Assembly: GCA_003155135.1 (NCBI GenBank)
Contig: PMFN01000004.1
Span: forward strand, 1-64,000
Direction: 5' to 3'
DNA from: Acidimicrobiaceae bacterium
Lineage (GTDB): Bacteria; Actinomycetota; Acidimicrobiia; Acidimicrobiales; RAAP-2
DNA length: 64,000 nucleotides
Part shown: positions 1 through 64,000 of the stretch, in pieces
Layout of the letters: each line of letters opens with the position of its first letter
Numbering within the stretch: the stretch's first letter is position 1
Translations under genes and position numbers: made by a program
The notes under the pieces: model-generated
The model's database searches: none
Seen by the model: only the letters and a program-made list of their open reading frames with translations
What the model was told of the DNA's origin: nothing

Positions 1-25
1 CCCCGCCAGAATCCGAAGACCCTGA

Positions 26-126
26 TTGTTGGCTATCTTGCCTGCGCAAGTAATCTCATAAGCCTCTGACCTGGGCTTATTTGGCGCGCTCGGCAGGATT
101 CGAACCTGCAACCTTCTGATCCGTAG
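26..126. repeat. Left att-like direct repeat (tRNA-Arg 3' fragment plus trailer)
   Basis: This segment aligns without gaps to 5481-5581. Positions 84-126 (43 bp) are identical to 5539-5581 and reproduce the 3' part of tRNA-Arg from the anticodon stem to the acceptor end. Positions 26-83 match 5481-5538 with 13 differences. The left copy runs into non-tRNA sequence after 126, so it cannot encode a tRNA. This is the classic footprint of tyrosine-recombinase integration at a tRNA 3' end. The diverged flank implies that the two junction arms come from related but different elements. Confidence 0.85.
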
Positions 127-474
127 CGCGCCCCGGCATCGTTTTACCGGGTCCCACTAAGTCCCAAATTGGCTCAAAGATCAGGTCAGATGGGGTGTGA
201 TTTTTGGACCGCGAAATCGCCTAGGACTCGATGCTACGCCCTGGGACCCAATTGTTGGCTTTTTTGTTGGCTATTTTCGTTCCTTGCAGGCGGTCGAATC
301 AAAAGGTTTTCACCACTGTTGCACCCCTTGAAAGACCAAGTCAGAAGGTTTGATCAGAAGGTCTCGAGGGGCCTCCAGGCCGATCGCCTCCCCTCCGTTT
401 AATTCGTATCTTGCGTTTTGATCGTTTTGGATTTAAGCTGGTCTCAACGGTGACCTACGGAGACAGGAGGCATC
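127..474. other. Left end of islet, noncoding, with arm-type GTTGGC motifs
   Basis: No convincing protein gene is present; the only long frame (169-402, TTG start) has no recognisable motif and atypical composition. The stretch is less GC-rich than its surroundings. It holds two GTTGGC motifs 12 bp apart (254, 266) in a T-rich context, and the promoter and leader of the gene at 475. It is probably the element-side attachment arm. Confidence 0.5.
411..439 (+). promoter_or_regulatory. Sigma-70-like promoter of the antitoxin/toxin pair
   Basis: A TTGCGT box (411-416) is followed by a 17-bp spacer and TAAGCT (434-439). This predicts a start near 446 and a leader of about 29 nt that includes the strong AGGAGG Shine-Dalgarno just before the ATG at 475. 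No experimental support; spacing and box quality are the evidence. Confidence 0.5.
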
Positions 475-993
475 ATGGCGTCACTACGAGCAGAGGCTTT
501 CGATGATGTTGTCATGCCTCCAGACGACTTAGGGCAGCTCATAAACCTCGACAGGATGCTTCATGGAACGAGTTCGGCGACGTTGCGAGGAGCCGGCGGT
601 GAAGAGATGTTGCTTCCCTCTGAGGTCTACGAGGTACTCCTCGAGGTTGTGACGGCGATGAGCAAGGGCCAGGCGATCTCGGTCGTCCCGAAGAGCCAGC
701 GACTCACGACCAGAGAGGCTGCAGACTTTCTCGGCATCAGTAGGCCGACACTCGTGAAGCTTCTCGAAGGCGGAGAAATTCCCTTTGAACAGCCATCACG
801 TCATCGTCGGGTCCTTTTGAGCGATGTGGTCGCGTTCAAACAGCGGCGGCGGCATGCCCGCAGAGCGACCCTTGCCGAGATGACTCGCAGTGCAGCCGAA
901 CAAGGTCTCTACGATTCGAGCGAGTCTCCCGACGAAGTCGCCGCCGCACTGAAGAAGGCACGCTCGGAGGCCGCACGGTCGGCTGACAAGTAG
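475..993 (+). CDS. Excisionase-type helix-turn-helix protein, probable antitoxin of PIN pair
   Basis: The 172-residue protein carries one recognisable domain, an excisionase/MerR-type winged helix at about residues 80-125 (TTREAADFLGISRPTLVKLL, then a basic wing and VVAFKQRRR). The N-terminal 75 residues have no motif I recognise. The C-terminus is charged and probably helical, as expected for a toxin-binding tail. The ATG at 475 is preceded by AGGAGG. The PIN-domain gene begins 2 nt after its stop, the usual antitoxin-first order of type II toxin-antitoxin operons, where such HTH proteins neutralise the toxin and repress the operon. It is not an integrase partner in the usual sense, because no integrase accompanies it. 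The antitoxin role is inferred from gene order. Confidence 0.7.
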   Translation: MASLRAEAFDDVVMPPDDLGQLINLDRMLHGTSSATLRGAGGEEMLLPSEVYEVLLEVVTAMSKGQAISVVPKSQRLTTREAADFLGISRPTLVKLLEGGEIPFEQPSRHRRVLLSDVVAFKQRRRHARRATLAEMTRSAAEQGLYDSSESPDEVAAALKKARSEAARSADK

Positions 994-995
994 CG

Positions 996-1556
996 ATGCA
1001 AAGTTTTACGGTGGTCTTGGACGCCTGCGTCCTTGTGCCTGTCACGGCGGCGGATACATTGCTTCGCCTGGCTGAGCGGGAAATGTATCGACCAGTCTGG
1101 TCCGCGAGAATTATCACTGAGGCGAAGCGGACGGTCGAGAGGCTCCATCCCGAGCTCTCTGCAGGACAGATCGACCACCGCTTCCGCTCTATGTCCGAAG
1201 CATTCGAAGACGCATCAGTCTCGGGGTGGGAGAGGCTCGAGGGCTCGATCGTTCTGCCCGATGAGAACGACAGACACGTCGTAGCATGTGCGCTCGTCGC
1301 CGGTGCGGACGCGATCGTCACGAACAACATTCGAGACTTCCCCGCTGAGACTCTGGCACCGCTCAACATCGAGGTAATCAGGACGGACGATTTCTTGCTC
1401 GACCTCTTCGATCTCGGTCCCGAAGAGTTTGCTGCGGTGATTCGCGAGCAGGCCAGCGACGCGATGCATCCTCCCCTTTCAACCCATGAGGTCCTCGACA
1501 ACCTGGACGCAGCAGGGGCACCTGAGACCGCTGCTGAGCTTCGCCCCATTCTCTAG
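996..1556 (+). CDS. PIN-domain protein, probable toxin ribonuclease
   Basis: The 186-residue protein starts with a PIN fold (FTVVLDACVLVP, first acidic residue D9) and contains the conserved PDENDRHVVACALVAGAD segment (about 88-105) and TNNIRDFP (about 109-116), which supply the remaining metal-binding acidic residues of PIN nucleases. The C-terminal 50 residues are an extra helical region. PIN toxins cleave RNA with Mg2+ or Mn2+ when freed from their antitoxin. The ATG lies 2 nt after the stop of the HTH gene, so the two are co-translated. It sits inside the tRNA-Arg islet and could stabilise it. The specific RNA target cannot be deduced. Confidence 0.75.
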   Translation: MQSFTVVLDACVLVPVTAADTLLRLAEREMYRPVWSARIITEAKRTVERLHPELSAGQIDHRFRSMSEAFEDASVSGWERLEGSIVLPDENDRHVVACALVAGADAIVTNNIRDFPAETLAPLNIEVIRTDDFLLDLFDLGPEEFAAVIREQASDAMHPPLSTHEVLDNLDAAGAPETAAELRPIL

Positions 1557-1709
1557 CGAAGCCGTTCCCAATGTGGTGGGGTCGGCTAATGAAAGTGCCT
1601 CTCTGTCGTTACTAGGAGCGATCACCGCATTGGGGCTCCGACGTGGGCGGACGCACGAGGGACCTCAGCCCCCGGAACAACGTCTTCCGGCTCCTCTGGA
1701 GACAATCTA

Positions 1710-1739
1710 TTGACTACACGTATACTCGCAGAGTATTCT
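1710..1739 (+). promoter_or_regulatory. Leaderless promoter with palindromic PadR operator
   Basis: TTGACT (1710-1715), an 18-bp spacer and TATTCT (1734-1739) form a good promoter. A perfect inverted repeat ATACTC-GCA-GAGTAT (1722-1736) occupies the spacer and overlaps the -10 box. The ATG of the PadR gene lies 7 nt after the -10 box, so the transcript probably begins at or next to the start codon. The palindrome position is ideal for autorepression by the encoded PadR protein. Confidence 0.65.
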
Positions 1740-1746
1740 CTCAGGT

Positions 1747-2271
1747 ATGAGCGTACCTATGGCCCTCCTCGGGCTCCTCGATCGCGACCCAAGCCACGGC
1801 TACGACCTGAAGCGCGACTACGACACGTACTTCGGGCGTGGGCGGCCGCTACCGTTCGGCCAGGCGTACGCCACCCTCGCCCGTCTCACCAGGGATGGAA
1901 AGGCAATGGTCGGCGAAGCTGAGCCCGGCGCCGGTCCTGATCGCAAGCGCTACACGATCACCGAAACCGGAAAGAGCGAGGTTGAATCTTGGCTCGCCGA
2001 GCCGATCCCGGCCGAGCCGCACCTCCAGACCGACCTCTTCGTGAAGGTTGTGCTCTCCCTCATGCTCGGTCGTCCCGCCGAGGATTACCTCGACACCCAA
2101 CGCGCCACCCACCTGGCTCGCATGCGAGAGCTCACCGAGCTGAAACAAAAGGGCGGTGTCGTTGACGCCCTCCTTGCCGACCACGGGCTCTTCCACCTAG
2201 AAGCTGACCTGCGCTGGATCGACCTCACCGCCGCCCGTCTCGCGGCGCTGGCGGAGGAGGTGGCGGCATGA
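1747..2271 (+). CDS. PadR-family transcriptional regulator
   Basis: The 174-residue protein has the PadR winged-helix N-terminus (MALLGLLDRDPSHGYDLKRD, then FGQAYATLARLTRDG and the wing RKRYTITETGK) and a C-terminal helical dimerisation domain (Vir_act_alpha type, about residues 90-174). PadR proteins usually repress a neighbouring efflux pump and are released by toxic ligands. The gene overlaps the ATPase gene by 4 nt (ATGA), so regulator and transporter form one operon. The ATG was chosen because it fits the -10 box 7 nt upstream; no Shine-Dalgarno is present. Autoregulation through the palindrome at 1722-1736 is likely. Confidence 0.85.
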   Translation: MSVPMALLGLLDRDPSHGYDLKRDYDTYFGRGRPLPFGQAYATLARLTRDGKAMVGEAEPGAGPDRKRYTITETGKSEVESWLAEPIPAEPHLQTDLFVKVVLSLMLGRPAEDYLDTQRATHLARMRELTELKQKGGVVDALLADHGLFHLEADLRWIDLTAARLAALAEEVAA

Positions 2272-2987
2272 ACCCGGCCAATGGGACCACCACGATCGTC
2301 GCCGGAGCGACAATCCTCCAAGCTCACGACCTCGTGCTCTCCTTCGGCGAAACCCCAGCCCTTCGCGGAGCGAACCTCTCGGTGGAACGGGGCGAAATCG
2401 TTGCCGTCATGGGGCCGAGTGGATCAGGTAAGTCGACACTGCTGCATTGCCTGGCCGGGATCCTCGTTCCGGACGCCGGTGAGGTCCAATTCGATGGTCA
2501 ACGACTGGATACCCTGCGAGAAGGGGAGCGCTCGAGACTGCGACGTGATCGCTTCGGCTTCGTGTTCCAGTTCGGCCAGCTGGTCCCAGAGCTCACGGCC
2601 GAGGAGAACGTTGCTCTGCCTTTGCTGCTTGGTGGCATGCACCGTGGAGAGGCCCTCCGTGAAGCGCGCAGCTGGTTCGAACGGCTCGACCTCGTGGGTT
2701 TGGAACGCCAGCGCGCTGGCGAGATGTCCGGTGGCCAGTCCCAACGGGTGGCTTTAGCTCGTGGGCTCGTCGCCGATCCTGACGTGCTCTTCGCTGACGA
2801 ACCGACAGGGTCACTCGACTCGCTGAGCGGGGAGCTGGTCATGGACCTGTTGACCCGTGCCGCTCGTGAGCAGGGATCGACGGTGATCCTCGTTACCCAC
2901 GAACCCCGTGTCGCCGCCTACGCCGACCGGGAGATCGTCGTGCGTGACGGAAGGGTGGCCACTTCCGCTGCGGCAATGGCTCGATGA
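2268..2987 (+). CDS. ABC transporter ATP-binding protein (MacB/LolD type)
   Basis: The 239-residue ATPase shows Walker A GPSGSGKS (49-56), a Q-loop near QFGQLVPELTAEENV, signature MSGGQSQR (about 153), Walker B with DEPTGSLD, and the H-loop THE. The DEPTGSLDS form and the partner permease place it in the MacB/LolCDE-like family, which powers FtsX-type permeases that extrude or release substrates (antibiotics, peptides, lipids) rather than pumping across the membrane. The start overlaps the padR stop and the stop overlaps the permease start, so translation is coupled. Substrate unknown; regulator type suggests a toxic compound. Confidence 0.9.
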   Translation: MNPANGTTTIVAGATILQAHDLVLSFGETPALRGANLSVERGEIVAVMGPSGSGKSTLLHCLAGILVPDAGEVQFDGQRLDTLREGERSRLRRDRFGFVFQFGQLVPELTAEENVALPLLLGGMHRGEALREARSWFERLDLVGLERQRAGEMSGGQSQRVALARGLVADPDVLFADEPTGSLDSLSGELVMDLLTRAAREQGSTVILVTHEPRVAAYADREIVVRDGRVATSAAAMAR

Positions 2988-5221
2988 TCCGGCTCGGCCT
3001 GCGCTTGACCCTTGCCAGTGGACGTGAAGCGGCTCTTCGAGTCCTTATCACGGCAGCAGCCGTGGCCCTGGGCGTTGGCCTGCTGCTGGCCTGTTTCGCT
3101 GGAGTGAACGGGCTTCACGCCCAGACCGATCGTGGTGCGTGGCTCGACAGCGCAGCACAAGAATCAGGATCAACCTCGATAGCTAATCAGCTGTGGTGGG
3201 TGTCAGGCACTGATCAGTTCGCCGGCCAGGAGATCGACCAGGTCGACCTTGCCGCCACCGGACCGAGCGCTCCAGTCCCTCCAGGGATTGCGCACCTTCC
3301 GGGACCGGATGAGTACTACGCTTCACCTGCCCTGACGACGCTCCTTCGGTCCGAGCCGGCGGATGAGTTGCGTGACCGCTATCCCGGCCGCCAGGTTGGG
3401 ACCATAGGCGCCGCCGCCCTGCCGTCTCCCAACTCGCTGATCATCATCATCGGCCACACGGCACACCAACTCTCCCAGGTACCCGGCGCGGACAAGATCG
3501 CAGCCATCCAACGCACGCCAGCTGACTGCTACGCCTGCCAGAACGTCACAGGGAGTGGACTAGTTCTACAATTCATTCTGGCGGCAGTAGCCGTTGCACT
3601 CTTGCTGCCGGTTCTGATCTTGATCGCCACCGCCAGCCGGCTTTCGGCCGCACGGCGCGAGGAGCGCTTTGCCGCGATGCGCCTTGTCGGCGCCACGCCA
3701 CGTCAGGTCTCTGTGGTCTCGGCCGTAGAGGCCGTGGTGGCGGCGGTAGCGGGTGTCGTCATCGGCTTCGGGCTCTTCTTCGTCTTCCGGCCACTCCTGT
3801 ACCGCGTGCCGTTCACCGGGGCCCCTCTTGCTCAAGGTGACCTCTCGCTCCATTGGATCAACGTTCTTCTGGTGGTGATCGGCGTTCCGTTGGCCGCAGT
3901 CGTTTCGGCCCGCCTCGCACTTCGCCGGGTCCAGGGGTCACCGCTCGATGTGAAACGGCGAGCGTCGGCCCACCCGCCGAGAATCGTGCGGATCATCCCA
4001 CTGCTCGCCGGCATCGCCCTGCTCGCGTACTTCGACTCGGCCGGCAAACCGGGTGCCATCGGCGGCCAGCTCCTCGAGCTGCTCGTGGGCTTCGTGCTTC
4101 TCGTGGTGGGACTGGTTCTCGCCGGACCGTGGTTCACCACCACCGGTTCTCGGCTCATGACGAAGCGGGCCAATCATCCCGCCACCCTCATCGCCGGCCG
4201 TCGACTCCTGGACAATCCCAAGGCCGCCTTTCGGTTCATCAGCGGCCTCGTGATCGCACTCTTCGTGGCCAGCGCGCTGATCGGGGCGCTCAGTTCCATC
4301 AAAGCCTTCGCCGGCAGCCCTGGCGAAGGGACGGCGGCGAACTCCACGCTCGCCGACCCGTTCTGCAGTTTCTCCACCACGGACTGCCCGGCTGCCGACC
4401 AAGTGTCTTCCGTGGCGCCCGAGGTGACAGCCGGACTCCGCTCGACGCCTGGCGTGCGAGCCGTGACTGTGGTCCACCAGAGCTCGTCCCAAGCTGGTAA
4501 CGGCAGATCATTCGGGTTCGTTTCGTGCTCCCAGCTCGCGAGAACGCCTGCCCTCGGGAAATGCGCTCCGGGTGCGACGGTGGCAAGTGTCGGCTACTTC
4601 CTATCCCATGTCCTTGGGCACAGCTCACACGCGTCGGCGACGGTGTGGCCTTCCGCCCATTTGTCAGCGGCGACCCTGGCGAGCCTTCCCGTCGATGCCA
4701 TCGTCGTAGCCACGGACGGAACGACTGGCTCGCTCGAACGGGTGCGAACCACACTCGAACGGGACTTTCCTTTTCAGGGGACGCCGGTGGCGATCGATGC
4801 GCTCGATCCGTCGACCGCTCGACTCCTTGCCATGATCCAAGACATGACCGACGTGATCATCGTGGCGAGCCTTATCATCGCCGCCTGCAGTCTGGCCGTG
4901 AACATCGCCGCCGGTTTGGGCGAGCGGAAGCGCCCGTTCAGCTTGCTCAGGCTCACCGGCGTTCCCGTCGGCGTTCTTCGTCGGATCATCACACTCGAGA
5001 GTGCGCTGCCGCTTCTCATCGTCGCTGCCGTGTCGATTGTGGTCGGCCTGGTAGCAGCGGCCCTCTACCTCCACTCACAAGTCGGCATTGCCTTTCGGAT
5101 TCCCGGGATCGCCTACTGGGCAACTGTCCTCGGTGGGCTCGGTGCATCGCTCGCGATCATTGCCTCCACGTTCCCGCTTCTCAACCGGATGACAGGACCC
5201 GAAGTCGCCCGTAACGACTGA
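2984..5221 (+). CDS. FtsX-like ABC permease
   Basis: The 745-residue membrane protein begins with a TM helix (about residues 15-40), then an external domain of about 160 residues. A block of FtsX-type helices follows (about 195-330), then further TM segments (about 335-385 and 415-440), a second external domain, and a C-terminal FtsX block (about 620-740). This duplicated FtsX layout is typical of large actinobacterial permeases paired with MacB-type ATPases. The external domains contain paired Cys residues (DCYACQ; FCSFSTTDC) that could form disulphides. It is the last gene of the PadR-ABC operon in the islet. Confidence 0.85.
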   Translation: MIRLGLRLTLASGREAALRVLITAAAVALGVGLLLACFAGVNGLHAQTDRGAWLDSAAQESGSTSIANQLWWVSGTDQFAGQEIDQVDLAATGPSAPVPPGIAHLPGPDEYYASPALTTLLRSEPADELRDRYPGRQVGTIGAAALPSPNSLIIIIGHTAHQLSQVPGADKIAAIQRTPADCYACQNVTGSGLVLQFILAAVAVALLLPVLILIATASRLSAARREERFAAMRLVGATPRQVSVVSAVEAVVAAVAGVVIGFGLFFVFRPLLYRVPFTGAPLAQGDLSLHWINVLLVVIGVPLAAVVSARLALRRVQGSPLDVKRRASAHPPRIVRIIPLLAGIALLAYFDSAGKPGAIGGQLLELLVGFVLLVVGLVLAGPWFTTTGSRLMTKRANHPATLIAGRRLLDNPKAAFRFISGLVIALFVASALIGALSSIKAFAGSPGEGTAANSTLADPFCSFSTTDCPAADQVSSVAPEVTAGLRSTPGVRAVTVVHQSSSQAGNGRSFGFVSCSQLARTPALGKCAPGATVASVGYFLSHVLGHSSHASATVWPSAHLSAATLASLPVDAIVVATDGTTGSLERVRTTLERDFPFQGTPVAIDALDPSTARLLAMIQDMTDVIIVASLIIAACSLAVNIAAGLGERKRPFSLLRLTGVPVGVLRRIITLESALPLLIVAAVSIVVGLVAAALYLHSQVGIAFRIPGIAYWATVLGGLGASLAIIASTFPLLNRMTGPEVARND

Positions 5222-5480
5222 TCGAACGCAGGCCGCCAGCGCCCAGAGAGGGTCTGGCGTACTTCGGCTCGCCATGAGTAGCGGTTGGCCATCCGCTGTC
5301 CATTCAGTCCGGCGAGGGAGGTTGGGGTGCGAGCGCAGTCTGACCAGCAATCAGAAGGACGATGTCGCACCAAGCCTCAGCGAGTCCCAGATGATCCAGC
5401 GGCGTCGCAGTCAACTGTTGGCCTTTCGTTGGCTCATTTTTTAGGCCGCAACCAGGACTTTCATGTGAGTGCCACTGGGG
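5222..5480. other. Right end of islet, noncoding
   Basis: I see no gene here. GTTGGC motifs at 5417 and 5428, 11 bp apart and followed by a T-rich run, mirror the pair at 254 and 266 near the left end. They may be arm-type recombinase sites. A simple terminator for the permease transcript was not found. Confidence 0.45.
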
Positions 5481-5581
5481 TTGTTGGCTACATTGCTGGC
5501 GCAACTATCAGCACAAGCCTCTGACCTGGACTTATCTTGCGCGCTCGGCAGGATTCGAACCTGCAACCTTCTGATCCGTAG
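5481..5581. repeat. Right att-like direct repeat, overlapping intact tRNA-Arg
   Basis: Matches 26-126 without gaps; positions 5539-5581 are identical to 84-126. This copy is continuous with the 5' half of tRNA-Arg and so is the junction that keeps a functional tRNA. Confidence 0.85.
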
Positions 5582-5613
5582 TCAGATGCTCTAATCCGTT
5601 GAGCTACGAGCGC
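5540..5613 (-). tRNA. tRNA-Arg (anticodon ACG)
   Basis: On the minus strand the sequence folds into a standard cloverleaf: acceptor GCGCTCG/CGAGCGC, D arm GCTC/GAGC, anticodon stem CTGAC/GATCAG region with loop CTACGGA (anticodon ACG), and T loop TTCGAAT. The discriminator base is G and CCA is not encoded. A TAGAGT box at 5665-5670 (minus) could be its -10 element. The 3' half is the integration target of the islet. Confidence 0.93.
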
Positions 5614-5772
5614 TGGCTGACCGCACAAGACCCGCAGATCCGGTCCTCGCAACGGCAGTCCGTAACTCTATCCGACCGCCGGGACGCCCTTCCCACGGGC
5701 AGGATGAGCGCCCCCGCTCCGGCGCTTCTTCTTGAACGGCACGTAGGCGTTCGCCGCTTCGGCGCCGCTGGG

Positions 5773-7083
5773 TCAGCCCGCGGGCACCCACACCCGTCCC
5801 GAGGTGCTGGCCTCGCCGTGCCCGATCGCCTGCTGGGCACCCTGGTAGAGCAGTCCGAGCGTCTGGTCCACCGAACCGGCGTCGAGCGCAGGCGTCCACG
5901 CCACATAGTTGAACAGCTGCCACGACCAGAAGGCCGACGTGAAGGACACGTCAGCCTTCATCGACCATTGCCGGGTGATGGTGAGGAAGCGCTGGTCGAG
6001 CGGCTCGAAGAACGAGTACGCGTCCAGCTTGGACTCGGTGCTCGACTGGGTGACATTGGCGCCGAGCGTCGTCGTTCCCTTGTACAGCCAGACCTCGTCG
6101 GCGACGATCGGCTTGTGGACCTGGTTGGCGAGCTCGGCGGTCGCCACGATGGTGGCGCTGATCTGTGGGCTCAGCGGATAGATGTGCTCGACGAGCACGT
6201 TGACGCCGGTCCGGGCGATCGCTTCGTCATAGGAGATCGGGAACCACGAGGCGGCGCCTGCACCGATCTCGGTTGACCTGTGCGCCCCGATCCCCGCCAG
6301 CGTGTCGTTGATGAACTCGACGACGCCGGCCTGGGTCTCGAGGGCGGGGATCTTGGTGAGGTTGGCCTCGGTATTCGGCTCGGAGAGGATGTCGAGAAAG
6401 TCGGGGTGGACCCGCGCTATCACGATCTTCGCCTGCTCGGCGCTGAGCTGTGCCCACCCTGCGACGGTGCTCGGGTAGTTGTAGGAGCACGTCGAGAATG
6501 CGGTGCCGCAGAACAGCCCCCCGAGTTCCACGTCGATCGTGAAGCCCCGCTCGCGCGCCTGGCGGGCGACCGCCGCATAGAAGTCGGCATAGTTCGCGGC
6601 CCTGGGCGTGTACTGCGAGAGCAGCAGCGGGAGCTTGATGCCGATGGTGACCCCGGTCACCCCGAGACGTTGGAAGGCGTCGAGCTCACCCTCCACCCTG
6701 GTGAGCGCACCTGGCGCCAGGAGCTTTGCCTGTTGGTTGCCGTTGGCGTCGAGCAGCTCGGCCGCCGGGTGGAAGCTCGGAGCCGACGGGCCTGTGGCGC
6801 GGTAGTCGGGCATGGCGGCGACGGCTGCCTGATAGCTGTCGAGGCCGGCGCTCAGCTGCACGTAGAGCGCTGCGTACTGCGCCGGGACGGGGCCCGGCGG
6901 TGTTGCAGCGACCGAGAGTGCGGGAGCCGTGGTGGACCTCCTGCTCGGCACTGAGGTCGACGGCGCGCCCGACGACGAGGTGCACGCAGCAGCCACGAGC
7001 GCGACGGCGACCACTGCGGCCCCGACGGCCAGCGCGGCTGGAGTTGGCATCTTTCCCACGCGCCCTCCTCTGGGTGTCGCCAT
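5773..7083 (-). CDS. Secreted lipoprotein, glycoside-hydrolase-like
   Basis: The 436-residue protein has a basic N-terminus, a hydrophobic stretch and a lipobox VAAAC with the modified Cys at residue 34. A Ser/Thr/Pro-rich linker follows (35-65). The rest looks like a TIM-barrel glycosidase of the clan GH-A kind: an SEPNTE segment (E235) that resembles the acid/base motif, and VADEVWLYKG (E330) where the nucleophile would sit, with HIYPLS between them. Family assignment is by eye only and no substrate can be named. The ATG at 7083 was preferred over the ATG at 7050 because it has GGGAGGG just upstream and supplies the positive n-region. It is a single-gene unit divergent from the UspA gene. 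Confidence 0.6.
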   Translation of the reverse strand: MATPRGGRVGKMPTPAALAVGAAVVAVALVAAACTSSSGAPSTSVPSRRSTTAPALSVAATPPGPVPAQYAALYVQLSAGLDSYQAAVAAMPDYRATGPSAPSFHPAAELLDANGNQQAKLLAPGALTRVEGELDAFQRLGVTGVTIGIKLPLLLSQYTPRAANYADFYAAVARQARERGFTIDVELGGLFCGTAFSTCSYNYPSTVAGWAQLSAEQAKIVIARVHPDFLDILSEPNTEANLTKIPALETQAGVVEFINDTLAGIGAHRSTEIGAGAASWFPISYDEAIARTGVNVLVEHIYPLSPQISATIVATAELANQVHKPIVADEVWLYKGTTTLGANVTQSSTESKLDAYSFFEPLDQRFLTITRQWSMKADVSFTSAFWSWQLFNYVAWTPALDAGSVDQTLGLLYQGAQQAIGHGEASTSGRVWVPAG

Positions 7084-7281
7084 GACCCTCCCGCGCACAT
7101 GTGAACACCCTGGGTTGCGTAGATGAGGGTTCTGTGAGCCCTCCGTCAGGGCGGAGCAGTGGAGCGCTCGGTACGATACGAGCAGCTGCGAACTGGGTAA
7201 GCATTGGGCGAGGCCCCCTTGCGGGGCGCCGCTCGTCGGCTCCGGACTGACCGCCGCGACAGCGGGACGAAGGGACGTGCG

Positions 7282-7749
7282 ATGACCGCACGACGCGCAT
7301 TGCTCGCCATTGACCAGTTCGCCGGGGGACGTCAAGCCGTCGCCTTTGCGGTGTCGATGGCGCCGCCGCTCGAGTGCAACGTGTATGTGCTCCATCTCAT
7401 CGAGTTCATCCGGGGCGCCCGAGCGACGCTCGAGACCCGAGGCGAGGCGGCGGCACTGGTGAACGACGCCGTGCTCGCGCTCCAGATCGCCGGGGCAGGT
7501 GCGAGCGGCGAGTACCACGGCGCCCCGACCCATCGTGTCGGCCAGGCGATCGCGCTGCGGGCCGAGACGATCGGTGCCGACGTCATCGTCCTCGGCTCCG
7601 AACGTCGGCGCGGATTCGGGCGCCTGGCCAGCCGGGGAGTGCGAGAGCAGGTGGTGCGCGCCACCTCGCTCCCGGTGCTCGTGGCGCCGGCCGCCATGCC
7701 GGTGCGCCCTGAAGGCGCCAACCGGGTGCACGCCCGCCGACCGCACTGA
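7282..7749 (+). CDS. Universal stress protein (UspA family)
   Basis: The 155-residue protein begins with the UspA strand (ARRALLAIDQFAGGRQAVAFA) and ends with the ATP-binding-type motif GSERRRGFGRL...REQVVRATSLPVLV, close to the G-2X-G-9X-G(S/T) pattern but with charged substitutions. UspA proteins bind ATP or related ligands in the cytoplasm and act in stress survival. The start at 7282 was chosen over the upstream frame because GAAGGGA precedes it and the fold begins immediately after. It is a monocistronic gene; the M20 peptidase downstream has its own promoter. Confidence 0.75.
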   Translation: MTARRALLAIDQFAGGRQAVAFAVSMAPPLECNVYVLHLIEFIRGARATLETRGEAAALVNDAVLALQIAGAGASGEYHGAPTHRVGQAIALRAETIGADVIVLGSERRRGFGRLASRGVREQVVRATSLPVLVAPAAMPVRPEGANRVHARRPH

Positions 7750-7788
7750 GCATTCCTCGCCGCACCCGGCAGACGGTGCCGCGCCTTC

Positions 7789-7800
7789 TAACCTTCGACG
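7789..7800 (+). promoter_or_regulatory. Predicted leaderless -10 box
   Basis: TAACCT (7789-7794) followed by exactly 6 nt and the ATG at 7801, with no Shine-Dalgarno. One of several identical arrangements in the window. Confidence 0.5.
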
Positions 7801-8985
7801 ATGCCCACCTTCGACGCCACTGATGCAGTGGCCCTGGTCGCCGACGAGATGGTCGACACCCGGCGCCTCCTTCACGCCCACCCCGAACTCAGCTTCGAGG
7901 AATCCGCCACCAGCACGGTAATCACCGAGCGTCTGGTCGGCATCGGCCTCACCGAGCTCGAGTGCCCGACACCGACGGGCGCGCTCTTCACCCTCGACGG
8001 CGCGCGCGAGGGGCGCACCGTCATGTTGCGCGCCGACATCGACGCCCTTCCCATCGAGGAGACGCCCCGCTACGCGTTCAACTCGACGGTCGATGGCGTC
8101 ATGCACGCGTGCGGCCACGACGCGCACACCGCTGCCCTCCTCGGCGCGGCCTCGGTGCTCGCCCGCCACGCCGACGAGCTCGCCGGGCGCTACGTCTTCG
8201 TCTTCCAGCCCGGGGAGGAGCGACTCGGCGGCGCGCTCGCCATGATCGAAGGCGGCCTCTTGGAGCAGGTCCACGCCGACGCGCTCGTGGGGTGTCACGT
8301 CGCTACGCCCCTTCCGGCCGGGCTCGTCGGCTCGCGGCCTGGCCTCGGGTGGACCGAGTCCTACTCGCTCGACTTCCACATCCACGGCACCGGAGGCCAC
8401 GGTGCGCTCGGCGTCGACTCGGGCAACGTCATCCTGGCGGCGAGCGCACTGGCGAGGGGGCTCGCCGGGGTGGTCGAGGGGTTGGCCTACGACGGGGCGA
8501 GCTGTGCGTGCAGCGCCGGCATGATCGAGGCCGGGACCGCGCCCAACGTCCTCCCCGACTCTGCGCGCGTCCGCGGGACGCTGCGCACGTACACCGACGA
8601 GCAGCGAGAGGACGCCCTCGGCCGCTTGCGCGCGCTGTGCCAGGGGATCGAGGCGGACGAGGGGGTCCGCATCGAGCTCGGGCTGCCGGACCATACGCGG
8701 GCGGTGCGCAACGACCCGGCGGTCACGGCCCAGGTCGACGAGGCCGTGCGGGCCACCCTGGGCGAGGCGAGTCTGGTCAGCCCCCTGCCCCCCGTCGCAC
8801 CGAGCGACGACGTCTCCGAGCTCCTGCACCGGGTCCCTGGGTGCTACTTCCTCGTCGGGGCCGGACTGGCCGACGGTTCGAGCGGCATGCACCACAGCCC
8901 GGGGTTCGCAATCGATGAGTCCTGCCTCGTGACCGCCGCCACCGTGCTGGCGACTTCGGCGGCAGCCATGGCCGAGGCGCGCTGA
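7801..8985 (+). CDS. M20-family metallo-amidohydrolase
   Basis: The 394-residue enzyme has the full M20D signature: HAHPELSFEE near residue 23, RADIDALPIEE (about 78), HACGHDAHTA (about 101, metal ligands), QPGEER (about 139) and a C-terminal SSGMHHSPGF. This subfamily removes acyl or amino-acid groups from small amides (hippurate, N-acetyl amino acids, IAA conjugates) with two metal ions in the cytoplasm. The central dimerisation domain (about 185-300) is present, and length is typical. It is probably transcribed alone as a leaderless mRNA and converges with ppgK 30 bp away. The exact substrate is unknown. Confidence 0.85.
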   Translation: MPTFDATDAVALVADEMVDTRRLLHAHPELSFEESATSTVITERLVGIGLTELECPTPTGALFTLDGAREGRTVMLRADIDALPIEETPRYAFNSTVDGVMHACGHDAHTAALLGAASVLARHADELAGRYVFVFQPGEERLGGALAMIEGGLLEQVHADALVGCHVATPLPAGLVGSRPGLGWTESYSLDFHIHGTGGHGALGVDSGNVILAASALARGLAGVVEGLAYDGASCACSAGMIEAGTAPNVLPDSARVRGTLRTYTDEQREDALGRLRALCQGIEADEGVRIELGLPDHTRAVRNDPAVTAQVDEAVRATLGEASLVSPLPPVAPSDDVSELLHRVPGCYFLVGAGLADGSSGMHHSPGFAIDESCLVTAATVLATSAAAMAEAR

Positions 8986-9015
8986 GCCGATTCTCGGGGC
9001 CCGCCTTGGGCGCGC

Positions 9016-9867
9016 TCAGACGGCCAGGTGCTGGTCGTCCCAGAGGGCCACGCCGCCGAGGATGCCGGCGGTGTTGTCCACGATCGTGATCTGCTCGAGC
9101 AGATCACCCAAGTTGTCGCGGTTGAGGCGGCGGGCATTGCCACCTCCGATGTAGACGTGGTCGTAGAAGAAGAGTGCCTTCATGCCGAGGATGGCCTTTC
9201 GCACCCTGTTGTTCCAGCGCTCGTCGCCGATCTCCTTGCGGGGGCCCTCGCCGATCTGCTGGTCGTACGTCTCTCCCTTGCGGAACGGCTGGTGGGCGAT
9301 CTCGAGGTGCGGGAGGAGCCTGCCGTCCATGAAGGCGGACGTGCCGAAGCCGGTGCCGAGGGTCACCACCAGCTCGAGGCCCGTGCCGGCCACGACCGCG
9401 AGGCCCTGGACGTCGGCGTCGTTCGCCACGCGGGTGGGCTTGCCGATCGAGGCGGCGAGCGCGCCCGCCAGGTCGAAGTTGTCCCAGGCGGCGACGAGCT
9501 TGGGGTCGATTTTGGAGCCCGGTCCATGCTCTGTGTTGAATTTGGGCGCCGAGAGGATGTGGCCCTTGCGGAGCATGCCCGGGAAGCCCGCAGCCACCCG
9601 GTCGGCCTCGGGGAGGGCGGCGACCAACTTGGTCAACGTCTCGACCATCTTCTGGGGCGGCATGGGATAGGTCGTCGCCACCTTCAGCCGGTTGGCCACC
9701 ATCGCGCCGCTCTTGTCGAGCACCGATGCCTTGAGCCCGGTGCCACCGATGTCGATCGCCAGGGTGAACGGGTGCTCCGGCGCGCTGGCCTGGCCCATCC
9801 CCTCGTTCAGGGCGTCCTCGGTATCGATCTCGATGCCGTCTTCAGCGGTGTCATCTGGTGTGGTCAC
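9016..9867 (-). CDS. ppgK: Polyphosphate glucokinase
   Basis: The 283-residue ROK-fold kinase carries the phosphate motif LAIDIGGTGLKASVLD (about 38), PGMLRKG, a central NDADVQGLAV (catalytic/sugar-binding region) and TLGTGFGTSAFMDG. These match actinobacterial PpgK, which phosphorylates glucose from polyphosphate (EC 2.7.1.63), with ATP as an alternative donor. The GTG start at 9867 is preceded by GAGGAG at good spacing; a Met at about residue 24 is an alternative. The acidic N-terminal 30 residues are an extension relative to the core. Divergent from the amidase gene. Confidence 0.85.
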   Translation of the reverse strand: MTTPDDTAEDGIEIDTEDALNEGMGQASAPEHPFTLAIDIGGTGLKASVLDKSGAMVANRLKVATTYPMPPQKMVETLTKLVAALPEADRVAAGFPGMLRKGHILSAPKFNTEHGPGSKIDPKLVAAWDNFDLAGALAASIGKPTRVANDADVQGLAVVAGTGLELVVTLGTGFGTSAFMDGRLLPHLEIAHQPFRKGETYDQQIGEGPRKEIGDERWNNRVRKAILGMKALFFYDHVYIGGGNARRLNRDNLGDLLEQITIVDNTAGILGGVALWDDQHLAV

Positions 9868-9948
9868 GGCGGCTCCTCGGTCTCTTCTGCGAACTGTACC
9901 GGCGAGGCGCCCCGCAGCGTGAGCCCCGCGCGCACGTCGCTGCATCGC

Positions 9949-9960
9949 TAGCGTCGGGGC
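9949..9960 (+). promoter_or_regulatory. Predicted leaderless -10 box
   Basis: TAGCGT (9949-9954), 6 nt, then ATG at 9961; no Shine-Dalgarno. Confidence 0.5.
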
Positions 9961-11373
9961 ATGACCGACTTGCCCTGGGCGGGGGACGCCTGCTCGCTGG
10001 TTGCCGCCCTGCGTGCAAAGGAGCTGAGCCCGACCGAGGCGCTCGACGGCTCCCTCGCTGCGATAAGGGCGTCGAGTCTCAACGCCGTGAGCTTCGTCGA
10101 CGAGAAGGCCGCCTACCGCACTGCCGCTGCTTCGGACGTGACCCTTCCCTTCGGCGGCGTCCCCATGGGCATCAAGGAGCTCGTCTCGGTGCTCGGTTGG
10201 CCGGCCACCGAGGCCTCCCTCGTCCTGGCCGACCAGGTGAGCCCGGTGGATTCGACGATGGTCCGGCGGCTGCGCGCTGCCGGTGCCGTGCTGTGTGCCC
10301 AGACCACATCGAGCGAGTTCGGCGGCATCAACTGCACCTCCACCCGCCTGCACGGCACCACCACCAACCCCTGGGATCAGACCCGCACCCCGGGAGGGTC
10401 CTCGGGTGGCTCGGCGGCAGCCGTGGCAGGGGGGCTCCTGCCGATCGCATCGGGCAGCGACGGCGGCGGCTCCATCCGCATCCCCGCCGGCTTCAGCGGC
10501 CTACTCGGGCTGAAGGCCACCTTCGGCCGCATCCCGAAGGGGCCCCATACCGAGATCGAGCCGCTGACCGCGGTGCTCGGCTGCGTGGCCCGCTCGGTGG
10601 CAGACACCGCCCGCTGGTTCGACGCCTGCAACGGCAACGACGAGTACGACCCCTTCAGCTTGCCCGGCGTTGGTGGCTGGGAGGCCGGGCTCGGCTCCTT
10701 TGACCTCTCGGGCCTGCGCGCGGTCATCGTCCCCGACCTCGGGTCCGCCATCGTGGCCGGTCCGGTCGCCGCCCTCGTCGAGGAGGCGGGAACGGCCCTC
10801 CTGGCGGCGTGCGGCGGCCGCCGCATCGACGTTGCCGTCTCGGTGCCACAAGGGGGCCGCGAGTGGATGATGGCAGGCACAGCGAGTCTCCTGGCGGGTC
10901 TCGGGGACCGCTACCCGGACTGCGTGCCCGACCTCACCCCCGAGATCGTCCTCGGCGCGAACATCACGACGCGGCACTTCGACGCGAAGGCGGCCATCAA
11001 CATCGAGCTCTACCGGCGAAAGGCCATCGTGGCGATGGCGGAGCTGTTCGAGCGCGTCGACGTCATCATCTGCGCCTCCAACCCCGACGTGGCCTTCGCC
11101 GCGGCCGGGCCCATGAGCACGACGGTGGGCGGCGTCGACCTGATGGCCGAGTATGGCTTTGACCGGGCCATCTCGAACAATGGTGCGCTGACCATCCCGG
11201 CCAACACCACAGGCAACCCGGCGATCTCGATCCCGGTGGGCTGCGTCGACGGCCTCCCGGTCGGGATGCAGGTCATCGGCCGCCACCACGCGGAGCCCCT
11301 GCTGCTCGACCTCGCTCTCGCCGTCGAGCACGAGCGGCCCTGGCCACTCGTGGCGCCTGGCGCCCCGCTCTGA
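9961..11373 (+). CDS. Amidase-signature family hydrolase
   Basis: The 470-residue enzyme has the complete Ser-cisSer-Lys triad of the amidase signature family: Lys72 in MGIKELV, the GGSSGGSAAA motif with Ser147/Ser148 (cis-Ser), and the nucleophile Ser171 in GSDGGGSIRIPA. These cytoplasmic enzymes hydrolyse amides, including aryl and alkyl amides and some carbamates or nylon oligomers. GatA is unlikely, because no gatB or gatC is adjacent and the C-terminus differs. It is a single leaderless gene whose end is 9 bp from the convergent P450 gene. Substrate not predictable from sequence alone. Confidence 0.88.
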   Translation: MTDLPWAGDACSLVAALRAKELSPTEALDGSLAAIRASSLNAVSFVDEKAAYRTAAASDVTLPFGGVPMGIKELVSVLGWPATEASLVLADQVSPVDSTMVRRLRAAGAVLCAQTTSSEFGGINCTSTRLHGTTTNPWDQTRTPGGSSGGSAAAVAGGLLPIASGSDGGGSIRIPAGFSGLLGLKATFGRIPKGPHTEIEPLTAVLGCVARSVADTARWFDACNGNDEYDPFSLPGVGGWEAGLGSFDLSGLRAVIVPDLGSAIVAGPVAALVEEAGTALLAACGGRRIDVAVSVPQGGREWMMAGTASLLAGLGDRYPDCVPDLTPEIVLGANITTRHFDAKAAINIELYRRKAIVAMAELFERVDVIICASNPDVAFAAAGPMSTTVGGVDLMAEYGFDRAISNNGALTIPANTTGNPAISIPVGCVDGLPVGMQVIGRHHAEPLLLDLALAVEHERPWPLVAPGAPL

Positions 11374-11382
11374 GCCCCTTCT

Positions 11383-12615
11383 TCAGGCCGCGGTCAGGCG
11401 CACGGGCAGCGTCTCGAGCCCGCGCAGCACGACGTTGCGCCGATAGGACGGTCGGTCCTCGACGAGCTCGATCGTCTCGACGCGCCGGAGCAGCTCGGGA
11501 ATGGCCACCTGGGCCTCGAGACGGGCCAGCGGCGCACCCAGGCAGTGGTGGATCCCGAAACCGAAGCCGAGATGGTGGTTGGGGGCCCGGCCGAGGTCGA
11601 AGACCTCGGGGTCCGTGAACGCCATCGGGTCGCGGTTGGCCGACCCGATGAGGATGATCACGAACTCGCCCGCCTCGAGGTCGGCTTCTCCGACGGTCAT
11701 CGGCTCGAGGAGCGTGCGCCCGGTGAGCTGGACCGGTGAGACGTAGCGCAGCATCTCCTCGACGCCGCTGCGCACGACGCTCGGGTCGGAGCGGAGGCGC
11801 TCGAGCTGGACAGGGTGCTGGACGAGCGACAAGACGCCCCCGGCGATCAGGTTCACGGTCGTCTCGTGGCCGGCGACCAGTAAGAGGATGGCCGTCGAGA
11901 TGAGCTCCTCTTCGCTCAGTGTGTCGCCTTCCTCTTCGGCCAGGGCGAGCTGGCTCAAGAGGTCGTCGCCAGGATTGGCTCGCCGCTCGGCGAGGAGCTC
12001 GAGCAGGTAGAGCCCGAAGGAGGTGATGGCCTCCATACGCGCCGCGATGACCTCCTCGGTGAGGAGGAACTCCGGATCGAGCCCGCGGGCCAATGCGGCC
12101 GACCATCCCTGGAACCGCTCGTGGTCGGCCACCGGCACGCCCAGCATCTCGCAGATGATCCGCACCGGCAGGGGGTAGGCCAGGTCGGCCACGACGTCGA
12201 GCTCGCCCCGCTCGAGTGCGGCGTCAAGCAGCTCGGCCACGATGGCCTCGGTTCGGGCCCGGAGGCCATCGATCATCTTCGGGGTGAACGCCTTGGCCAC
12301 GAGGCCCCGCAGGCGTGTGTGGTCAGGAGGGTCCCGGAACAAGAAGGGGCGGTTGTCCACCTCGGCCTGGGCCAGCGAGCCATCGTCGTCGGCCACGGAT
12401 CGGCGCAGACCGGCCGGCGGCACCTTGGTGATATCGACCTGGGTGCTGTCCGAGGAGGCACGACGATCGCGCAGAAGGGCCTGGCAGTCAGCGTGGCGGG
12501 TCACGACCCAGAACCCCTGCTCGCTTCGCTGCAGCCTTCCCGCCTCGCGCAACTCGGCGTACAGCGGCCACGGATCGCTTGCCCACTGTGGGTCGGTCGG
12601 GTCGTAGCGGAGCAT
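11383..12615 (-). CDS. Cytochrome P450
   Basis: The 410-residue soluble class I P450 has an N-terminal YDPTDPQWASDPWPLYAELR, the I-helix AGHETT (about 240), an ExxR helix (EMLRYVSPV) and the heme loop FGFGIHHCLG with proximal Cys358. It needs ferredoxin and ferredoxin reductase partners, which are not nearby. The ATG at 12615 falls inside the 3' end of the VirD4-like gene, giving a 128-bp same-strand overlap. The conserved P450 N-terminus begins right after this ATG, so the start is secure. A TACGCT box lies 8 nt upstream of the ATG and could allow independent expression. Substrate unknown. Confidence 0.93.
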   Translation of the reverse strand: MLRYDPTDPQWASDPWPLYAELREAGRLQRSEQGFWVVTRHADCQALLRDRRASSDSTQVDITKVPPAGLRRSVADDDGSLAQAEVDNRPFLFRDPPDHTRLRGLVAKAFTPKMIDGLRARTEAIVAELLDAALERGELDVVADLAYPLPVRIICEMLGVPVADHERFQGWSAALARGLDPEFLLTEEVIAARMEAITSFGLYLLELLAERRANPGDDLLSQLALAEEEGDTLSEEELISTAILLLVAGHETTVNLIAGGVLSLVQHPVQLERLRSDPSVVRSGVEEMLRYVSPVQLTGRTLLEPMTVGEADLEAGEFVIILIGSANRDPMAFTDPEVFDLGRAPNHHLGFGFGIHHCLGAPLARLEAQVAIPELLRRVETIELVEDRPSYRRNVVLRGLETLPVRLTAA

Positions 12616-14113
12616 GGGGCGATAGCGTACCGGTGGCGCCCCTCCTCGGCTCCTGTGCCGTCCCGCGACTTGCGAGCCAGCGGTGCTGCCACCACGGGAC
12701 GAGCCGCACGCGCGCCGGTGCGAGCGCGCCGTACACCAGCAGTGCGGTGTGCGGATCGAGACGGCGCAGTGCGTCGGGGGGGAGCAGCGGGGCGCGCACC
12801 GGTGCTCGGGACCGGGACCACGTGCCGCGCCCGTCTTCGGACTCGCTCGCCATCCAACGCTGCTCCTCACCGACGAGGTGACTGGCATGGTCGAGTGTCG
12901 CCGGGTCGGCGATGCCCGGGAGGAAGAGGCGCGCCCGGTGGTTGTTGAGCACCGTCGGCGCTCTGGGCCCGTAGCGCGCGCTGATCTGGGAGAGGTCCTG
13001 CCACACGGTCACGAGCTGGATCCCGTGCCCGGCGCAGGTGGCGGCGAGGCTGTCGAGCTCGGCCAGCGGCGTGATGTTCGCAGCCTCGTCGAGGACCACC
13101 AGCAGGGGCGGGTCGAGGGGAGCCCCGCGTCGGGCCGCCGCGCTGAAGGCGGTTTCGAGGACCTGCTTGGTCAGGGCGCTGAAGAGGGACCGCAGCCGCC
13201 GCTGATCATGCGCCGGCGCGCACAGGTACAGCGTGTTGTTGCCCTCGAGGAGTCGGACCACATCGATGGCCGGCACCCCGGGGGTCCCGAGGGCGCCGGG
13301 CTCGGCGAAGCCGACCAGAACCGACTCGACCGTGGCGTAGACCGACGAGCGCTGGCGCTCCTCTCTGACCCACGACGCCTGGGCCGCCAGGGACGCCGCC
13401 TCGTCGCCTGCCCGCTCGAGCAGCATCGCCACCTCGCCCACCTCTTGGGTGTCCACCCAGCGCTGCACGTCGGCCATGTCCCGTCCACCGGTGGCCGCCG
13501 CGAAGAGGAGGGCCGCGAGCAGCTTGGCGGCGAGGGCGTACCAGAAGTCACCGTCCGCCAACGCATCGCCGGCCCGGCCGACCTCGGTGAGATCCGACGC
13601 CAGGCGGCGCGCGCCGGGCCACGTGCGTGCAGCGGGAAGCGGTGACCATGGGCTCGCCGGGAGGCCGCTGTCGCCGGCAGGGTCGAAGCACCAGACGGTG
13701 CCGCAACTGCGGCGCCAGTGCCCGGTCGCCGACACGAGATCGGTCTTGATACTGGCGGCAAGGACGGGCCCTTCCCACGACAGGATGGCGGGCACCGCCA
13801 CACACGAGGTCTTCCCGCTCTGCGTGGGCCCGACGACCGCCACCGACTGCGCACGCTCCGCTGCCAGGAGCCTCGCCCCGCGGCCCCGGGCCGCCGTACC
13901 GAGGAGCAGCCGACCTGACGCGCCGGGCGCCACCACGAGGGGGGCGAGCTCCGAGGTGCTCGCCCATCGAGCCGTTGCTGTCTGCTCCGCCCGCTGCCAC
14001 GCTCGAGGCGCCCCGCTCGCACCCTGGGTCCTTCGCCCCTGCCGGGGCATGCGGTCGGTGAGCGCGACCACCGCGACGAGCGCGACCACCGCCAGCACTG
14101 CCACATGGTTCAT
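12488..14113 (-). CDS. VirD4/TraG-like coupling ATPase of conjugation-like system
   Basis: The 541-residue protein has one N-terminal TM helix (residues 3-19), Walker A GPTQSGKT (95-102) and Walker B LLVVLDEAAN (about 330), then a typical T4CP C-terminal motor region with VTVWQDLSQI. Such proteins couple DNA or protein substrates to a type IV secretion channel. The ATG overlaps the stop of the VirB4-like gene (ATGA). The conserved part ends near LLVYGALAPARV; the last 50 or so residues are a basic, low-complexity tail coded where the P450 gene already begins, so they may be recent or dispensable. Only one TM helix, rather than two, is visible. No relaxase gene is nearby. Confidence 0.82.
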   Translation of the reverse strand: MNHVAVLAVVALVAVVALTDRMPRQGRRTQGASGAPRAWQRAEQTATARWASTSELAPLVVAPGASGRLLLGTAARGRGARLLAAERAQSVAVVGPTQSGKTSCVAVPAILSWEGPVLAASIKTDLVSATGHWRRSCGTVWCFDPAGDSGLPASPWSPLPAARTWPGARRLASDLTEVGRAGDALADGDFWYALAAKLLAALLFAAATGGRDMADVQRWVDTQEVGEVAMLLERAGDEAASLAAQASWVREERQRSSVYATVESVLVGFAEPGALGTPGVPAIDVVRLLEGNNTLYLCAPAHDQRRLRSLFSALTKQVLETAFSAAARRGAPLDPPLLVVLDEAANITPLAELDSLAATCAGHGIQLVTVWQDLSQISARYGPRAPTVLNNHRARLFLPGIADPATLDHASHLVGEEQRWMASESEDGRGTWSRSRAPVRAPLLPPDALRRLDPHTALLVYGALAPARVRLVPWWQHRWLASRGTAQEPRRGATGTLSPHAPLRPDRPTVGKRSVAAVRRVARGGKAAAKRAGVLGRDPPR

Positions 14114-15396
14114 CTGCCATCGGCCCCCATGGCGGCATCGGTGTCGACGAGAGGCCCTTCGTCGGGAGCCAGGCGGTGCTGAACGAGGAAGGAACGGGCC
14201 CCCACCTTCCACAGCGCCACCCCGCGGCGAAGCTGCGGGAGCAGGTCGGCCTCGGTGGGACTGAGGGACAACAGGTCGCGAGCGGCGCGCACTTCACCGG
14301 CGGGCTGCGCATAGATGACCCTCGTCTCGGAGTCCGAGAGGAGGCCTTGCGCGAGGCCGACCTGCTCGGACCCCGCCGAACCGACCGCCTGGAGGTCCGA
14401 GGCCCGGTGCAGGACCGCGATGTTAGCGACGCCAAAGGCGCGTGAGAACTTCCATGACGCCTGGAGCCAACGCGCGACCCCGAGGTTGGCCAGGATGGCC
14501 CAGGCCTCGTCCACCACGACGATGAGGCCGTTCGACGCGCCGGGCCGCTCTCGTGCCTCCCGGGCGAGTGCCGACTGGAGCCAGGCGCTCGCACATGCCA
14601 TGAGCACGCCGAGCGCACTCGAGTTGTAGAGCGCCGAGAGGTCGAGGACCACGAGCGGTGCCGACAGGTCGATGGTCGCGCTGGTCGGCCCGTCGAACAT
14701 CCCCCGCAGGTCGCCGTGCACGAGCCTGCGCAGCTCGAGCGCCACATCGCGGCCGTCCTCGAGAAGGCGACGCTCATCGCTGCGAACGGCCAGTGCGGAT
14801 GCCGCACTCGGCGACAACAGCGTGTCGATGACGCGCGGCAACGTGGGCACGTCGGAGGCACCCGCCAGGGCGGCGAGGGCCAGTTCGATGGCGACGCGCT
14901 CGCGTGGCACGAGGACACGGCCGAGACACGCGCTGGCCAGTGCGGCCAAGAGCTCGAGCTGGCGACGGTCGGCGCCGGAGCCGCCCTCGGCGGACTCGGG
15001 CGGACTCGGCCCCGGCTCGAGCGGGTTGAGCCGCACCTGCCCCCCGGGTCGCAGGGCCACCGGCTGAACGCCCCATGCGGCCGCCAGGTCCGCATACTCG
15101 CCCTTGGGGTCCACGACCCAGGCGCGCCTTCCGTAGACGGCCTGGCGCCAGAGGTAGGTCTTGATGAACGAGCTCTTGCCCCGCCCGATCTGGCCAAAGA
15201 CCACCATGTTGGGGTTCGAGAGCACGCCCTGGGCGTAGAGCTCGAACGGGTCGTAGACGAAGGCGCCCCCGAGGAGGTCGTGACCGATCACGACACCACG
15301 GTGACCAAGCCCGGCTTCTGCGAGCAGCGGGTAGGCGGCGCCGAGGTTGGCCGTTGTGATCTGGTGTGCCGGCAGCTTCGGGGCGCGCCCGCTCAT
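14110..15396 (-). CDS. VirB4/TraC-like ATPase (C-terminal ATPase half)
   Basis: The 428-residue ATPase begins with a conserved actinobacterial segment (KLPAHQITTANLGAAYPLLA) and has Walker A GQIGRGKS (about 68-75), DPKGEY, and Walker B IVVVDEAWAIL. It corresponds to the ATPase part of VirB4, the energy source of type IV secretion. The SCO6880-like gene just upstream supplies the N-terminal part as a separate protein. The ATG at 15396 was chosen because conserved sequence begins seven residues later; GTG codons at 15420 and 15498 are alternatives, the latter overlapping the upstream gene by 56 bp. The stop overlaps the VirD4-like start. Confidence 0.82.
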   Translation of the reverse strand: MSGRAPKLPAHQITTANLGAAYPLLAEAGLGHRGVVIGHDLLGGAFVYDPFELYAQGVLSNPNMVVFGQIGRGKSSFIKTYLWRQAVYGRRAWVVDPKGEYADLAAAWGVQPVALRPGGQVRLNPLEPGPSPPESAEGGSGADRRQLELLAALASACLGRVLVPRERVAIELALAALAGASDVPTLPRVIDTLLSPSAASALAVRSDERRLLEDGRDVALELRRLVHGDLRGMFDGPTSATIDLSAPLVVLDLSALYNSSALGVLMACASAWLQSALAREARERPGASNGLIVVVDEAWAILANLGVARWLQASWKFSRAFGVANIAVLHRASDLQAVGSAGSEQVGLAQGLLSDSETRVIYAQPAGEVRAARDLLSLSPTEADLLPQLRRGVALWKVGARSFLVQHRLAPDEGPLVDTDAAMGADGR

Positions 15397-15442
15397 GGGC
15401 GTGCCCTGCGACACGAGCACCGCGGCGTCCGGCGACGCCGCG

Positions 15443-16966
15443 TCATGACAGTCCCCGGCCCAGCGGGAAGGTACAGAAGAATGCTCGCTCCTGGTCACCG
15501 AACAGGCGGCGCAGCTCGAGCCTGCACTGCCCCGCGGCTTGTTCGGTCGCGTCGCAGGCGCGCCCGAGCAGCAGCTCGGACCGAGCGGTGACCGTCACGT
15601 AGCCCGAGAAGCGGAACGCCCCGTGGCCGTCGGCGAGCTCGGCCTCTCGTTGGACGACGAGGTCGCTTTCGCGCGAGCGCCGGGCCGTGGCGAGAAACCC
15701 CCCTCGCGAGCGCAGCTCGGCGTCGGCGATGTCGGCGATGCGCGCGTGCTCCACCCCGCGCACCGCCCTCGCCGGGGCCAGCGGCTCCATCACGACGCTC
15801 ACGGATCGGCGGACCGAGCCGAGCAGGAGCGGCCCGAGGAACTCCGAGCTGACCTCGACTCTCGGCCACTCGGCGATCCAGTATGTGGCGTGCCACGTGT
15901 CATCGGCGCGCAACGACGACCAGCCCGACTCGAGGGCCATGGGCCATGGCCACGTCCCGCCCGTGGCCGGGACCTGCGCCGCCGCCCAGTTGGGTTCCGC
16001 CGCGAACCCTCGCCGCATGGCACTCGCCAGCGCCGTCGCGTCGAGCACGGCATCGACGGTGATGTCCGCCTCGTCCAGCAGCCGTTGCAGCGTGGCGATC
16101 TCCCGGCGCAACAGACCGATAGTGCCGCTCGATCCCCCTCCCTCCGCCCGGCGGGCCCGCGCGCTGGTTCGGTCGGCACGGATGCTGACCGCGAGCAGGA
16201 CTTCGTGGCGCGTCGTCTGCGCGCCCACTGCGGCGAGGAGCGCGGCGTACGAACGGCGAGCAGGGGCGTGTTCGTCGAGCCGGGCACGCTCGGCGAAGAA
16301 TTGCCGGGCGGGTGCGCCGTCGTCGGGGAGCGACCGGGCCAGCCACTGCAGCCGGTGCACGAGCGAGCCCTCCCGGGCCAGCGCGCCGAGCACCCCGGCC
16401 CACGCCGACACACGTCGCTGCTTGTCGCCCGCAGCGAGCAACGAGAAGCTCTGGCCGCGAATGGCCAGGACGGCCGTGGTCGTCCTGGCCATGGCGTCGG
16501 TGACGACGGCGAACGAGCCGTCCTGCCCGGGGCCCTCCCCGTTGCGTGGGTCGGCAGCGCAGATGGCGAGCCGACCGAGCGGACCCCGGTCCCAGCGTCG
16601 TCGACCCCGGTCCGCCTTTGCCGCTGCGCCCGGCACGCCGTCTGCACGAACGCCCCCGGCCGCCGCTCCCGACAGTCGACGCGCGCCACGGGTCCGTTCC
16701 GTGCCGAACCGGGCGATCGTCGGGGCCCACTGCTCGAGCGTGCGGCCCCCGAGGGGCCACAACGCCAGCGTGATACCGCCGAGTACGGCGCAGAGGGCGA
16801 GCGCCACATTCCACGGCGTCGCACGACGGTGCAGGACCACGATGGCGATAACGAGCCCAGCGGCCACCGTGGCGATCTGGCCGCCCCGCCAGCCGGCGAT
16901 CAGACCCCTGCGCTCGAGCGGGCCGAATCGGTAGCGCGCCTCTCGCTCGGCGGCCTGCTCAGCCAT
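15443..16966 (-). CDS. SCO6880-family protein (PrgI/VirB4 N-terminal-like)
   Basis: The 507-residue protein begins RYRFGPLERRGLIAGWRGGQ and has two adjacent TM helices (about 30-80), as in PrgI-like subunits, followed by a long soluble part that resembles the non-catalytic N-terminal domain of VirB4. It has no Walker motifs. In actinobacterial conjugative elements the SCO6880 family always sits beside a VirB4-type ATPase. The ATG at 16966 overlaps the stop of the TrbL-like gene by 8 bp; a GTG at 16984 is an alternative. It is part of a five-gene operon and probably anchors the ATPase to the membrane channel. Confidence 0.78.
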   Translation of the reverse strand: MAEQAAEREARYRFGPLERRGLIAGWRGGQIATVAAGLVIAIVVLHRRATPWNVALALCAVLGGITLALWPLGGRTLEQWAPTIARFGTERTRGARRLSGAAAGGVRADGVPGAAAKADRGRRRWDRGPLGRLAICAADPRNGEGPGQDGSFAVVTDAMARTTTAVLAIRGQSFSLLAAGDKQRRVSAWAGVLGALAREGSLVHRLQWLARSLPDDGAPARQFFAERARLDEHAPARRSYAALLAAVGAQTTRHEVLLAVSIRADRTSARARRAEGGGSSGTIGLLRREIATLQRLLDEADITVDAVLDATALASAMRRGFAAEPNWAAAQVPATGGTWPWPMALESGWSSLRADDTWHATYWIAEWPRVEVSSEFLGPLLLGSVRRSVSVVMEPLAPARAVRGVEHARIADIADAELRSRGGFLATARRSRESDLVVQREAELADGHGAFRFSGYVTVTARSELLLGRACDATEQAAGQCRLELRRLFGDQERAFFCTFPLGRGLS

Positions 16967-18359
16967 CGCCTCGACCCCCGTCACCTTCGGCGGGGGGCAC
17001 CCACTTGATCACCGGCCCCATGTGGTCGCGCGCCAAGACATGATGGCCACGTCCGTCCCGTTCGGGCTCTTCCGCCGACCCTTGCGCCGCCGGCGCACCC
17101 CAGAGGGGGCGCACGCCCCGATCGGAGTAGCCCGGCGTCGGTCTCGTCTCACGCGCCCCCGGCTCATTCCCGCGCCAGAGCGGCACCGAGCTGCCTTCGG
17201 GCGCGGACCGGGTCGAACCGGCATTTTGGCCACCGGTCTCCGGCTGGGGGGACGAGCCGTTCGAGCGGCCGCCGCCCGCTGCACCCGGGGCGGATGTGGC
17301 CGACGACGGCCCGGGCGCCTCGAACTCGGACATGGTGCCCGTTCCGGGCACACCGGCGAGCGCGGGTTGAGCGCTGAGCTGGCTCATGGCGAACGACGCC
17401 GCCGACCGCGGCACGGACCCGAGCGATTGGCGGACCCTCGTGTGCGCGCCCTCGAGCTGGTGGACCGCCCCGGCCTCAATCGCCGGCAGCAGGCGGAGCA
17501 GCGTGAAGGGGGTGAAGGTGGCGAGCAGGAGCAGGGCGCCACCGCCGAGGACCGAGGCGAACCCCTGCTGGGTGCCCGACGCCAACGCACTGGCGGCCAA
17601 CGAGAGGACTGCCACGATCACGAACTTGCTCAAGATGAGCGCAGCGAGGGTGTCGACCAGCCGGCGGCACCAATGGGCGACGGCCGGCCAGACCAGGCTG
17701 GCCAGGCCGAGGGGGAGGAAGAGCACCGCCACGTAGATGGCCGCAGCGCGCACGAGCAGTTCCACCCACAGCACGAAGGCGCCGAAGACGACCAGCAGCG
17801 CCCCGAGCAGGGTCACGAACGTGGGGACGCCCTGCCCGGTTCCGGCCAGCTGGCCGACGAGCGAGCTGGCGAGGCCACCCAGCGCCTGGGAGATGTCCGC
17901 CCCCGAGCCCGAGGCGATCGCCGCGCTCATGGCATCGGTCGCGGCCAGCGAGAGCCGCACGAGTTCGATGGCAACGCCCGTCAGCAGCAGCGCCAGCGGG
18001 AGGTTCACCAGCGCGGCACGAACAAGTGGCCCCACCCGCTGCTGGAGGACCGCCTGGATCACCGCGGCCACCAGCATCGGGACCAGCAGGATGCACGAGA
18101 GCACCGCCATCGCCTGGTAGTGGCCGCCGAACCAGGACGAGCCGATGTCGACCGATGTCGTCGCAGCCAGGACCGAACCGATCTGGTCGAGCAGCCACTG
18201 GGCGCCGCCCACCACCCAACCGGCCAGGGCCTGGAGCACGGCGTCGGCCCCGGCCGTGGCCACCGTCGAGCCGACGCCGGTGGCGACCTGGCAGACGGGG
18301 TTGACCGAGCTCAGGCCCGGGCAGTCCGTGGTCGGCAGCGCAAGGAGGGCCGCGTGCAT
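16959..18359 (-). CDS. TrbL/VirB6-like polytopic membrane protein
   Basis: The 466-residue protein has an N-terminal region with two Cys (TDCPGL, PVCQV) and about seven TM helices between residues 40 and 310. A soluble Pro/Gly/Ser-rich cytoplasmic tail of about 150 residues follows and ends in a charged segment. The layout fits the TrbL/VirB6 family, which forms the inner-membrane part of type IV channels. The ATG at 18359 is preceded by GGGAGGAGGG. It lies between the DUF6112-like gene (35 bp upstream) and the SCO6880-like gene (overlapping), so all are co-transcribed. Assignment is from topology and gene order rather than strong sequence motifs. Confidence 0.72.
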   Translation of the reverse strand: MHAALLALPTTDCPGLSSVNPVCQVATGVGSTVATAGADAVLQALAGWVVGGAQWLLDQIGSVLAATTSVDIGSSWFGGHYQAMAVLSCILLVPMLVAAVIQAVLQQRVGPLVRAALVNLPLALLLTGVAIELVRLSLAATDAMSAAIASGSGADISQALGGLASSLVGQLAGTGQGVPTFVTLLGALLVVFGAFVLWVELLVRAAAIYVAVLFLPLGLASLVWPAVAHWCRRLVDTLAALILSKFVIVAVLSLAASALASGTQQGFASVLGGGALLLLATFTPFTLLRLLPAIEAGAVHQLEGAHTRVRQSLGSVPRSAASFAMSQLSAQPALAGVPGTGTMSEFEAPGPSSATSAPGAAGGGRSNGSSPQPETGGQNAGSTRSAPEGSSVPLWRGNEPGARETRPTPGYSDRGVRPLWGAPAAQGSAEEPERDGRGHHVLARDHMGPVIKWVPPAEGDGGRGDG

Positions 18360-18394
18360 TCACCCTCCTCCCGGGCCGGGTCGAACGGCGCACA

Positions 18395-18697
18395 TCAGTG
18401 CAGGCCGGTCCCCGTGTGGAAGAAGAAATTGATGAGGATGGGGGCCGCTCCGATGAGCAGTGCGGCGACCCCCGAGACCAGCACGGCACGACGGCCGGCG
18501 AATGACTGGTGGTAGTTCTGGGAATGGGCGCCGAGCGCCCAGGCCGCGGCCCCGATGACGAGGCCGGCGAGGGCCAGGATCAGCGCCCAACCGCCGAGGC
18601 CGTTCGTCAGCTGTTGGAGGGTGCCACCCCCTGGCAGACTGCTCGGGTCGGGATTGAGTGTGACGTCGGCCAGCCGGGCGAGAGGGTGGTTCCACAC
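18395..18697 (-). CDS. DUF6112-like small membrane protein of conjugation cluster
   Basis: The 100-residue protein has two TM helices (about 34-54 and 70-92) separated by the motif ALGAHSQNYHQSFAGRRAVL, which is characteristic of the small membrane protein that precedes TrbL- and SCO6880-like genes in Streptomyces-type elements (DUF6112). It is VirB2/VirB3-sized. No ATG fits; the GTG at 18697 (reading WNHPLARLAD) with AAGGAG 12 nt upstream is the best start. It is the first gene of the operon and faces the divergent kinase gene across 240 bp. Function unknown, probably channel structure. Confidence 0.7.
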   Translation of the reverse strand: MWNHPLARLADVTLNPDPSSLPGGGTLQQLTNGLGGWALILALAGLVIGAAAWALGAHSQNYHQSFAGRRAVLVSGVAALLIGAAPILINFFFHTGTGLH

Positions 18698-18937
18698 GAT
18701 GCTCAGACGCTCCTTTTGCTGGTCGGCCCCGGCCCCTGCGGGGCACCGAGACGGAACGGGCGGCGCCATGGGCGGCGCTGCGCACGACCGTGCCGGCCTC
18801 TCCGCTATTCGTGGCCGTCGGCCTTGTGGGCGCCACGGCGGCGGTGGCCCCGGGCCCGGTGGACACCGGGCACCGGGCGGCGCCGTGCGAAGATGTCGCG
18901 TGCACCGAGACACCCGCCGCCCTGCCATGCTTAGGGC

Positions 18938-20440
18938 GTGACGGCCTTGCTCGCGAGCACGACATTCGGGTTGCCCCATGCCGCCGTCTATGCGATCGCC
19001 GGGGTCGTCTTCGTGGTGGCGGTGGTTCTGGCCGCCCTGCTCGGGAGGCGATCGGGGCGCCGTGCCCTCTCCCAGCGCCTGACTGCTCTCGGCACGAGGC
19101 TCGGCCTCGACCCGCCGGCCGACGACGGCACCATCGAGACCGCGCTGAGCTACCTGGAGCAGGTGACCGGGGCTGCGTCCGAAGCGGTCGCCGAAGCCAG
19201 CTCCGATGCCATCCGGCTCCGCCGCTCCCTCGACACGCTGCCGCAGGGCATCGTCTTGTGCGACGAGAACGGGACCGTCGTCTACCGCAACGCCCGCGCC
19301 AACGCCTTGATGACCAGCCGCCATGGTGACGCCCTCGCCGCCCAGGCGGTGACCGAGCTCCTCGAGGATGCGTGGCGGGCCAGCACCGCCGAGCGGACGC
19401 TCGACCTCTACGGGCCCCCGCGCCGCACCCTGACCGTGCGTGCACTGCTGATCGACGACGGCCGCCGACCGCTGGGCGTGATCGCCATGATCGATGACGT
19501 CTCCGAGCGCCGACGGCTCGAAGAGATCCGCCGGGACTTCGTCGCCAACGTCAGCCACGAGCTCAAGACCCCGATGGGCGCGCTCGGCCTGCTGGCGGAG
19601 ACCCTCGTCTCCGAGCCCGATCCCGATGTCGCACAGCGCCTGGCCAACCGGATCCACACCGAGGCGTTCCGGGTCAGCCGGATCATCGACGACCTCTTGG
19701 ACCTCTCACGGATCGAGTCCGAAGAGGCGCCGCCGCGCGAGCCCGTCCTCGTGAACCTGATCCTGGCCGACGCCGTCGAGCGGGTGCGGGCGACCGCCGA
19801 CCAGCGGGGCATCACGATCGAGCTGCGCGAGCCCTCCCCGCCCGTGGCCGTCGTCGGCGAGCGCCGCCAGCTCGTCTCGGCGATGCACGCGCTCTTGGAG
19901 AACGCCATCACGTACTCCTACGACAACTCCTCGATCACCGTGCTCGGCGAGGCGGTCGAGGAGGTCCCGCTCGATCCCGTACCCCCGTCGGTGGGCGCCC
20001 CGCCGCCGCCGCCGCCACCGCCGTCATTCGTGACCGGCGCCGAAGAAGGCCCGCGCCTCTTCGACGCCGAGGAGGTCGACGCGCAGCTCGCAATGGAGCA
20101 CACGCCGGCCGGCGGGACCGTTGCCGTGGCGGTCGAGGACCCCGAACCCGCGCCGTCCTTGCCATCTGAGAACGGGTGGCGCCACTCGCGCCGCACCGTG
20201 CGCCTGTCGGTCATCGACCACGGCATCGGCATCCCCTCGCGCGACCTCGACCGGATCTTCGAGCGCTTCTACCGCGTCGACCACGGCCGCAGCCGCGACA
20301 CCGGCGGCACCGGCCTCGGGCTCTCGATCGTCCGCCACGTGGCCAACAACCACCAGGGCTCCGTCGAGGTTGACTCGCGCGAAGGCGAAGGGTCGACCTT
20401 CACGCTCGTCCTGCCGCTGATGCCGGACAGGAACCCATGA
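18938..20440 (+). CDS. senX3: PAS-containing sensor histidine kinase (SenX3-like) with ATPase-domain insertion
   Basis: The 500-residue kinase has a TM helix near residues 15-37, a PAS domain (about 85-195), a HisKA motif NVSHELKTPMG with phospho-acceptor His207, the N box with Asn322 (LENAITYSY), G1 DHGIGIP at 427 and G2 GGTGLGLS. Between the N box and G1 are about 105 residues instead of the usual 30-40; the extra part includes a run of eight prolines and an acidic stretch. The start is GTG at 18938 with CATGCT 6 nt upstream, close to the leaderless pattern. It overlaps the regulator gene by 4 bp. SenX3/PhoR kinases sense phosphate status, but no phoU or pst genes are adjacent, so the signal is uncertain. 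Confidence 0.82.
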   Translation: MTALLASTTFGLPHAAVYAIAGVVFVVAVVLAALLGRRSGRRALSQRLTALGTRLGLDPPADDGTIETALSYLEQVTGAASEAVAEASSDAIRLRRSLDTLPQGIVLCDENGTVVYRNARANALMTSRHGDALAAQAVTELLEDAWRASTAERTLDLYGPPRRTLTVRALLIDDGRRPLGVIAMIDDVSERRRLEEIRRDFVANVSHELKTPMGALGLLAETLVSEPDPDVAQRLANRIHTEAFRVSRIIDDLLDLSRIESEEAPPREPVLVNLILADAVERVRATADQRGITIELREPSPPVAVVGERRQLVSAMHALLENAITYSYDNSSITVLGEAVEEVPLDPVPPSVGAPPPPPPPPSFVTGAEEGPRLFDAEEVDAQLAMEHTPAGGTVAVAVEDPEPAPSLPSENGWRHSRRTVRLSVIDHGIGIPSRDLDRIFERFYRVDHGRSRDTGGTGLGLSIVRHVANNHQGSVEVDSREGEGSTFTLVLPLMPDRNP

Positions 20441-21204
20441 GCCAGCGACGCGTGCAGAGCGCCGAGTCCGACCTGCGCCCCATCTCGGTGCTCTTGGCCG
20501 AGGATGAGGAGTCGTTCATCGATGCACTCGTGATCGGCCTCGGGAACGAGGGCTTCAAGGTCACGGTCGCGCGCGACGGCGTCGAGGCGCTCCGGCTCTA
20601 CGACGAGAACCAGCCCGACATCGTCCTCTTGGACATGATGCTGCCGCGGCTCTCGGGCCTCGATGTGTGCCGGACCATCCGGACGCGCTCGAACGTCCCG
20701 ATCCTGATGGTGACGGCCAAGGGGACCGAGATCGACACCGTCGTGGCCCTCGAGGTCGGCGCGGACGACTACGTGACGAAGCCCTACCGCCTCCGAGAGC
20801 TCGTGGCCCGCATGCGCGCCGTCCTGCGCCGGACGCCCGAGCCAACCACCGGGGGGGCGGCAGCGGGATGGGACGAGCACCTCGGCGAGGACCCGATCCC
20901 CGAGATCGGGGGCATCCGGTTGGTCCTCGACCAGCGCCGGAGCTTCGTGCGGGGTGAGGAGGTCCACCTCCGTCGCAAGGAGTTCGACCTGTTGCGCCTT
21001 CTCATGGAGAACGCCGGGAGGGTCCTGACCAGGGACGTCCTGATCGACCGGGTGTGGGGTACCGACTACATCGGCGACACCAAGACGCTCGACGTGCACA
21101 TCAAGCGACTCCGCAGCCGTATCGAGGTCGACCCCTCGAACCCGGTGCTGATCACCACCATCCGGGGTGTGGGCTACCGCTTCGACGGCGCCGTCACGAG
21201 CTGA
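20437..21204 (+). CDS. regX3: OmpR-family response regulator (RegX3-like)
   Basis: The 255-residue protein has a receiver domain (about 17-130) with acidic pair AEDEES, phospho-acceptor Asp in IVLLDMMLPR, and K in VTAKG, then an OmpR winged helix (about 155-250) with RRKEFDLLRLLMENAGRV and VWGTDYIGDTKTLDVHIKRL. A linker of about 25 residues separates the domains and is longer than usual. The ATG overlaps the kinase stop, so the two form a cognate pair. It binds DNA as a phosphorylated dimer; the targets are not deducible here. The gene ends 19 bp from convergent serS. Confidence 0.88.
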   Translation: MSQRRVQSAESDLRPISVLLAEDEESFIDALVIGLGNEGFKVTVARDGVEALRLYDENQPDIVLLDMMLPRLSGLDVCRTIRTRSNVPILMVTAKGTEIDTVVALEVGADDYVTKPYRLRELVARMRAVLRRTPEPTTGGAAAGWDEHLGEDPIPEIGGIRLVLDQRRSFVRGEEVHLRRKEFDLLRLLMENAGRVLTRDVLIDRVWGTDYIGDTKTLDVHIKRLRSRIEVDPSNPVLITTIRGVGYRFDGAVTS

Positions 21205-21223
21205 CCGGGAGCCGGGCTGCCCG

Positions 21224-22528
21224 TCAGGGGGCGCTGATCACCAGCTGCTCGCCCATGAACGGGGCGAGCACGGCCGGGAGCACCACGGAGCCGTCAGCCT
21301 GGCGCCCACACTCGACCAGCGCGGCCCAGATGCGCGCCCAGGCGAGCGCCGAGCCGTTGACCGTGTCGGCGAAGACCGGTGCGCCGCCGCCGGCGGGCCG
21401 GTAGCGAACGTTGGCCCGCCGGGTCTGATAGTCGCGGTACCAGCTGACCGAGGACACCTCGAGCCAGCGGTCCGAGCCCGGCGCGAACACCTCGAGGTCG
21501 AACGTGCGCGCCGCGGGGCCGCCGAGGTCGCCGGTGCACAGGTCGAGCACTCGGTAGGTGAGGCCGAGCGCTCGCAGCAGGCCCTCGGCCCGGGCCAGGA
21601 TGTCGGCCTGGGCGCCGGCCGCCTGCGCCTGCGTTGCGTAGGCGAAGAGCTCCACCTTCTCGAACTCGTGGACTCGGAGCAGCCCTCGGGTGTCACGGCC
21701 CGCCGCACCGGCCTCTCGGCGGAAGCAGTGGGTGATGGCGGTGTAGCGCAGCGGGAGCTGCGCTTCGTCGAGGATCTCGCCACGGTGGAGGGAGGTGAGC
21801 GGCACCTCGGCCGTCGGGATGGCCCAGAGGTCGTCGCGCTCGACGTGATAGGCCTCGTCCGCGAACTTCGGCAGGTGCCCGGTCGAGGTCATCGTCTCAG
21901 TGAGCACCAGGGTCGGCGGGTTGATCTCTTCGTATGCGTCGCGATGCGCGTCGAGGGCCAGGGTGGTGAGCGCTCGCAGCAGTCGCGCCCCGGCCCCGCG
22001 GAAGAGGGGGAACATCGAGCCCGCCAGCCGCGCACCGCGCTCCATGTCCAAGATGCAGAGCTGCTCGCCGACCTCCCAGTGGGGGACACGCTGGTGCTCT
22101 GGCCATGCCGGCTCGGGGTCGCCGTCGTCTGAGCCCGGCCACCACCGCCGGACCTCGACGTTCTCCTGCTCGCCCGAGCCGTCCGGCGCATCCTCCGCCG
22201 GGATGTTCGGCAGGTAGAGCAGCGCCGTACGGACCTCGGCGGCGGTGACGTCGGCCTCGGCGGCGGCGGCACGTTCGTCGTCGCCGACCACCTTCGACTC
22301 CTCCGAGAGCGCGGTGGCCTTCTCATCGTCACCGGCGCGCTTGGCCTCGCCGACCTGGCGGGAGAGGTCTTTCACCCGTGCCCGCAGGGATTCCTGGCGG
22401 CCGCGGCGCGCCCGCGCCTCGACGTCGAGCTCGACCAGCCGGTCGACCTCGACGTCATCGACCCCACGGCGCGCCAGGGACCGCTTCACGCCGTCGGGGT
22501 CCTCGCGCAGCAGCCGGATGTCGAGCAT
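21224..22528 (-). CDS. serS: Seryl-tRNA synthetase
   Basis: The 434-residue class II synthetase begins with the canonical MLDIRLLREDPDGVK, followed by the antiparallel coiled coil (about 28-105) that contacts the long arm of tRNA-Ser. The catalytic domain has motif 2 (THCFRREAG, then HEFEKVE) and motif 3 (TVNGSALAWARIWAALVE). It charges tRNA-Ser with serine in the cytoplasm. The coiled coil is enriched in Ala, Glu and Arg. The ATG is 10 nt from a TACCGT box that also forms part of the divergent promoter at 22539-22548, and no Shine-Dalgarno is evident, suggesting a near-leaderless transcript. Confidence 0.95.
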   Translation of the reverse strand: MLDIRLLREDPDGVKRSLARRGVDDVEVDRLVELDVEARARRGRQESLRARVKDLSRQVGEAKRAGDDEKATALSEESKVVGDDERAAAAEADVTAAEVRTALLYLPNIPAEDAPDGSGEQENVEVRRWWPGSDDGDPEPAWPEHQRVPHWEVGEQLCILDMERGARLAGSMFPLFRGAGARLLRALTTLALDAHRDAYEEINPPTLVLTETMTSTGHLPKFADEAYHVERDDLWAIPTAEVPLTSLHRGEILDEAQLPLRYTAITHCFRREAGAAGRDTRGLLRVHEFEKVELFAYATQAQAAGAQADILARAEGLLRALGLTYRVLDLCTGDLGGPAARTFDLEVFAPGSDRWLEVSSVSWYRDYQTRRANVRYRPAGGGAPVFADTVNGSALAWARIWAALVECGRQADGSVVLPAVLAPFMGEQLVISAP

Positions 22529-22538
22529 GTCGAGGTCA

Positions 22539-22548
22539 ACGGTAGCGT
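22539..22548. promoter_or_regulatory. Shared near-palindromic -10 element for serS and ABC ATPase
   Basis: The 29-bp gap between two divergent start codons contains ACGGTAGCGT. Read on the plus strand it offers TAGCGT 9 nt before the ATG at 22558. On the minus strand it offers TACCGT 10 nt before the ATG at 22528. Both transcripts would be nearly leaderless and would compete for one site. Confidence 0.5.
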
Positions 22549-22557
22549 GGCGGCGTT

Positions 22558-23571
22558 ATGGCAACAGACGAGGCGCCCGCACTCGGGCCGTCCCCAGCGG
22601 GGGCTGGGACGACAGCCATCGAGTGCGACGGGTTGGTCGTGCGCTACGGCGAGACCACGGCGGTGAACGGCCTCTCCTTCGACGCCCGGTCTGGCGAAGT
22701 GCTCGCCCTCCTCGGCCCCAACGGCGCGGGCAAGACGTCAACGGTCGAGACCCTCGAGGGTTACCGCCGCCCCGCAGGCGGGCGGGTGCGGGTCCTCGGG
22801 CTCGATCCGACCACCGAGCACGGCCAGCTGGTCGGGCGCATCGGCGTCATGCTCCAGCGCGGCGGCATCTACCCGATGCTCAGCCCCCGCCGGGCCGTCG
22901 AGCTCTTCGCCGCCTACTACCCGCGCCCGCAGGACCCGGTCGAGCTCTTGGACCTCGTCGGCCTGCGGTCCGTCGCCGCCACGCCGTGGCGCAACCTCTC
23001 GGGCGGCGAGCAGCAACGGCTCTCGCTCGCACTGGCCCTGGTGGGTCGGCCCGAGGTGGTCTTCTTGGACGAGCCGACCGCCGGCGTCGACCCCGAGGGC
23101 CGCCTCGGCATCCGCGAGGTGATCGCCGAGCTCCGGGGCCAGGGGGTCGCCGTGCTGCTCACCACCCACGAGCTGGCCGAGGCCGAGCGCCTGGCGGACC
23201 GTGTCGTGATCATCCACCACGGAAGGGCGGCGGCCTCGGGCACGCTGGCCGAGCTCGCCGCCCAGAGCGGGGCGGCGGCGACGGTGCGCTTCGGGTCAGC
23301 ATCCGGTCTCGATGTTCGCTCCCTCTCGGCCACCGTCGGGGTGGCCGTGACCGAGGAGTCGGCGGGCCGTTACCGCCTCGACGATGCGGGCTCGCCCCAG
23401 CTGACCGCCGCCCTCGCATCGTGGCTCGCCGAGCGCGACGCTCCACTCTCGGACCTCCAGACGGCCCGCAGCCTGGAGGAGACCTATCTCTCGATCGTCG
23501 GCAGCGCCGCAGCGGCCGAACCCGAGCCAGAGCCGCTGGGCACGGGCCGGCGGCGGGGGGGGCGGCCGTGA
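22558..23571 (+). CDS. ABC transporter ATPase (DrrA-like)
   Basis: The 337-residue ATPase has Walker A LLGPNGAGKT (about 51-60), signature LSGGEQQRL, Walker B VVFLDEPTAGVD and the H-loop TTHEL. A C-terminal regulatory region of about 110 residues follows, as in DrrA/CcmA-type ABC-2 ATPases. It drives the ABC-2 permease encoded immediately downstream (GTGA overlap) and would export a drug or lipid-like substrate. The first 18 residues are a low-complexity extension. No regulator gene is attached; expression is probably tied to the divergent serS promoter region. Confidence 0.88.
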   Translation: MATDEAPALGPSPAGAGTTAIECDGLVVRYGETTAVNGLSFDARSGEVLALLGPNGAGKTSTVETLEGYRRPAGGRVRVLGLDPTTEHGQLVGRIGVMLQRGGIYPMLSPRRAVELFAAYYPRPQDPVELLDLVGLRSVAATPWRNLSGGEQQRLSLALALVGRPEVVFLDEPTAGVDPEGRLGIREVIAELRGQGVAVLLTTHELAEAERLADRVVIIHHGRAAASGTLAELAAQSGAAATVRFGSASGLDVRSLSATVGVAVTEESAGRYRLDDAGSPQLTAALASWLAERDAPLSDLQTARSLEETYLSIVGSAAAAEPEPEPLGTGRRRGGRP

Positions 23572-24305
23572 GGGCCCTCAGCGCCCAGGTGCGCGCCGAG
23601 ACCTACATGACCCTGCGGCGCGGCGAGACGCTCCTGCTCACCATTGGCATCCCGGTGGTCTTTCTCATCTTCTTCTCGAGCGTCCACGTCATCTCGACAG
23701 GCACGAGCACCGCCGTCGACTTCGTGGTGCCCGGCATCCTCTCCCTCGCCATCATGTCGACAGCCATGGTCTCCCTCGGCATCGCCACCGGCTTCGAGCG
23801 GGGCTACGGCGTCTTGAAGCGGCTCGGCACCACACCGCTCGGCCGCCCCCGCCTGCTCGGGGCCAAGGTCTCGACCGTTCTGCTGGTCGAGGTGCTCCAG
23901 GCCGTCGTGCTCGTCGTCGTCGGTCTCGCCCTTGGCTGGAGCGCGGGAGGTTTGTCGGGGGCGCCGGCCATCGGCGAGGCGGTGGCGGTGGGGCTGCTCG
24001 GCACTGTGGCCTTCGGTGGTATCGGCCTCTTCTTGGCCGGCGTGCTCCGGCCCGAGGTCAACCTGGCCGCCGCCAACGGTCTCTACCTCGTGCTGCTGCT
24101 CCTCGGGGGCATGATCGTGCCCCTCGCCAAGCTCCCGTCGGGTCTTGCCGACGTGGCCCGCCTCCTTCCCGCCGCCGCGCTCTCCGACGGCCTCCACGGC
24201 TCGCTCGGCACGGCGGGGACGGTCCCGCTCGAGTCGTGGGTCGTGCTCGCTCTCTGGGCGGTCGCCGCACCGGTCGCCGCCGCACTCACCTTCCGCTGGG
24301 AGTAG
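23568..24305 (+). CDS. ABC-2 type permease (DrrB-like)
   Basis: The 245-residue protein has six predicted TM helices (about 20-40, 50-72, 98-120, 135-160, 165-185, 215-235), the ABC-2 family layout. The segment GFERGYGVLKRLGTTPLGR matches the conserved cytoplasmic loop of DrrB-type permeases. The GTG start overlaps the TGA of the ATPase gene (GTGA), so subunit synthesis is coupled. Substrate unknown. The gene ends only 4 bp from the convergent thioredoxin-like gene. Confidence 0.85.
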   Translation: MRALSAQVRAETYMTLRRGETLLLTIGIPVVFLIFFSSVHVISTGTSTAVDFVVPGILSLAIMSTAMVSLGIATGFERGYGVLKRLGTTPLGRPRLLGAKVSTVLLVEVLQAVVLVVVGLALGWSAGGLSGAPAIGEAVAVGLLGTVAFGGIGLFLAGVLRPEVNLAAANGLYLVLLLLGGMIVPLAKLPSGLADVARLLPAAALSDGLHGSLGTAGTVPLESWVVLALWAVAAPVAAALTFRWE

Positions 24306-24309
24306 GCGG

Positions 24310-24951
24310 CTAACCCGGAGACGTGGCCGACGTGGCCAGGGCGCGCTGCCAGGCCTCGAACTCGGCCGTCGAGAGCGCGCCGTAGTGGATGGCCTTGATG
24401 GTGCCGTTCGCCTCGACGGCGACCGCCTCGGGGAGGCCGGTGAAGTAGAAGAGCCCCGAGGTCACCTGGAAGGTGGCGTCGACGCCGACAGGGAACGTCA
24501 CCCCCGCCGAGTGCACGAAGGACATAGCGGCGGCCGGCGGGTCGCTCCCGTCGATCCCGATCGTCGCCACCCGGTCGGCCACCGCGGCTGGCTGGTTGCG
24601 CACGGTGGCGGCCAGGGCCGGGATCTCGCCCTGGCACGGCGCGCACCAGCTGGCGAAGAAGAGCAGGATCGCCGCCTTGCCGTTGGAGCCGCCGTCGGCC
24701 GTCACCCTCACCGTGCCGCTGCCGACGAGCTTGGGTAGGGAGAAATGGGGCACGGCGTCACCCGGCCCGGGGCGGCCTGACTTGGACGAACCACCGAACG
24801 AGCTGAAGAGCCCGATCCCGAGTGCGACGGCGAGCGCCACGCCGATGAGCAGGAAGATCGGCCTCGGGCGCTTCGCACTCCTCCCTGCGGGCGCAGGCTC
24901 GGGCGGCGGGGCCTGGTCGGTCGCCGGACCGGTGCGTGCATCAGAGGACAT
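24310..24951 (-). CDS. Membrane-anchored TlpA/ResA-like thioredoxin
   Basis: The 213-residue protein has a Pro-rich cytoplasmic N-terminus (1-30), one TM helix (about 31-50), a short linker, and a TlpA-type thioredoxin domain with the active site FFASWCAPCQGEIP. The domain faces outward and would reduce disulphides, for example in apocytochrome c or the CuA centre. Its position divergent from heme A synthase supports a role in cytochrome oxidase assembly (inference). The ATG at 24951 follows TAGGGT by 7 nt, with no Shine-Dalgarno. Confidence 0.82.
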   Translation of the reverse strand: MSSDARTGPATDQAPPPEPAPAGRSAKRPRPIFLLIGVALAVALGIGLFSSFGGSSKSGRPGPGDAVPHFSLPKLVGSGTVRVTADGGSNGKAAILLFFASWCAPCQGEIPALAATVRNQPAAVADRVATIGIDGSDPPAAAMSFVHSAGVTFPVGVDATFQVTSGLFYFTGLPEAVAVEANGTIKAIHYGALSTAEFEAWQRALATSATSPG

Positions 24952-24964
24952 CGCGACCACCCTA
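24952..24964 (-). promoter_or_regulatory. Predicted leaderless -10 box of TlpA-like gene
   Basis: On the minus strand TAGGGT (24964-24959) precedes the ATG by 7 nt. Confidence 0.45.
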
Positions 24965-25043
24965 CGGCGCGCCCTGGGGCCGACACCACGCGGCCACCCC
25001 CGCACCGCGCCTCGACTGGGGCCCCGGGCAGCGCCCCATTACG

Positions 25044-26069
25044 ATGAGCGAAGTGGGAGCATCCGAGGCGTCGCAGGACAGCAGGTGGCGGCGCGGACTG
25101 GCCCCGGCGACCTTCCGGCGACTGGCCATCGCCTCGGCGGCGCTCACCGCGGCGATCATCGCCACCGGTGCAGCCGTCCGCCTTACCGGCTCGGGGCTCG
25201 GCTGCCCCGACTGGCCGTCGTGCTACCAGCATCGCCTGACGGCCCAGCTCTCCTACCACCCGCTCATCGAGTTCTCCAATCGCATGGTGACCATCGTCTT
25301 GGTCATCGTGGTCGGTGCCACCCTTGTCGGGGCCCTCGCCCGGCGGCCGCGCCGTTCCGACCTCACCTGGTTGGCCGGCGGCCTGGTGGCGGGCGTTCTC
25401 GGCCAGGCGGTCCTCGGCGGCATCGTGGTCTACACGAAGCTCAACCCGTACCTGGTGATGGCCCACTTCCTCTTCTCGATCCTGGTCCTGGTCGATGCGG
25501 TGGTGCTCGTCCACCGCAGCTCGCGCGTCTACGACACGGGCAGCGGGACCCTCCTGGTGCCCAGGCCCGTCCTCCTGCTCGGCCGCGGGCTGGTGGTGTT
25601 GGTCGCCATCGTCCTCGCCGCCGGCACGGCCACGACCGGGGCCGGCCCCCACGCCGGTGGCTCGAGCGGCCAGCTGGTGGCCAAGCGCCTGCCCGTCGCG
25701 CTGCGAGACATGGCCGAGCTCCACTCGAGCGTCGCCCTCCTCTTGGTGGGCGTCGTGCTCTCCCTCGTGGTCGCCCTCCATGCCATCGACGTCCCCGAGC
25801 GGGTGCGGCGGACGGCGCGTGTGTTCTTCTGCGTGCTGGTGGCCCAGGCGGCCATTGGCTATACCCAGTACTTCACGCACCTGCCCGCGCTGCTCGTCGA
25901 GCTCCACGTCATCGGCGCCGTCTCGATCGCCATCGGCACGACCCGCTTCTTCCTCGGCTTCACGCATCACCCACTTGAAGCGACTCCCGTCCGGAGCAGC
26001 ACACCGGACGAGACGCAGGTGCCGGAGGGGGCCACCGAACGCGGTGCCGCTGACCCGGTCACCGCCTGA
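25044..26069 (+). CDS. ctaA: Heme A synthase (COX15/CtaA)
   Basis: The 341-residue protein has eight predicted TM helices. It carries the CtaA features: a Cys pair in GLGCPDWPSC on the first external loop, and conserved His residues in helices (HPLIEFSNRMV, VMAHFLFSI, LHSSVALLL, LHVIGAVSI) that bind heme. It oxidises heme O to heme A for cytochrome aa3 oxidase. The start at 25044 was chosen because homology begins within about 25 residues and the upstream frame is antisense to the neighbouring promoter. CtaB is not in the window. The last 35 residues are a hydrophilic tail. Confidence 0.9.
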   Translation: MSEVGASEASQDSRWRRGLAPATFRRLAIASAALTAAIIATGAAVRLTGSGLGCPDWPSCYQHRLTAQLSYHPLIEFSNRMVTIVLVIVVGATLVGALARRPRRSDLTWLAGGLVAGVLGQAVLGGIVVYTKLNPYLVMAHFLFSILVLVDAVVLVHRSSRVYDTGSGTLLVPRPVLLLGRGLVVLVAIVLAAGTATTGAGPHAGGSSGQLVAKRLPVALRDMAELHSSVALLLVGVVLSLVVALHAIDVPERVRRTARVFFCVLVAQAAIGYTQYFTHLPALLVELHVIGAVSIAIGTTRFFLGFTHHPLEATPVRSSTPDETQVPEGATERGAADPVTA

Positions 26070-26139
26070 GCAAGTCGCTGCCCACCGGCAGTGCCCTGTC
26101 GGTGGGCTGGTAGGTTCTTCGTGCCCTGGCGCGGCACCG

Positions 26140-26212
26140 GCCCCCATCGTCTAGCGGCCCAGGACGCCGCCCTTTCAAGGCGGTAACACGGGTTCGAATC
26201 CCGTTGGGGGTG
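26140..26212 (+). tRNA. tRNA-Glu (anticodon TTC)
   Basis: Cloverleaf with acceptor GCCCCCA/TGGGGGT, anticodon stem CCGCC/GGCGG enclosing CTTTCAA (anticodon TTC), and a T loop TTCGAAT. Discriminator G; CCA not encoded. TAGGTT at 26111-26116 is a candidate -10 box. Confidence 0.95.
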
Positions 26213-26520
26213 CTCTGTGGCCTGGACCCCTTAGGCCGGTCCAGGGTTATGAGAGTTTGGTCCGAGGACGAGTTGCCTCGGCGACCGACGGCCGATGGCG
26301 GCTCAGCGGATTCGCTGGAGGACAGCGTTGGAGACTGCGAGGTCGAAAGCCGTTGGTTCGCAGGCGCCCCACCCACTCGAGCACTCGTTCCTGCCACTCC
26401 TCGCGTGGATCGGCGAGCGCCTAAAGGAGCGCCTCATAGCCGTCAGAGCCGCCGACGTCTTCGGGCGCCCAGCAACATCGATGCATCCTGAAGCCGGCGT
26501 CGACGCACGCGTCCCTCGGC
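26213..26520. other. Gap between tRNA-Glu and VapC-like gene
   Basis: After the hairpin at 26221-26245 I see no gene. Open frames on both strands lack motifs and start signals. It may be the remains of older sequence beside the tRNA. No copy of the tRNA-Glu 3' end was noticed here. Confidence 0.4.
26221..26245 (+). terminator. Hairpin after tRNA-Glu
   Basis: Perfect 8-bp stem CCTGGACC/GGTCCAGG with a 9-nt loop, starting 9 nt after the tRNA. No T-run follows, so it is a processing or weak termination hairpin rather than a standard intrinsic terminator. Confidence 0.5.
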
Positions 26521-26916
26521 TCAACCGGGGGTCCGCACTCGACAGCGGGGTCCGGTCGCCCGCAGCAGTCGCTTGTCTGGGGTGACAAGATCCGTGGAGA
26601 GCCATTCCGCTAGGGCGACGTACCACGCGTCGTACACCGTGATGCTGTCCCGAAGCCGCCATACTCGGCCGCCGAGCGGTTCGAATGGGTACTGGATGGT
26701 CCGAACGGTGTGGATCTGCGCGACTGCGGTGGCTGCCCGAACGGGGTCGAGGGCACCGCGCCGGACGAGGCCCCGCACGGCGGACGTCGCCTCTGCCGTG
26801 AAGATGGCAGGCACCTGGAGGACCGCCTGGTTGCACAGCTCGGTGCGCGCCGCATCGCCGTGTGCACCGACTCCGACGAGGGCATCGACCAGGACCGAGG
26901 CATCGATCACCGGCAT
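26521..26916 (-). CDS. vapC: VapC-like PIN-domain toxin
   Basis: The 131-residue protein is a compact PIN domain: PVIDASVLVDAL (Asp5), an internal acidic residue in TAEATSAVRGL (Glu42), and YDAWYVALAEWL (Asp near 95), followed by DKRLLRA. This is the VapC pattern of Mg2+-dependent tRNA/rRNA endoribonucleases. It starts 12 nt after the stop of the antitoxin-like gene. The toxin would be held inactive by that partner. The pair lies beside a tRNA gene, a common landing zone for such modules. Confidence 0.82.
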   Translation of the reverse strand: MPVIDASVLVDALVGVGAHGDAARTELCNQAVLQVPAIFTAEATSAVRGLVRRGALDPVRAATAVAQIHTVRTIQYPFEPLGGRVWRLRDSITVYDAWYVALAEWLSTDLVTPDKRLLRATGPRCRVRTPG

Positions 26917-26928
26917 GGACGAGATCGC

Positions 26929-27195
26929 CTAATGCGACGCCCGCTTGTCGGCCAGTATCTCGGCCGCCGAGATGAGGGCGAAACCCTCGCCCCCGTCGGT
27001 ACGGATCCATTCCTCGCTCTGGCGCACCAGGTCTGAGGGTGCGCGAAGTGCAGCGTTGCGGATCATCTCAGCCAGCAGGTGCTCCTGGAGGCTCATGCCC
27101 GCCGCCGCTGCTCGAGCCCGGTACACGCGGTGCACTCCCTCAGGGACGTTTCTTACCTGGACTGTCGCCAGTGCATGCGTTTTAGCGCTCCTCAC
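26929..27195 (-). CDS. vapB: VapB-like antitoxin (ribbon-helix-helix, FitA type)
   Basis: The 88-residue protein begins with a ribbon-helix-helix strand (ATVQVRNVPEGVHRVYRARA, followed by GMSLQEHLLAEM), as in VapB/FitA antitoxins, and ends with a charged C-terminal half that would wrap the toxin. The only usable standard start is GTG at 27195, which puts eight residues before the usual ATVQVRN beginning; a CTG at residue 9 is another possibility. It precedes the PIN gene by 12 nt and would also autorepress the operon. Confidence 0.75.
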   Translation of the reverse strand: MRSAKTHALATVQVRNVPEGVHRVYRARAAAAGMSLQEHLLAEMIRNAALRAPSDLVRQSEEWIRTDGGEGFALISAAEILADKRASH

Positions 27196-27334
27196 GCTGA
27201 ATTGCGTCCTCCTGGCGACTGCACGTCCGAGTTCCGGCGAACAGAACGGTCGCGCCGTGGGGCGTCTCGGGCCGGCGCTCCGAAGCGGACCGGCGGCCGA
27301 TGCGGCACGAGCCCGCGGGCCGAGCGCCTGGCCC

Positions 27335-28582
27335 TTAGCGGAGCGAGCGCAGCTGATCGGCGCTCACCGCCTCGGTCCCCGAGCGCAGCCGCACGACGAG
27401 CACCGCGTTGACAATGGCGATGGCGACGAAGATCGGTAGCGCCTCGGCCATGTGGATCCACGGGATCCACCATGCGGCCAGCCCGAGGACCACGACCGCC
27501 ATCGCCGTAACGAGTCGACAGGCGACGAGCGGGCCGATCGGGCGTCGCCGGGTGCACGCGCTGATGCCGGCCAGGGCCACGTAGAGAGCAGCGAGCGGGA
27601 CCATCAGCTTCAGGATCTCGGTGTCGGGGAGGCGGTGCGCTGCATCGAGGTTGACGAGCTTGGAGGCGCTGATGGCCGTGCCGGCGATGCAGATCTGGGC
27701 CACCAGGTTGAAGAAGGCCCACCAGCCGAAGCGCCGCTGGTTGACCCCGGCGGCCGGAATGTCCTCGAAATAGCCGGTGAAGATGGCGAAGACGAGAACG
27801 AACTCGAAGGCGAGCGAGACGACGTCGATGCTCTGCAGCGACTTGTTGCTGACCGAGATTGCGACTTCGATGAAGGACTCGCCACACACGATCAGCGTGA
27901 AGGCGCCCATCCGCTCGACGAAGTGCCGCTCGTCGCGAGCCGAGAAATCGCTCAGGTGCTGGGACTCGACCGTCGAGGACACGACGAGGAAAGCGAAGGC
28001 AATCGCCACCACCCCCAACCGGGCCGTCTCGGGGACGAATACCGCCACGAAGAATGCCGCCGACGCAACGCCGTTCAAGGTGGCGAGCCGCTGCGCATAG
28101 CGGCGGTCGGTGCCTCCGTGGCGCATGGCCCGCCAGAACATGGCGGCGATGGTGGCAAGGAGCACGGCGTACTCGAGTGCCAGGTAGGTGGAGTCGCCCG
28201 TGAGCGACGCCCGGGCCTCCATGGCCATAAGGACGATCACCATCATCTGGAAGAGCAGCAGCAGCCGGTGCCAGAGATCGGTCATGTGGAACCGGTTGGC
28301 GCACACGGTGGTGGTGAACCAGACCCACCACGACGCCGAGAAGACCAAAATGATCCACGCAAGGCCCGACGAGGGGTGGACGTGCGCAACCGCCTCCGAG
28401 AAGATCAAGATGGCGGCCACGAAGATCAGGTCGTAGAACAGTTCGATCCACGTCGACATGTGGTCGAACAGATGCGACTCGACCCCGGCGTCGCCCTCTT
28501 GGTCTCCTGTCTCCACCGCACCCCCTGGGAGCAGGCCGCCCGTCGACGCCGGATCCTTCGACACTGGCAGGACACCCGACAC
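27335..28582 (-). CDS. ltrA: Low-temperature-requirement A (LtrA) family membrane protein
   Basis: The 415-residue protein has the LtrA hallmark WIELFYDLIFVAAI after the first 40 residues, about ten to twelve TM helices and the conserved SESFIEV-like segment CGESFIEVAISV. LtrA family members are named from a Listeria cold-sensitive mutant; their biochemical role is unknown. Start: GTG at 28582 gives the longest form, while a GTG at 28516 has AGGGGG just upstream and may be the real start, removing 22 low-complexity residues. It lies 15 bp after the Fur-family gene on the same strand and may share its transcript. Confidence 0.82.
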   Translation of the reverse strand: MSGVLPVSKDPASTGGLLPGGAVETGDQEGDAGVESHLFDHMSTWIELFYDLIFVAAILIFSEAVAHVHPSSGLAWIILVFSASWWVWFTTTVCANRFHMTDLWHRLLLLFQMMVIVLMAMEARASLTGDSTYLALEYAVLLATIAAMFWRAMRHGGTDRRYAQRLATLNGVASAAFFVAVFVPETARLGVVAIAFAFLVVSSTVESQHLSDFSARDERHFVERMGAFTLIVCGESFIEVAISVSNKSLQSIDVVSLAFEFVLVFAIFTGYFEDIPAAGVNQRRFGWWAFFNLVAQICIAGTAISASKLVNLDAAHRLPDTEILKLMVPLAALYVALAGISACTRRRPIGPLVACRLVTAMAVVVLGLAAWWIPWIHMAEALPIFVAIAIVNAVLVVRLRSGTEAVSADQLRSLR

Positions 28583-28597
28583 CGCGCAAGGTCCCGA

Positions 28598-29071
28598 TCA
28601 GCCCTGTGCCGCCTCCTGGCACTCGCGACAACGGCCGAGCACGGCGAAGTGGTGCGGATTGATCTCGAAGCCGAAACGGTCGCGTGCCGTCGCCGAGAGC
28701 CCGGCGAACAGCTCGTCAGCCGCCTCGAGCATCGCCCCGCACTCCTCGCAGACGAAGTGCCCGTGGGCCCCGACCGAGAGGTGGTAGGTCGCTGGCCCGT
28801 GCCCGAGGTGCGCGTGCTCGACCACGCCGAGCCGCTCGAGCTCCTCCAGGTTGCGATAGACGGTGGAGAGGTGGATGTCGGGCGCCTGGGCCTGGACGAG
28901 CTCGGTCAGCTCCTCGGCGCTGCGGTGCCCCGGCATGTCGAACAGGGCATGGAGGAGGAGGCGCCGTGAGCTTGTGACTCTGCCCCCGTGCTCGCGCACG
29001 AGGCTGAGCACGTCGTCGACCGTCTCGACGTTGCGCACCGGCGTCTCGGCTGGCTCGGGAGCCTTGCTCAC
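28598..29071 (-). CDS. Fur-family regulator, probable nickel-responsive Nur
   Basis: The 157-residue protein has the Fur winged helix (about 15-90, with HLSTVYRNLEELERLGVVEH) and a C-terminal dimer domain with metal sites: HGHFVCEECGAM (Cys pair) and the last Cys pair GRCREC. It retains His-rich HAHLGHGPATYHLSVGAHGH. It is divergent from a NixA-type nickel permease whose promoter carries a Nur-like box, so nickel control (Nur) is the best inference; Zur or Fur specificity cannot be excluded. The GTG at 29071 follows TACGAT by 6 nt, predicting a leaderless mRNA; the upstream frame to 29125 is disregarded. Confidence 0.8.
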   Translation of the reverse strand: MSKAPEPAETPVRNVETVDDVLSLVREHGGRVTSSRRLLLHALFDMPGHRSAEELTELVQAQAPDIHLSTVYRNLEELERLGVVEHAHLGHGPATYHLSVGAHGHFVCEECGAMLEAADELFAGLSATARDRFGFEINPHHFAVLGRCRECQEAAQG

Positions 29072-29083
29072 GTCGCCATCGTA
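29072..29083 (-). promoter_or_regulatory. Predicted leaderless -10 box of Fur-family gene
   Basis: On the minus strand TACGAT (29083-29078) lies exactly 6 nt before the GTG start. Confidence 0.55.
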
Positions 29084-29166
29084 GGTGTCCGGGTTCCGGG
29101 CGCACAGCGGCGGGGATACGGCCACTTCACTCTTGCGAGCGTGAGCGAACTACGAGCCACACCTTA

Positions 29167-29195
29167 TTGCAAGCCCCTCGCATCTTCTCTAAGGT
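29167..29195 (+). promoter_or_regulatory. Nur-type operator overlapping the NixA promoter
   Basis: TTGCAA (29167-29172), 5 nt, TCGCAT (29178-29183) resembles the Streptomyces Nur box (two TTGCAA-like halves 5 nt apart). The first half is also a plausible -35 hexamer, exactly 17 bp before TAAGGT (29190-29195). Nickel-loaded regulator binding here would block polymerase directly. Confidence 0.6.
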
Positions 29196-29229
29196 CGGAG
29201 GGTATGCGTCGACCGGGAGGTGCGAGCCG

Positions 29230-30366
29230 ATGGCCGCTCCATTGAGCCGAGTCGCCAAGATCCGCCGTGGCCTGACACCGTCGGAGTGGCTGCGGGTGGG
29301 CGGCATGGCGCTGACCATCGCAGTGCTCAACGTGGCCGGCTGGGGGCTGCTGTGGGCCGCAACCTCCTCGCACCTGCACGTCAGCCGCACCGAGGTCTTC
29401 GGGTTCGGCACCGGCATCCTCGCCTACACGCTCGGCATGCGCCATGCGTTCGATGCCGACCACATCGCGGCGATCGACAACACCACCCGCAAGCTCATCG
29501 CCGACGGCAAACGGCCGCTCAGCGTCGGCTACTTCTTCTCCCTCGGCCACTCCTCGATCGTCTTTGTCCTCGCCGTTGCCCTCAACTTCGGCATCCGCCG
29601 GCTGAACGGCGCCGTCTCGGACACCCATTCGGGCCTCCACCGCTGGACCGGGATCATCGGCACCTCGGTGTCGGGGACATTCTTGTACCTGATCGCCCTG
29701 CTGAACCTCGTGGTGCTGGTCTCGATACTGCGCGTCGCCCGTGAGATGCGCCAGGGCCGCTACGACGACGCCGAGCTCGAGCGCCAACTCGAGAGCCGGG
29801 GCCTCATGAACCGGATCCTCGGCGGCTACGCCCGGCGGATCGACACGCCGTGGAAGATGTACCCGGTCGGCGTGCTCTTCGGACTCGGCTTCGACACGGC
29901 GACCGAAGTCGCCCTCTTGGTGCTGGCGGGCTCGGCGGTGGTCGGTGGCCTGCCCTTCTACGCCGTGCTCTCGCTCCCGCTCCTGTTCGCGGCGGGCATG
30001 TGCCTCTTCGACACCATCGACGGGTGCTTCATGAACTTCGCCTACGACTGGGCCTTCGCCAAGCCGATCCGCAAGATCTATTACAACCTCACCATCACCG
30101 GCCTGTCGGTCTTCGTGGCCCTGTTCATCGGCACCGTCGAGATCCTCGGGCTCATCGCCCAGGAGACCAACGCCACCGGGGGCTTCTGGGACTTCATGGT
30201 GCAGTTCAACATCAACCGGGCCGGCTTCATGATCGTCGGGATCTTCGCCGTCACGTGGGTGGTGGCGCTGTGCGTCTGGCATTTCGGCAAGATCGAGCAC
30301 CGCTGGGAGCGCCAGGCCACCGAGGCCCGCATCCGCAGGGGCGATCTGGTCCCCGTCGACGACTGA
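29230..30366 (+). CDS. NixA/HoxN-family nickel (cobalt) permease
   Basis: The 378-residue protein has eight TM helices and the NiCoT signature RHAFDADHIAAIDN (H72, D75, D77, H78), plus LGHSSIVF and GLGFDTATEVALL. NiCoT permeases import Ni2+ or Co2+ with high affinity for urease, hydrogenase or B12. The ATG at 30230 minus one kilobase, that is 29230, has GGGAGG about 9 nt upstream; the frame further upstream runs through the operator and is not used. The divergent Fur-family gene and the Nur-like box support nickel as the substrate. A long loop near residues 185-215 is charged. Confidence 0.9.
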   Translation: MAAPLSRVAKIRRGLTPSEWLRVGGMALTIAVLNVAGWGLLWAATSSHLHVSRTEVFGFGTGILAYTLGMRHAFDADHIAAIDNTTRKLIADGKRPLSVGYFFSLGHSSIVFVLAVALNFGIRRLNGAVSDTHSGLHRWTGIIGTSVSGTFLYLIALLNLVVLVSILRVAREMRQGRYDDAELERQLESRGLMNRILGGYARRIDTPWKMYPVGVLFGLGFDTATEVALLVLAGSAVVGGLPFYAVLSLPLLFAAGMCLFDTIDGCFMNFAYDWAFAKPIRKIYYNLTITGLSVFVALFIGTVEILGLIAQETNATGGFWDFMVQFNINRAGFMIVGIFAVTWVVALCVWHFGKIEHRWERQATEARIRRGDLVPVDD

Positions 30367-30440
30367 ACCACCGGGGGCGGCGGCCCACCTAGTGTGCGGT
30401 GCCAAGTGGCACCACCCGGGTGCCGCGCAAAGGGGGGGCC

Positions 30441-30980
30441 ATGCGCCTCGGGCTGCTTGGAGTCGGTGTCGTCGGTGTGCTCGGGCTGGCAGCCTGCGGA
30501 TCCGGATCCTCGTCGCCCACCACCACGACCACCCAGCACGCCACCACGACCACCGCGACGCCCACCACGACGACGACGGCAGCCAGCACCACGACCACCG
30601 CCGCATCGGGGGCACAGAACCTGCCGGTCACCGACGCGCTGCGCACCCAGCTCCTGGCGGTCGGCGCGGCACTCCACAACCTGCCGGTGTCGGACTACAC
30701 GGGCCTCGAGCCTGGGGTGACCTACTACGCCTACGACGCGGCGACGAAGACGTACTGGGCCGGCTTCGGGCTCGCGCCGAGCTCGTCGTCGATGCCGGCG
30801 CAGGTCGCGAACCAAGACGACGGCAGCTACCAGGTCGCGTCCATGCCCTCGGGCGGCGCCTGGACCGCGCAGCTCACCGGCCTCGGCGGCGTGGGCGGCA
30901 CGCCGTGCCCGATCACCCCACCCGCAGACGTGCTCGCCGCGTGGAACTGGGCACCGGGGTCCTGCCGAGCCTCGTCCTGA
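30441..30980 (+). CDS. Thr-rich lipoprotein of unknown function
   Basis: The 179-residue protein begins with a short signal peptide and lipobox LAAC (Cys19), then a Thr/Ser/Ala-rich linker (about 25-56) of the kind that spans the cell wall and may be glycosylated. A globular domain of about 120 residues follows, with PGVTYYAYDAATKTYWAGFG and two C-terminal Cys (PCPIT, SCRASS) that could pair. I do not recognise the fold. AAGGGGGGG precedes the ATG. It follows nixA by 74 bp on the same strand; no functional link to nickel is evident. Confidence 0.72.
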   Translation: MRLGLLGVGVVGVLGLAACGSGSSSPTTTTTQHATTTTATPTTTTTAASTTTTAASGAQNLPVTDALRTQLLAVGAALHNLPVSDYTGLEPGVTYYAYDAATKTYWAGFGLAPSSSSMPAQVANQDDGSYQVASMPSGGAWTAQLTGLGGVGGTPCPITPPADVLAAWNWAPGSCRASS

Positions 30981-31216
30981 CTCATCGAAGGGACTCCGGG
31001 TCAGGACGGCCCCACAGCCTACGCCGCTCCAGGATGGAGAGGACGCCCTCGGCGGGCGTCGGCCCACTGGGGCGGCGGTCCAACCACGCCTCGGTACTCC
31101 GCCGAGATTACCCACAAATTCGAGTTGGCTTTATCAGATACTCGGCCGTGACCGGGCTGGTCGGTGCAGTGGCACCATGGTGGCGGCAAGAGACGCCACG
31201 ACGTGAGGAGGGCAAC

Positions 31217-31669
31217 ATGGGAAGCGACGCCGCCGACGAGCAGCGAGACGAGTGGCACCGGTCCCTCCACCACACGCCGGGTTCGGACCTGTCGACGTCG
31301 ACCGCCCAGTCGCCGGGGATGCTGCGGCTCGAGGCCATCTCGGGCCGTCGCTGCGGCGCCGAGAAGCTCTGGATGGGCCAGACCAGGGTCGCTGCCGGCG
31401 TCGCCTCGGCCGATCACCATCACGGTGAGTCCGAGACGGGCATCTACGTGGTGTCCGGCCACCCCTCGTTCGTGTTCGCCCGCCAGGGCGCAGAAGTGCG
31501 CGTCGAGGCCGAACCGGGCGACTACATCTTCGTGCCACCCTTCGTCGCCCACCGGGAGGAGAACCGCTCGCCGGACGAGGAGGCGGTCGTCGTCATCGCC
31601 CGCAGCACCCAAGAGGCCATCGTCGTCAACCTGCCGAGCCTCTTCGCCGCGCCCCCGGGCGCCAGCTGA
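31217..31669 (+). CDS. Cupin-domain protein
   Basis: The 150-residue protein has a single cupin barrel with motif 1 ADHHHGESETGIYVVSG (metal ligands His, His and Glu) and motif 2 PGDYIFVPPFVAHREEN. It is probably a small metal-binding cytoplasmic enzyme or sensor of unknown substrate. The ATG follows GAGGAGGG. The upstream 235 bp show no other gene. It lies between the lipoprotein gene and the tRNA-Asp/Phe pair, without an obvious partner. Confidence 0.78.
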   Translation: MGSDAADEQRDEWHRSLHHTPGSDLSTSTAQSPGMLRLEAISGRRCGAEKLWMGQTRVAAGVASADHHHGESETGIYVVSGHPSFVFARQGAEVRVEAEPGDYIFVPPFVAHREENRSPDEEAVVVIARSTQEAIVVNLPSLFAAPPGAS

Positions 31670-31747
31670 ACCGTCGGGGCGAGGTCCACCTGCGCCGCCC
31701 CGTTGCCGCCGGGGTGGGTCGCCGAAAGAGCGCGCCCGGCGGTGGCC

Positions 31748-31753
31748 TATAGT
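31748..31753 (+). promoter_or_regulatory. Candidate -10 box of tRNA-Asp/tRNA-Phe transcript
   Basis: TATAGT lies 65 nt before tRNA-Asp in otherwise GC-rich sequence. No convincing -35 box was found. Confidence 0.35.
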
Positions 31754-31818
31754 GAACCTTCGCCCCCCGGCCCACTTCATGTGACAGGAGCCGGGGGAGA
31801 AACGGTGAGAGCCGTCTC

Positions 31819-31896
31819 GGACCTGTGGTGCAGTTTGGAGTGCACGCCGGCCTGTCAAGCCGGAGGTCGCGGGTTCAAATCCCGTCAGGTCCGCCA
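31819..31896 (+). tRNA. tRNA-Asp (anticodon GTC)
   Basis: Acceptor GGACCTG/CAGGTCC, anticodon stem CCGGC/GCCGG with loop CTGTCAA (anticodon GTC), T loop TTCAAAT, discriminator G and an encoded CCA (31894-31896). It is the only tRNA in the window with an encoded CCA. Forms a transcript with tRNA-Phe 43 nt downstream. Confidence 0.95.
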
Positions 31897-31939
31897 ACCA
31901 GGCTCGTGGGGTCGCCACTCCACTAGCCTGGTCGCCCAC

Positions 31940-32012
31940 GGTCGGGTAGCTCAGTTGGCAGAGCGCGCGCCTGAAAAGCGCGAGGTCACCGGATCGACGC
32001 CGGTCCCGACCA
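31940..32012 (+). tRNA. tRNA-Phe (anticodon GAA) with A54 in T loop
   Basis: Acceptor GGTCGGG/CCCGACC, D arm GCTC/GAGC, anticodon stem CGCGC/GCGCG with loop CTGAAAA (anticodon GAA), T stem ACCGG/CCGGT and discriminator A. The T loop reads ATCGACG, so position 54 is A where T is almost universal. All stems are perfect, so the gene is probably functional. CCA is not encoded. Confidence 0.92.
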
Positions 32013-32072
32013 CCGCACACACTGCGCCGCGCGCCGCTGACACCTGCGCCGCCGACGGCGCCCCCCGGATAC

Positions 32073-32864
32073 TCAACAGGGCGCCCGCAACGTGATGAGG
32101 CGTGGGTAGGCGGGCCGCTGAACGGAAGCCGCCGACGGCGCCTCGATGTGGACGGGCCTGCCGAACTGGCCCAGCGTCATCGTGACGACCGACTCGAAGA
32201 CGAAGGAGCCGGCCGGGAACGGGGCGCCCTGATCCGCGATGAGGTCCCGCTCGGTGGACCGCACGCGCACGATCCGCCCCTCACCATCGAGCCATACCGT
32301 GGTGGAGATCTGCGAGGAATTGCCGGGCCTGCGGTGCGCGGCGAGACAGGCCGAGAGCTGGGTGGTGGGCCGCACGCCGTAGGGGGTACCGCCGTCCGTC
32401 GCCGGGGTTGCGGCCCGGACCAGGAAGAGCTGGCCCGGTTGATAGGCAAGAAGGCCCAGGGCCGAGCCGGCGACGCCGTCGAGCGGCGAGGCCACCGAGT
32501 CCGGTCCGCCACCGGGCTGACGGATCCACGCCTCGGCGGACGCACCCGGTGGGCCCGTCGCGAGGCGGAGGTAGGAGGCCGACCCGACGACGATGATCTC
32601 GGAGGCACTGGTGATCGGCGCGTACCCGGTGCCACCCATCGGCGGCAGTGCCGTCGATCGGACGACGTCGCGCACGGTCCATGCAGGTCGGGTGAAGTCG
32701 ATGACGCCGGTGCCGGTCGTGACCGCGCGCTCGGGGGGATGCGTTGAATGGAGCCGTCCGAAGATGGTCACCTGCGCCGACCCTGGCGCGCTGGTGGCCG
32801 CCAGCGCCTCGGCGACCGAAGGGTTGCCGGCGCCGGCCACCATGCCGGCCCAGGTCCCGAGCAC
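32073..32864 (-). CDS. Exported LppX/LprG-like protein of unknown function
   Basis: From the first standard start (GTG at 32864) the protein has 263 residues. The C-terminal part (STTVWLDGEGRIVRVRST, then VVTMTLGQFGRPVHIEAPSA) resembles the closing strands of the LppX/LprAFG or LolA-like lipid-carrier fold. The frame stays open upstream to 32943 and there encodes a hydrophobic stretch (ALALLGPLTVLGFGVVLG), a likely TM or signal segment. It has no ATG, GTG or TTG, only CTG codons (for example 32921 or 32906). The true start may therefore be a CTG, or a frameshift may separate it from an ATG. Possible lipid or glycolipid binding in the cell envelope is inference. Confidence 0.6.
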   Translation of the reverse strand: MLGTWAGMVAGAGNPSVAEALAATSAPGSAQVTIFGRLHSTHPPERAVTTGTGVIDFTRPAWTVRDVVRSTALPPMGGTGYAPITSASEIIVVGSASYLRLATGPPGASAEAWIRQPGGGPDSVASPLDGVAGSALGLLAYQPGQLFLVRAATPATDGGTPYGVRPTTQLSACLAAHRRPGNSSQISTTVWLDGEGRIVRVRSTERDLIADQGAPFPAGSFVFESVVTMTLGQFGRPVHIEAPSAASVQRPAYPRLITLRAPC

Positions 32865-32999
32865 GACGCCGAATCCCAGGACCGTCAGGGGGCCCAGGAG
32901 AGCCAGCGCCGGGTACCCCAGGGGGTCGAATGCACCGTGCCATCATGGCGCCGTTGAACGCACCGGCGGGGCCATTGCCGGCAACCTCGATGGCGAAAC

Positions 33000-34922
33000 T
33001 CAGTTGGCCTTGGCGATGAGGCCCAGCTGGGTTGCGGCCGTGACCTTGCCCCGGCCTCGGACGCCCGGCACACTTTCCACGACGGCGATGATCTCGCCGC
33101 CGATCAGCTCGTCGTGGGCGACCAGGGCGTCACGGAGGGCTTCCACTACGCCGCGCTCGCGCACGATGATGGCTTTGGCATCCTCGTAGGCGGCTTGCAG
33201 CAGCTTGTCGGCGTCGGCGCGGGTCCTGTCGTCGGCGAGCACCTTGTCCACGATCGTGCCGCCGAGCGGCCCGCCGCTCGCCGCGGCGATCGAGAGGAAC
33301 GACTCGCCCATCCCAAAGCCCCCCACCATGGCGCACGCCAGCCGTGTGGCCCCGAGCAGGTCCCCGGCCGGCCCACTCGAGATGTCGTTGGCGAACCACA
33401 GCTCCTCGGCGACGAGGCCGCCCATCGAGATGCGCAGCAGCGCCTCCATCTCCGAGCGCTTCTGCATGAAGCGCTCCTCGGCGTCCGAGTGCTGCAGCAG
33501 CCCGAGCGAGTCTCGGCGCTTCACGATGGAGAGCACGTCGAGCTTGCGGCCCGCGCCGACGAAGTAGGCAACCGTGGCGTGGCCGGCCTCGTGAGTGGCG
33601 ACACGCCGCTTCTCGTCCGCCGTGTAGTTGGCCGGATCGGTCATGCCGAGCTCGGTGGCCAGCTTGGCTTCGGCGACGTCGGAGCGCTGCATGGCCGAAC
33701 GCCCTCGGGTGAGGGCCACGATGAGCGCCTCGTCGAGTAGCCGCTCGAGGTCGGCCGGCGAGTAGCCGATGGTCATCCCGGCGATCTCGTCGGCGGCAGC
33801 CACGCCGTCGAGGTCGAGACCGTGCGCCTTCTTTCCCAGGTAGTAGGCGATGATCTCGGCACGCCCCTGGCGGCCGGGGAGCCCGAAGTAGATGGTGCGG
33901 TCGAAGCGACCCGGGCGAACAAGTGCGGGGTCGAGGTCGTCGCGCCGGTTGGTGGCGGCGACGACCAGTACGTTGGCCCGCACAATCTGGGGTTTGTGCA
34001 GCTGGCGGCCGGCCGGGAGGAAACGGTTGGCGAAGTCCACGAACGCGCCGTTGACCCGTTGGCCGGTGGTCGGCTCGTCAAAGGACTGGAGCTGGACGAG
34101 CAGTTCGTTGACCACGCCCGAGACCCCGTCGCCCCGGCTGCCCATGCCGTGGCGCGCCCCCCCGATGGCGTCGATCTCCTCGATGAACCCGATGGCACCG
34201 CCCTCGGCCCGGGCGTACTTGCGCAGTGCCTTGAAATAGCTGCGGATCTTGCGGTTGGTCTGGCCGTAGAACATCGACTGGAACGAGGACGACGAGACGA
34301 ACAGGAACGGGACGTCGGCCTCCTTCGCCATTGCCTTGGCGGTGAAGGTCTTGCCGGTGCCCGGCGGACCCTCGAACAGCACGCCGCGCCGGGGCATGCC
34401 GCCCATCTGGTCCCGGAACGTCTTGTGGCCGAGGAAGAGGTTGATGGTGCGGACGACCTCAGCCTTGTTGGCGTCGATGCCCATCACGTCGTCGAGGCCG
34501 ACCTCGAGCTCGCTCGGGCGGTACAGGATGTGCGGCGAGCGGCCCGCCCCGAGGAGGGGGCCGATGACGATGATGCTCATCACGAACAGCAACAAGATGG
34601 CCGGCAGCAGGGGCACGATGGCGTGGGGGACGTGCGGGAAGTTGAACAGCACGTGGCCCGAGAGGTCCCGGAAGAGCAGCCAGGCGAGCGGGATGAGCAG
34701 CAGGACGGCGAGCTTGCGCAGCCGCGCCTTGCGGCGGGCCTCCCGGGTGCGGGCCACGTCGGCGTCCTTGCCGGCCCGGCCCGGCGAGAGGATGGTGGAG
34801 AGGGAGCTGTTCAGCACCGACGGATTCACGGGCGCCGTCGGGGCACCAGCCGTCGGGAATGCGGCGCTGGCATCGTAGGCACCAGGGGCGCCTTGGTCAT
34901 GTCTCGTCGGCCCATCTCCCAT
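33000..34922 (-). CDS. FtsH-like membrane AAA+ metalloprotease with variant Walker B
   Basis: The 640-residue protein has two TM helices (about 70-90 and 100-125), an AAA+ domain with Walker A GPPGTGKT (about 184-191), SRH NRRDDLDPALVRPGRFDR and a C-terminal M41 protease domain with HEAGH (His444, Glu445, His448) and GDLLGAT for the third zinc ligand. The Walker B is GFIEEIDAIG: Glu248 replaces the usual Asp before the catalytic Glu249. The pore loop reads MFYGQ instead of MFVGVG. It therefore looks like a divergent FtsH paralogue that degrades membrane or cytosolic proteins. The ATG at 34922 has GGAAGG upstream. Another canonical FtsH is expected elsewhere in the genome. Confidence 0.85.
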   Translation of the reverse strand: MGDGPTRHDQGAPGAYDASAAFPTAGAPTAPVNPSVLNSSLSTILSPGRAGKDADVARTREARRKARLRKLAVLLLIPLAWLLFRDLSGHVLFNFPHVPHAIVPLLPAILLLFVMSIIVIGPLLGAGRSPHILYRPSELEVGLDDVMGIDANKAEVVRTINLFLGHKTFRDQMGGMPRRGVLFEGPPGTGKTFTAKAMAKEADVPFLFVSSSSFQSMFYGQTNRKIRSYFKALRKYARAEGGAIGFIEEIDAIGGARHGMGSRGDGVSGVVNELLVQLQSFDEPTTGQRVNGAFVDFANRFLPAGRQLHKPQIVRANVLVVAATNRRDDLDPALVRPGRFDRTIYFGLPGRQGRAEIIAYYLGKKAHGLDLDGVAAADEIAGMTIGYSPADLERLLDEALIVALTRGRSAMQRSDVAEAKLATELGMTDPANYTADEKRRVATHEAGHATVAYFVGAGRKLDVLSIVKRRDSLGLLQHSDAEERFMQKRSEMEALLRISMGGLVAEELWFANDISSGPAGDLLGATRLACAMVGGFGMGESFLSIAAASGGPLGGTIVDKVLADDRTRADADKLLQAAYEDAKAIIVRERGVVEALRDALVAHDELIGGEIIAVVESVPGVRGRGKVTAATQLGLIAKAN

Positions 34923-35069
34923 CTCGGCGGATCGCCTTCCACCGTAGGGCGCCGGTCGGCGGAATTCATCCCCAATCCGCCGTAGGGCAATCCTCTACGC
35001 GAGATCGCGTCGATTCCCCGGATTCCGGGCCACTGAGCTGGGGGTATGTGCGTGGAGTCGCCGGGCGGC

Positions 35070-36413
35070 TCAGACGAGCGGCAGCGTGGGGAAGGTCCCG
35101 CCGAGGAATCCCTTGGGGTCGACGCCGAGCACCTGGTCGAACATCGTGGCGTAGACCGAGCGGAAGTCGGTGGTGTAGACGAGGTTCCCCTCCGAAAGAT
35201 TGGTGAGGCTCGGCGGGTCGCCGTAGAAGCCCCCCTTCACCGGGTGGCCGGCGACCAGGACGACGTTGGCCCACCCGTGGTCCGTCCCCGCCGATGCGTT
35301 CGCCGAGACCCGTCGGCCGAACTCGGTGTAGACGAGGACCACCGTCTCGCTCCCGCGTTCGGTCGCCCCGACGGCATCGACGAAGGCGCTGACGCCGGTG
35401 TCGAGCTGGGTGAGCAGTTCGGACTGGGTGTTCGCCTGCGCCGCATGCGTGTCGAACCCGCCGAGCTCGACGCTGTAGACCTCGGTGGCCGCACCGGCCA
35501 GGATCAGGTTGGCCACGATGCTGAGCTGGGTGGCGAGCACGTTGCCACTCGAGAGGCCTCCCCCGCCATTGGCGATGGCCAGCGCCGCTGCGCTCGACCC
35601 GGCGAGCGCAACGGAGTCGCTGGCCTTCACATGCAGCGGGTCGCTGTCGACGGTGCGGTTCAGGATCGGCCCGAGCGTGCGGTCGACCACGAGCAGGTTG
35701 GCGTCAGCGCTCGCCGAGCCGGCGAGCAGCGCGGGCTCGCCCCGAGTCGCCTTGGCCATGGCGGCGTAGAGGGCCTGCTGGCTGGCGGTACCGGGCAGCA
35801 GGAGCTTGCCGGTGGGGATCGCCGCCCCTTGGACCTTCGCCCCGGTGAGGGCGACCGGCATGGTCGGGCCGATGCCAACCGCGCGCAGCGGGTCCGAGCC
35901 GGTCGCGTCGAGCCAGCGGCCGAGCCACCCCGACCCCGACGGTGACGTCGGCTCCGCGCTCTGCCAGATGTCCATGGACTCGAAATGGCTGTAGTTGGGG
36001 TTGGCGAACCCGACACCCTCGACGATGGCCAGCCGCTTGTCGTCGAACAGCGCCTTCATGCCGGGCATGGAGGGATGGAGACCGAAGCCGTCATCGAGCG
36101 CCAGGACGCTCGAGGGGTCGATGGCGAGCGGCCCGCGTGCCGCCGCGTAGGCGGGGTCCTGATAGGGGATGACCGTGTTCAGCCCGTCGTTGCCTCCATA
36201 GAGGGTGACGAGCACCAGGGTGCGCGGCGAGCGGGTGGCGCCACGCGCCGCGGCGGCGGGCGAGAAGAGGGCGTCGAAGGCCTGGGGTCCGAGGGCGGCC
36301 CCGAGCACGCCCGCCGCGGCGGCACCCCCGCCGAGGGCGAGGAACTTGCGGCGGTTGAAGCGCCGGCGGGCCTCGGTGGCGGTGTCGAGGGCTGCGGGTT
36401 GGAGCGGGGGCAT
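35070..36413 (-). CDS. DUF1501 family Tat-exported protein
   Basis: The 447-residue protein has a Tat signal (FNRRKFLALGGGAAAAG, twin Arg near 21-22) and a DUF1501 domain in the sulfatase/alkaline-phosphatase superfamily: LVLVTLYGGNDGLNTVIPY at the start and YTEFGRRVSANASAGTDHGW near residue 350, where the metal-binding His lies. Function unknown; the DUF1501 and DUF1800 proteins are almost always encoded together and probably act together at the cell surface. The ATG at 36413 has GAGAGGG upstream and lies 14 bp after the DUF1800 gene. Confidence 0.85.
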   Translation of the reverse strand: MPPLQPAALDTATEARRRFNRRKFLALGGGAAAAGVLGAALGPQAFDALFSPAAAARGATRSPRTLVLVTLYGGNDGLNTVIPYQDPAYAAARGPLAIDPSSVLALDDGFGLHPSMPGMKALFDDKRLAIVEGVGFANPNYSHFESMDIWQSAEPTSPSGSGWLGRWLDATGSDPLRAVGIGPTMPVALTGAKVQGAAIPTGKLLLPGTASQQALYAAMAKATRGEPALLAGSASADANLLVVDRTLGPILNRTVDSDPLHVKASDSVALAGSSAAALAIANGGGGLSSGNVLATQLSIVANLILAGAATEVYSVELGGFDTHAAQANTQSELLTQLDTGVSAFVDAVGATERGSETVVLVYTEFGRRVSANASAGTDHGWANVVLVAGHPVKGGFYGDPPSLTNLSEGNLVYTTDFRSVYATMFDQVLGVDPKGFLGGTFPTLPLV

Positions 36414-36427
36414 GGGCGTGATCCCTC

Positions 36428-37753
<1,326 letters not shown>

Positions 37754-37954
37754 CGGCCCTGTGCCGGTGGTCCCGCCCAGGGTGCGGCGGCGTCCAGCGG
37801 CGATCGTGGGTGTTCATGCCGGTCGGTCACGCTTGCGGGCACGTCGTCACCTTGTGGCCCCGGTGTGAGGGACCCGTCGGCAACTCGTGAGCATTGTGTG
37901 AGGGAGCGGGCGGCGACCGTGCGAACGTGAGGGGCGAGCTGCCAAGCTGTCGCC

Positions 37955-39028
37955 ATGGACGACGTCGCTGCACCTCGGCCCCGCGTGGCGCTCCCCGCAC
38001 AGCCCGACGGCGTGCCCTGGCCGAGGGGCACGTGGCCTGCCGCTTTGCTGCCCCCCGGGGTCCTCGACGCGCTGATCGAGGAGATGTTCGACGACTCGGG
38101 ACCGCTCGCGACCACCTACGCCTTGGTGGTCGTCCAAGGGGGTCGCCTGTGCTTCGAGCGCTACGCCGGCGCACTGCCCCACTTCGACCGCCCCCCCGAG
38201 CCGGTGACCGCCGAGACGCGGTTGCTCTCGTGGTCCATGGCCAAGTCCATGCTCCACGCCGTCGTGGGCATGCTGGTCGACGAGGGGCGACTCCGCCCCG
38301 AGGAGCCCGCGGCCGTGCCCGAATGGGCCGAGCCCGGCGACGAGCGCCAGGCCATCACGTTGGAACACCTCTTGGCCATGCGCGACGGGCTCCACTGGAA
38401 CGAGGACTACGTCGACGACAGGGTCTCCGACGTCATCGAGATGCTCTTTGGCAAGGGTGACGCCGACATGGCCCACTTCGCCGCCGACCGCCCCCTCGCC
38501 GTGGCTCCGGGGAGCCGCTTCAACTACTCGAGCGGGACGACCAACATCATCTCGGGCATCGTCGCCCGCGCGCTCGGGCCTGGTGCGCCCTATGAGCGGT
38601 TCGTGTCCGAGCGGCTCTTCGGGCCGCTCGGCATGGACTCGGCGCGCGCCACGTTCGACGACGCCGGGACCTGGATCGCCTCCTCCTTTGTGCACGCGAC
38701 GGCCAGGGACTTCGCCCGGTTCGGCCTGCTCTACCTGCGCGGCGGCATCTACGACGGCGAGCGACTCCTCTCGGCCGACTGGGTGGACGGTGCCCGTGCG
38801 GCGCGCTCGGTCGACGTGAGCGACCACAGCCTGTACTCGCTGCAATGGTGGGTCATCGACGACGGCTACGGCACGTTTCGCGCCGCTGGCTTCGAGGGCC
38901 AGACCATCATGCTCTGCCCCGCGCTCGACCTCATCGTCGTGCGTTGCGGCAAGACCCCCGACGAGCGCAGCGCCGAGCTGGTCCGCTGGCGGGCCGAGGT
39001 CGTGGCCGCGTTGGCCGCCGCCCGCTGA
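37955..39028 (+). CDS. Serine beta-lactamase-fold hydrolase (class C type)
   Basis: The 357-residue protein has the SxxK nucleophile motif SMAK (Ser94, Lys97) and the YxS/YSS tyrosine motif (Tyr191-Ser-Ser), followed by FARFGLLYLRGG and a C-terminal region typical of the EstB/DAP-like beta-lactamase family. Such enzymes are esterases or D-amino-acid peptidases; true beta-lactamase activity is rare. No signal peptide is apparent, so it is probably cytoplasmic. CAAGCT lies 6 nt before the ATG, a near match to the leaderless pattern. It converges with the G1-peptidase gene at 9 bp. Confidence 0.82.
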   Translation: MDDVAAPRPRVALPAQPDGVPWPRGTWPAALLPPGVLDALIEEMFDDSGPLATTYALVVVQGGRLCFERYAGALPHFDRPPEPVTAETRLLSWSMAKSMLHAVVGMLVDEGRLRPEEPAAVPEWAEPGDERQAITLEHLLAMRDGLHWNEDYVDDRVSDVIEMLFGKGDADMAHFAADRPLAVAPGSRFNYSSGTTNIISGIVARALGPGAPYERFVSERLFGPLGMDSARATFDDAGTWIASSFVHATARDFARFGLLYLRGGIYDGERLLSADWVDGARAARSVDVSDHSLYSLQWWVIDDGYGTFRAAGFEGQTIMLCPALDLIVVRCGKTPDERSAELVRWRAEVVAALAAAR

Positions 39029-39037
39029 GCCGCCCCG

Positions 39038-40672
39038 CTACCAGCCGGTGCCCGCGATGACCGGCGCGTTCATCGCCAGCTGGCTCATGCCGCCGTCGTT
39101 GGGCGCCTGGCCGAAGGGGTAGACGGCGCCGTTCGCCGTGGCGATCCAGTACCCGTGGCTACCGTCGTCGGTGAACACCGAGGTGGCCGGGTCGATACTC
39201 GGCGCCTCGCCGGACGCGAGTCCCCCGTAGTAGGCGGCGTCGCCGTAGGAGCAGAGCGAGCCGTTGGCGAACAGGATCCAGTAGCCCCCGCCGTCGGGGG
39301 TCCGCACCGCGGCGGTGACCGGCACGTCCTTCGGACCCGGGGCCCCGTCGTACTGCGCGTCACCGAAGGAGTACACGTTGCCGGTCGCGGTCACCACCCA
39401 GTACCCGTTGCCGCTGGCGTCGGGCATGACCGCCACCGCCGCACCCGCGCAGCCCCCGATGCCCGGGCAGGACCCTTCGTAGCGGGCGTCGCCGAAGGCG
39501 AAGACCCCGCCGTCGGAGGCGACCATGAAGTAGCCACCGCCGTCGCTCGAGGGCACCACCCCGACGATGGGCGCGTTCAGCCTCTTGCCGGGGCCCGGCG
39601 TCCCGGCCGGGGCGAGGCCGAGGCCCGGCACCGAGCCGTAGAAGGCGGTGTCGCCGAAGGAGAAGATCCCGCCGTCGGCGGCGACCAGCCAGTACCCGCC
39701 GTCGTTGGCGGTCGGCGTGATGCCGACGACCGCGCGCTGGAGATCGAGGGAGCCGGTCGAGCCGTAGAACTGCGCGGCGCCGAAGCTGAAGATGCCCCCA
39801 TCGCCCCCCACCAGCCAGTAGCCGTGATCGGACGGAGCGCTGACCGGCGGGGCCCTGTAGGTGATGAGGAATGAGGAGCCCGAGACGTTGCCGGGATAGG
39901 CGATGACGTCGCCAGCCGAGTCGACCATCGAGACCGCGTTGAGATTGGCCGTCGCCGGGTCCGAGGCACTGGCGCCGATACCGCTGAAGGTGACCGCGCC
40001 GAAGTTGGCGAGCGGCAGCGGGCTCGAGCCGCCGGCCGAGGGGGCCTCTTCGATCCACTCAGCCGAGGACCCTGGGCCCCCGTAGGCCACGGGCTCGACC
40101 GTGCTCTGAGCACTGGTCGCGTCGGCGATGCTGACGGTCCAGTTTCCCGCCGACTGCTCCGAGATCGAGGCGACCATGTGGTCCCCTGGCGACACGAGAC
40201 CGATGAGCTGCTCGGGTGCGGAATTACCCGGGGTGATGACCTCGTACCACGCGTAGTACTCGGTGGACCCGTCGAGGCTGTCCTGTTCGGTGCCGGCTTG
40301 GAGGAGCCACTGGTTGGTCGACCCGTCGACGCCGATCCACGACGAGGAGTACTGGTCGCTCGCCGTCGCGGTCACTGTCGGCACGGTCCACTGCCCGCTC
40401 ACGCCGGTAAAGTCCGACCCCGAGTCGATGATCCCGGCCCAGTTGGTGGAGAGCCCCGAGGTCAACTGGCCGAAGAGGTGGGGGGCCACACCGGGGACCC
40501 AGACTGCGGGCGTCGGTGCGGGACGGCCGGTCAGTGCCTGTGCTTGGCCACCGGCCGCCCACGTGGGCGTGGCACCTGCGGCGACCGAGACGGACCCTGC
40601 GACGGCGGACGTGCCCGCAGCCAGCACGAACACGACAACCGACACTCGTCCTACGTGCACTCGATGCTGCAT
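39038..40672 (-). CDS. Secreted G1-family (eqolisin) peptidase with six tandem YWLV repeats
   Basis: The 544-residue protein has a signal peptide (about 1-26), then a G1 peptidase domain (about 75-265) with the catalytic pair Gln126 (QWLLQAGTEQD) and Glu205 (SSAEWIEEAP). G1 peptidases are acid endopeptidases, first known from fungi. The C-terminal half holds six repeats of about 40 residues around the core GYWLVAADGGIFSFGD, with FYGS between; these look like beta-propeller or fibre blades of actinobacterial secreted proteins. The repeats may bind polysaccharide or cell wall. The long structured leader upstream suggests post-transcriptional control. Confidence 0.8.
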   Translation of the reverse strand: MQHRVHVGRVSVVVFVLAAGTSAVAGSVSVAAGATPTWAAGGQAQALTGRPAPTPAVWVPGVAPHLFGQLTSGLSTNWAGIIDSGSDFTGVSGQWTVPTVTATASDQYSSSWIGVDGSTNQWLLQAGTEQDSLDGSTEYYAWYEVITPGNSAPEQLIGLVSPGDHMVASISEQSAGNWTVSIADATSAQSTVEPVAYGGPGSSAEWIEEAPSAGGSSPLPLANFGAVTFSGIGASASDPATANLNAVSMVDSAGDVIAYPGNVSGSSFLITYRAPPVSAPSDHGYWLVGGDGGIFSFGAAQFYGSTGSLDLQRAVVGITPTANDGGYWLVAADGGIFSFGDTAFYGSVPGLGLAPAGTPGPGKRLNAPIVGVVPSSDGGGYFMVASDGGVFAFGDARYEGSCPGIGGCAGAAVAVMPDASGNGYWVVTATGNVYSFGDAQYDGAPGPKDVPVTAAVRTPDGGGYWILFANGSLCSYGDAAYYGGLASGEAPSIDPATSVFTDDGSHGYWIATANGAVYPFGQAPNDGGMSQLAMNAPVIAGTGW

Positions 40673-40684
40673 GAGTGGCCCTTC

Positions 40685-40744
40685 AGTCCCCCCGCTGCGT
40701 CACGCGACTGCCTTCCCAAGCACGCGTCCCACGGGGGGTAGGAC
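40685..40744 (-). promoter_or_regulatory. Pseudoknot-capable leader next to the start of the G1 peptidase gene
   Basis: On the minus strand GTCCTAC (40744-40738) and GTGGGAC (40732-40726) form a 7-bp stem (one G-U) with a CCCCC loop. The loop can pair with GGGGGG at 40693-40688, just ahead of the GAAGGG Shine-Dalgarno and the ATG at 40672. An alternative long-range stem CCCCCCG/CGGGGGG excludes the hairpin. It matches no riboswitch class I know. Confidence 0.45.
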
Positions 40745-41065
40745 TCAACCCTGCTCGCGCCCTCGAACCCCAGGCAGGGCCGCGCGGCCCTTGTGGGGCG
40801 GCAAAGGACCCTTACCGGTCGGTCACAAGCAGCTGCCAGGCACAGGCTGTTCGGATGGTTGCCCGTCGTGCGCCCACTGGGCGCGAGCGGAGCGAGCTGC
40901 AGGGCATGCACGTTCGCCTACCCGTCCCGCTCGCCCGAGGTCGTCTCGCGCGCGGGCGGCCCGTCGGCGACGCACCCCGGAGGAGCGGCATGTGCAGCAG
41001 AGTCGATCCGTTGATGCGGGACTCCCCGGGCGCTGTTCGCGCTCTCCGAGCCGCTGCCCCGGGGC
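40745..41065. other. Leader/intergenic stretch between pyrE and the peptidase gene
   Basis: No gene is recognised. Together with 40673-40744 this 393-bp gap is the upstream region of the peptidase gene and the trailer of pyrE. It contains several short GC-rich inverted repeats, including a CCGCGCGG core near 40780. I could not fit it to a known riboswitch or find a clear promoter. Confidence 0.4.
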
Positions 41066-41632
41066 TCAGGCGCCTTCGAACTCAAACCCGAGGTCGGGTG
41101 CGCTCAAGATGGAGCGGAACACAAGGCCCTCCGCCGCGGCCATCGCCGCCGCCGTCCCCCCGCGGTCGACCACGGCCACGAGGAGTACCGGCTCGGCCCC
41201 TGCCTCGATCACCGCGTGGGCCGCCTCGAGCAGTGACGTGCCCCGGGTGACCGTGTCCTCGGTGATGATGACCTTGTCGCCGGCGTCGAGGGCGCCGGCG
41301 ATCCGGCCGCCGCCGCCGTGGTCCTTCACTTCTTTGCGCACGCTGAAGGCCTTGAGCATCCGGCCTCTCGACGCCGCCACACCGGCGGTCACGAACGCCA
41401 CGGGGTCCGCCCCCATCGTGAGGCCACCAATGGCGGTGGCGTCGGGTGGCGCCACCGCCAAGATGGCGTCGGCAACGAGCACCATCGCCTCGGGGCGGCA
41501 GACCGTCTGCTTCGAGTCGATGAACCAGCTGGAGCGCCGACCGGACTTGAGGGTGAAGTCCCCGCGCCGCACCGAGTGCTCGAGCAGGTGTGCGCGCAGC
41601 TCCTCGAAGGGCGTCGAGGCGAGGTCGCTCAC
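41066..41632 (-). CDS. pyrE: Orotate phosphoribosyltransferase
   Basis: The 188-residue enzyme has the type I PRTase features: FTLKSGRRSSWFIDSK near the N-terminus, GGLTMGADPVAFV, KEVKDHGGGGRI in the flexible loop, and the PRPP motif VIITEDTVTRGTS (about 118-130). It makes OMP from orotate and PRPP in pyrimidine synthesis. The GTG start overlaps the purM stop (GTGA), so this pyrimidine gene is translationally coupled to purine genes, consistent with shared use of PRPP. No pyr attenuator was recognised. Confidence 0.92.
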   Translation of the reverse strand: MSDLASTPFEELRAHLLEHSVRRGDFTLKSGRRSSWFIDSKQTVCRPEAMVLVADAILAVAPPDATAIGGLTMGADPVAFVTAGVAASRGRMLKAFSVRKEVKDHGGGGRIAGALDAGDKVIITEDTVTRGTSLLEAAHAVIEAGAEPVLLVAVVDRGGTAAAMAAAEGLVFRSILSAPDLGFEFEGA

Positions 41633-42705
41633 CGGGAAGGGCTACCTTCGAGCACCACGGCGCCCTCTCCCGGCACCACCGCGCCGATAACCGTCGCCTC
41701 GTGCCCCGACTCACGGAGCTGCGAGAGGACGATCTCGGCGGCGGTGTTCTCGACGATGAGCACCATCCCGACACCGAGATTGAAGACCCGCTCCATCTCC
41801 TCGGGCTCCACGTCGCCAGAGCGGGCGATCTCGTGGAAGATGCGCGGCACCTCCCATGAGCCCGTTGCCACCGAGGCGTCGCTCGTCGGCGGCAGCACCC
41901 GGGCGAGGTTCCCCGCCAGGCCGCCACCGGTGATGTGCGCGGCGGCGTGGACGGCGCCGGGGGCGATGGCCATCGCCGCCAGGACCGCCGGGGCGTAGAG
42001 CACCGAGGGCTTGAGCAGCTCGTCGGCGAGCGTGTGCGGGGCACCGTCCCACGCGGGACCATTGAGCGGGAGCTCGGCGCGCTCCAAGAGGACATGGCGC
42101 GCCAGCGTGTACCCGTTGGAGCGCAGCCCCGGCGACGGGAGGGCGACGAGTACGTCGCCGTCACGGACGCGCTCGGGGCCGAGCAGCGAGTCGCGCTCGG
42201 CCACGCCGACCGCAAAGCCGGCGATGTCGAGCTCCGTGTCGGAGCCGGGGTGCTCGGCCGTCTCGCCGCCGAGCAGCGCACAGCCCGCCTGCCGGCAGCC
42301 CTCCGCGACCCCTTCGACGAGGGTGGCGATGGTGGCCGGGTCGACCCGGGCGGTGGCGATGTAGTCGAGGAGGAAGAGCGGCTCGGCCCCCACGCAGACG
42401 AGATCGTCGACGCACATGGCGACGAGGTCGATGCCGATGGTGCCGTAGCGGCCGGTGGCGGCAGCCACCAGCAGCTTGGTGCCCACCCCGTCGGTCGAAG
42501 CGACGAGGACCGGCTCGCGGAAGCGGCCCGGATCGAGGGCGAACAGCCCGCCGAAGCCCCCAATGCCCCCGAGCACGCCGGCCCGGTGCGTGGTGGCGAC
42601 CGTCGAGGCGATGCGGGCCACGACCTCGTCGCCGGCGTCGATGTCCACCCCGGCACCCGCGTAGGTCGCACCGCCCCTTCGGGCGGTTTCCCCCGTCGCG
42701 TCCAA
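41629..42705 (-). CDS. purM: Phosphoribosylaminoimidazole synthetase (AIR synthase)
   Basis: The 358-residue enzyme has the PurM landmarks: [64 protein letters not shown]-like run, GGETAEHPG and [16 protein letters not shown]. It converts FGAM to AIR with ATP. The start is unusual: the best fit is TTG at 42705, 3 nt after the purF stop and with GGGGG about 9 nt upstream; no ATG or GTG keeps the conserved YAGAGVD segment. It is the middle gene of purF-purM-pyrE. Confidence 0.93.
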   Translation of the reverse strand: [358 protein letters not shown]

Positions 42706-42708
42706 GGC

Positions 42709-44202
42709 CTAGACCCCCGGCAGCGCGGCCTGGAGGCCGACCGCCTCGTCGACGTCGGCAGGCGTCGCCACGGCGCCCACGGTCGCCGCCTTCGGGCTGC
42801 GCAGGGCGACGGGCACGGCGACCGGGTAGTCGCCGGTCAGGCAGGCGTCGCAGAAGCCGGCACCAGGGGCGTCGATGGCCCGCTTCAGGTTCTTGAGGGA
42901 GATGTAGGCGATCGAGTCCACGTCGAGGAACTCGGCGATCGCCTCGAGCGAGAGGTTGGCGGCGAGCAGGTCGTCCCGGTTGGGGGTGTCGATGCCGTAG
43001 AAGCAGGGCCAGCGGAAGGGCGGCGACGAGATGCGCAGATGGACCTCGGCCGCCCCGGCGTCTCGCAGCATGCCGACGATGGCCCGGGTGGTGGTCCCGC
43101 GCACGATCGAGTCGTCCACCACGATCAGGCGCTTGCCCGCCACGTTGTCGCGCAGCGGGTTGAGCTTGCGGCGCACCCCGTTCGCCCGGGTCAGCTGGTC
43201 GGGCTCGATGAACGTGCGGCCGATGTAGCGGTTCTTGATGAGGCCCTGGCCGTAGGGGATGCCGCTGCGCCTCGCGTAGCCCTCCGCCGCGGGTACACCC
43301 GAGTCGGGTACGCCCATCACGAGGTCGGCGTGCACGGGCGCCTGCTCGGCCAACAATTCGCCCATGTGGCGCCGCGTGCCGTGAACCTCCCTGCCGTAGA
43401 GGCGGGTGTCGGGCCGGGCGAAGTAGACGAACTCGAAGATGCAGAGCTTGGCGTCGATGGCCTCAGGGGCGAAGAGCTGCTCGCTGTGCACGCCCGTCTC
43501 GTCGATCACCACCAGCTCGCCGGGCTCGAGCTCGCGCACGAAGGCGGCACCGATCACATCGAGGGCCGGTGACTCCGAGGCCAGCACCCAGCCCTCGGGG
43601 TGGTCCACGGGGCCGAGGCGGCCGAGGCACAGGGGGCGGAAACCGTGGGGGTCCCGCACGCCATAGACGTGGGTGGCGTCGAGCAGGACGAAGGAGAAGG
43701 CGCCCTCGAGGCCCGGCAGCACGGTGCGCAGCGCCTGGCGGAGGTGGTCGCCGGCCGAGGCGGGCTCGTTGTCGGCGGGGACCGCCTGGGACAACAGCTC
43801 GGCCACGACGTCGCTGTCGGAGGCGCCGATGCTGGTCAGCATGCCGGCGCGCTCGGTCAGGGCGGGGGTGTTGGTGAGGTTCCCGTTGTGGCCCAGGGCG
43901 AAGCCCGCCCGGCCGACGGAGCGGTAGACCGGCTGCGCGTTGGCCCAGTCCGACGAGCCGTGCGTCGAGTAGCGGGTGTGGCCGATGGCGAGTGAGCCGG
44001 GGAGGCCCGAGAGGGTGCGCTCGTCGAAGACGGCAGAGACGAGGCCCATGTCCTTCACGACGGTGATGGTCTGGCCATCGGACACCGCCATGCCGGCCGA
44101 CTCCTGGCCTCGGTGTTGCAGGGCGTAGATGCCGTCGAAGGTCAGGTGCGCGACACCCCGGCCGGGTGCGTACACACCGAAGACTCCACAGGCTTCCTTC
44201 AC
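42709..44202 (-). CDS. purF: Amidophosphoribosyltransferase
   Basis: The 497-residue enzyme begins MKEACGVFGVYAPG. Cys5 is the N-terminal nucleophile exposed after removal of a four-residue propeptide. The glutaminase domain (5-240) has YALQHRGQESAGMAV and GHNGNLTN; the PRTase domain has the PRPP motif IVVDDSIVRGTT. It catalyses the first committed step of purine synthesis, from PRPP and glutamine. The GTG at 44202 was chosen because it places Cys correctly; the frame further upstream is antisense to the PHP gene promoter. First gene of purF-purM-pyrE. Confidence 0.95.
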   Translation of the reverse strand: MKEACGVFGVYAPGRGVAHLTFDGIYALQHRGQESAGMAVSDGQTITVVKDMGLVSAVFDERTLSGLPGSLAIGHTRYSTHGSSDWANAQPVYRSVGRAGFALGHNGNLTNTPALTERAGMLTSIGASDSDVVAELLSQAVPADNEPASAGDHLRQALRTVLPGLEGAFSFVLLDATHVYGVRDPHGFRPLCLGRLGPVDHPEGWVLASESPALDVIGAAFVRELEPGELVVIDETGVHSEQLFAPEAIDAKLCIFEFVYFARPDTRLYGREVHGTRRHMGELLAEQAPVHADLVMGVPDSGVPAAEGYARRSGIPYGQGLIKNRYIGRTFIEPDQLTRANGVRRKLNPLRDNVAGKRLIVVDDSIVRGTTTRAIVGMLRDAGAAEVHLRISSPPFRWPCFYGIDTPNRDDLLAANLSLEAIAEFLDVDSIAYISLKNLKRAIDAPGAGFCDACLTGDYPVAVPVALRSPKAATVGAVATPADVDEAVGLQAALPGV

Positions 44203-44329
44203 GCGCCCAAACCCGCTCCCGGGCCCACGGGGGGGCGCACGCCGTTGTGCGCCTGGCCGGAGACCCTCATCGCAGACTCTAGTGTCGCACACCGGTGGCT
44301 CGACCGAGGGGGCGAGGCGCCCGAGCGGG

Positions 44330-44341
44330 TACCGTCTCGGT
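44330..44341 (+). promoter_or_regulatory. Predicted leaderless -10 box of PHP gene
   Basis: TACCGT (44330-44335), 6 nt, then GTG at 44342; no Shine-Dalgarno. Confidence 0.55.
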
Positions 44342-45190
44342 GTGATCGACCTGCACACCCACTCCGTCGTCTCCGACGGGACCGACCAGCCCGCCGCCGT
44401 CGTCGAGCTGGCGGCCCGGGCAGGCTGTGGCGCGGTTGCCCTCACCGACCACGACTCCCAGGCGGGCACCGAGGAAGCGGGGGCGCGGGCCTCTGAGCTG
44501 GGCATCGAGTTCGTGCCCGGGTGCGAGGTGAGCTGCGCCTTCCGGGGGACCAGCGCGCATGTCCTCGTCTACTTCGCCGAGCGCGACGGCGGCCCCTTCG
44601 CCGCCGAGCTGGCCCGGTTGCGCCACGACCGGGTAACTCGCAATCGGGCCATGGTCGCGCGCCTCGCCGAGCTGGGCATCCCCATCACCTACGACGAGGT
44701 GCTGGCCGAGGCCTCGAGCGAGGAGGGGGTGGGCCGGCCCCACTTCGGGGCCGTTCTGGTGCGCCACGGCGCCGCCGAGTCGATCCCCGACGCCTTCGAC
44801 CGCTGGCTGGCCGAGGGCAGGCCGGCCCACGTGCCCAAGGCCCGGGTGACGCCCTCGGAGGTGGCCGCCCTGGCACGCTCCTCGGGCGGCGTGGCGGTGC
44901 TCGCGCACCCCTACAGCTTGAATCTGGAGCCCGACGACCTGGCCGACGCCGTGGCGGAGCTGGCCGGCGACGGCTTCGCGGGCATCGAGGCGATCTACGG
45001 CCGTTACAGCCCGGACCAGCGACAGCGCCTCGTGAACCTGGCCCGGCGTTTCGACCTGGTGGCGACCGGGGGCTCCGATTACCACGGGTTGGTCAAGCCC
45101 GATCTCACGGTCGGCACGGGCCAGGGTGACCTGAAGGTCCCCGACGCCGTGCTCGCCGAGTTGAAGGCCAGGCGCCCGGCCGCACCCTGA
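44342..45190 (+). CDS. PHP-domain phosphoesterase
   Basis: The 282-residue protein has the PHP metal motifs DLHTHSVVSDGT (residues 3-14), LTDHDSQAG, GCEVSC, AVLAHPY and GGSDYHG, the full trinuclear site of the YciV/RNase AM-like family. Members hydrolyse 3',5'-nucleoside bisphosphates or trim RNA 5' ends. The GTG at 44342 begins directly at the first motif and is 6 nt after TACCGT, so the longer upstream frame is rejected. It lies between purF and purL on the opposite strand, converging with purL at 14 bp. A nucleotide-salvage role would suit the context but is inference. Confidence 0.85.
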   Translation: MIDLHTHSVVSDGTDQPAAVVELAARAGCGAVALTDHDSQAGTEEAGARASELGIEFVPGCEVSCAFRGTSAHVLVYFAERDGGPFAAELARLRHDRVTRNRAMVARLAELGIPITYDEVLAEASSEEGVGRPHFGAVLVRHGAAESIPDAFDRWLAEGRPAHVPKARVTPSEVAALARSSGGVAVLAHPYSLNLEPDDLADAVAELAGDGFAGIEAIYGRYSPDQRQRLVNLARRFDLVATGGSDYHGLVKPDLTVGTGQGDLKVPDAVLAELKARRPAAP

Positions 45191-45204
45191 GCAGCGGTGT
45201 TGGC

Positions 45205-47472
45205 TCAGACGCCCTCGAGGGCGTCGGGGAGCGCCTGGCGCCAGGCGCCCGTGACCTCGACCACCTCGAGGTCGACCAAGCCCTCGATCACGAGGCGCGT
45301 CCCGCCTGCGGTCCCGAGCACGCCCGCCGGCACCCCCGCGTCCGCCGCCCGGCCGAGGAGGCCGTCGGGGTCGGTCGTGGCCACGAGTGCCCTCGAGGGG
45401 AGCTCGCAGAACAGCTCGTCGAAGCCGCCGATCCCGCCCAGCTCGGCACCGGTGCCGGCGTGGACCGCCATCTCGGCCAGCGCCACGCCGAGGCCCCCGC
45501 CCGAGCAGTCGTGCACGCCGGTGAGCGGGGTCTGTCCGCCGGCGACGGCCTCGGCGACGAGGGCGCGGACGAGCTCGACGAGGCGCCGGTGCGCCTCGGG
45601 GTCCAATGAAACAAGCGTGCCGCCACGCCGGGCGCGCCGCTCGAGCGCCCAGCGGCTCCCACCGAGCGGGAAGCGCCCGTTGGCTGCGCGCTCGCCGAGC
45701 AGCACGACGCTCGAGCCCTCCGTCCACCCAGCTCCCGGCGGGCGGGCCGCCAGCTCGTCGACCAGCCCGAGTGCGCCGATCACCGGCGAGGGGTCGATGT
45801 CGGTCCCGGCCGACTCGTTGTACAGGCTCACGTTGCCACCGATGACGGGCAGGCCGAAGGCGACGCAGGCCTCGGCCATGCCGTCGATGGCCTCGGAGAG
45901 CTGCCACATCACCTCGGGGTGCTCGGGGTTGCCGAAATTGAGGCAGTTGACGACCGCAGACGCCCGCGCCCCCACGCAGGCCAGGTTGAGCACGGACTCG
46001 GCCACGACGAGGGCCGTGCCGAGCCGCGGGTCGAGCGCGCACCAGCGCGGGGCGGAGTCGGTGGTCACCGCCACGCCCCTGCGGCTGGGCGGCAGCCCGG
46101 GGCCCGCCAGCCGCAGGAGGGCGGCGTCGCCGCCCGGGCCCACGACCGTGTTCAAGAAGAGCTGGTGGTCGTACTGGCGGTAGACCCAGCTCGGGTCGCC
46201 GAGGAGTGCGAGCAGGTCGCCCTCGACGTCGATCGGGCCCACGCCGACCGGGTCCTCGGCGGCGCGGGCCTCACGGTCGTCGGGTGGAGCGAGAGGGCGG
46301 TGGTAGAGCGGGGCGTCATCGGCCAGCGAGGCCGCGGGCACGTCGGCGAGGATCGGTCCGTCGAAGCCGTCGCGCAGGCGCAGGCGCCCCACCGCCACTC
46401 CATCGGATGAGACGGGTTCGGTCACGTGCCCGATCACCGTGGCACGCACCTCCCATCGCCGGCACACCGCTTCGACCTCGGGCCAATCTTGGGGGGTCAC
46501 GATGGCCAGCATGCGCTCCTGACTCTCGCTGGTCATGACCTCCCAGGGCTCCATGCCCTCCTCGCGCCGCGGCACGGCGCTGACATCGACGTCCATCCCG
46601 ACACCGCCCTTGCCAGCCGTCTCGCTCGTGGCGCAGGCGAGCCCGGCCCCGCCGAGGTCCTGGATCCCGACGACGAGCCGAGCGTCGAGCAACGCCAGGC
46701 AGGCCTCGATGAGGCGCTTCTCCTCGAACGGGTCCCCGACCTGGACGCTCGGGCGCTTGGCATCGTCGGGCTCGGCACCCTCGCCCGAGAAGCCGGCCGA
46801 CGCGAGCACGCTGACCCCGCCGATGCCGTCGCGGCCGGTGGCCGAGCCGAGCAGCACGGCCAGGTTCCCGGGCCCCGACGCCGCCGAGAGCACGAGCCGT
46901 TCGACCGGGAGCGCACCGAGGCAGAGCACGTTGACGAGGGGGTTGCCGGCGTAGCACTCGTCGAAGGTCAACTCGCCACCGATGGTCGGGACGCCGACCG
47001 AGTTCCCGTAGGACGAGATCCCACCGACCACGCCCTCGAACAGCCAGCGCTGCCGGCCGTCGGTGAGCGGGCCGAAGAACAGCGGGTCCATCACGGCGAG
47101 CGGGCGAGCGCCCATGGTGAAAATGTCCCGGAGGATCCCACCGACGCCGGTGGCCGCACCCTGGTGGGGCTCGATGGCCGAAGGGTGGTTGTGGCTCTCG
47201 ATGCGGATGGCGACCGCGATGCCGTCGCCGGCGTCGATGACCCCGGCATTCTCACCTGGGCCCACCAGCACGCCGGGCCCTTCGGTCGGCAGGCGGCGCA
47301 GGTGCACGCGCGACGATTTGTAGGAACAGTGCTCGCTCCACATCACCGCATACAGGGAGAGCTCGAGCGGGTTCGGCTCCCGACCGAGGACCTCGATCAC
47401 CGACGCCAACTCGTCGTCGGTGAGGCCCAATGCCCGGTGCAATGGCTCGGTTTCGTGCCCCACGTCGCTCAT
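45205..47472 (-). CDS. purL: Phosphoribosylformylglycinamidine synthase, large subunit
   Basis: The 755-residue protein is the short PurL form that needs PurQ and PurS, both encoded nearby. Landmarks are LYAVMWSEHCSYKSS, GDGIAVAIRIESHNHPS, GAATGVGGILRDIFTMGARP, and in the second half the repeated AIR-synthase-like elements TDSAPR and GGNVSLYNES. It converts FGAR to FGAM using ATP and glutamine-derived ammonia. The ATG at 47472 was chosen because TACGGT lies exactly 6 nt upstream; an ATG about 21 codons further upstream has no signal. Separate transcript from purA-Q, divergent from the gene at 47923. Confidence 0.95.
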   Translation of the reverse strand: MSDVGHETEPLHRALGLTDDELASVIEVLGREPNPLELSLYAVMWSEHCSYKSSRVHLRRLPTEGPGVLVGPGENAGVIDAGDGIAVAIRIESHNHPSAIEPHQGAATGVGGILRDIFTMGARPLAVMDPLFFGPLTDGRQRWLFEGVVGGISSYGNSVGVPTIGGELTFDECYAGNPLVNVLCLGALPVERLVLSAASGPGNLAVLLGSATGRDGIGGVSVLASAGFSGEGAEPDDAKRPSVQVGDPFEEKRLIEACLALLDARLVVGIQDLGGAGLACATSETAGKGGVGMDVDVSAVPRREEGMEPWEVMTSESQERMLAIVTPQDWPEVEAVCRRWEVRATVIGHVTEPVSSDGVAVGRLRLRDGFDGPILADVPAASLADDAPLYHRPLAPPDDREARAAEDPVGVGPIDVEGDLLALLGDPSWVYRQYDHQLFLNTVVGPGGDAALLRLAGPGLPPSRRGVAVTTDSAPRWCALDPRLGTALVVAESVLNLACVGARASAVVNCLNFGNPEHPEVMWQLSEAIDGMAEACVAFGLPVIGGNVSLYNESAGTDIDPSPVIGALGLVDELAARPPGAGWTEGSSVVLLGERAANGRFPLGGSRWALERRARRGGTLVSLDPEAHRRLVELVRALVAEAVAGGQTPLTGVHDCSGGGLGVALAEMAVHAGTGAELGGIGGFDELFCELPSRALVATTDPDGLLGRAADAGVPAGVLGTAGGTRLVIEGLVDLEVVEVTGAWRQALPDALEGV

Positions 47473-47484
47473 CTCGACACCGTA
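47473..47484 (-). promoter_or_regulatory. Predicted leaderless -10 box of purL
   Basis: On the minus strand TACGGT (47484-47479) lies 6 nt before the purL ATG. Confidence 0.55.
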
Positions 47485-47613
47485 GGCGACGGGCTCAGGT
47501 GTTCGGCTCACCGGCAAGATGCCGATGGGACCCATGGTTGCCAGTGAACCCTTGCACTGCGCGCCGGATATTTGGCGCCGAGGGCAGACTGCAGCCCGAC
47601 CTTTCCCTTCCAT

Positions 47614-47646
47614 CGCCGCACCACAGGGAACCTCTGTGGTGCGGCG
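47614..47646. repeat. 13-bp perfect hairpin
   Basis: CGCCGCACCACAG and CTGTGGTGCGGCG are exact complements with a 7-nt loop GGAACCT. There is no T-run on either side, so it is not a typical terminator. It lies upstream of both divergent genes. Confidence 0.75.
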
Positions 47647-47734
47647 TGGGGACATCCCAGGACGGCACCGTTTTGGCGCTGTCGGGGCGTTTGGGCCTAA
47701 GTTGCGCTGGATAGAATGTGCAAATTACAGGGTT

Positions 47735-47785
47735 GACCCTTGCTAAGTCGAGGAGGGTCCTAATCTGCAACAAGGGTCCTCTGCA
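47735..47785 (+). promoter_or_regulatory. Three AGGGTC-type sites at 19-bp spacing
   Basis: GACCCT at 47735 (inverted), AGGGTC at 47754 and AGGGTC at 47773 begin exactly 19 bp apart. The last two extend to AGGGTCCT(AAT)CTGCA direct repeats, and the outer pair forms GACCCTTG/CAAGGGTC. Helically phased spacing suggests a multi-dimer operator. Confidence 0.45.
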
Positions 47786-47922
47786 GGGAAAACAGGGAAG
47801 CGCGCGCTGCATCGGTTGGCGCATGATGGGATCGACAACGTATATATAACGGGCAACCGTGGCATAAATGCAGAATCAGCAACTAGATTGTAGAAGACGA
47901 GATCGAGTGGGGAGAGCGAACG

Positions 47923-48348
47923 ATGGCAACACAAAAAACCAGGACCGACCGACGGGGAATGAGCGCATCGCACAAGGCGGCGCTCGCGAAAGGTCGTGAA
48001 GAGGGCTTGGCAGTTCGACGGTATTTGGAGGCGCTCGAATCCTCGCGCCCCCGCCGTGGGCGCCGCCGCACTCCGGCGTCGATCGAGAAGCGGCTCAAGT
48101 CCATCGATACCCAGCTGGTCTCCGCTGACGCCCTGTCACGGCTCCACCTGATCCAGCAGCAGAAGGACCTCCAAGAGGAGCTCGACCGCAGCGGCGACAC
48201 CCACGACATCACGGACTTGGAGAAGCACTTCATCGACGTGGCCAAGTCCTATGGGGAGCGCAAGGGCATCACGTACGGCACATGGCGCAGCGCGGGCGTG
48301 AGCGCCGCGGTGCTGCAAAAGGCCGGCGTCCCCCGTACCCGGGGCTGA
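47923..48348 (+). CDS. Conserved actinobacterial protein of unknown function
   Basis: The 141-residue, highly charged protein reads as mostly helical: a basic N-terminus ([20 protein letters not shown]), a [20 protein letters not shown] segment, a coiled-coil-like middle ([18 protein letters not shown]) and a C-terminal [20 protein letters not shown] then [13 protein letters not shown] recall similar short proteins in many actinobacteria without a known function; the C-terminal part could be a small helical DNA- or protein-binding motif. GGGGAGAG precedes the ATG. Its long, AT-rich, repeat-bearing upstream region suggests regulated expression. Confidence 0.7.
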
Positions 48349-48357
48349 GCCGGGGGA

Positions 48358-49032
48358 TCAGAGCGCCGCTCGGGCCCTCTCGAGCAGCGCACGAAGGAGG
48401 ACCGCGCCATCGGCGGAGCCGAGCAGGGGGTCCGACGCCCTTTCGGGGTGCGGCATGAGCCCGACCACGTTGCCCGCCTCGTTGGCGATGCCGGCGATGT
48501 CGTCCAGCGAGCCGTTCGGGTTCCCGACGTAGCGCAGCACGATGCGGTCCTCGGCGCGCAGTCGCTCGAGGGTCTCCTCGTCGCAGACGTAGTTGCCGTC
48601 GAAGTGGTTGATGGGGATCGACAGCTGCGTGCCGACCTCGACACCCGCGGTCAGCACCGAGCGCTGCGAGACCACTTCGACGGTGGCCGGGGCGCAGAGG
48701 AAGCGCAGGTGCTCGTTCTTCTGGAGCGCACCGGGCAGCAGCCCGGCCTCGGTCAGCACCTGGAAGCCGTTGCAGATCCCGACGACGGGCCCGCCGTCTG
48801 CTGCGAAGCGGGCGACGGCGCCCATGACCGGCGAGAAGCGCGCGATCGCGCCGGGCCGCAGGTAATCGCCGTGGGCGAAGCCGCCCGGCAGGACGACGGC
48901 GTCGAGGGGGCCGAGCTCCTCGTCACCGTGCCAGAGCAGGTGGGCGTCGGCACCGAGCCGTCCGAGGGCTGCCACCACGTCGTGCTCGCAGTTGGTGCCG
49001 GGGAACACCACGACCCCGACGCGCGCCGCCAT
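48358..49032 (-). CDS. purQ: FGAM synthase, glutaminase subunit
   Basis: The 224-residue class I glutaminase has the nucleophile Cys in GICNGFQVL (about 86), the His and Glu of the triad in GLMPHPERA (about 195), and an N-terminal [12 protein letters not shown]. It supplies ammonia to PurL within the PurLQS complex. The ATG overlaps the purS stop by one nucleotide (TGATG). It is the last gene of the purA-D-B-C-S-Q operon. Confidence 0.95.
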
Positions 49033-49286
49033 CAGGCGTGCGGGGTGAGCTCGAGATGGCTCTGTTCGATGACCGGGTTGGCGAGCAGGCGGTCGGCGAG
49101 CTCGGAGGCGATGGCCCGGGCTGCCTCCTCGTCGTCGGCCTCGACCTCGAACGCGAACGAGCGCCCGGCGCGCACCTTGGCGACGGCGTCGAAACCGAGG
49201 GCGGGGAGCGCTCGCTCGATGGTGGCGCCTTCAGGGTCCGAGATCCCCGGGCGCAGCGTCACTTCGACCTTGGCGGCGAACCTCAT
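49032..49286 (-). CDS. purS: FGAM synthase, PurS subunit
   Basis: The 84-residue protein matches PurS: FAAKVEVTLRPGISDPEGATIERALPALGF, then a C-terminal ELADRLLANPVIEQ. PurS bridges PurL and PurQ and helps channel ammonia. The ATG overlaps the purC stop (ATGA). It indicates that PurL in this organism is the multi-subunit type. Confidence 0.94.
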   Translation of the reverse strand: MRFAAKVEVTLRPGISDPEGATIERALPALGFDAVAKVRAGRSFAFEVEADDEEAARAIASELADRLLANPVIEQSHLELTPHA

Positions 49287-50185
49287 GGGCGGGGACCGTA
49301 CCAGTCCGACAGCCGCCTCCCGGTCACCCGCTCATAGGAGGCGATGTAGCGCTGCGACGTGGCCGCCACCACCTCGGGGGGCAGGCTCGGCGGCGGTGGC
49401 CGCCGGTCCCAGGGCTGCGCGGCCAGCCAGTCGCGCAGCGGCTGCTTGTCGAAGGCGGGGGGCGTGGTTCCCGCCACGACCTCACCGGCCGGCCACAGGC
49501 GCGACGAGTCGGGGGTGACCAGCTCGTCGCAGACAGTGAGCTCGCCGTCGATGAGGCCGAGCTCGAACTTGGTGTCGGCCAGGATGAACCCGGCCCGGCG
49601 GCACCTCGCCGCCGCACGCTCGTAGAGCTTGAGGCACAGGTCCCGGGCCCGGCCAGCCAGCTCCGCACCGACGAGGCCTGCGGCCGCGTCGAAGTCGATG
49701 TTCATGTCGTGGCCCTCGGTCGCCTTGGTCGATGGCGTGAACATCGGCGCGGGCAGGGCGCTCGCCAGCTGCAGCCCGGCGGGCATCGGCGTCCCGTGGA
49801 TGGTGCCACTCGCCTCGTACTCGCCGAACGCCTGGCCGGCCAGGTAACCGCGCACGATGCACTCGAGAGGCAGCATCTCGGCACGGCGCACCAGCATGCT
49901 CCGCCCCGCCATGTCGGGAAGGGCCGCTGCCTCGGGCACGAGCGCGACGATGGCTGCGGGGTCGGTCGCGAGCAAGCTCATCGGCGCGAGATCGGCGAAC
50001 GCCTCGCACCAAAAAGCGGACATCGCCGTGAGGACCCGCCCCTTCTCGGCGATCGGCTCGGCCATGATCACGTCGAACGCCGAGATCCGGTCCGAGGCCA
50101 CCATGACGAGGAGCTCGCCGCCCGACGCGTAGAGGTCGCGGACCTTGCCCCGGTGGACCAACGCCAGCGGCTCGGTGGTGCTCAC
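49283..50185 (-). CDS. purC: SAICAR synthetase
   Basis: The 300-residue enzyme has VHRGKVRDLYASGGELLVMVASDRISAFDVI at the start (PurC signature), ECIVRGYLAG, and LADTKFELG plus DELVTPDSSRLWP near residue 220-235. It joins aspartate to CAIR using ATP. It is the long, yeast-like form. The GTG start overlaps the purB stop (GTGA) and the stop overlaps purS. Frames running further upstream are antisense-like read-through and ignored. Confidence 0.95.
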   Translation of the reverse strand: MSTTEPLALVHRGKVRDLYASGGELLVMVASDRISAFDVIMAEPIAEKGRVLTAMSAFWCEAFADLAPMSLLATDPAAIVALVPEAAALPDMAGRSMLVRRAEMLPLECIVRGYLAGQAFGEYEASGTIHGTPMPAGLQLASALPAPMFTPSTKATEGHDMNIDFDAAAGLVGAELAGRARDLCLKLYERAAARCRRAGFILADTKFELGLIDGELTVCDELVTPDSSRLWPAGEVVAGTTPPAFDKQPLRDWLAAQPWDRRPPPPSLPPEVVAATSQRYIASYERVTGRRLSDWYGPRP

Positions 50186-51510
50186 CGGGCGCCCCCCACG
50201 TCGGCCTCGATGGCCGAGAGCGCGTCGGTGAAGCGCGAGATGTGCGCGAGGTAGCGCTCGAGGTCGAAGGCCCGGTCGAGCTCTTCGCCCGAGAGGTGTA
50301 CGTCGTCGTCCTCGGCCAGTACCGCACGCAGGGGCCTGCGCTCGGACCACGACACCCGGGCGTCTCGCTGGACGATCCGGTACGCCTCGTCGCGGCTCAA
50401 GCCCGAGCCGACGAGTGCCAGGAGCACCGCTTGGCTGAAGACGAGCCCGAAGGAGCCCTCTGTCAGGTTGGCCAGGGCACGCTCGGCATTGATGACGAGG
50501 CCGGCCACGAGGCCGGTCGCCTTGCGCAGCATGTAGAGCGTGAGGAGGGACGCGTCGGGCAGCACGACCCGCTCGACGGAGCTGTGCGAGATGTCGCGCT
50601 CATGCCATAGCGCGACGTCCTCCAAGCCCGCACCGAGATAGCCGCGCAGCACTCGGGCCAGCCCGGTGAGGCGCTCGGAGAGGATCGGGTTGCGCTTGTG
50701 CGGCATCGCCGAGCTGCCCTTCTGGCCGGGGGCGAAGGGCTCCTCGGCCTCGCCCACCTCGCTCCTTGCCAGATGGCGGATCTCGGTGGCGATGAGCTCG
50801 ATGGTGGCGCCGACCGAGGCACAGGCGTACAGGTACTCGGCGTGGCGGTCCCGGGCGATGACCTGCGTCGCCGGGGTGGGCGAGAGCCCGAGCGCCGCGC
50901 ACACGTACTCTTCGACGGCGGGATCGATGTTCGAGTAGGTCCCGACCGCGCCGGAGAGCTTCCCGACGGCGACACGCGCGCGCGCGGCGATCAGGCGCTG
51001 GCGGTCCCGATCGGCCTGGAGCGCCCAGAGGGCGAACTTCGCGCCGAACGTGGTGGGCTCGGCGTGCATGCCGTGGGTGCGGCCGGTGACCGGCACGTTC
51101 TCGAGCTCCCGGGCGCGCTCGACCAGTGCGTGCACCAGGGCGCCCGACGCCTCAATGAGCAGGTCGGACGCCTTCACGAGCGTGGCGCACGCCGCGGTGT
51201 CGACCACGTCCGACGAGGTGAGCCCGTAGTGGATCCACGACCCGACCGGTTGGCCGATCCGCTCTTGGACCACGTCGACGAAGGCGGCGACGTCGTGGTT
51301 CGTCGTCTCCTCGCGCGCCGCCACGGCGCGGACGAAATCGGCGTCGACCACCGGCGCCCGTTCGCGCAGCTCGATGACGTCGGCAAGCGGCACCACACCG
51401 ATGCGGGCCAGGCCCTCAGCCGCCAGGAGCTCGACCTCGAGCCACATGGCGAGGCGAGCCTCGTCGGTGAAGAGGGCCGCCATGTCCTTCGGCGAGTAGC
51501 GCCCGATCAC
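50182..51510 (-). CDS. purB: Adenylosuccinate lyase
   Basis: The 442-residue enzyme begins [27 protein letters not shown]-like and has the fumarase/aspartase-superfamily motif GSSAMPHKRNP (about 262-272), with TGRTHGMHAEPTT near residue 145 as the general-acid region. It catalyses two steps: SAICAR to AICAR and adenylosuccinate to AMP. GTG start, overlapping the purD stop (GTGA). The length is typical of the bacterial PurB group related to Bacillus. Confidence 0.95.
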   Translation of the reverse strand: MIGRYSPKDMAALFTDEARLAMWLEVELLAAEGLARIGVVPLADVIELRERAPVVDADFVRAVAAREETTNHDVAAFVDVVQERIGQPVGSWIHYGLTSSDVVDTAACATLVKASDLLIEASGALVHALVERARELENVPVTGRTHGMHAEPTTFGAKFALWALQADRDRQRLIAARARVAVGKLSGAVGTYSNIDPAVEEYVCAALGLSPTPATQVIARDRHAEYLYACASVGATIELIATEIRHLARSEVGEAEEPFAPGQKGSSAMPHKRNPILSERLTGLARVLRGYLGAGLEDVALWHERDISHSSVERVVLPDASLLTLYMLRKATGLVAGLVINAERALANLTEGSFGLVFSQAVLLALVGSGLSRDEAYRIVQRDARVSWSERRPLRAVLAEDDDVHLSGEELDRAFDLERYLAHISRFTDALSAIEADVGGAR

Positions 51511-52796
51511 CGCGCGGATCCGATCGTGTTCGCAGCCGCCCCGATGTCGGTGCGTACCTGCGCGCCCGGCCAGCCGATCCCGGCCACCCCAGCGTACGCG
51601 CGCCTCCTCGCCTCTTCGGGTCCGCGAGCGACCGCGGTGATGCCGAGCACCCGGCCGCCGGCCGTCACGAACCGGCCCTCTGCGTCGCGGGCCGTCCCGG
51701 CGTGGAACACGGTCACGCCTTCGATGGGCACCTCGAGCTGGCCCCGCTGGTCGAGACCCGAGATGAGGCCGCCGGTCTCGGTCGCCCCGGGGTACCCGGG
51801 GGAGGCGACCACCACGCAGACCGCCGCGTCATCCGTGAAGCGCGGCGCGTCCTGGAGGCTCCCGCCGGCCACCGAGGCCAACAGCTCGAACGGGTCGCTC
51901 GCCAGTCGCACCAGGACGCACTCCGCCTCGGGGTCGCCGAATCGGACGTTGTATTCGAGAACCTTCGGGCCCTCGTCGGTCAGCATGAGCCCCGCGTAGA
52001 GCACGCCGCGGTAGTCGATGCCGCGGGTGCGAAGTGCGGCGAGGAGCGGCTCGACGGCCGTGTCCATGAGGCTGTCGACGTCGGCGGCGTCGAGGGCCGG
52101 GATCGGCGAGAATGCCCCCATGCCGCCCGTGTTCGGTCCGGCGTCGCCCTCGCCGAGGCGCTTGGCGTCCTGGGCGGGCGCGAGGGCCACGACGTGTCGC
52201 CCGTCGCACAGCGCCATGAGCGAGCATTCGGGCCCCGCCATCCCCTCTTCGATCACCACCCGGCGGCCGGCTGCCCCGAAGGCGGCGCCCGAGAGCTTCG
52301 CCTCGACGTCGGCGATCGCCTCGGCGAGCGACTCGGCGACCAAGACGCCCTTGCCCGCGGCGAGTCCGTCGGTCTTCACCACCCAGGGCCCGGGCAGCGA
52401 GCGCAGGAAGTCGGTGGCCTCGTCCACCCGGTCGAATGCTGCGTAGCGAGCCGTCGGCACGCCGGCTTCGGCCAACACCTCTTTCATGAAGGCCTTCGAC
52501 CCCTCGAGCCGGGCGCCGTCGGCCCCGGGGCCGACCACGGACTTGCCCTGGGCCCGGAGCCGGTCGGCCAGCCCGTCGACCAGGGGGGCCTCGGGGCCGA
52601 TGACGACCAGGTCGGCGTCGATCTCGCTCGGAGGGGACGAGCTGACGGTGATGGCGTGGCCCTCGGGCGAGGTGCCGGGCATGCCGGGGTTGCCGGGTGC
52701 CACCACCACGTCGGCGCTGCGCGCCAGCGTGTGGGCGAGGGCGTGCTCGCGCCCCCCTGCGCCCACCACGAGGACGGTCGGGGAGACGGCGCTCAC
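51507..52796 (-). CDS. purD: Phosphoribosylamine-glycine ligase (GARS)
   Basis: The 429-residue ATP-grasp enzyme begins [19 protein letters not shown] and has [31 protein letters not shown] (ATP-binding), [15 protein letters not shown] and [16 protein letters not shown]. It makes GAR from phosphoribosylamine and glycine. GTG start overlapping the purA stop (GTGA). PurN and PurH are not in the window. Confidence 0.95.
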
Positions 52797-54076
52797 GCTG
52801 TGGCGAAGGCCACGAACTGCTCGCGCCCCGGGCCGACGCCGACCAGGCGCACGGGCACCCCGATCTGCTCGGCCAAGAAGGCCACGTAGTCCCGCGCGGC
52901 GCGGGGCAGGTCCTCACTCGTGGTTGCCGTCGTGAGATCGGCACGCCAGCCGGGCAGCTCCTCGTAGATGGGCGTGACCTGGTGGAGGATCGACTGGTGG
53001 TACGGCGGGTACTCGAAGCGCTCGCCGTTCGCCTCGTAGGCGACGCAGACCTTGACGGTCTCGAACGTGTCGAGGACGTCGAGCTTTGTGAGGGCGACCT
53101 CCGAGAGCGAGTTGAGCCGGACGGCCTGGCGCGCCATCACGGCGTCGAACCACCCGCACCGGCGGCGGCGTCCGGTGTTGGTCCCGAACTCGTGGCCGCG
53201 CTCGACGAGCAGGTCGCCGGTCTCGTCGCTGAGCTCGGTCGGGAACGGGCCCGCGCCCACCCTGGTGACGTAGGCCTTGGCGATCCCGATGACCCGGTCG
53301 ATGTCGCGCGGTCCGAGTCCCGAGCCGGTGCAGGCGCCCCCGGCGACGGGGTTCGACGACGTCACGAAGGGATAGGTGCCGTGGTCGAGGTCGAGGAAGG
53401 TTGCCTGGGCCCCTTCCATCAGGACGTTGCGGCCGGCGGCGAGGGCGTCGTGGACGATGCCCACGGTGTCGCCGATCATGGGGGCGATCCGCGGTGCGTA
53501 CTCACCGAGGTAGCGGGCCGCGATGTCGTCCGCAGAGAGCGGGAGCCGGTTATAGACCTTGGCCAGGACCGCGTTCTTCTCCTTCAGGGCGACGTCGAGC
53601 TTCTGGCGGAAGATCTTCTCGTCCAAGAGGTCCTGGACGCGCAGGCCCACGCGGGTCGCCTTGTCGGCGTAGGCGGGGCCGATGCCGCGCTTAGTGGTGC
53701 CGAGCGAGTTCTTGCCGAGGTAGCGCTCCGTCACCCGGTCGAGCTCTTGGTGGTACGGCATGATCAGGTGCGCGTTGCCGCTCACCACCAGGCGCGACGT
53801 GTCGACGCCCTTGTCGGTGAGCACGTCGATCTCCGCGAGGAGCACCTCGGGGTCGACCACCACGCCGTTCCCGATGACCGGGGTGATGTGGTCGTAGAGC
53901 ACGCCCGAGGGCACCAACTGGAGTGCGAACGCCTCGCCGCCGACGACGATCCGGTGCCCGGCGTTGTGGCCGCCCTGGTAGCGCACGACCAGGTCCATCT
54001 CGCCGGCGAGGAGGTCGGTGAGCTTGCCCTTGCCCTCATCGCCCCATTGGGTCCCGACCACCACGGTTGCCGGCAC
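52793..54076 (-). CDS. purA: Adenylosuccinate synthetase
   Basis: The 427-residue enzyme has the GTP-binding start [19 protein letters not shown] (Asp13 and His41 equivalents), [38 protein letters not shown] and [13 protein letters not shown]. It commits IMP to AMP. The GTG at 54076 is preceded by the strong GGAGGAAAAC, so purA is the first gene of the six-gene operon purA-D-B-C-S-Q and has a normal leader. The start lies 143 bp from the divergent surface-protein gene. Confidence 0.96.
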
Positions 54077-54219
54077 GTTTTCCTCCGTCTCGCCGCCCGG
54101 ATTACGTCTCACTCTATCCCGCGTCGGCGTACCTCCAGGTGGCTGGGACCGTCGCACGTCCTGGTCCCTCGTGCCCTGCGGCATCGCCCAGTTCGCCCCA
54201 GAGGCTACTAATCAGTAAC

Positions 54220-57200
54220 ATGCTCAGGCCGGGGAATCCCCTGGAGGGTCGGAGGTCACAACTCGTGGTGCTGCGCGGTCTGAAGCGGCAGCGCATCGCG
54301 CCGCTTGGCCGATCACGCAGGCACGGCCTGTACCTCTCGGCCGGCAGCCTGGTTCTGGCCGCGACCGCCGTACTCAGTCCCATCCGGGTCGGGGCGGCCC
54401 CGGGCACACCGGACAGCGGCACCGACCTGGTCGACGAGACGTTCACGGGCGCCACACTGACCAACCCCTACGCGTGGACCGCATCAGGCAGCGCGTGCCT
54501 GACGGGGGCGAACCCCGCCGTGACCGTGCCGGCAGGACAGCTCGGGCCCTGCACAAGCTCGACGGACGCTCCGACCCCGGGGGTCACGCCCGGCTTCTTG
54601 CAACTCACCAGTGCAGGCGGCGACGAGGTGGGCAGCCTGCTCTTCAACGAGCCACTCCCGTCGAGCGCGGGCATCGACGTCACGTTCAACACCTGGCAGT
54701 ACGGCGGGACGGGGGCTGACGGCATCGGCCTGTTCCTCGTGAACGGGACCACCACGCCGGTGACGGCCGGCGCCTCGGGGGGCTCCCTCGGCTACGCGCA
54801 GAAGACCGGCATCGCCGGCGCCGCCGGCGGCTATCTGGGCCTCGGGCTCGACACCTACGGCAACTACTACAACGACGGCGAGGGACGCGGCACGGGGTGC
54901 CCGGCCGGGCAGCAGTCCCCGGTCGGCACCGCCGGGACGCTCGTCCCGAACTCGGTCAGCCTGCGCGGGCCGGGCTCGGGCACGCAGGGCTACTGCTTCT
55001 TGGCGTCAACGGCCACCGCCCCGCCCAATCCGACCACCACGCTCCCGGGCAGCCTGCGAGGCACCGACGATACGACCGCATCCGAGCGCTCGGTCCATAT
55101 CGTCATCAGCCCGGCACCCAACCCCATCGTGACGGTGTCGATCGACTTCCACGACGGCAACGGCTTCCAGCAGGTGCTCTCGACTCCCGCACCACCCAAC
55201 CCGCCGCCCACCTACAAATTCGGCTTCACCGCCTCGACGGGCGGTTCGACGGACATCCACCTGCTCACCATGGTCCACGTCCAGACCGTCAACCCGCTCC
55301 CGTCGCTCAACTTGGTGAAGCAGGTCGTCACCGCCGGCATCCCCCTCCCCCCGCCCGTGGGCCAGGTCGTCCCCTACCAGTTCGTCGTGACGAACGGCGG
55401 TACGGTCCCGGTCGACGACGTCACGATCGCCGACCCGCTGGTGACCGATGCCACGTGCCCGCTCAGCACCCTCGAGCCGAACCAGACCGAGACCTGCACC
55501 GGCAGCTATGTCCTCACTGCGGCGGACCTCGCCCAGGGCAGCCTCGAGAACACGGCGGTCGCCGACGGGACGACGTTGAACGGCGCCGTCTCCTCGCCGC
55601 CGTCCAGTGCCACGCTCGGCTTCGGGCCGCGCCTCGCCCTAACCAAGGCCATCACCACGGCCGCGCCCTATTCGCTCGGCCAGATGCTCACCTACCGCTA
55701 CGACGTGACCAACACGGGAAGCGTCACGCTCGCCGGGCTCAACGTCGTCGACTCGAAGATTCCCGCCGGCGTGGTGTGCCCGACCACCACGCTCACCCCT
55801 GCGCCCGCCTACGGGTCCTCGGAGAGCTGCACCGCTTCCATGGTGCTCACCGCCGCCGCCCTCTCCCCCGACGGCACGCTCACCAACACCGCCTACGCCA
55901 CGGCGGCGAGCTCCCAGGGCGCGGCCACGTCCCCGACGGCCACGGTGACCGTCCCGGTGGCGGCCGACGTCGGGCTCACCAAGACGGTCGACAACCCGGC
56001 ACCCTTGCTCGGCCAGACCGTCACCTTCACCGTCACCGCCACCAACTACGGGCCGGCCACGGCGACGTCCCTCGCCGTCTCGGACCCGCTGCCGAACGGC
56101 CTCGTCTTCGTCGGGGCCAACCCGTCGGAGGGCACCTATGTCGCGGCGACGGGCCTGTGGACCGTCGGCTCGCTGGCGGTCGGCGCGGCGAGCACCCTCA
56201 CGCTGCAGGCCACGGCCACGGTGCCGACCACCATCGTCAACACCGCCACCGTCAGCCATCTCGACGAGCCCGACCTCACCCCGGCCAACGATTCGGCCTC
56301 CGCCGCAGTCAGCCCGATCCAGCCCACCGCCGACATGGCCGTGACCAAGACGGTGGACAACGCGACCCCGACGGTCGGCGACACCGTGACCTTCACCGTC
56401 ACCGCCACCAACAACGGCCCCTTCGCCGACCCGGGCGTCGCCCTCACCGACACGGCCGGGCCCGCCCTCTCGGTCACCGGTGGCACGCCGTCGGCGGGGA
56501 GCTTCGACCCGGCGAGCGGCGTCTGGACCCTCGGCAACGTGGCGGTCGGGGCGGTGGCCACGCTGCAGGTGACCGCCACGGTGCTCGCCGACGGGCCCTC
56601 GACCAACGTGGTGGCGGTGACTGCGGCCGGCCTCCCGGACCCGTTCCCAGCCAACAACAGCGCCACGGCCACCATCGTCGCCCAGCCCCAGACGGCCGAC
56701 GTCGGGATCACCAAGGTGCCAAGCACCACCGCCCCGACGACAACGGCGCCGTTCACCTACACGCTCGTCGCCTACAACGACGGACCCGACCCGGCCGCCG
56801 ACGTCACCGCCACCGACCTGCTCCCCGCCGGGCTCAACTACGTGAGCTCTTCTGCCACCCTCGGCACCTACGACCCGACCACCGGCGTCTGGCTGCTCGG
56901 CCAGCTGGCAAACGGACAGCGGGCGACGCTCACCATCACCGTCCAGCCGACCACGCCGGAATCGGTGACCAACACCGCCACCATCACGAGCACGACCCTC
57001 GATCCGAACCCCGGCAACAACTCGGCCTCGGTGGCGGTGGCGGTCGCCGCCGTGGCCGACCTGGCGGTGACCAAGCAGGTGAGCGACAGCCGGCCCCTCC
57101 ACGGGGCAGAGGTCACCTACACGGTGACGGTCACCGACCTCGGGCCCCAAGACGCCACCGGGGTGGCGCTCTCCGACCCGCTCCCCACCGGGGTCACCTA

Positions 57201-58380
57201 CGTCAGTGCCGCACCGTCGCAGGGGACCTACGACCCGGTGGCCGGGACGTGGACGGTGGGCCCACTCGGCGACGGAAACACCGCCACCATCAGTGTCGTT
57301 GTCACAGCCAGCGCGGTCGGCACGTTCACCAACACCGCGTCGGTCTCGGCCAGCGACCAGATCGACCCCGACCTGTCCAACAACTCGGCGTCAGCCACCA
57401 TCGAGACGCAACCCGTGGCCGACCTCGCCGTGGTCAAGACGACCCCGGTGCCCGCAGTGCGGCTCGGTCAGGTCGTCCCCTACACCGTGACCCTCACCAA
57501 CAACGGCCCCGACGCGGCGACCAACGTTGCCGTGACCGACATCATCCCCGCCGGACTCTCCTTCCTGTCGGCGGCGACCAGCGAGGGCACCTACGACGCA
57601 ACAAGCGAGGTCTGGAGCGTGAACGGCGCGACACCCCTTGGCGTCGGGGCTTCGGCCACCCTCACCTACACGGCGACGGCCGGTGCCCTCGGCCCGGTCG
57701 AGAACACGGCGGTGATCTCGCACAGCGACCAGTTCGACACCAACCCCACCGACAACTCGTCGAGCGCCCTGATCACCGTGTCACCCCCCGAGGCGTCGGT
57801 CAGCATCACCAAGACCGCCTCAGCGCCGAGCGTGCAGATCGGCGGCGAGATCACCTACACCATCACCGCGGCGAACGCGGGCCCCGACCCCGCCCTCGGC
57901 GTGGCGGTCGATGACAGCCTGCCGCCGGGTGCGGTGTTCGTCAGCGCGGACTCGGGCTGCGTGGCGAACGGATCGGTCGTGCACTGCCCGCTCGCGACGC
58001 TGCTCGCCGGCGGGTCGGCAGTGGTGCACATCACCGTGGCCCTCACCGCCACCGGCACCGCCACCAACACGGCCCAGATCAGCACCTCGACCGTCAACAC
58101 CGACCCGACCATCACCGCCCATGCTGCGGTCGTGGTCAGCCCGGTTCCGGTGGTCCCGCCGCCGCCGGCCCCACCGGCCCCGCCGATCGATCCCTCCGCC
58201 CCGGTCGCGTCCGGCCCGATGGTCGCGGCCGCGATGGCACAGGGCTCCTCGCTCGCCTTCACCGGCTTTGACCCGACGGGCATCGCCGAGGTCGCCGCAC
58301 TGCTGTTGGGCGCCGGCACGGCGGTGCTCGCCCTCGGCCGGCGGCGGCGGTGCAGGGCCGGCGCGGGGCCGGCGCCCTGA
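54220..58380 (+). CDS. Large sortase-type surface adhesin: lectin domain plus eight DUF11/DUF7507 repeats
   Basis: The 1386-residue protein has a long signal peptide (basic 1-35, hydrophobic about 36-52, cleavage near residue 60). Next comes an L-type lectin-like domain (about 65-365; DGIGLFLVNG and GYLGLGLDTYGNYYND), which usually binds carbohydrate with Ca2+. Eight immunoglobulin-like repeats follow; most begin ADLAVTKTV-like and contain NGPDA and SDPLPTGVTYVS. The first two are DUF7507-like. The end is a Pro-rich spacer, LAFTG (1345-1349), a TM helix and RRRR: a class E-type sorting signal. It should be wall-anchored and elongated. The ATG at 54220 is preferred over the longer frame, which runs into purA. 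Confidence 0.85.
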   Translation: MLRPGNPLEGRRSQLVVLRGLKRQRIAPLGRSRRHGLYLSAGSLVLAATAVLSPIRVGAAPGTPDSGTDLVDETFTGATLTNPYAWTASGSACLTGANPAVTVPAGQLGPCTSSTDAPTPGVTPGFLQLTSAGGDEVGSLLFNEPLPSSAGIDVTFNTWQYGGTGADGIGLFLVNGTTTPVTAGASGGSLGYAQKTGIAGAAGGYLGLGLDTYGNYYNDGEGRGTGCPAGQQSPVGTAGTLVPNSVSLRGPGSGTQGYCFLASTATAPPNPTTTLPGSLRGTDDTTASERSVHIVISPAPNPIVTVSIDFHDGNGFQQVLSTPAPPNPPPTYKFGFTASTGGSTDIHLLTMVHVQTVNPLPSLNLVKQVVTAGIPLPPPVGQVVPYQFVVTNGGTVPVDDVTIADPLVTDATCPLSTLEPNQTETCTGSYVLTAADLAQGSLENTAVADGTTLNGAVSSPPSSATLGFGPRLALTKAITTAAPYSLGQMLTYRYDVTNTGSVTLAGLNVVDSKIPAGVVCPTTTLTPAPAYGSSESCTASMVLTAAALSPDGTLTNTAYATAASSQGAATSPTATVTVPVAADVGLTKTVDNPAPLLGQTVTFTVTATNYGPATATSLAVSDPLPNGLVFVGANPSEGTYVAATGLWTVGSLAVGAASTLTLQATATVPTTIVNTATVSHLDEPDLTPANDSASAAVSPIQPTADMAVTKTVDNATPTVGDTVTFTVTATNNGPFADPGVALTDTAGPALSVTGGTPSAGSFDPASGVWTLGNVAVGAVATLQVTATVLADGPSTNVVAVTAAGLPDPFPANNSATATIVAQPQTADVGITKVPSTTAPTTTAPFTYTLVAYNDGPDPAADVTATDLLPAGLNYVSSSATLGTYDPTTGVWLLGQLANGQRATLTITVQPTTPESVTNTATITSTTLDPNPGNNSASVAVAVAAVADLAVTKQVSDSRPLHGAEVTYTVTVTDLGPQDATGVALSDPLPTGVTYVSAAPSQGTYDPVAGTWTVGPLGDGNTATISVVVTASAVGTFTNTASVSASDQIDPDLSNNSASATIETQPVADLAVVKTTPVPAVRLGQVVPYTVTLTNNGPDAATNVAVTDIIPAGLSFLSAATSEGTYDATSEVWSVNGATPLGVGASATLTYTATAGALGPVENTAVISHSDQFDTNPTDNSSSALITVSPPEASVSITKTASAPSVQIGGEITYTITAANAGPDPALGVAVDDSLPPGAVFVSADSGCVANGSVVHCPLATLLAGGSAVVHITVALTATGTATNTAQISTSTVNTDPTITAHAAVVVSPVPVVPPPPAPPAPPIDPSAPVASGPMVAAAMAQGSSLAFTGFDPTGIAEVAALLLGAGTAVLALGRRRRCRAGAGPAP

Positions 58381-58401
58381 TGCGCCCGTAGTCCTGGAGC
58401 G

Positions 58402-60891
<2,490 letters not shown>

Positions 60892-60893
60892 GA

Positions 60894-61343
60894 CTACCTC
60901 CTGCGGGGTGTTCCTCGGGTATTGGCGTAGGGGACCGGCGACTGGCTGAGGGGGACCAGGTCTCTGCGGTACTGGCGGTGCGTGCTCTCGATGGCCTCTC
61001 GGGCCTCGGCGCGGGCGCGGGCGAGCTCGGCCCGCAGTCGCGCCACCTCTGCCTCGAGCTCGAGGACCTGTCGGACACCTTCGAGGTTGCAGCCCTCGGC
61101 GGTGAGCTCTTGGATCCTTCGCAAACGGTCGAGGTCGCGCTCGGAGAAGCGCCGGCTCCCGCCTCGGGTGCGCGAAGGGTCGAGCAGCCCGCGCCGCTCA
61201 TAGATTCGAAGCGTCTGGGGGTGCACGCCCGCGAGCTCGGCCGCCACCGAGATCACGTAGACGGCGCGCGAGGAGTCCGGCGCGCCGCCTTCTACGGCGC
61301 GCCCGCTCGCCCGGCCGCCCTCACGGTCCGACAGGGCGCTCAC
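60894..61343 (-). CDS. hspR: Heat-shock repressor HspR (MerR family)
   Basis: The 149-residue protein has the HspR MerR-type helix-turn-helix [20 protein letters not shown] (about 29-48), [20 protein letters not shown] as wing, and a C-terminal coiled coil (about 85-130). HspR uses DnaK as co-repressor and binds HAIR sites (CTTGAGT-N7-ACTCAAG) upstream of dnaK; that site would lie outside this window. The GTG start overlaps the dnaJ stop (GTGA), which gives an unusual N-terminal extension of about 27 residues; a GTG just before YVIS is an alternative. Confidence 0.92.
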
Positions 61344-62470
61344 TTCGCCACCCCGAGGTGCTCGCGGCCGGCGGGCTCGATGACCTCGGCGAGGGCCTCG
61401 ATGGCCTGGCGCTCCTCGTCGGTGAGCGAAGTCGGCACCGCCACGTCCACCTTGACCATCAGGTCGCCCGGCTTGGTGCCGCCCTTGGTCCCGTTGGACG
61501 GCACGCCACGGCCCCTGACGCGCAGCGTCGTGCCGGGCGACGTACCCGCCGGCACCCGCAGAGTGACGGGGTCGTCCAATGTCGGCACGGTCACCGTGGT
61601 GCCGAGGGCGGCTTCGGGGAAGGTCACCGGCACCGAGATGTGCAGGTTGCGGCCGCGCCGGCCGAACACCGCGTGCTTGTCGACGCCGACCACGACATAG
61701 AGGTCGCCGGCCGGCGCCATGCCCTGGCCGGGGGCGCCCTTTCCCTTCACGCGGATGCGCTGGCCGTCTTCCACGCCGGCTGGGATCCGCACCTTCACCT
61801 GGCGGTTGCGCCGCTCGGTGCCGGTCCCGTGGCAGGTCGGGCACGGCGTGTCGACAAGGGTGCCCCGGCCGTTGCACTTGGGGCAGACGGTCGAGAGCGA
61901 GAAGAGGCCCTGGTTGTCGTCGAGGGTCCCGCGACCGCCACAGCGGTCGCAGGTGTGCGTGGCGGTCCCCGGAGCCGCCCCGCTCCCACCACAGGTGTGG
62001 CAGCGGGAGTCGACCGGGAGGTTGACGGCGACCGTCGCGCCCCGCACGGCGTCTTCGAAGGAGAGGTGCAGCTCGGTCTCCAGGTCCGCACCGCGCTGGG
62101 GGCCGCGGGCGCGCCGTCGGCCGCCCCGGCCGCCGAAGATGCCGCCGAAGAGGTCCCCCAGATCGCCGAGGTCCTCGACCCGGAAGTTGGTGGTGTCGCC
62201 GCCCCCGAAGCCACCGGGGGTCCCGAAGCCACCGGCCATGGGCCCGAGGCGTCGAACCTCGTCGTACTCCTTGCGGCGATCGGCGTCGCCCAGGACGTCG
62301 TAGGCCGCCGAGATCTCCTTGAAGCGGTCCTCGGCGCCGGGGTTGGCGTCAGGGTGATACTGCTTCGCCAGCTTCCGGTAGGCGCGGGTGATCTCCTTGT
62401 CGGTGGCGGTCGACGCCACCCCGAGCACCTCGTAGTAGTCCTTTTCGAACCATTCTCTCTGTGGGGCCAC
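61340..62470 (-). CDS. dnaJ: Chaperone DnaJ
   Basis: The 376-residue protein has an N-terminal J domain (about 8-75) with the HPD motif (QYHPDANPG), a Gly/Phe region (about 85-125), four zinc-binding repeats CHTCGGSG, CDRCGGRG, CPKCNGRG and CPTCHGTG, and the C-terminal substrate domain. It stimulates DnaK ATPase. The GTG at 62470 lies 3 bp after the grpE stop. The first nine residues (APQREWFEK) are typical of actinobacterial DnaJ1. Confidence 0.95.
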   Translation of the reverse strand: MAPQREWFEKDYYEVLGVASTATDKEITRAYRKLAKQYHPDANPGAEDRFKEISAAYDVLGDADRRKEYDEVRRLGPMAGGFGTPGGFGGGDTTNFRVEDLGDLGDLFGGIFGGRGGRRRARGPQRGADLETELHLSFEDAVRGATVAVNLPVDSRCHTCGGSGAAPGTATHTCDRCGGRGTLDDNQGLFSLSTVCPKCNGRGTLVDTPCPTCHGTGTERRNRQVKVRIPAGVEDGQRIRVKGKGAPGQGMAPAGDLYVVVGVDKHAVFGRRGRNLHISVPVTFPEAALGTTVTVPTLDDPVTLRVPAGTSPGTTLRVRGRGVPSNGTKGGTKPGDLMVKVDVAVPTSLTDEERQAIEALAEVIEPAGREHLGVAK

Positions 62471-62473
62471 GTC

Positions 62474-63157
62474 TCACCCCCGCACGCGGACCATGGCGGG
62501 ACGCAGCACACGGCCGCGCCAGCGATAGCCCGAGCGCAGGACCTCATCGATCACACCCGCCTCCTCGCCATCGGCGGCGGGTGCATGGGCCACGGCGTCA
62601 TGGACGACGGGGTCGAACTCCACGCCCGGAGCGTCCAGCCGCTCGAGGCCCTCCTTGGCCAGAGTCTCGAGGAGCATGGCGCGCGCGCCGGTCAGGGCCT
62701 TGGCCTCGGCCGCGACCTCGGGCTCTTCGGGCGCCGTGCCGAGATGGGCCTCGGCAAGGTCGAGCACGTCGAGCACGGGGAGAAGCTTGCCCACCAGGTC
62801 GAGCGCGGCCCGGTCGGTCTGCTCCTCCTGCTGCCGCAGCACCCGCTTGCGATAATTCTCGAAGTCCGCCTGGAGGCGCTGGAGCGCCAGCAGGTACTCG
62901 TCGCGCTCGGCGGCCAGGGTCACCGCATCGGTGAATACGCTGCCGTCGGGCTCCTCGGCCGAGCGCAGCACGTCGTCGGGCTCCTGGGCCGAGCGCAGCA
63001 CGTCGTCGAGCTCCTCGTCGAGCGCGTCGCGCACGGGCGCGGCCTCCTCGGCGCCGGCGTCGGGCGCCACTGCGGCCGTGGCCTCCTGCTCGGGGTCGGG
63101 CGCAGCGCCGCGGCCGGCGAGGTCATCCTCGCCGGCCGGCCCCTGACGCTCGCTCAC
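62474..63157 (-). CDS. grpE: Nucleotide exchange factor GrpE
   Basis: The 227-residue protein has a long acidic N-terminal region (1-75), a coiled coil (about 80-130, with [19 protein letters not shown]) and the beta-rich head ([17 protein letters not shown], then [16 protein letters not shown]). It releases ADP from DnaK and acts as a thermosensor. The acidic region contains a tandem repeat [22 protein letters not shown], a recent in-frame duplication. GTG start overlaps the dnaK stop (GTGA). Confidence 0.93.
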
Positions 63158-64000
63158 TTGTCCTCGACGATCTCGGCGTCGACCACCTCGGCGTCGGCGT
63201 CCGCCTCGGTGGCACCGTCGTTGGAGGCACCGTCACCTGAGGGACCGCCGGTCGCCTGGTTGTCGGCGGCAGCCTGCTCGTAAAGGCGCTGGGAGAAGCT
63301 CTGGGACGTGGTCACCAACTTCTCGGTGGCCGTCTTGATGGCCTCGATGTCCGTGCCCGCAAGTGCCTCGCGGACCGCACCGAGTGCAGACGTCACGTCC
63401 TCCTTCTCGCTCCCTTCGAACTTGTCGCCCTGGTCCTTCAGCAGCTTCTCCGTCTGGTAAACGAGGGTGTCGGCCGTGTTGCGGACCTCTGCCTCGTCGC
63501 GGCGGCGGCGGTCCTCTTCGGCGTGGGACTCGGCGTCGTGCACCATGCGCTCGATGTCGTCCTTGGCCAGTGAGGACTGGCCGGTGATCGTCATCGACTG
63601 CGTGTTGCCCGTCGCCCGGTCCTGGGCGCCGACGTGGACGATGCCGTTGGCGTCGATGTCGAACGTGACCTCGATCTGGGGCACGCCACGGGGGGCCGGG
63701 GGCAGGTCGACCAGCTGGAACTTGCCGAGCGTCTTGTTGTAGTTGGCCATCTCCCGCTCACCTTGGAGCACGTGGATCTCGACGGAGGGTTGGTTGTCCT
63801 CGGCCGTGGTGAAGACCTCGCTCCGCTTGGTCGGGATGGTGGTGTTGCGCTCGATCAGGCGGTGCATGACCCCGCCCTTGGTCTCGATGCCGAGGCTGAG
63901 GGGCGTCACGTCGAGCAGGAGGACGTCCTTCACCTCGCCCTTCAACACGCCGGCCTGGACGGCCGCACCGATGGCCACGACCTCGTCGGGGTTGACGCCC
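63154..64000 (-). CDS. dnaK: Chaperone DnaK, C-terminal part (truncated by window edge)
   Basis: The visible 282 codons start in the ATPase domain end ([17 protein letters not shown]), pass the interdomain linker [21 protein letters not shown] and the substrate-binding domain, and end with the helical lid and an acidic tail [13 protein letters not shown]. DnaK is the main HSP70. The 5' part and the regulatory region lie beyond position 64000. It is the first gene of dnaK-grpE-dnaJ-hspR-clpB. Confidence 0.96.

Follow-up and report, generated by a model that had tools for sequence, protein, structure and literature searches.

We think it probable that the operon described here belongs to a domesticated conjugation apparatus, encoded at two chromosomal loci, that moves chromosomal single-stranded DNA (ssDNA) between related cells. 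The operon lies in the window, by which we mean the whole stretch of DNA analysed (64,000 nucleotides, positions 1 to 64,000 of contig PMFN01000004.1 of an Acidimicrobiaceae bacterium). An earlier note on this DNA had seen in it a type IV secretion system (T4SS) core without a relaxase, perhaps a domesticated machine for transfer or uptake of DNA or protein, and not a conjugative element. The domestication stands, but the relaxase-less premise does not hold genome-wide: there is no relaxase gene at the operon, yet the same genome encodes exactly one MOBF relaxase on a different contig (G000:C33), beside the regulatory genes pafBC. With a dedicated relaxase of this kind inherited together with the T4SS, chromosomal DNA transfer gains weight over the broader "DNA or protein transfer/uptake".

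All five components of the tightly packed operon, at 12488-18697 of the minus strand, could be identified (Table 1), in agreement with the first description of the locus. The set includes the VirB4 and VirD4 ATPases, TrbL and the SCO6880-family protein expected of an SCO6880-type conjugative T4SS. First in the operon is the DUF6112 gene. The AlphaFold (AF2) model of its product has helices at residues 24-59, 62-83 and 85-98 (pLDDT 78), and comparison of the model with the PDB gave no significant match; we view the protein as a predicted helical hairpin and a candidate VirB2-like pilin subunit. The TrbL/SCO6881-like gene keeps its position across the syntenic loci. The SCO6880-family protein consists of two N-terminal helices and a VirB4 N-terminal-like domain, and its AF2 model is of high confidence (pTM 0.86). 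All 14 PDB matches of this model at E<0.001 are to TrwK/VirB4 or to R388 T4SS complexes that contain it, and the earlier reading that VirB4 is split into two proteins is therefore correct; by its modelled structure, the SCO6880-family protein is the "missing" N-terminal half. The C-terminal half has an intact Walker A (GQIGRGKS) and Walker B (VVVDEAW) in the window. The Walker residues are invariant in the alignment, and both motifs are intact in 68/68 syntenic loci. The virD4a gene overlaps virB4 by ATGA. In various loci (L033-L154) the VirD4a Walker A often reads GPTQ[ST]xKT[ST], with the Gly before the Lys changed to H, M, Q, Y or R. Among the operon's genes there is neither a cell-wall hydrolase, as had been pointed out before, nor a VirB8-like protein.

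Table 1. Features of the operon, its flank and the second locus (positions are those of the window unless a locus is named)
Feature	Position	Strand	Basis and remarks
DUF6112 protein, ~100 aa	18395..18697	-	Pfam PF19607 E=1.5e-7; GTG start; start, RBS and stop read from the sequence
TrbL/VirB6-like polytopic membrane protein, SCO6881 family-like	16959..18359	-	NCBIfam NF047967 SCO6881_fam E=1.5e-15, under the profile's curated cut-off
SCO6880-family protein	15443..16966	-	NCBIfam NF042935 E=3e-74
VirB4 C-terminal ATPase (P-loop motor), without N-terminal half	14110..15396	-	NCBIfam VirB4-type profiles
VirD4-like coupling ATPase (VirD4a)	12488..14113	-	Pfam PF02534 E=7.5e-34; TraG-D_C E=2.4e-22
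Histidine kinase (HK)	18938-20440	+	Pfam; divergent from the operon
Response regulator (RR)	20437-21204	+	Pfam; partner of the HK
Seryl-tRNA synthetase (SerRS)	21224..22528	-	Named from synteny and sequence; synteny conserved
MOBF relaxase, 469 aa	L155:8769-10178		TrwC E=1.8e-70
Interrupted virB4 loci	L256:2456-4233; L265:8502-10831; L255, L257-L259, L261, L263, L264		Several genera and one other family

P450 and amidase genes flank the operon on one side, and the HK/RR, SerRS and ABC ATPase genes on the other. The HK-RR pair is a conserved flank that anchors the locus, with the same neighbours at 68 loci. Two tRNA genes lie within ~13 kb (tRNA-Arg at 5539-5613 and tRNA-Glu at 26140-26213), but neither bounds an element. 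The contig carries no tyrosine integrase, and the three of this genome sit on other contigs. A motif search of the DUF6112-HK intergenic region found a strong shared motif, CAGCATGGCAG, with TTGAAA, which was set aside as a regulator site and looks like the HK promoter. At the left end of the window, positions 1-6000 have a G+C content of 58-65%, against about 71%, and are possibly foreign DNA; they hold a pair of HTH/PIN-type genes (475-1556), an ABC ATPase gene and a large permease-like gene that ends near the tRNA-Arg gene.

What accounts for the presence of the operon at this place? Of 100 genomes of the family, 93 have VirB4, at one locus, and of 198 genomes of the order, 80 have it (~40%). 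At about 120 loci we read the 18-20 kb that surround VirB4, and most of those with a long enough contig have the five genes in the same order beside HK-RR, SerRS and ABC genes. The RR is in place at 68 loci and not at 26, with a further 26 contigs too short. The 26 loci without it include mobile-type copies (e.g. L067-L069), loci where the HK/RR is absent or replaced, and a genus, g4, in which virB4-virD4 is separated from SCO6880-TrbL-DUF6112 with both halves retained (L038/L234 in G050, L083, L215 in G063, L079). The locus is conserved in the family and in many other families of the order. Family genomes that lack a VirB4 match are mostly explained by contig ends. Genome G025 (L217, L170) is different; it is near-complete and nearly contiguous, and a real loss of the T4SS has left a DUF6112 fragment and an intact-looking relaxase next to pafBC. 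In those members of the order that have no T4SS, the same HK-RR pair occurs without SerRS, and a gene for another ABC ATPase is its usual neighbour. Among cultured organisms, the syntenic operon (L135) is present in Aciditerrimonas ferrireducens, which also has a relaxase; the contig and coordinates of this relaxase equal those of genome G249, where the gene adjoins WYL and CtaG genes (L188).

For close pairs in the family and order, NG86 dN/dS ratios of the operon genes are 0.02-0.30, which indicates purifying selection, and SerRS and RR give 0.06-0.30; in one pair of more distant taxa (L241/L242) the ratios are higher for VirD4 and TrbL, at 0.5-0.66, and several of the dS values are near saturation. 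The operon is not an ICE: its locus is conserved, it tracks the host phylogeny and it is under purifying selection. The ICE hypothesis is also ruled out by synteny together with the lack of a tyrosine integrase on the contig; the flanks are housekeeping genes conserved across the order. The earlier note had proposed comparisons of synteny and of dN/dS, and had said that a relaxase and an integrase within 30 kb, or a sporadic presence, would speak against domestication; on every one of these points the result favours domestication. That the operon has been domesticated and passed on vertically we regard as practically certain. VirB4 proteins from other families of the phylum (f91, f99, f103; L235-L242) are placed inside the Acidimicrobiales clade or beside it and come from loci without the HK-RR flank, with a relaxase about 9 kb from VirB4 in L238; these copies could represent mobile relatives or a separate domestication.

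The second locus was found through the relaxase. A Pfam TrwC search detected a MOBF relaxase in 55/55 genomes, that is, in 54 VirB4 carriers and in G025, unlinked to the T4SS. MOBP relaxases, present in 5/55 genomes and absent from the window's own genome, were set aside as the relaxase of this T4SS. In the window's genome the MOBF relaxase gene (locus L155) directly follows a fused pafBC/WYL gene, with which it shares the strand, and lies tail-to-tail with a second VirD4-like gene, VirD4b. The two are neighbours in the window's family, whereas some other families of the order lack this adjacency. The relaxase adjoins WYL in 19/20 loci of one sample and in 22/24 carrier loci of another, where the two exceptions lie close to or at the end of a contig or show no WYL gene on the stretch; the same holds for L210 and L211, from two additional members of the family that evolve fast. 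By comparison, relaxases of T4SS-less genomes are beside WYL/pafBC in 0/11 loci, and in genomes with a mobile T4SS the relaxase is likewise not beside WYL. In an unfiltered sample of the order, the T4SS and any related relaxase co-occur strongly (75/5/24/94, Fisher p=1.5e-26), with a p value that overstates the association, as mobile copies are included and ancestry is shared. Upstream of the relaxase gene (L155, about 10178-10270, and relatives) there are palindromic words resembling TTTCA...TGAAA (CATGAAA in 14/43, TATTTCA in 11/43), a possible regulator or relaxase site. A search for oriT by k-mers shared upstream of the relaxase and VirD4b gave no convincing motif common to distant loci.

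The relaxases of this locus form a group of their own. On the relaxase tree the 46 pafBC-type proteins and 15 others occupy the two sides of a single branch (support 81), whereas shuffled labels require 13.6 changes on average. The first catalytic Tyr and the three His that are the hallmarks of MOBF are present in 46/46 pafBC-type relaxases, as is a clade signature, DPHLH. The pafBC clade has lost the second catalytic tyrosine pair (EDYY) that is seen in 14/15 mobile relatives; one pair of sequences in the alignment shows YY at a nearby, differently aligned position. A helicase region is clear in family f28 (AAA_30 E=2e-21) and weaker or weak in f49 and f50; it was undetected in the scanned relaxases of f31, f33 and f39 and in the window's 469-aa protein. 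As judged from these residues, the loss of the second Tyr fits nicking without the need to terminate and recircularise, which is what chromosomal transfer would require.

Do the two loci evolve together? Over 25 genomes the relaxase and VirB4 distances correlate with r=0.82. In a subset of 22 genomes r is 0.79 and the partial r given RR is 0.73, and 0 of 2000 permutations reached the observed value in a Mantel test. The relaxase is less well correlated with its physical neighbour WYL (r 0.57), and VirB4 with its own neighbours RR (0.57) and SerRS (0.50).

In the scheme of DNA transfer that we infer, its direction, substrate, oriT and regulation included, the operon would be the membrane and motor half of the apparatus. 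The other half would be the single-tyrosine MOBF relaxase, often with VirD4b, at its distant fixed locus downstream of the DNA-damage regulator genes pafBC. The relaxase would nick a chromosomal site and remain on the 5' end, and a VirD4 protein would pass the nucleoprotein to a channel of TrbL, the SCO6880-family protein (the N-part of VirB4) and DUF6112, with the VirB4 motor powering assembly and export. Chromosomal ssDNA would thus reach a related cell and then recombine. Loss of the second Tyr would fit such transfer, in which no element need be recircularised at the end. Several observations stand against transfer of chromosomal DNA by this apparatus: the search for an oriT gave nothing convincing, the operon has neither a cell-wall hydrolase nor a VirB8-like protein, G025 keeps the relaxase without the T4SS, and the Walker A Gly is altered in a number of VirD4a proteins.

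Several observations lend circumstantial support to DNA exchange. ComEC (PF03772) is missing from all of the carriers scanned (12/12, five families), whereas all of the order's T4SS-less genomes scanned have it (6/6, six other families). These 18 genomes amount to one or two evolutionary events and not 18 independent ones, because the ComEC+ and ComEC- groups separate on the RR tree with one or two changes, and this too weakens the argument for the apparatus that we propose. The virB4 gene is cut at its Walker B codons (about residue 300) in G004, G043, G005, G044, G062, G049 and G219; its N-half is then found next to the SCO6880-SerRS flank, and its C-half next to that of VirD4/P450/amidase. 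In two of these genomes, G062 and G044, the junction directly adjoins a large gene for a serine recombinase; in others the contig ends at the junction and an inserted element is not visible. This looks like a recurrent, site-specific attB inside virB4. The disabling of competence genes by inserting elements has been described as a conflict over DNA exchange (PMC4774983), and we suggest that the virB4 insertions may be a parallel to it. In mycobacteria ssDNA activates PafBC (PMC11804915), and ssDNA would also be the product of the relaxase; control by PafBC may be envisaged here. One might go on to imagine that ComEC competence was replaced by a two-locus conjugation apparatus, with the relaxase under or beside the ssDNA-sensing PafBC and with virB4 knocked out by serine-recombinase elements; we offer this larger scenario tentatively, and with more doubt than belief.

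Could the T4SS instead export protein effectors, or have an envelope or developmental role like that of Streptomyces Cmd, the relaxase being kept for an unrelated purpose? The encoding of two VirD4-type ATPases would suit such a role, as would the G025 relaxase without a T4SS, and cmdABCDEF of S. coelicolor offers a precedent for a host phenotype (PMC2782261). We consider this unlikely, since the unlinked relaxase and T4SS co-occur and co-evolve, the relaxase retains its full catalytic triad, and no conserved effector-like neighbour is found in the loci examined. The absence of ComEC from the carriers would also agree with a DNA import machine, like Helicobacter ComB or archaeal Ced, in place of ComEC competence; Ced is itself conjugation machinery that was domesticated on the chromosome and takes up cellular DNA (PMC9905601), and in several carriers the relaxase locus is flanked by genes for type IV pili. 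Ced and Ted, however, have no recognised relaxase, and here the sequences of a conserved VirD4 and a catalytically intact-looking relaxase would point to export of a nicked strand, so that import seems to us quite improbable. Extra MOBF or MOBP relaxases in some genomes of the family raise the thought of a channel that serves mobilisable elements equipped with relaxases of their own, the chromosomal one being incidental; since the window's own genome has the pafBC-type relaxase only, and benefit to hitchhikers alone would not maintain host genes, we give this very little credence. That the operon is an old or decayed ICE or the product of several independent ICE insertions is scarcely credible, for although the order itself (L067-L069, L251-L254) and plasmids harbour mobile relatives, a plasmid search found distant relatives only (the nearest VirB4s share about 35-47% identity, as compared with 60-77% for carrier relatives), the genes are intact, and for the window's lineage the conserved locus and flanks refute it.

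We therefore return to a domesticated apparatus for chromosomal DNA transfer. If true, an entire lineage of bacteria may possess its own system for the exchange of chromosomal DNA, a host-owned route of genetic exchange in a large bacterial clade, and the purpose of DNA exchange would become directly testable through the loss of ComEC, the PafBC link and the elements that insert into virB4. Bacterial conjugation machinery is regarded as a property of mobile elements (PMC9905601). A survey of actinobacterial ICEs looked for an integrase, T4CP, VirB4 and MOBF together (PMC3218068), and because all were required together, a two-locus system without an integrase would escape it. The parts are known, and the two-locus arrangement is apparently undescribed as far as we could find; among open-licence PMC papers there is no such system described in Acidimicrobiia, and nothing on DUF6112, while SCO6880 is named in a single paper.

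How does the apparatus compare with known systems? The SCO6880-type T4SSs of actinobacterial ICEs and plasmids have the same set of a VirB4 ATPase, SCO6880-family and SCO6881/TrbL-like proteins, VirD4 and a MOBF relaxase. Here, by contrast, there are two unlinked, vertically inherited loci and no element, and the relaxase is without the second Tyr and, in the window's family, also without the helicase region. With TrwC/TraI the relaxase shares the TrwC domain, the N-terminal Tyr and the HUH histidine triad; it differs in the loss of the second Tyr pair, in a helicase that is reduced or absent in most of the proteins scanned, and in its fixed place beside pafBC. In S. coelicolor, cmdABCDEF (SCO4126-4131) is likewise a conserved chromosomal cluster, with a VirB4-like CmdB and proteins resembling SCO6880 and SCO6881, and it affects sporulation, chromosome segregation and antibiotic production, for which the nucleotide-binding Lys of CmdB is needed; in the portion of that report available to us, the function is differentiation and no co-inherited relaxase is mentioned (PMC2782261). 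Streptomycete-like VirB4s (large genomes, f108) fall far outside the VirB4 clade described here. The archaeal Ced and Ted systems are likewise domesticated, chromosomal forms of conjugation machinery that act on cellular DNA, and they import DNA with no known relaxase, whereas here a MOBF relaxase and VirD4 are kept (PMC9905601). Like Ced, the present system is chromosomal and vertically inherited, and if it exchanges DNA as we propose, it would be a bacterial counterpart of the archaeal one.
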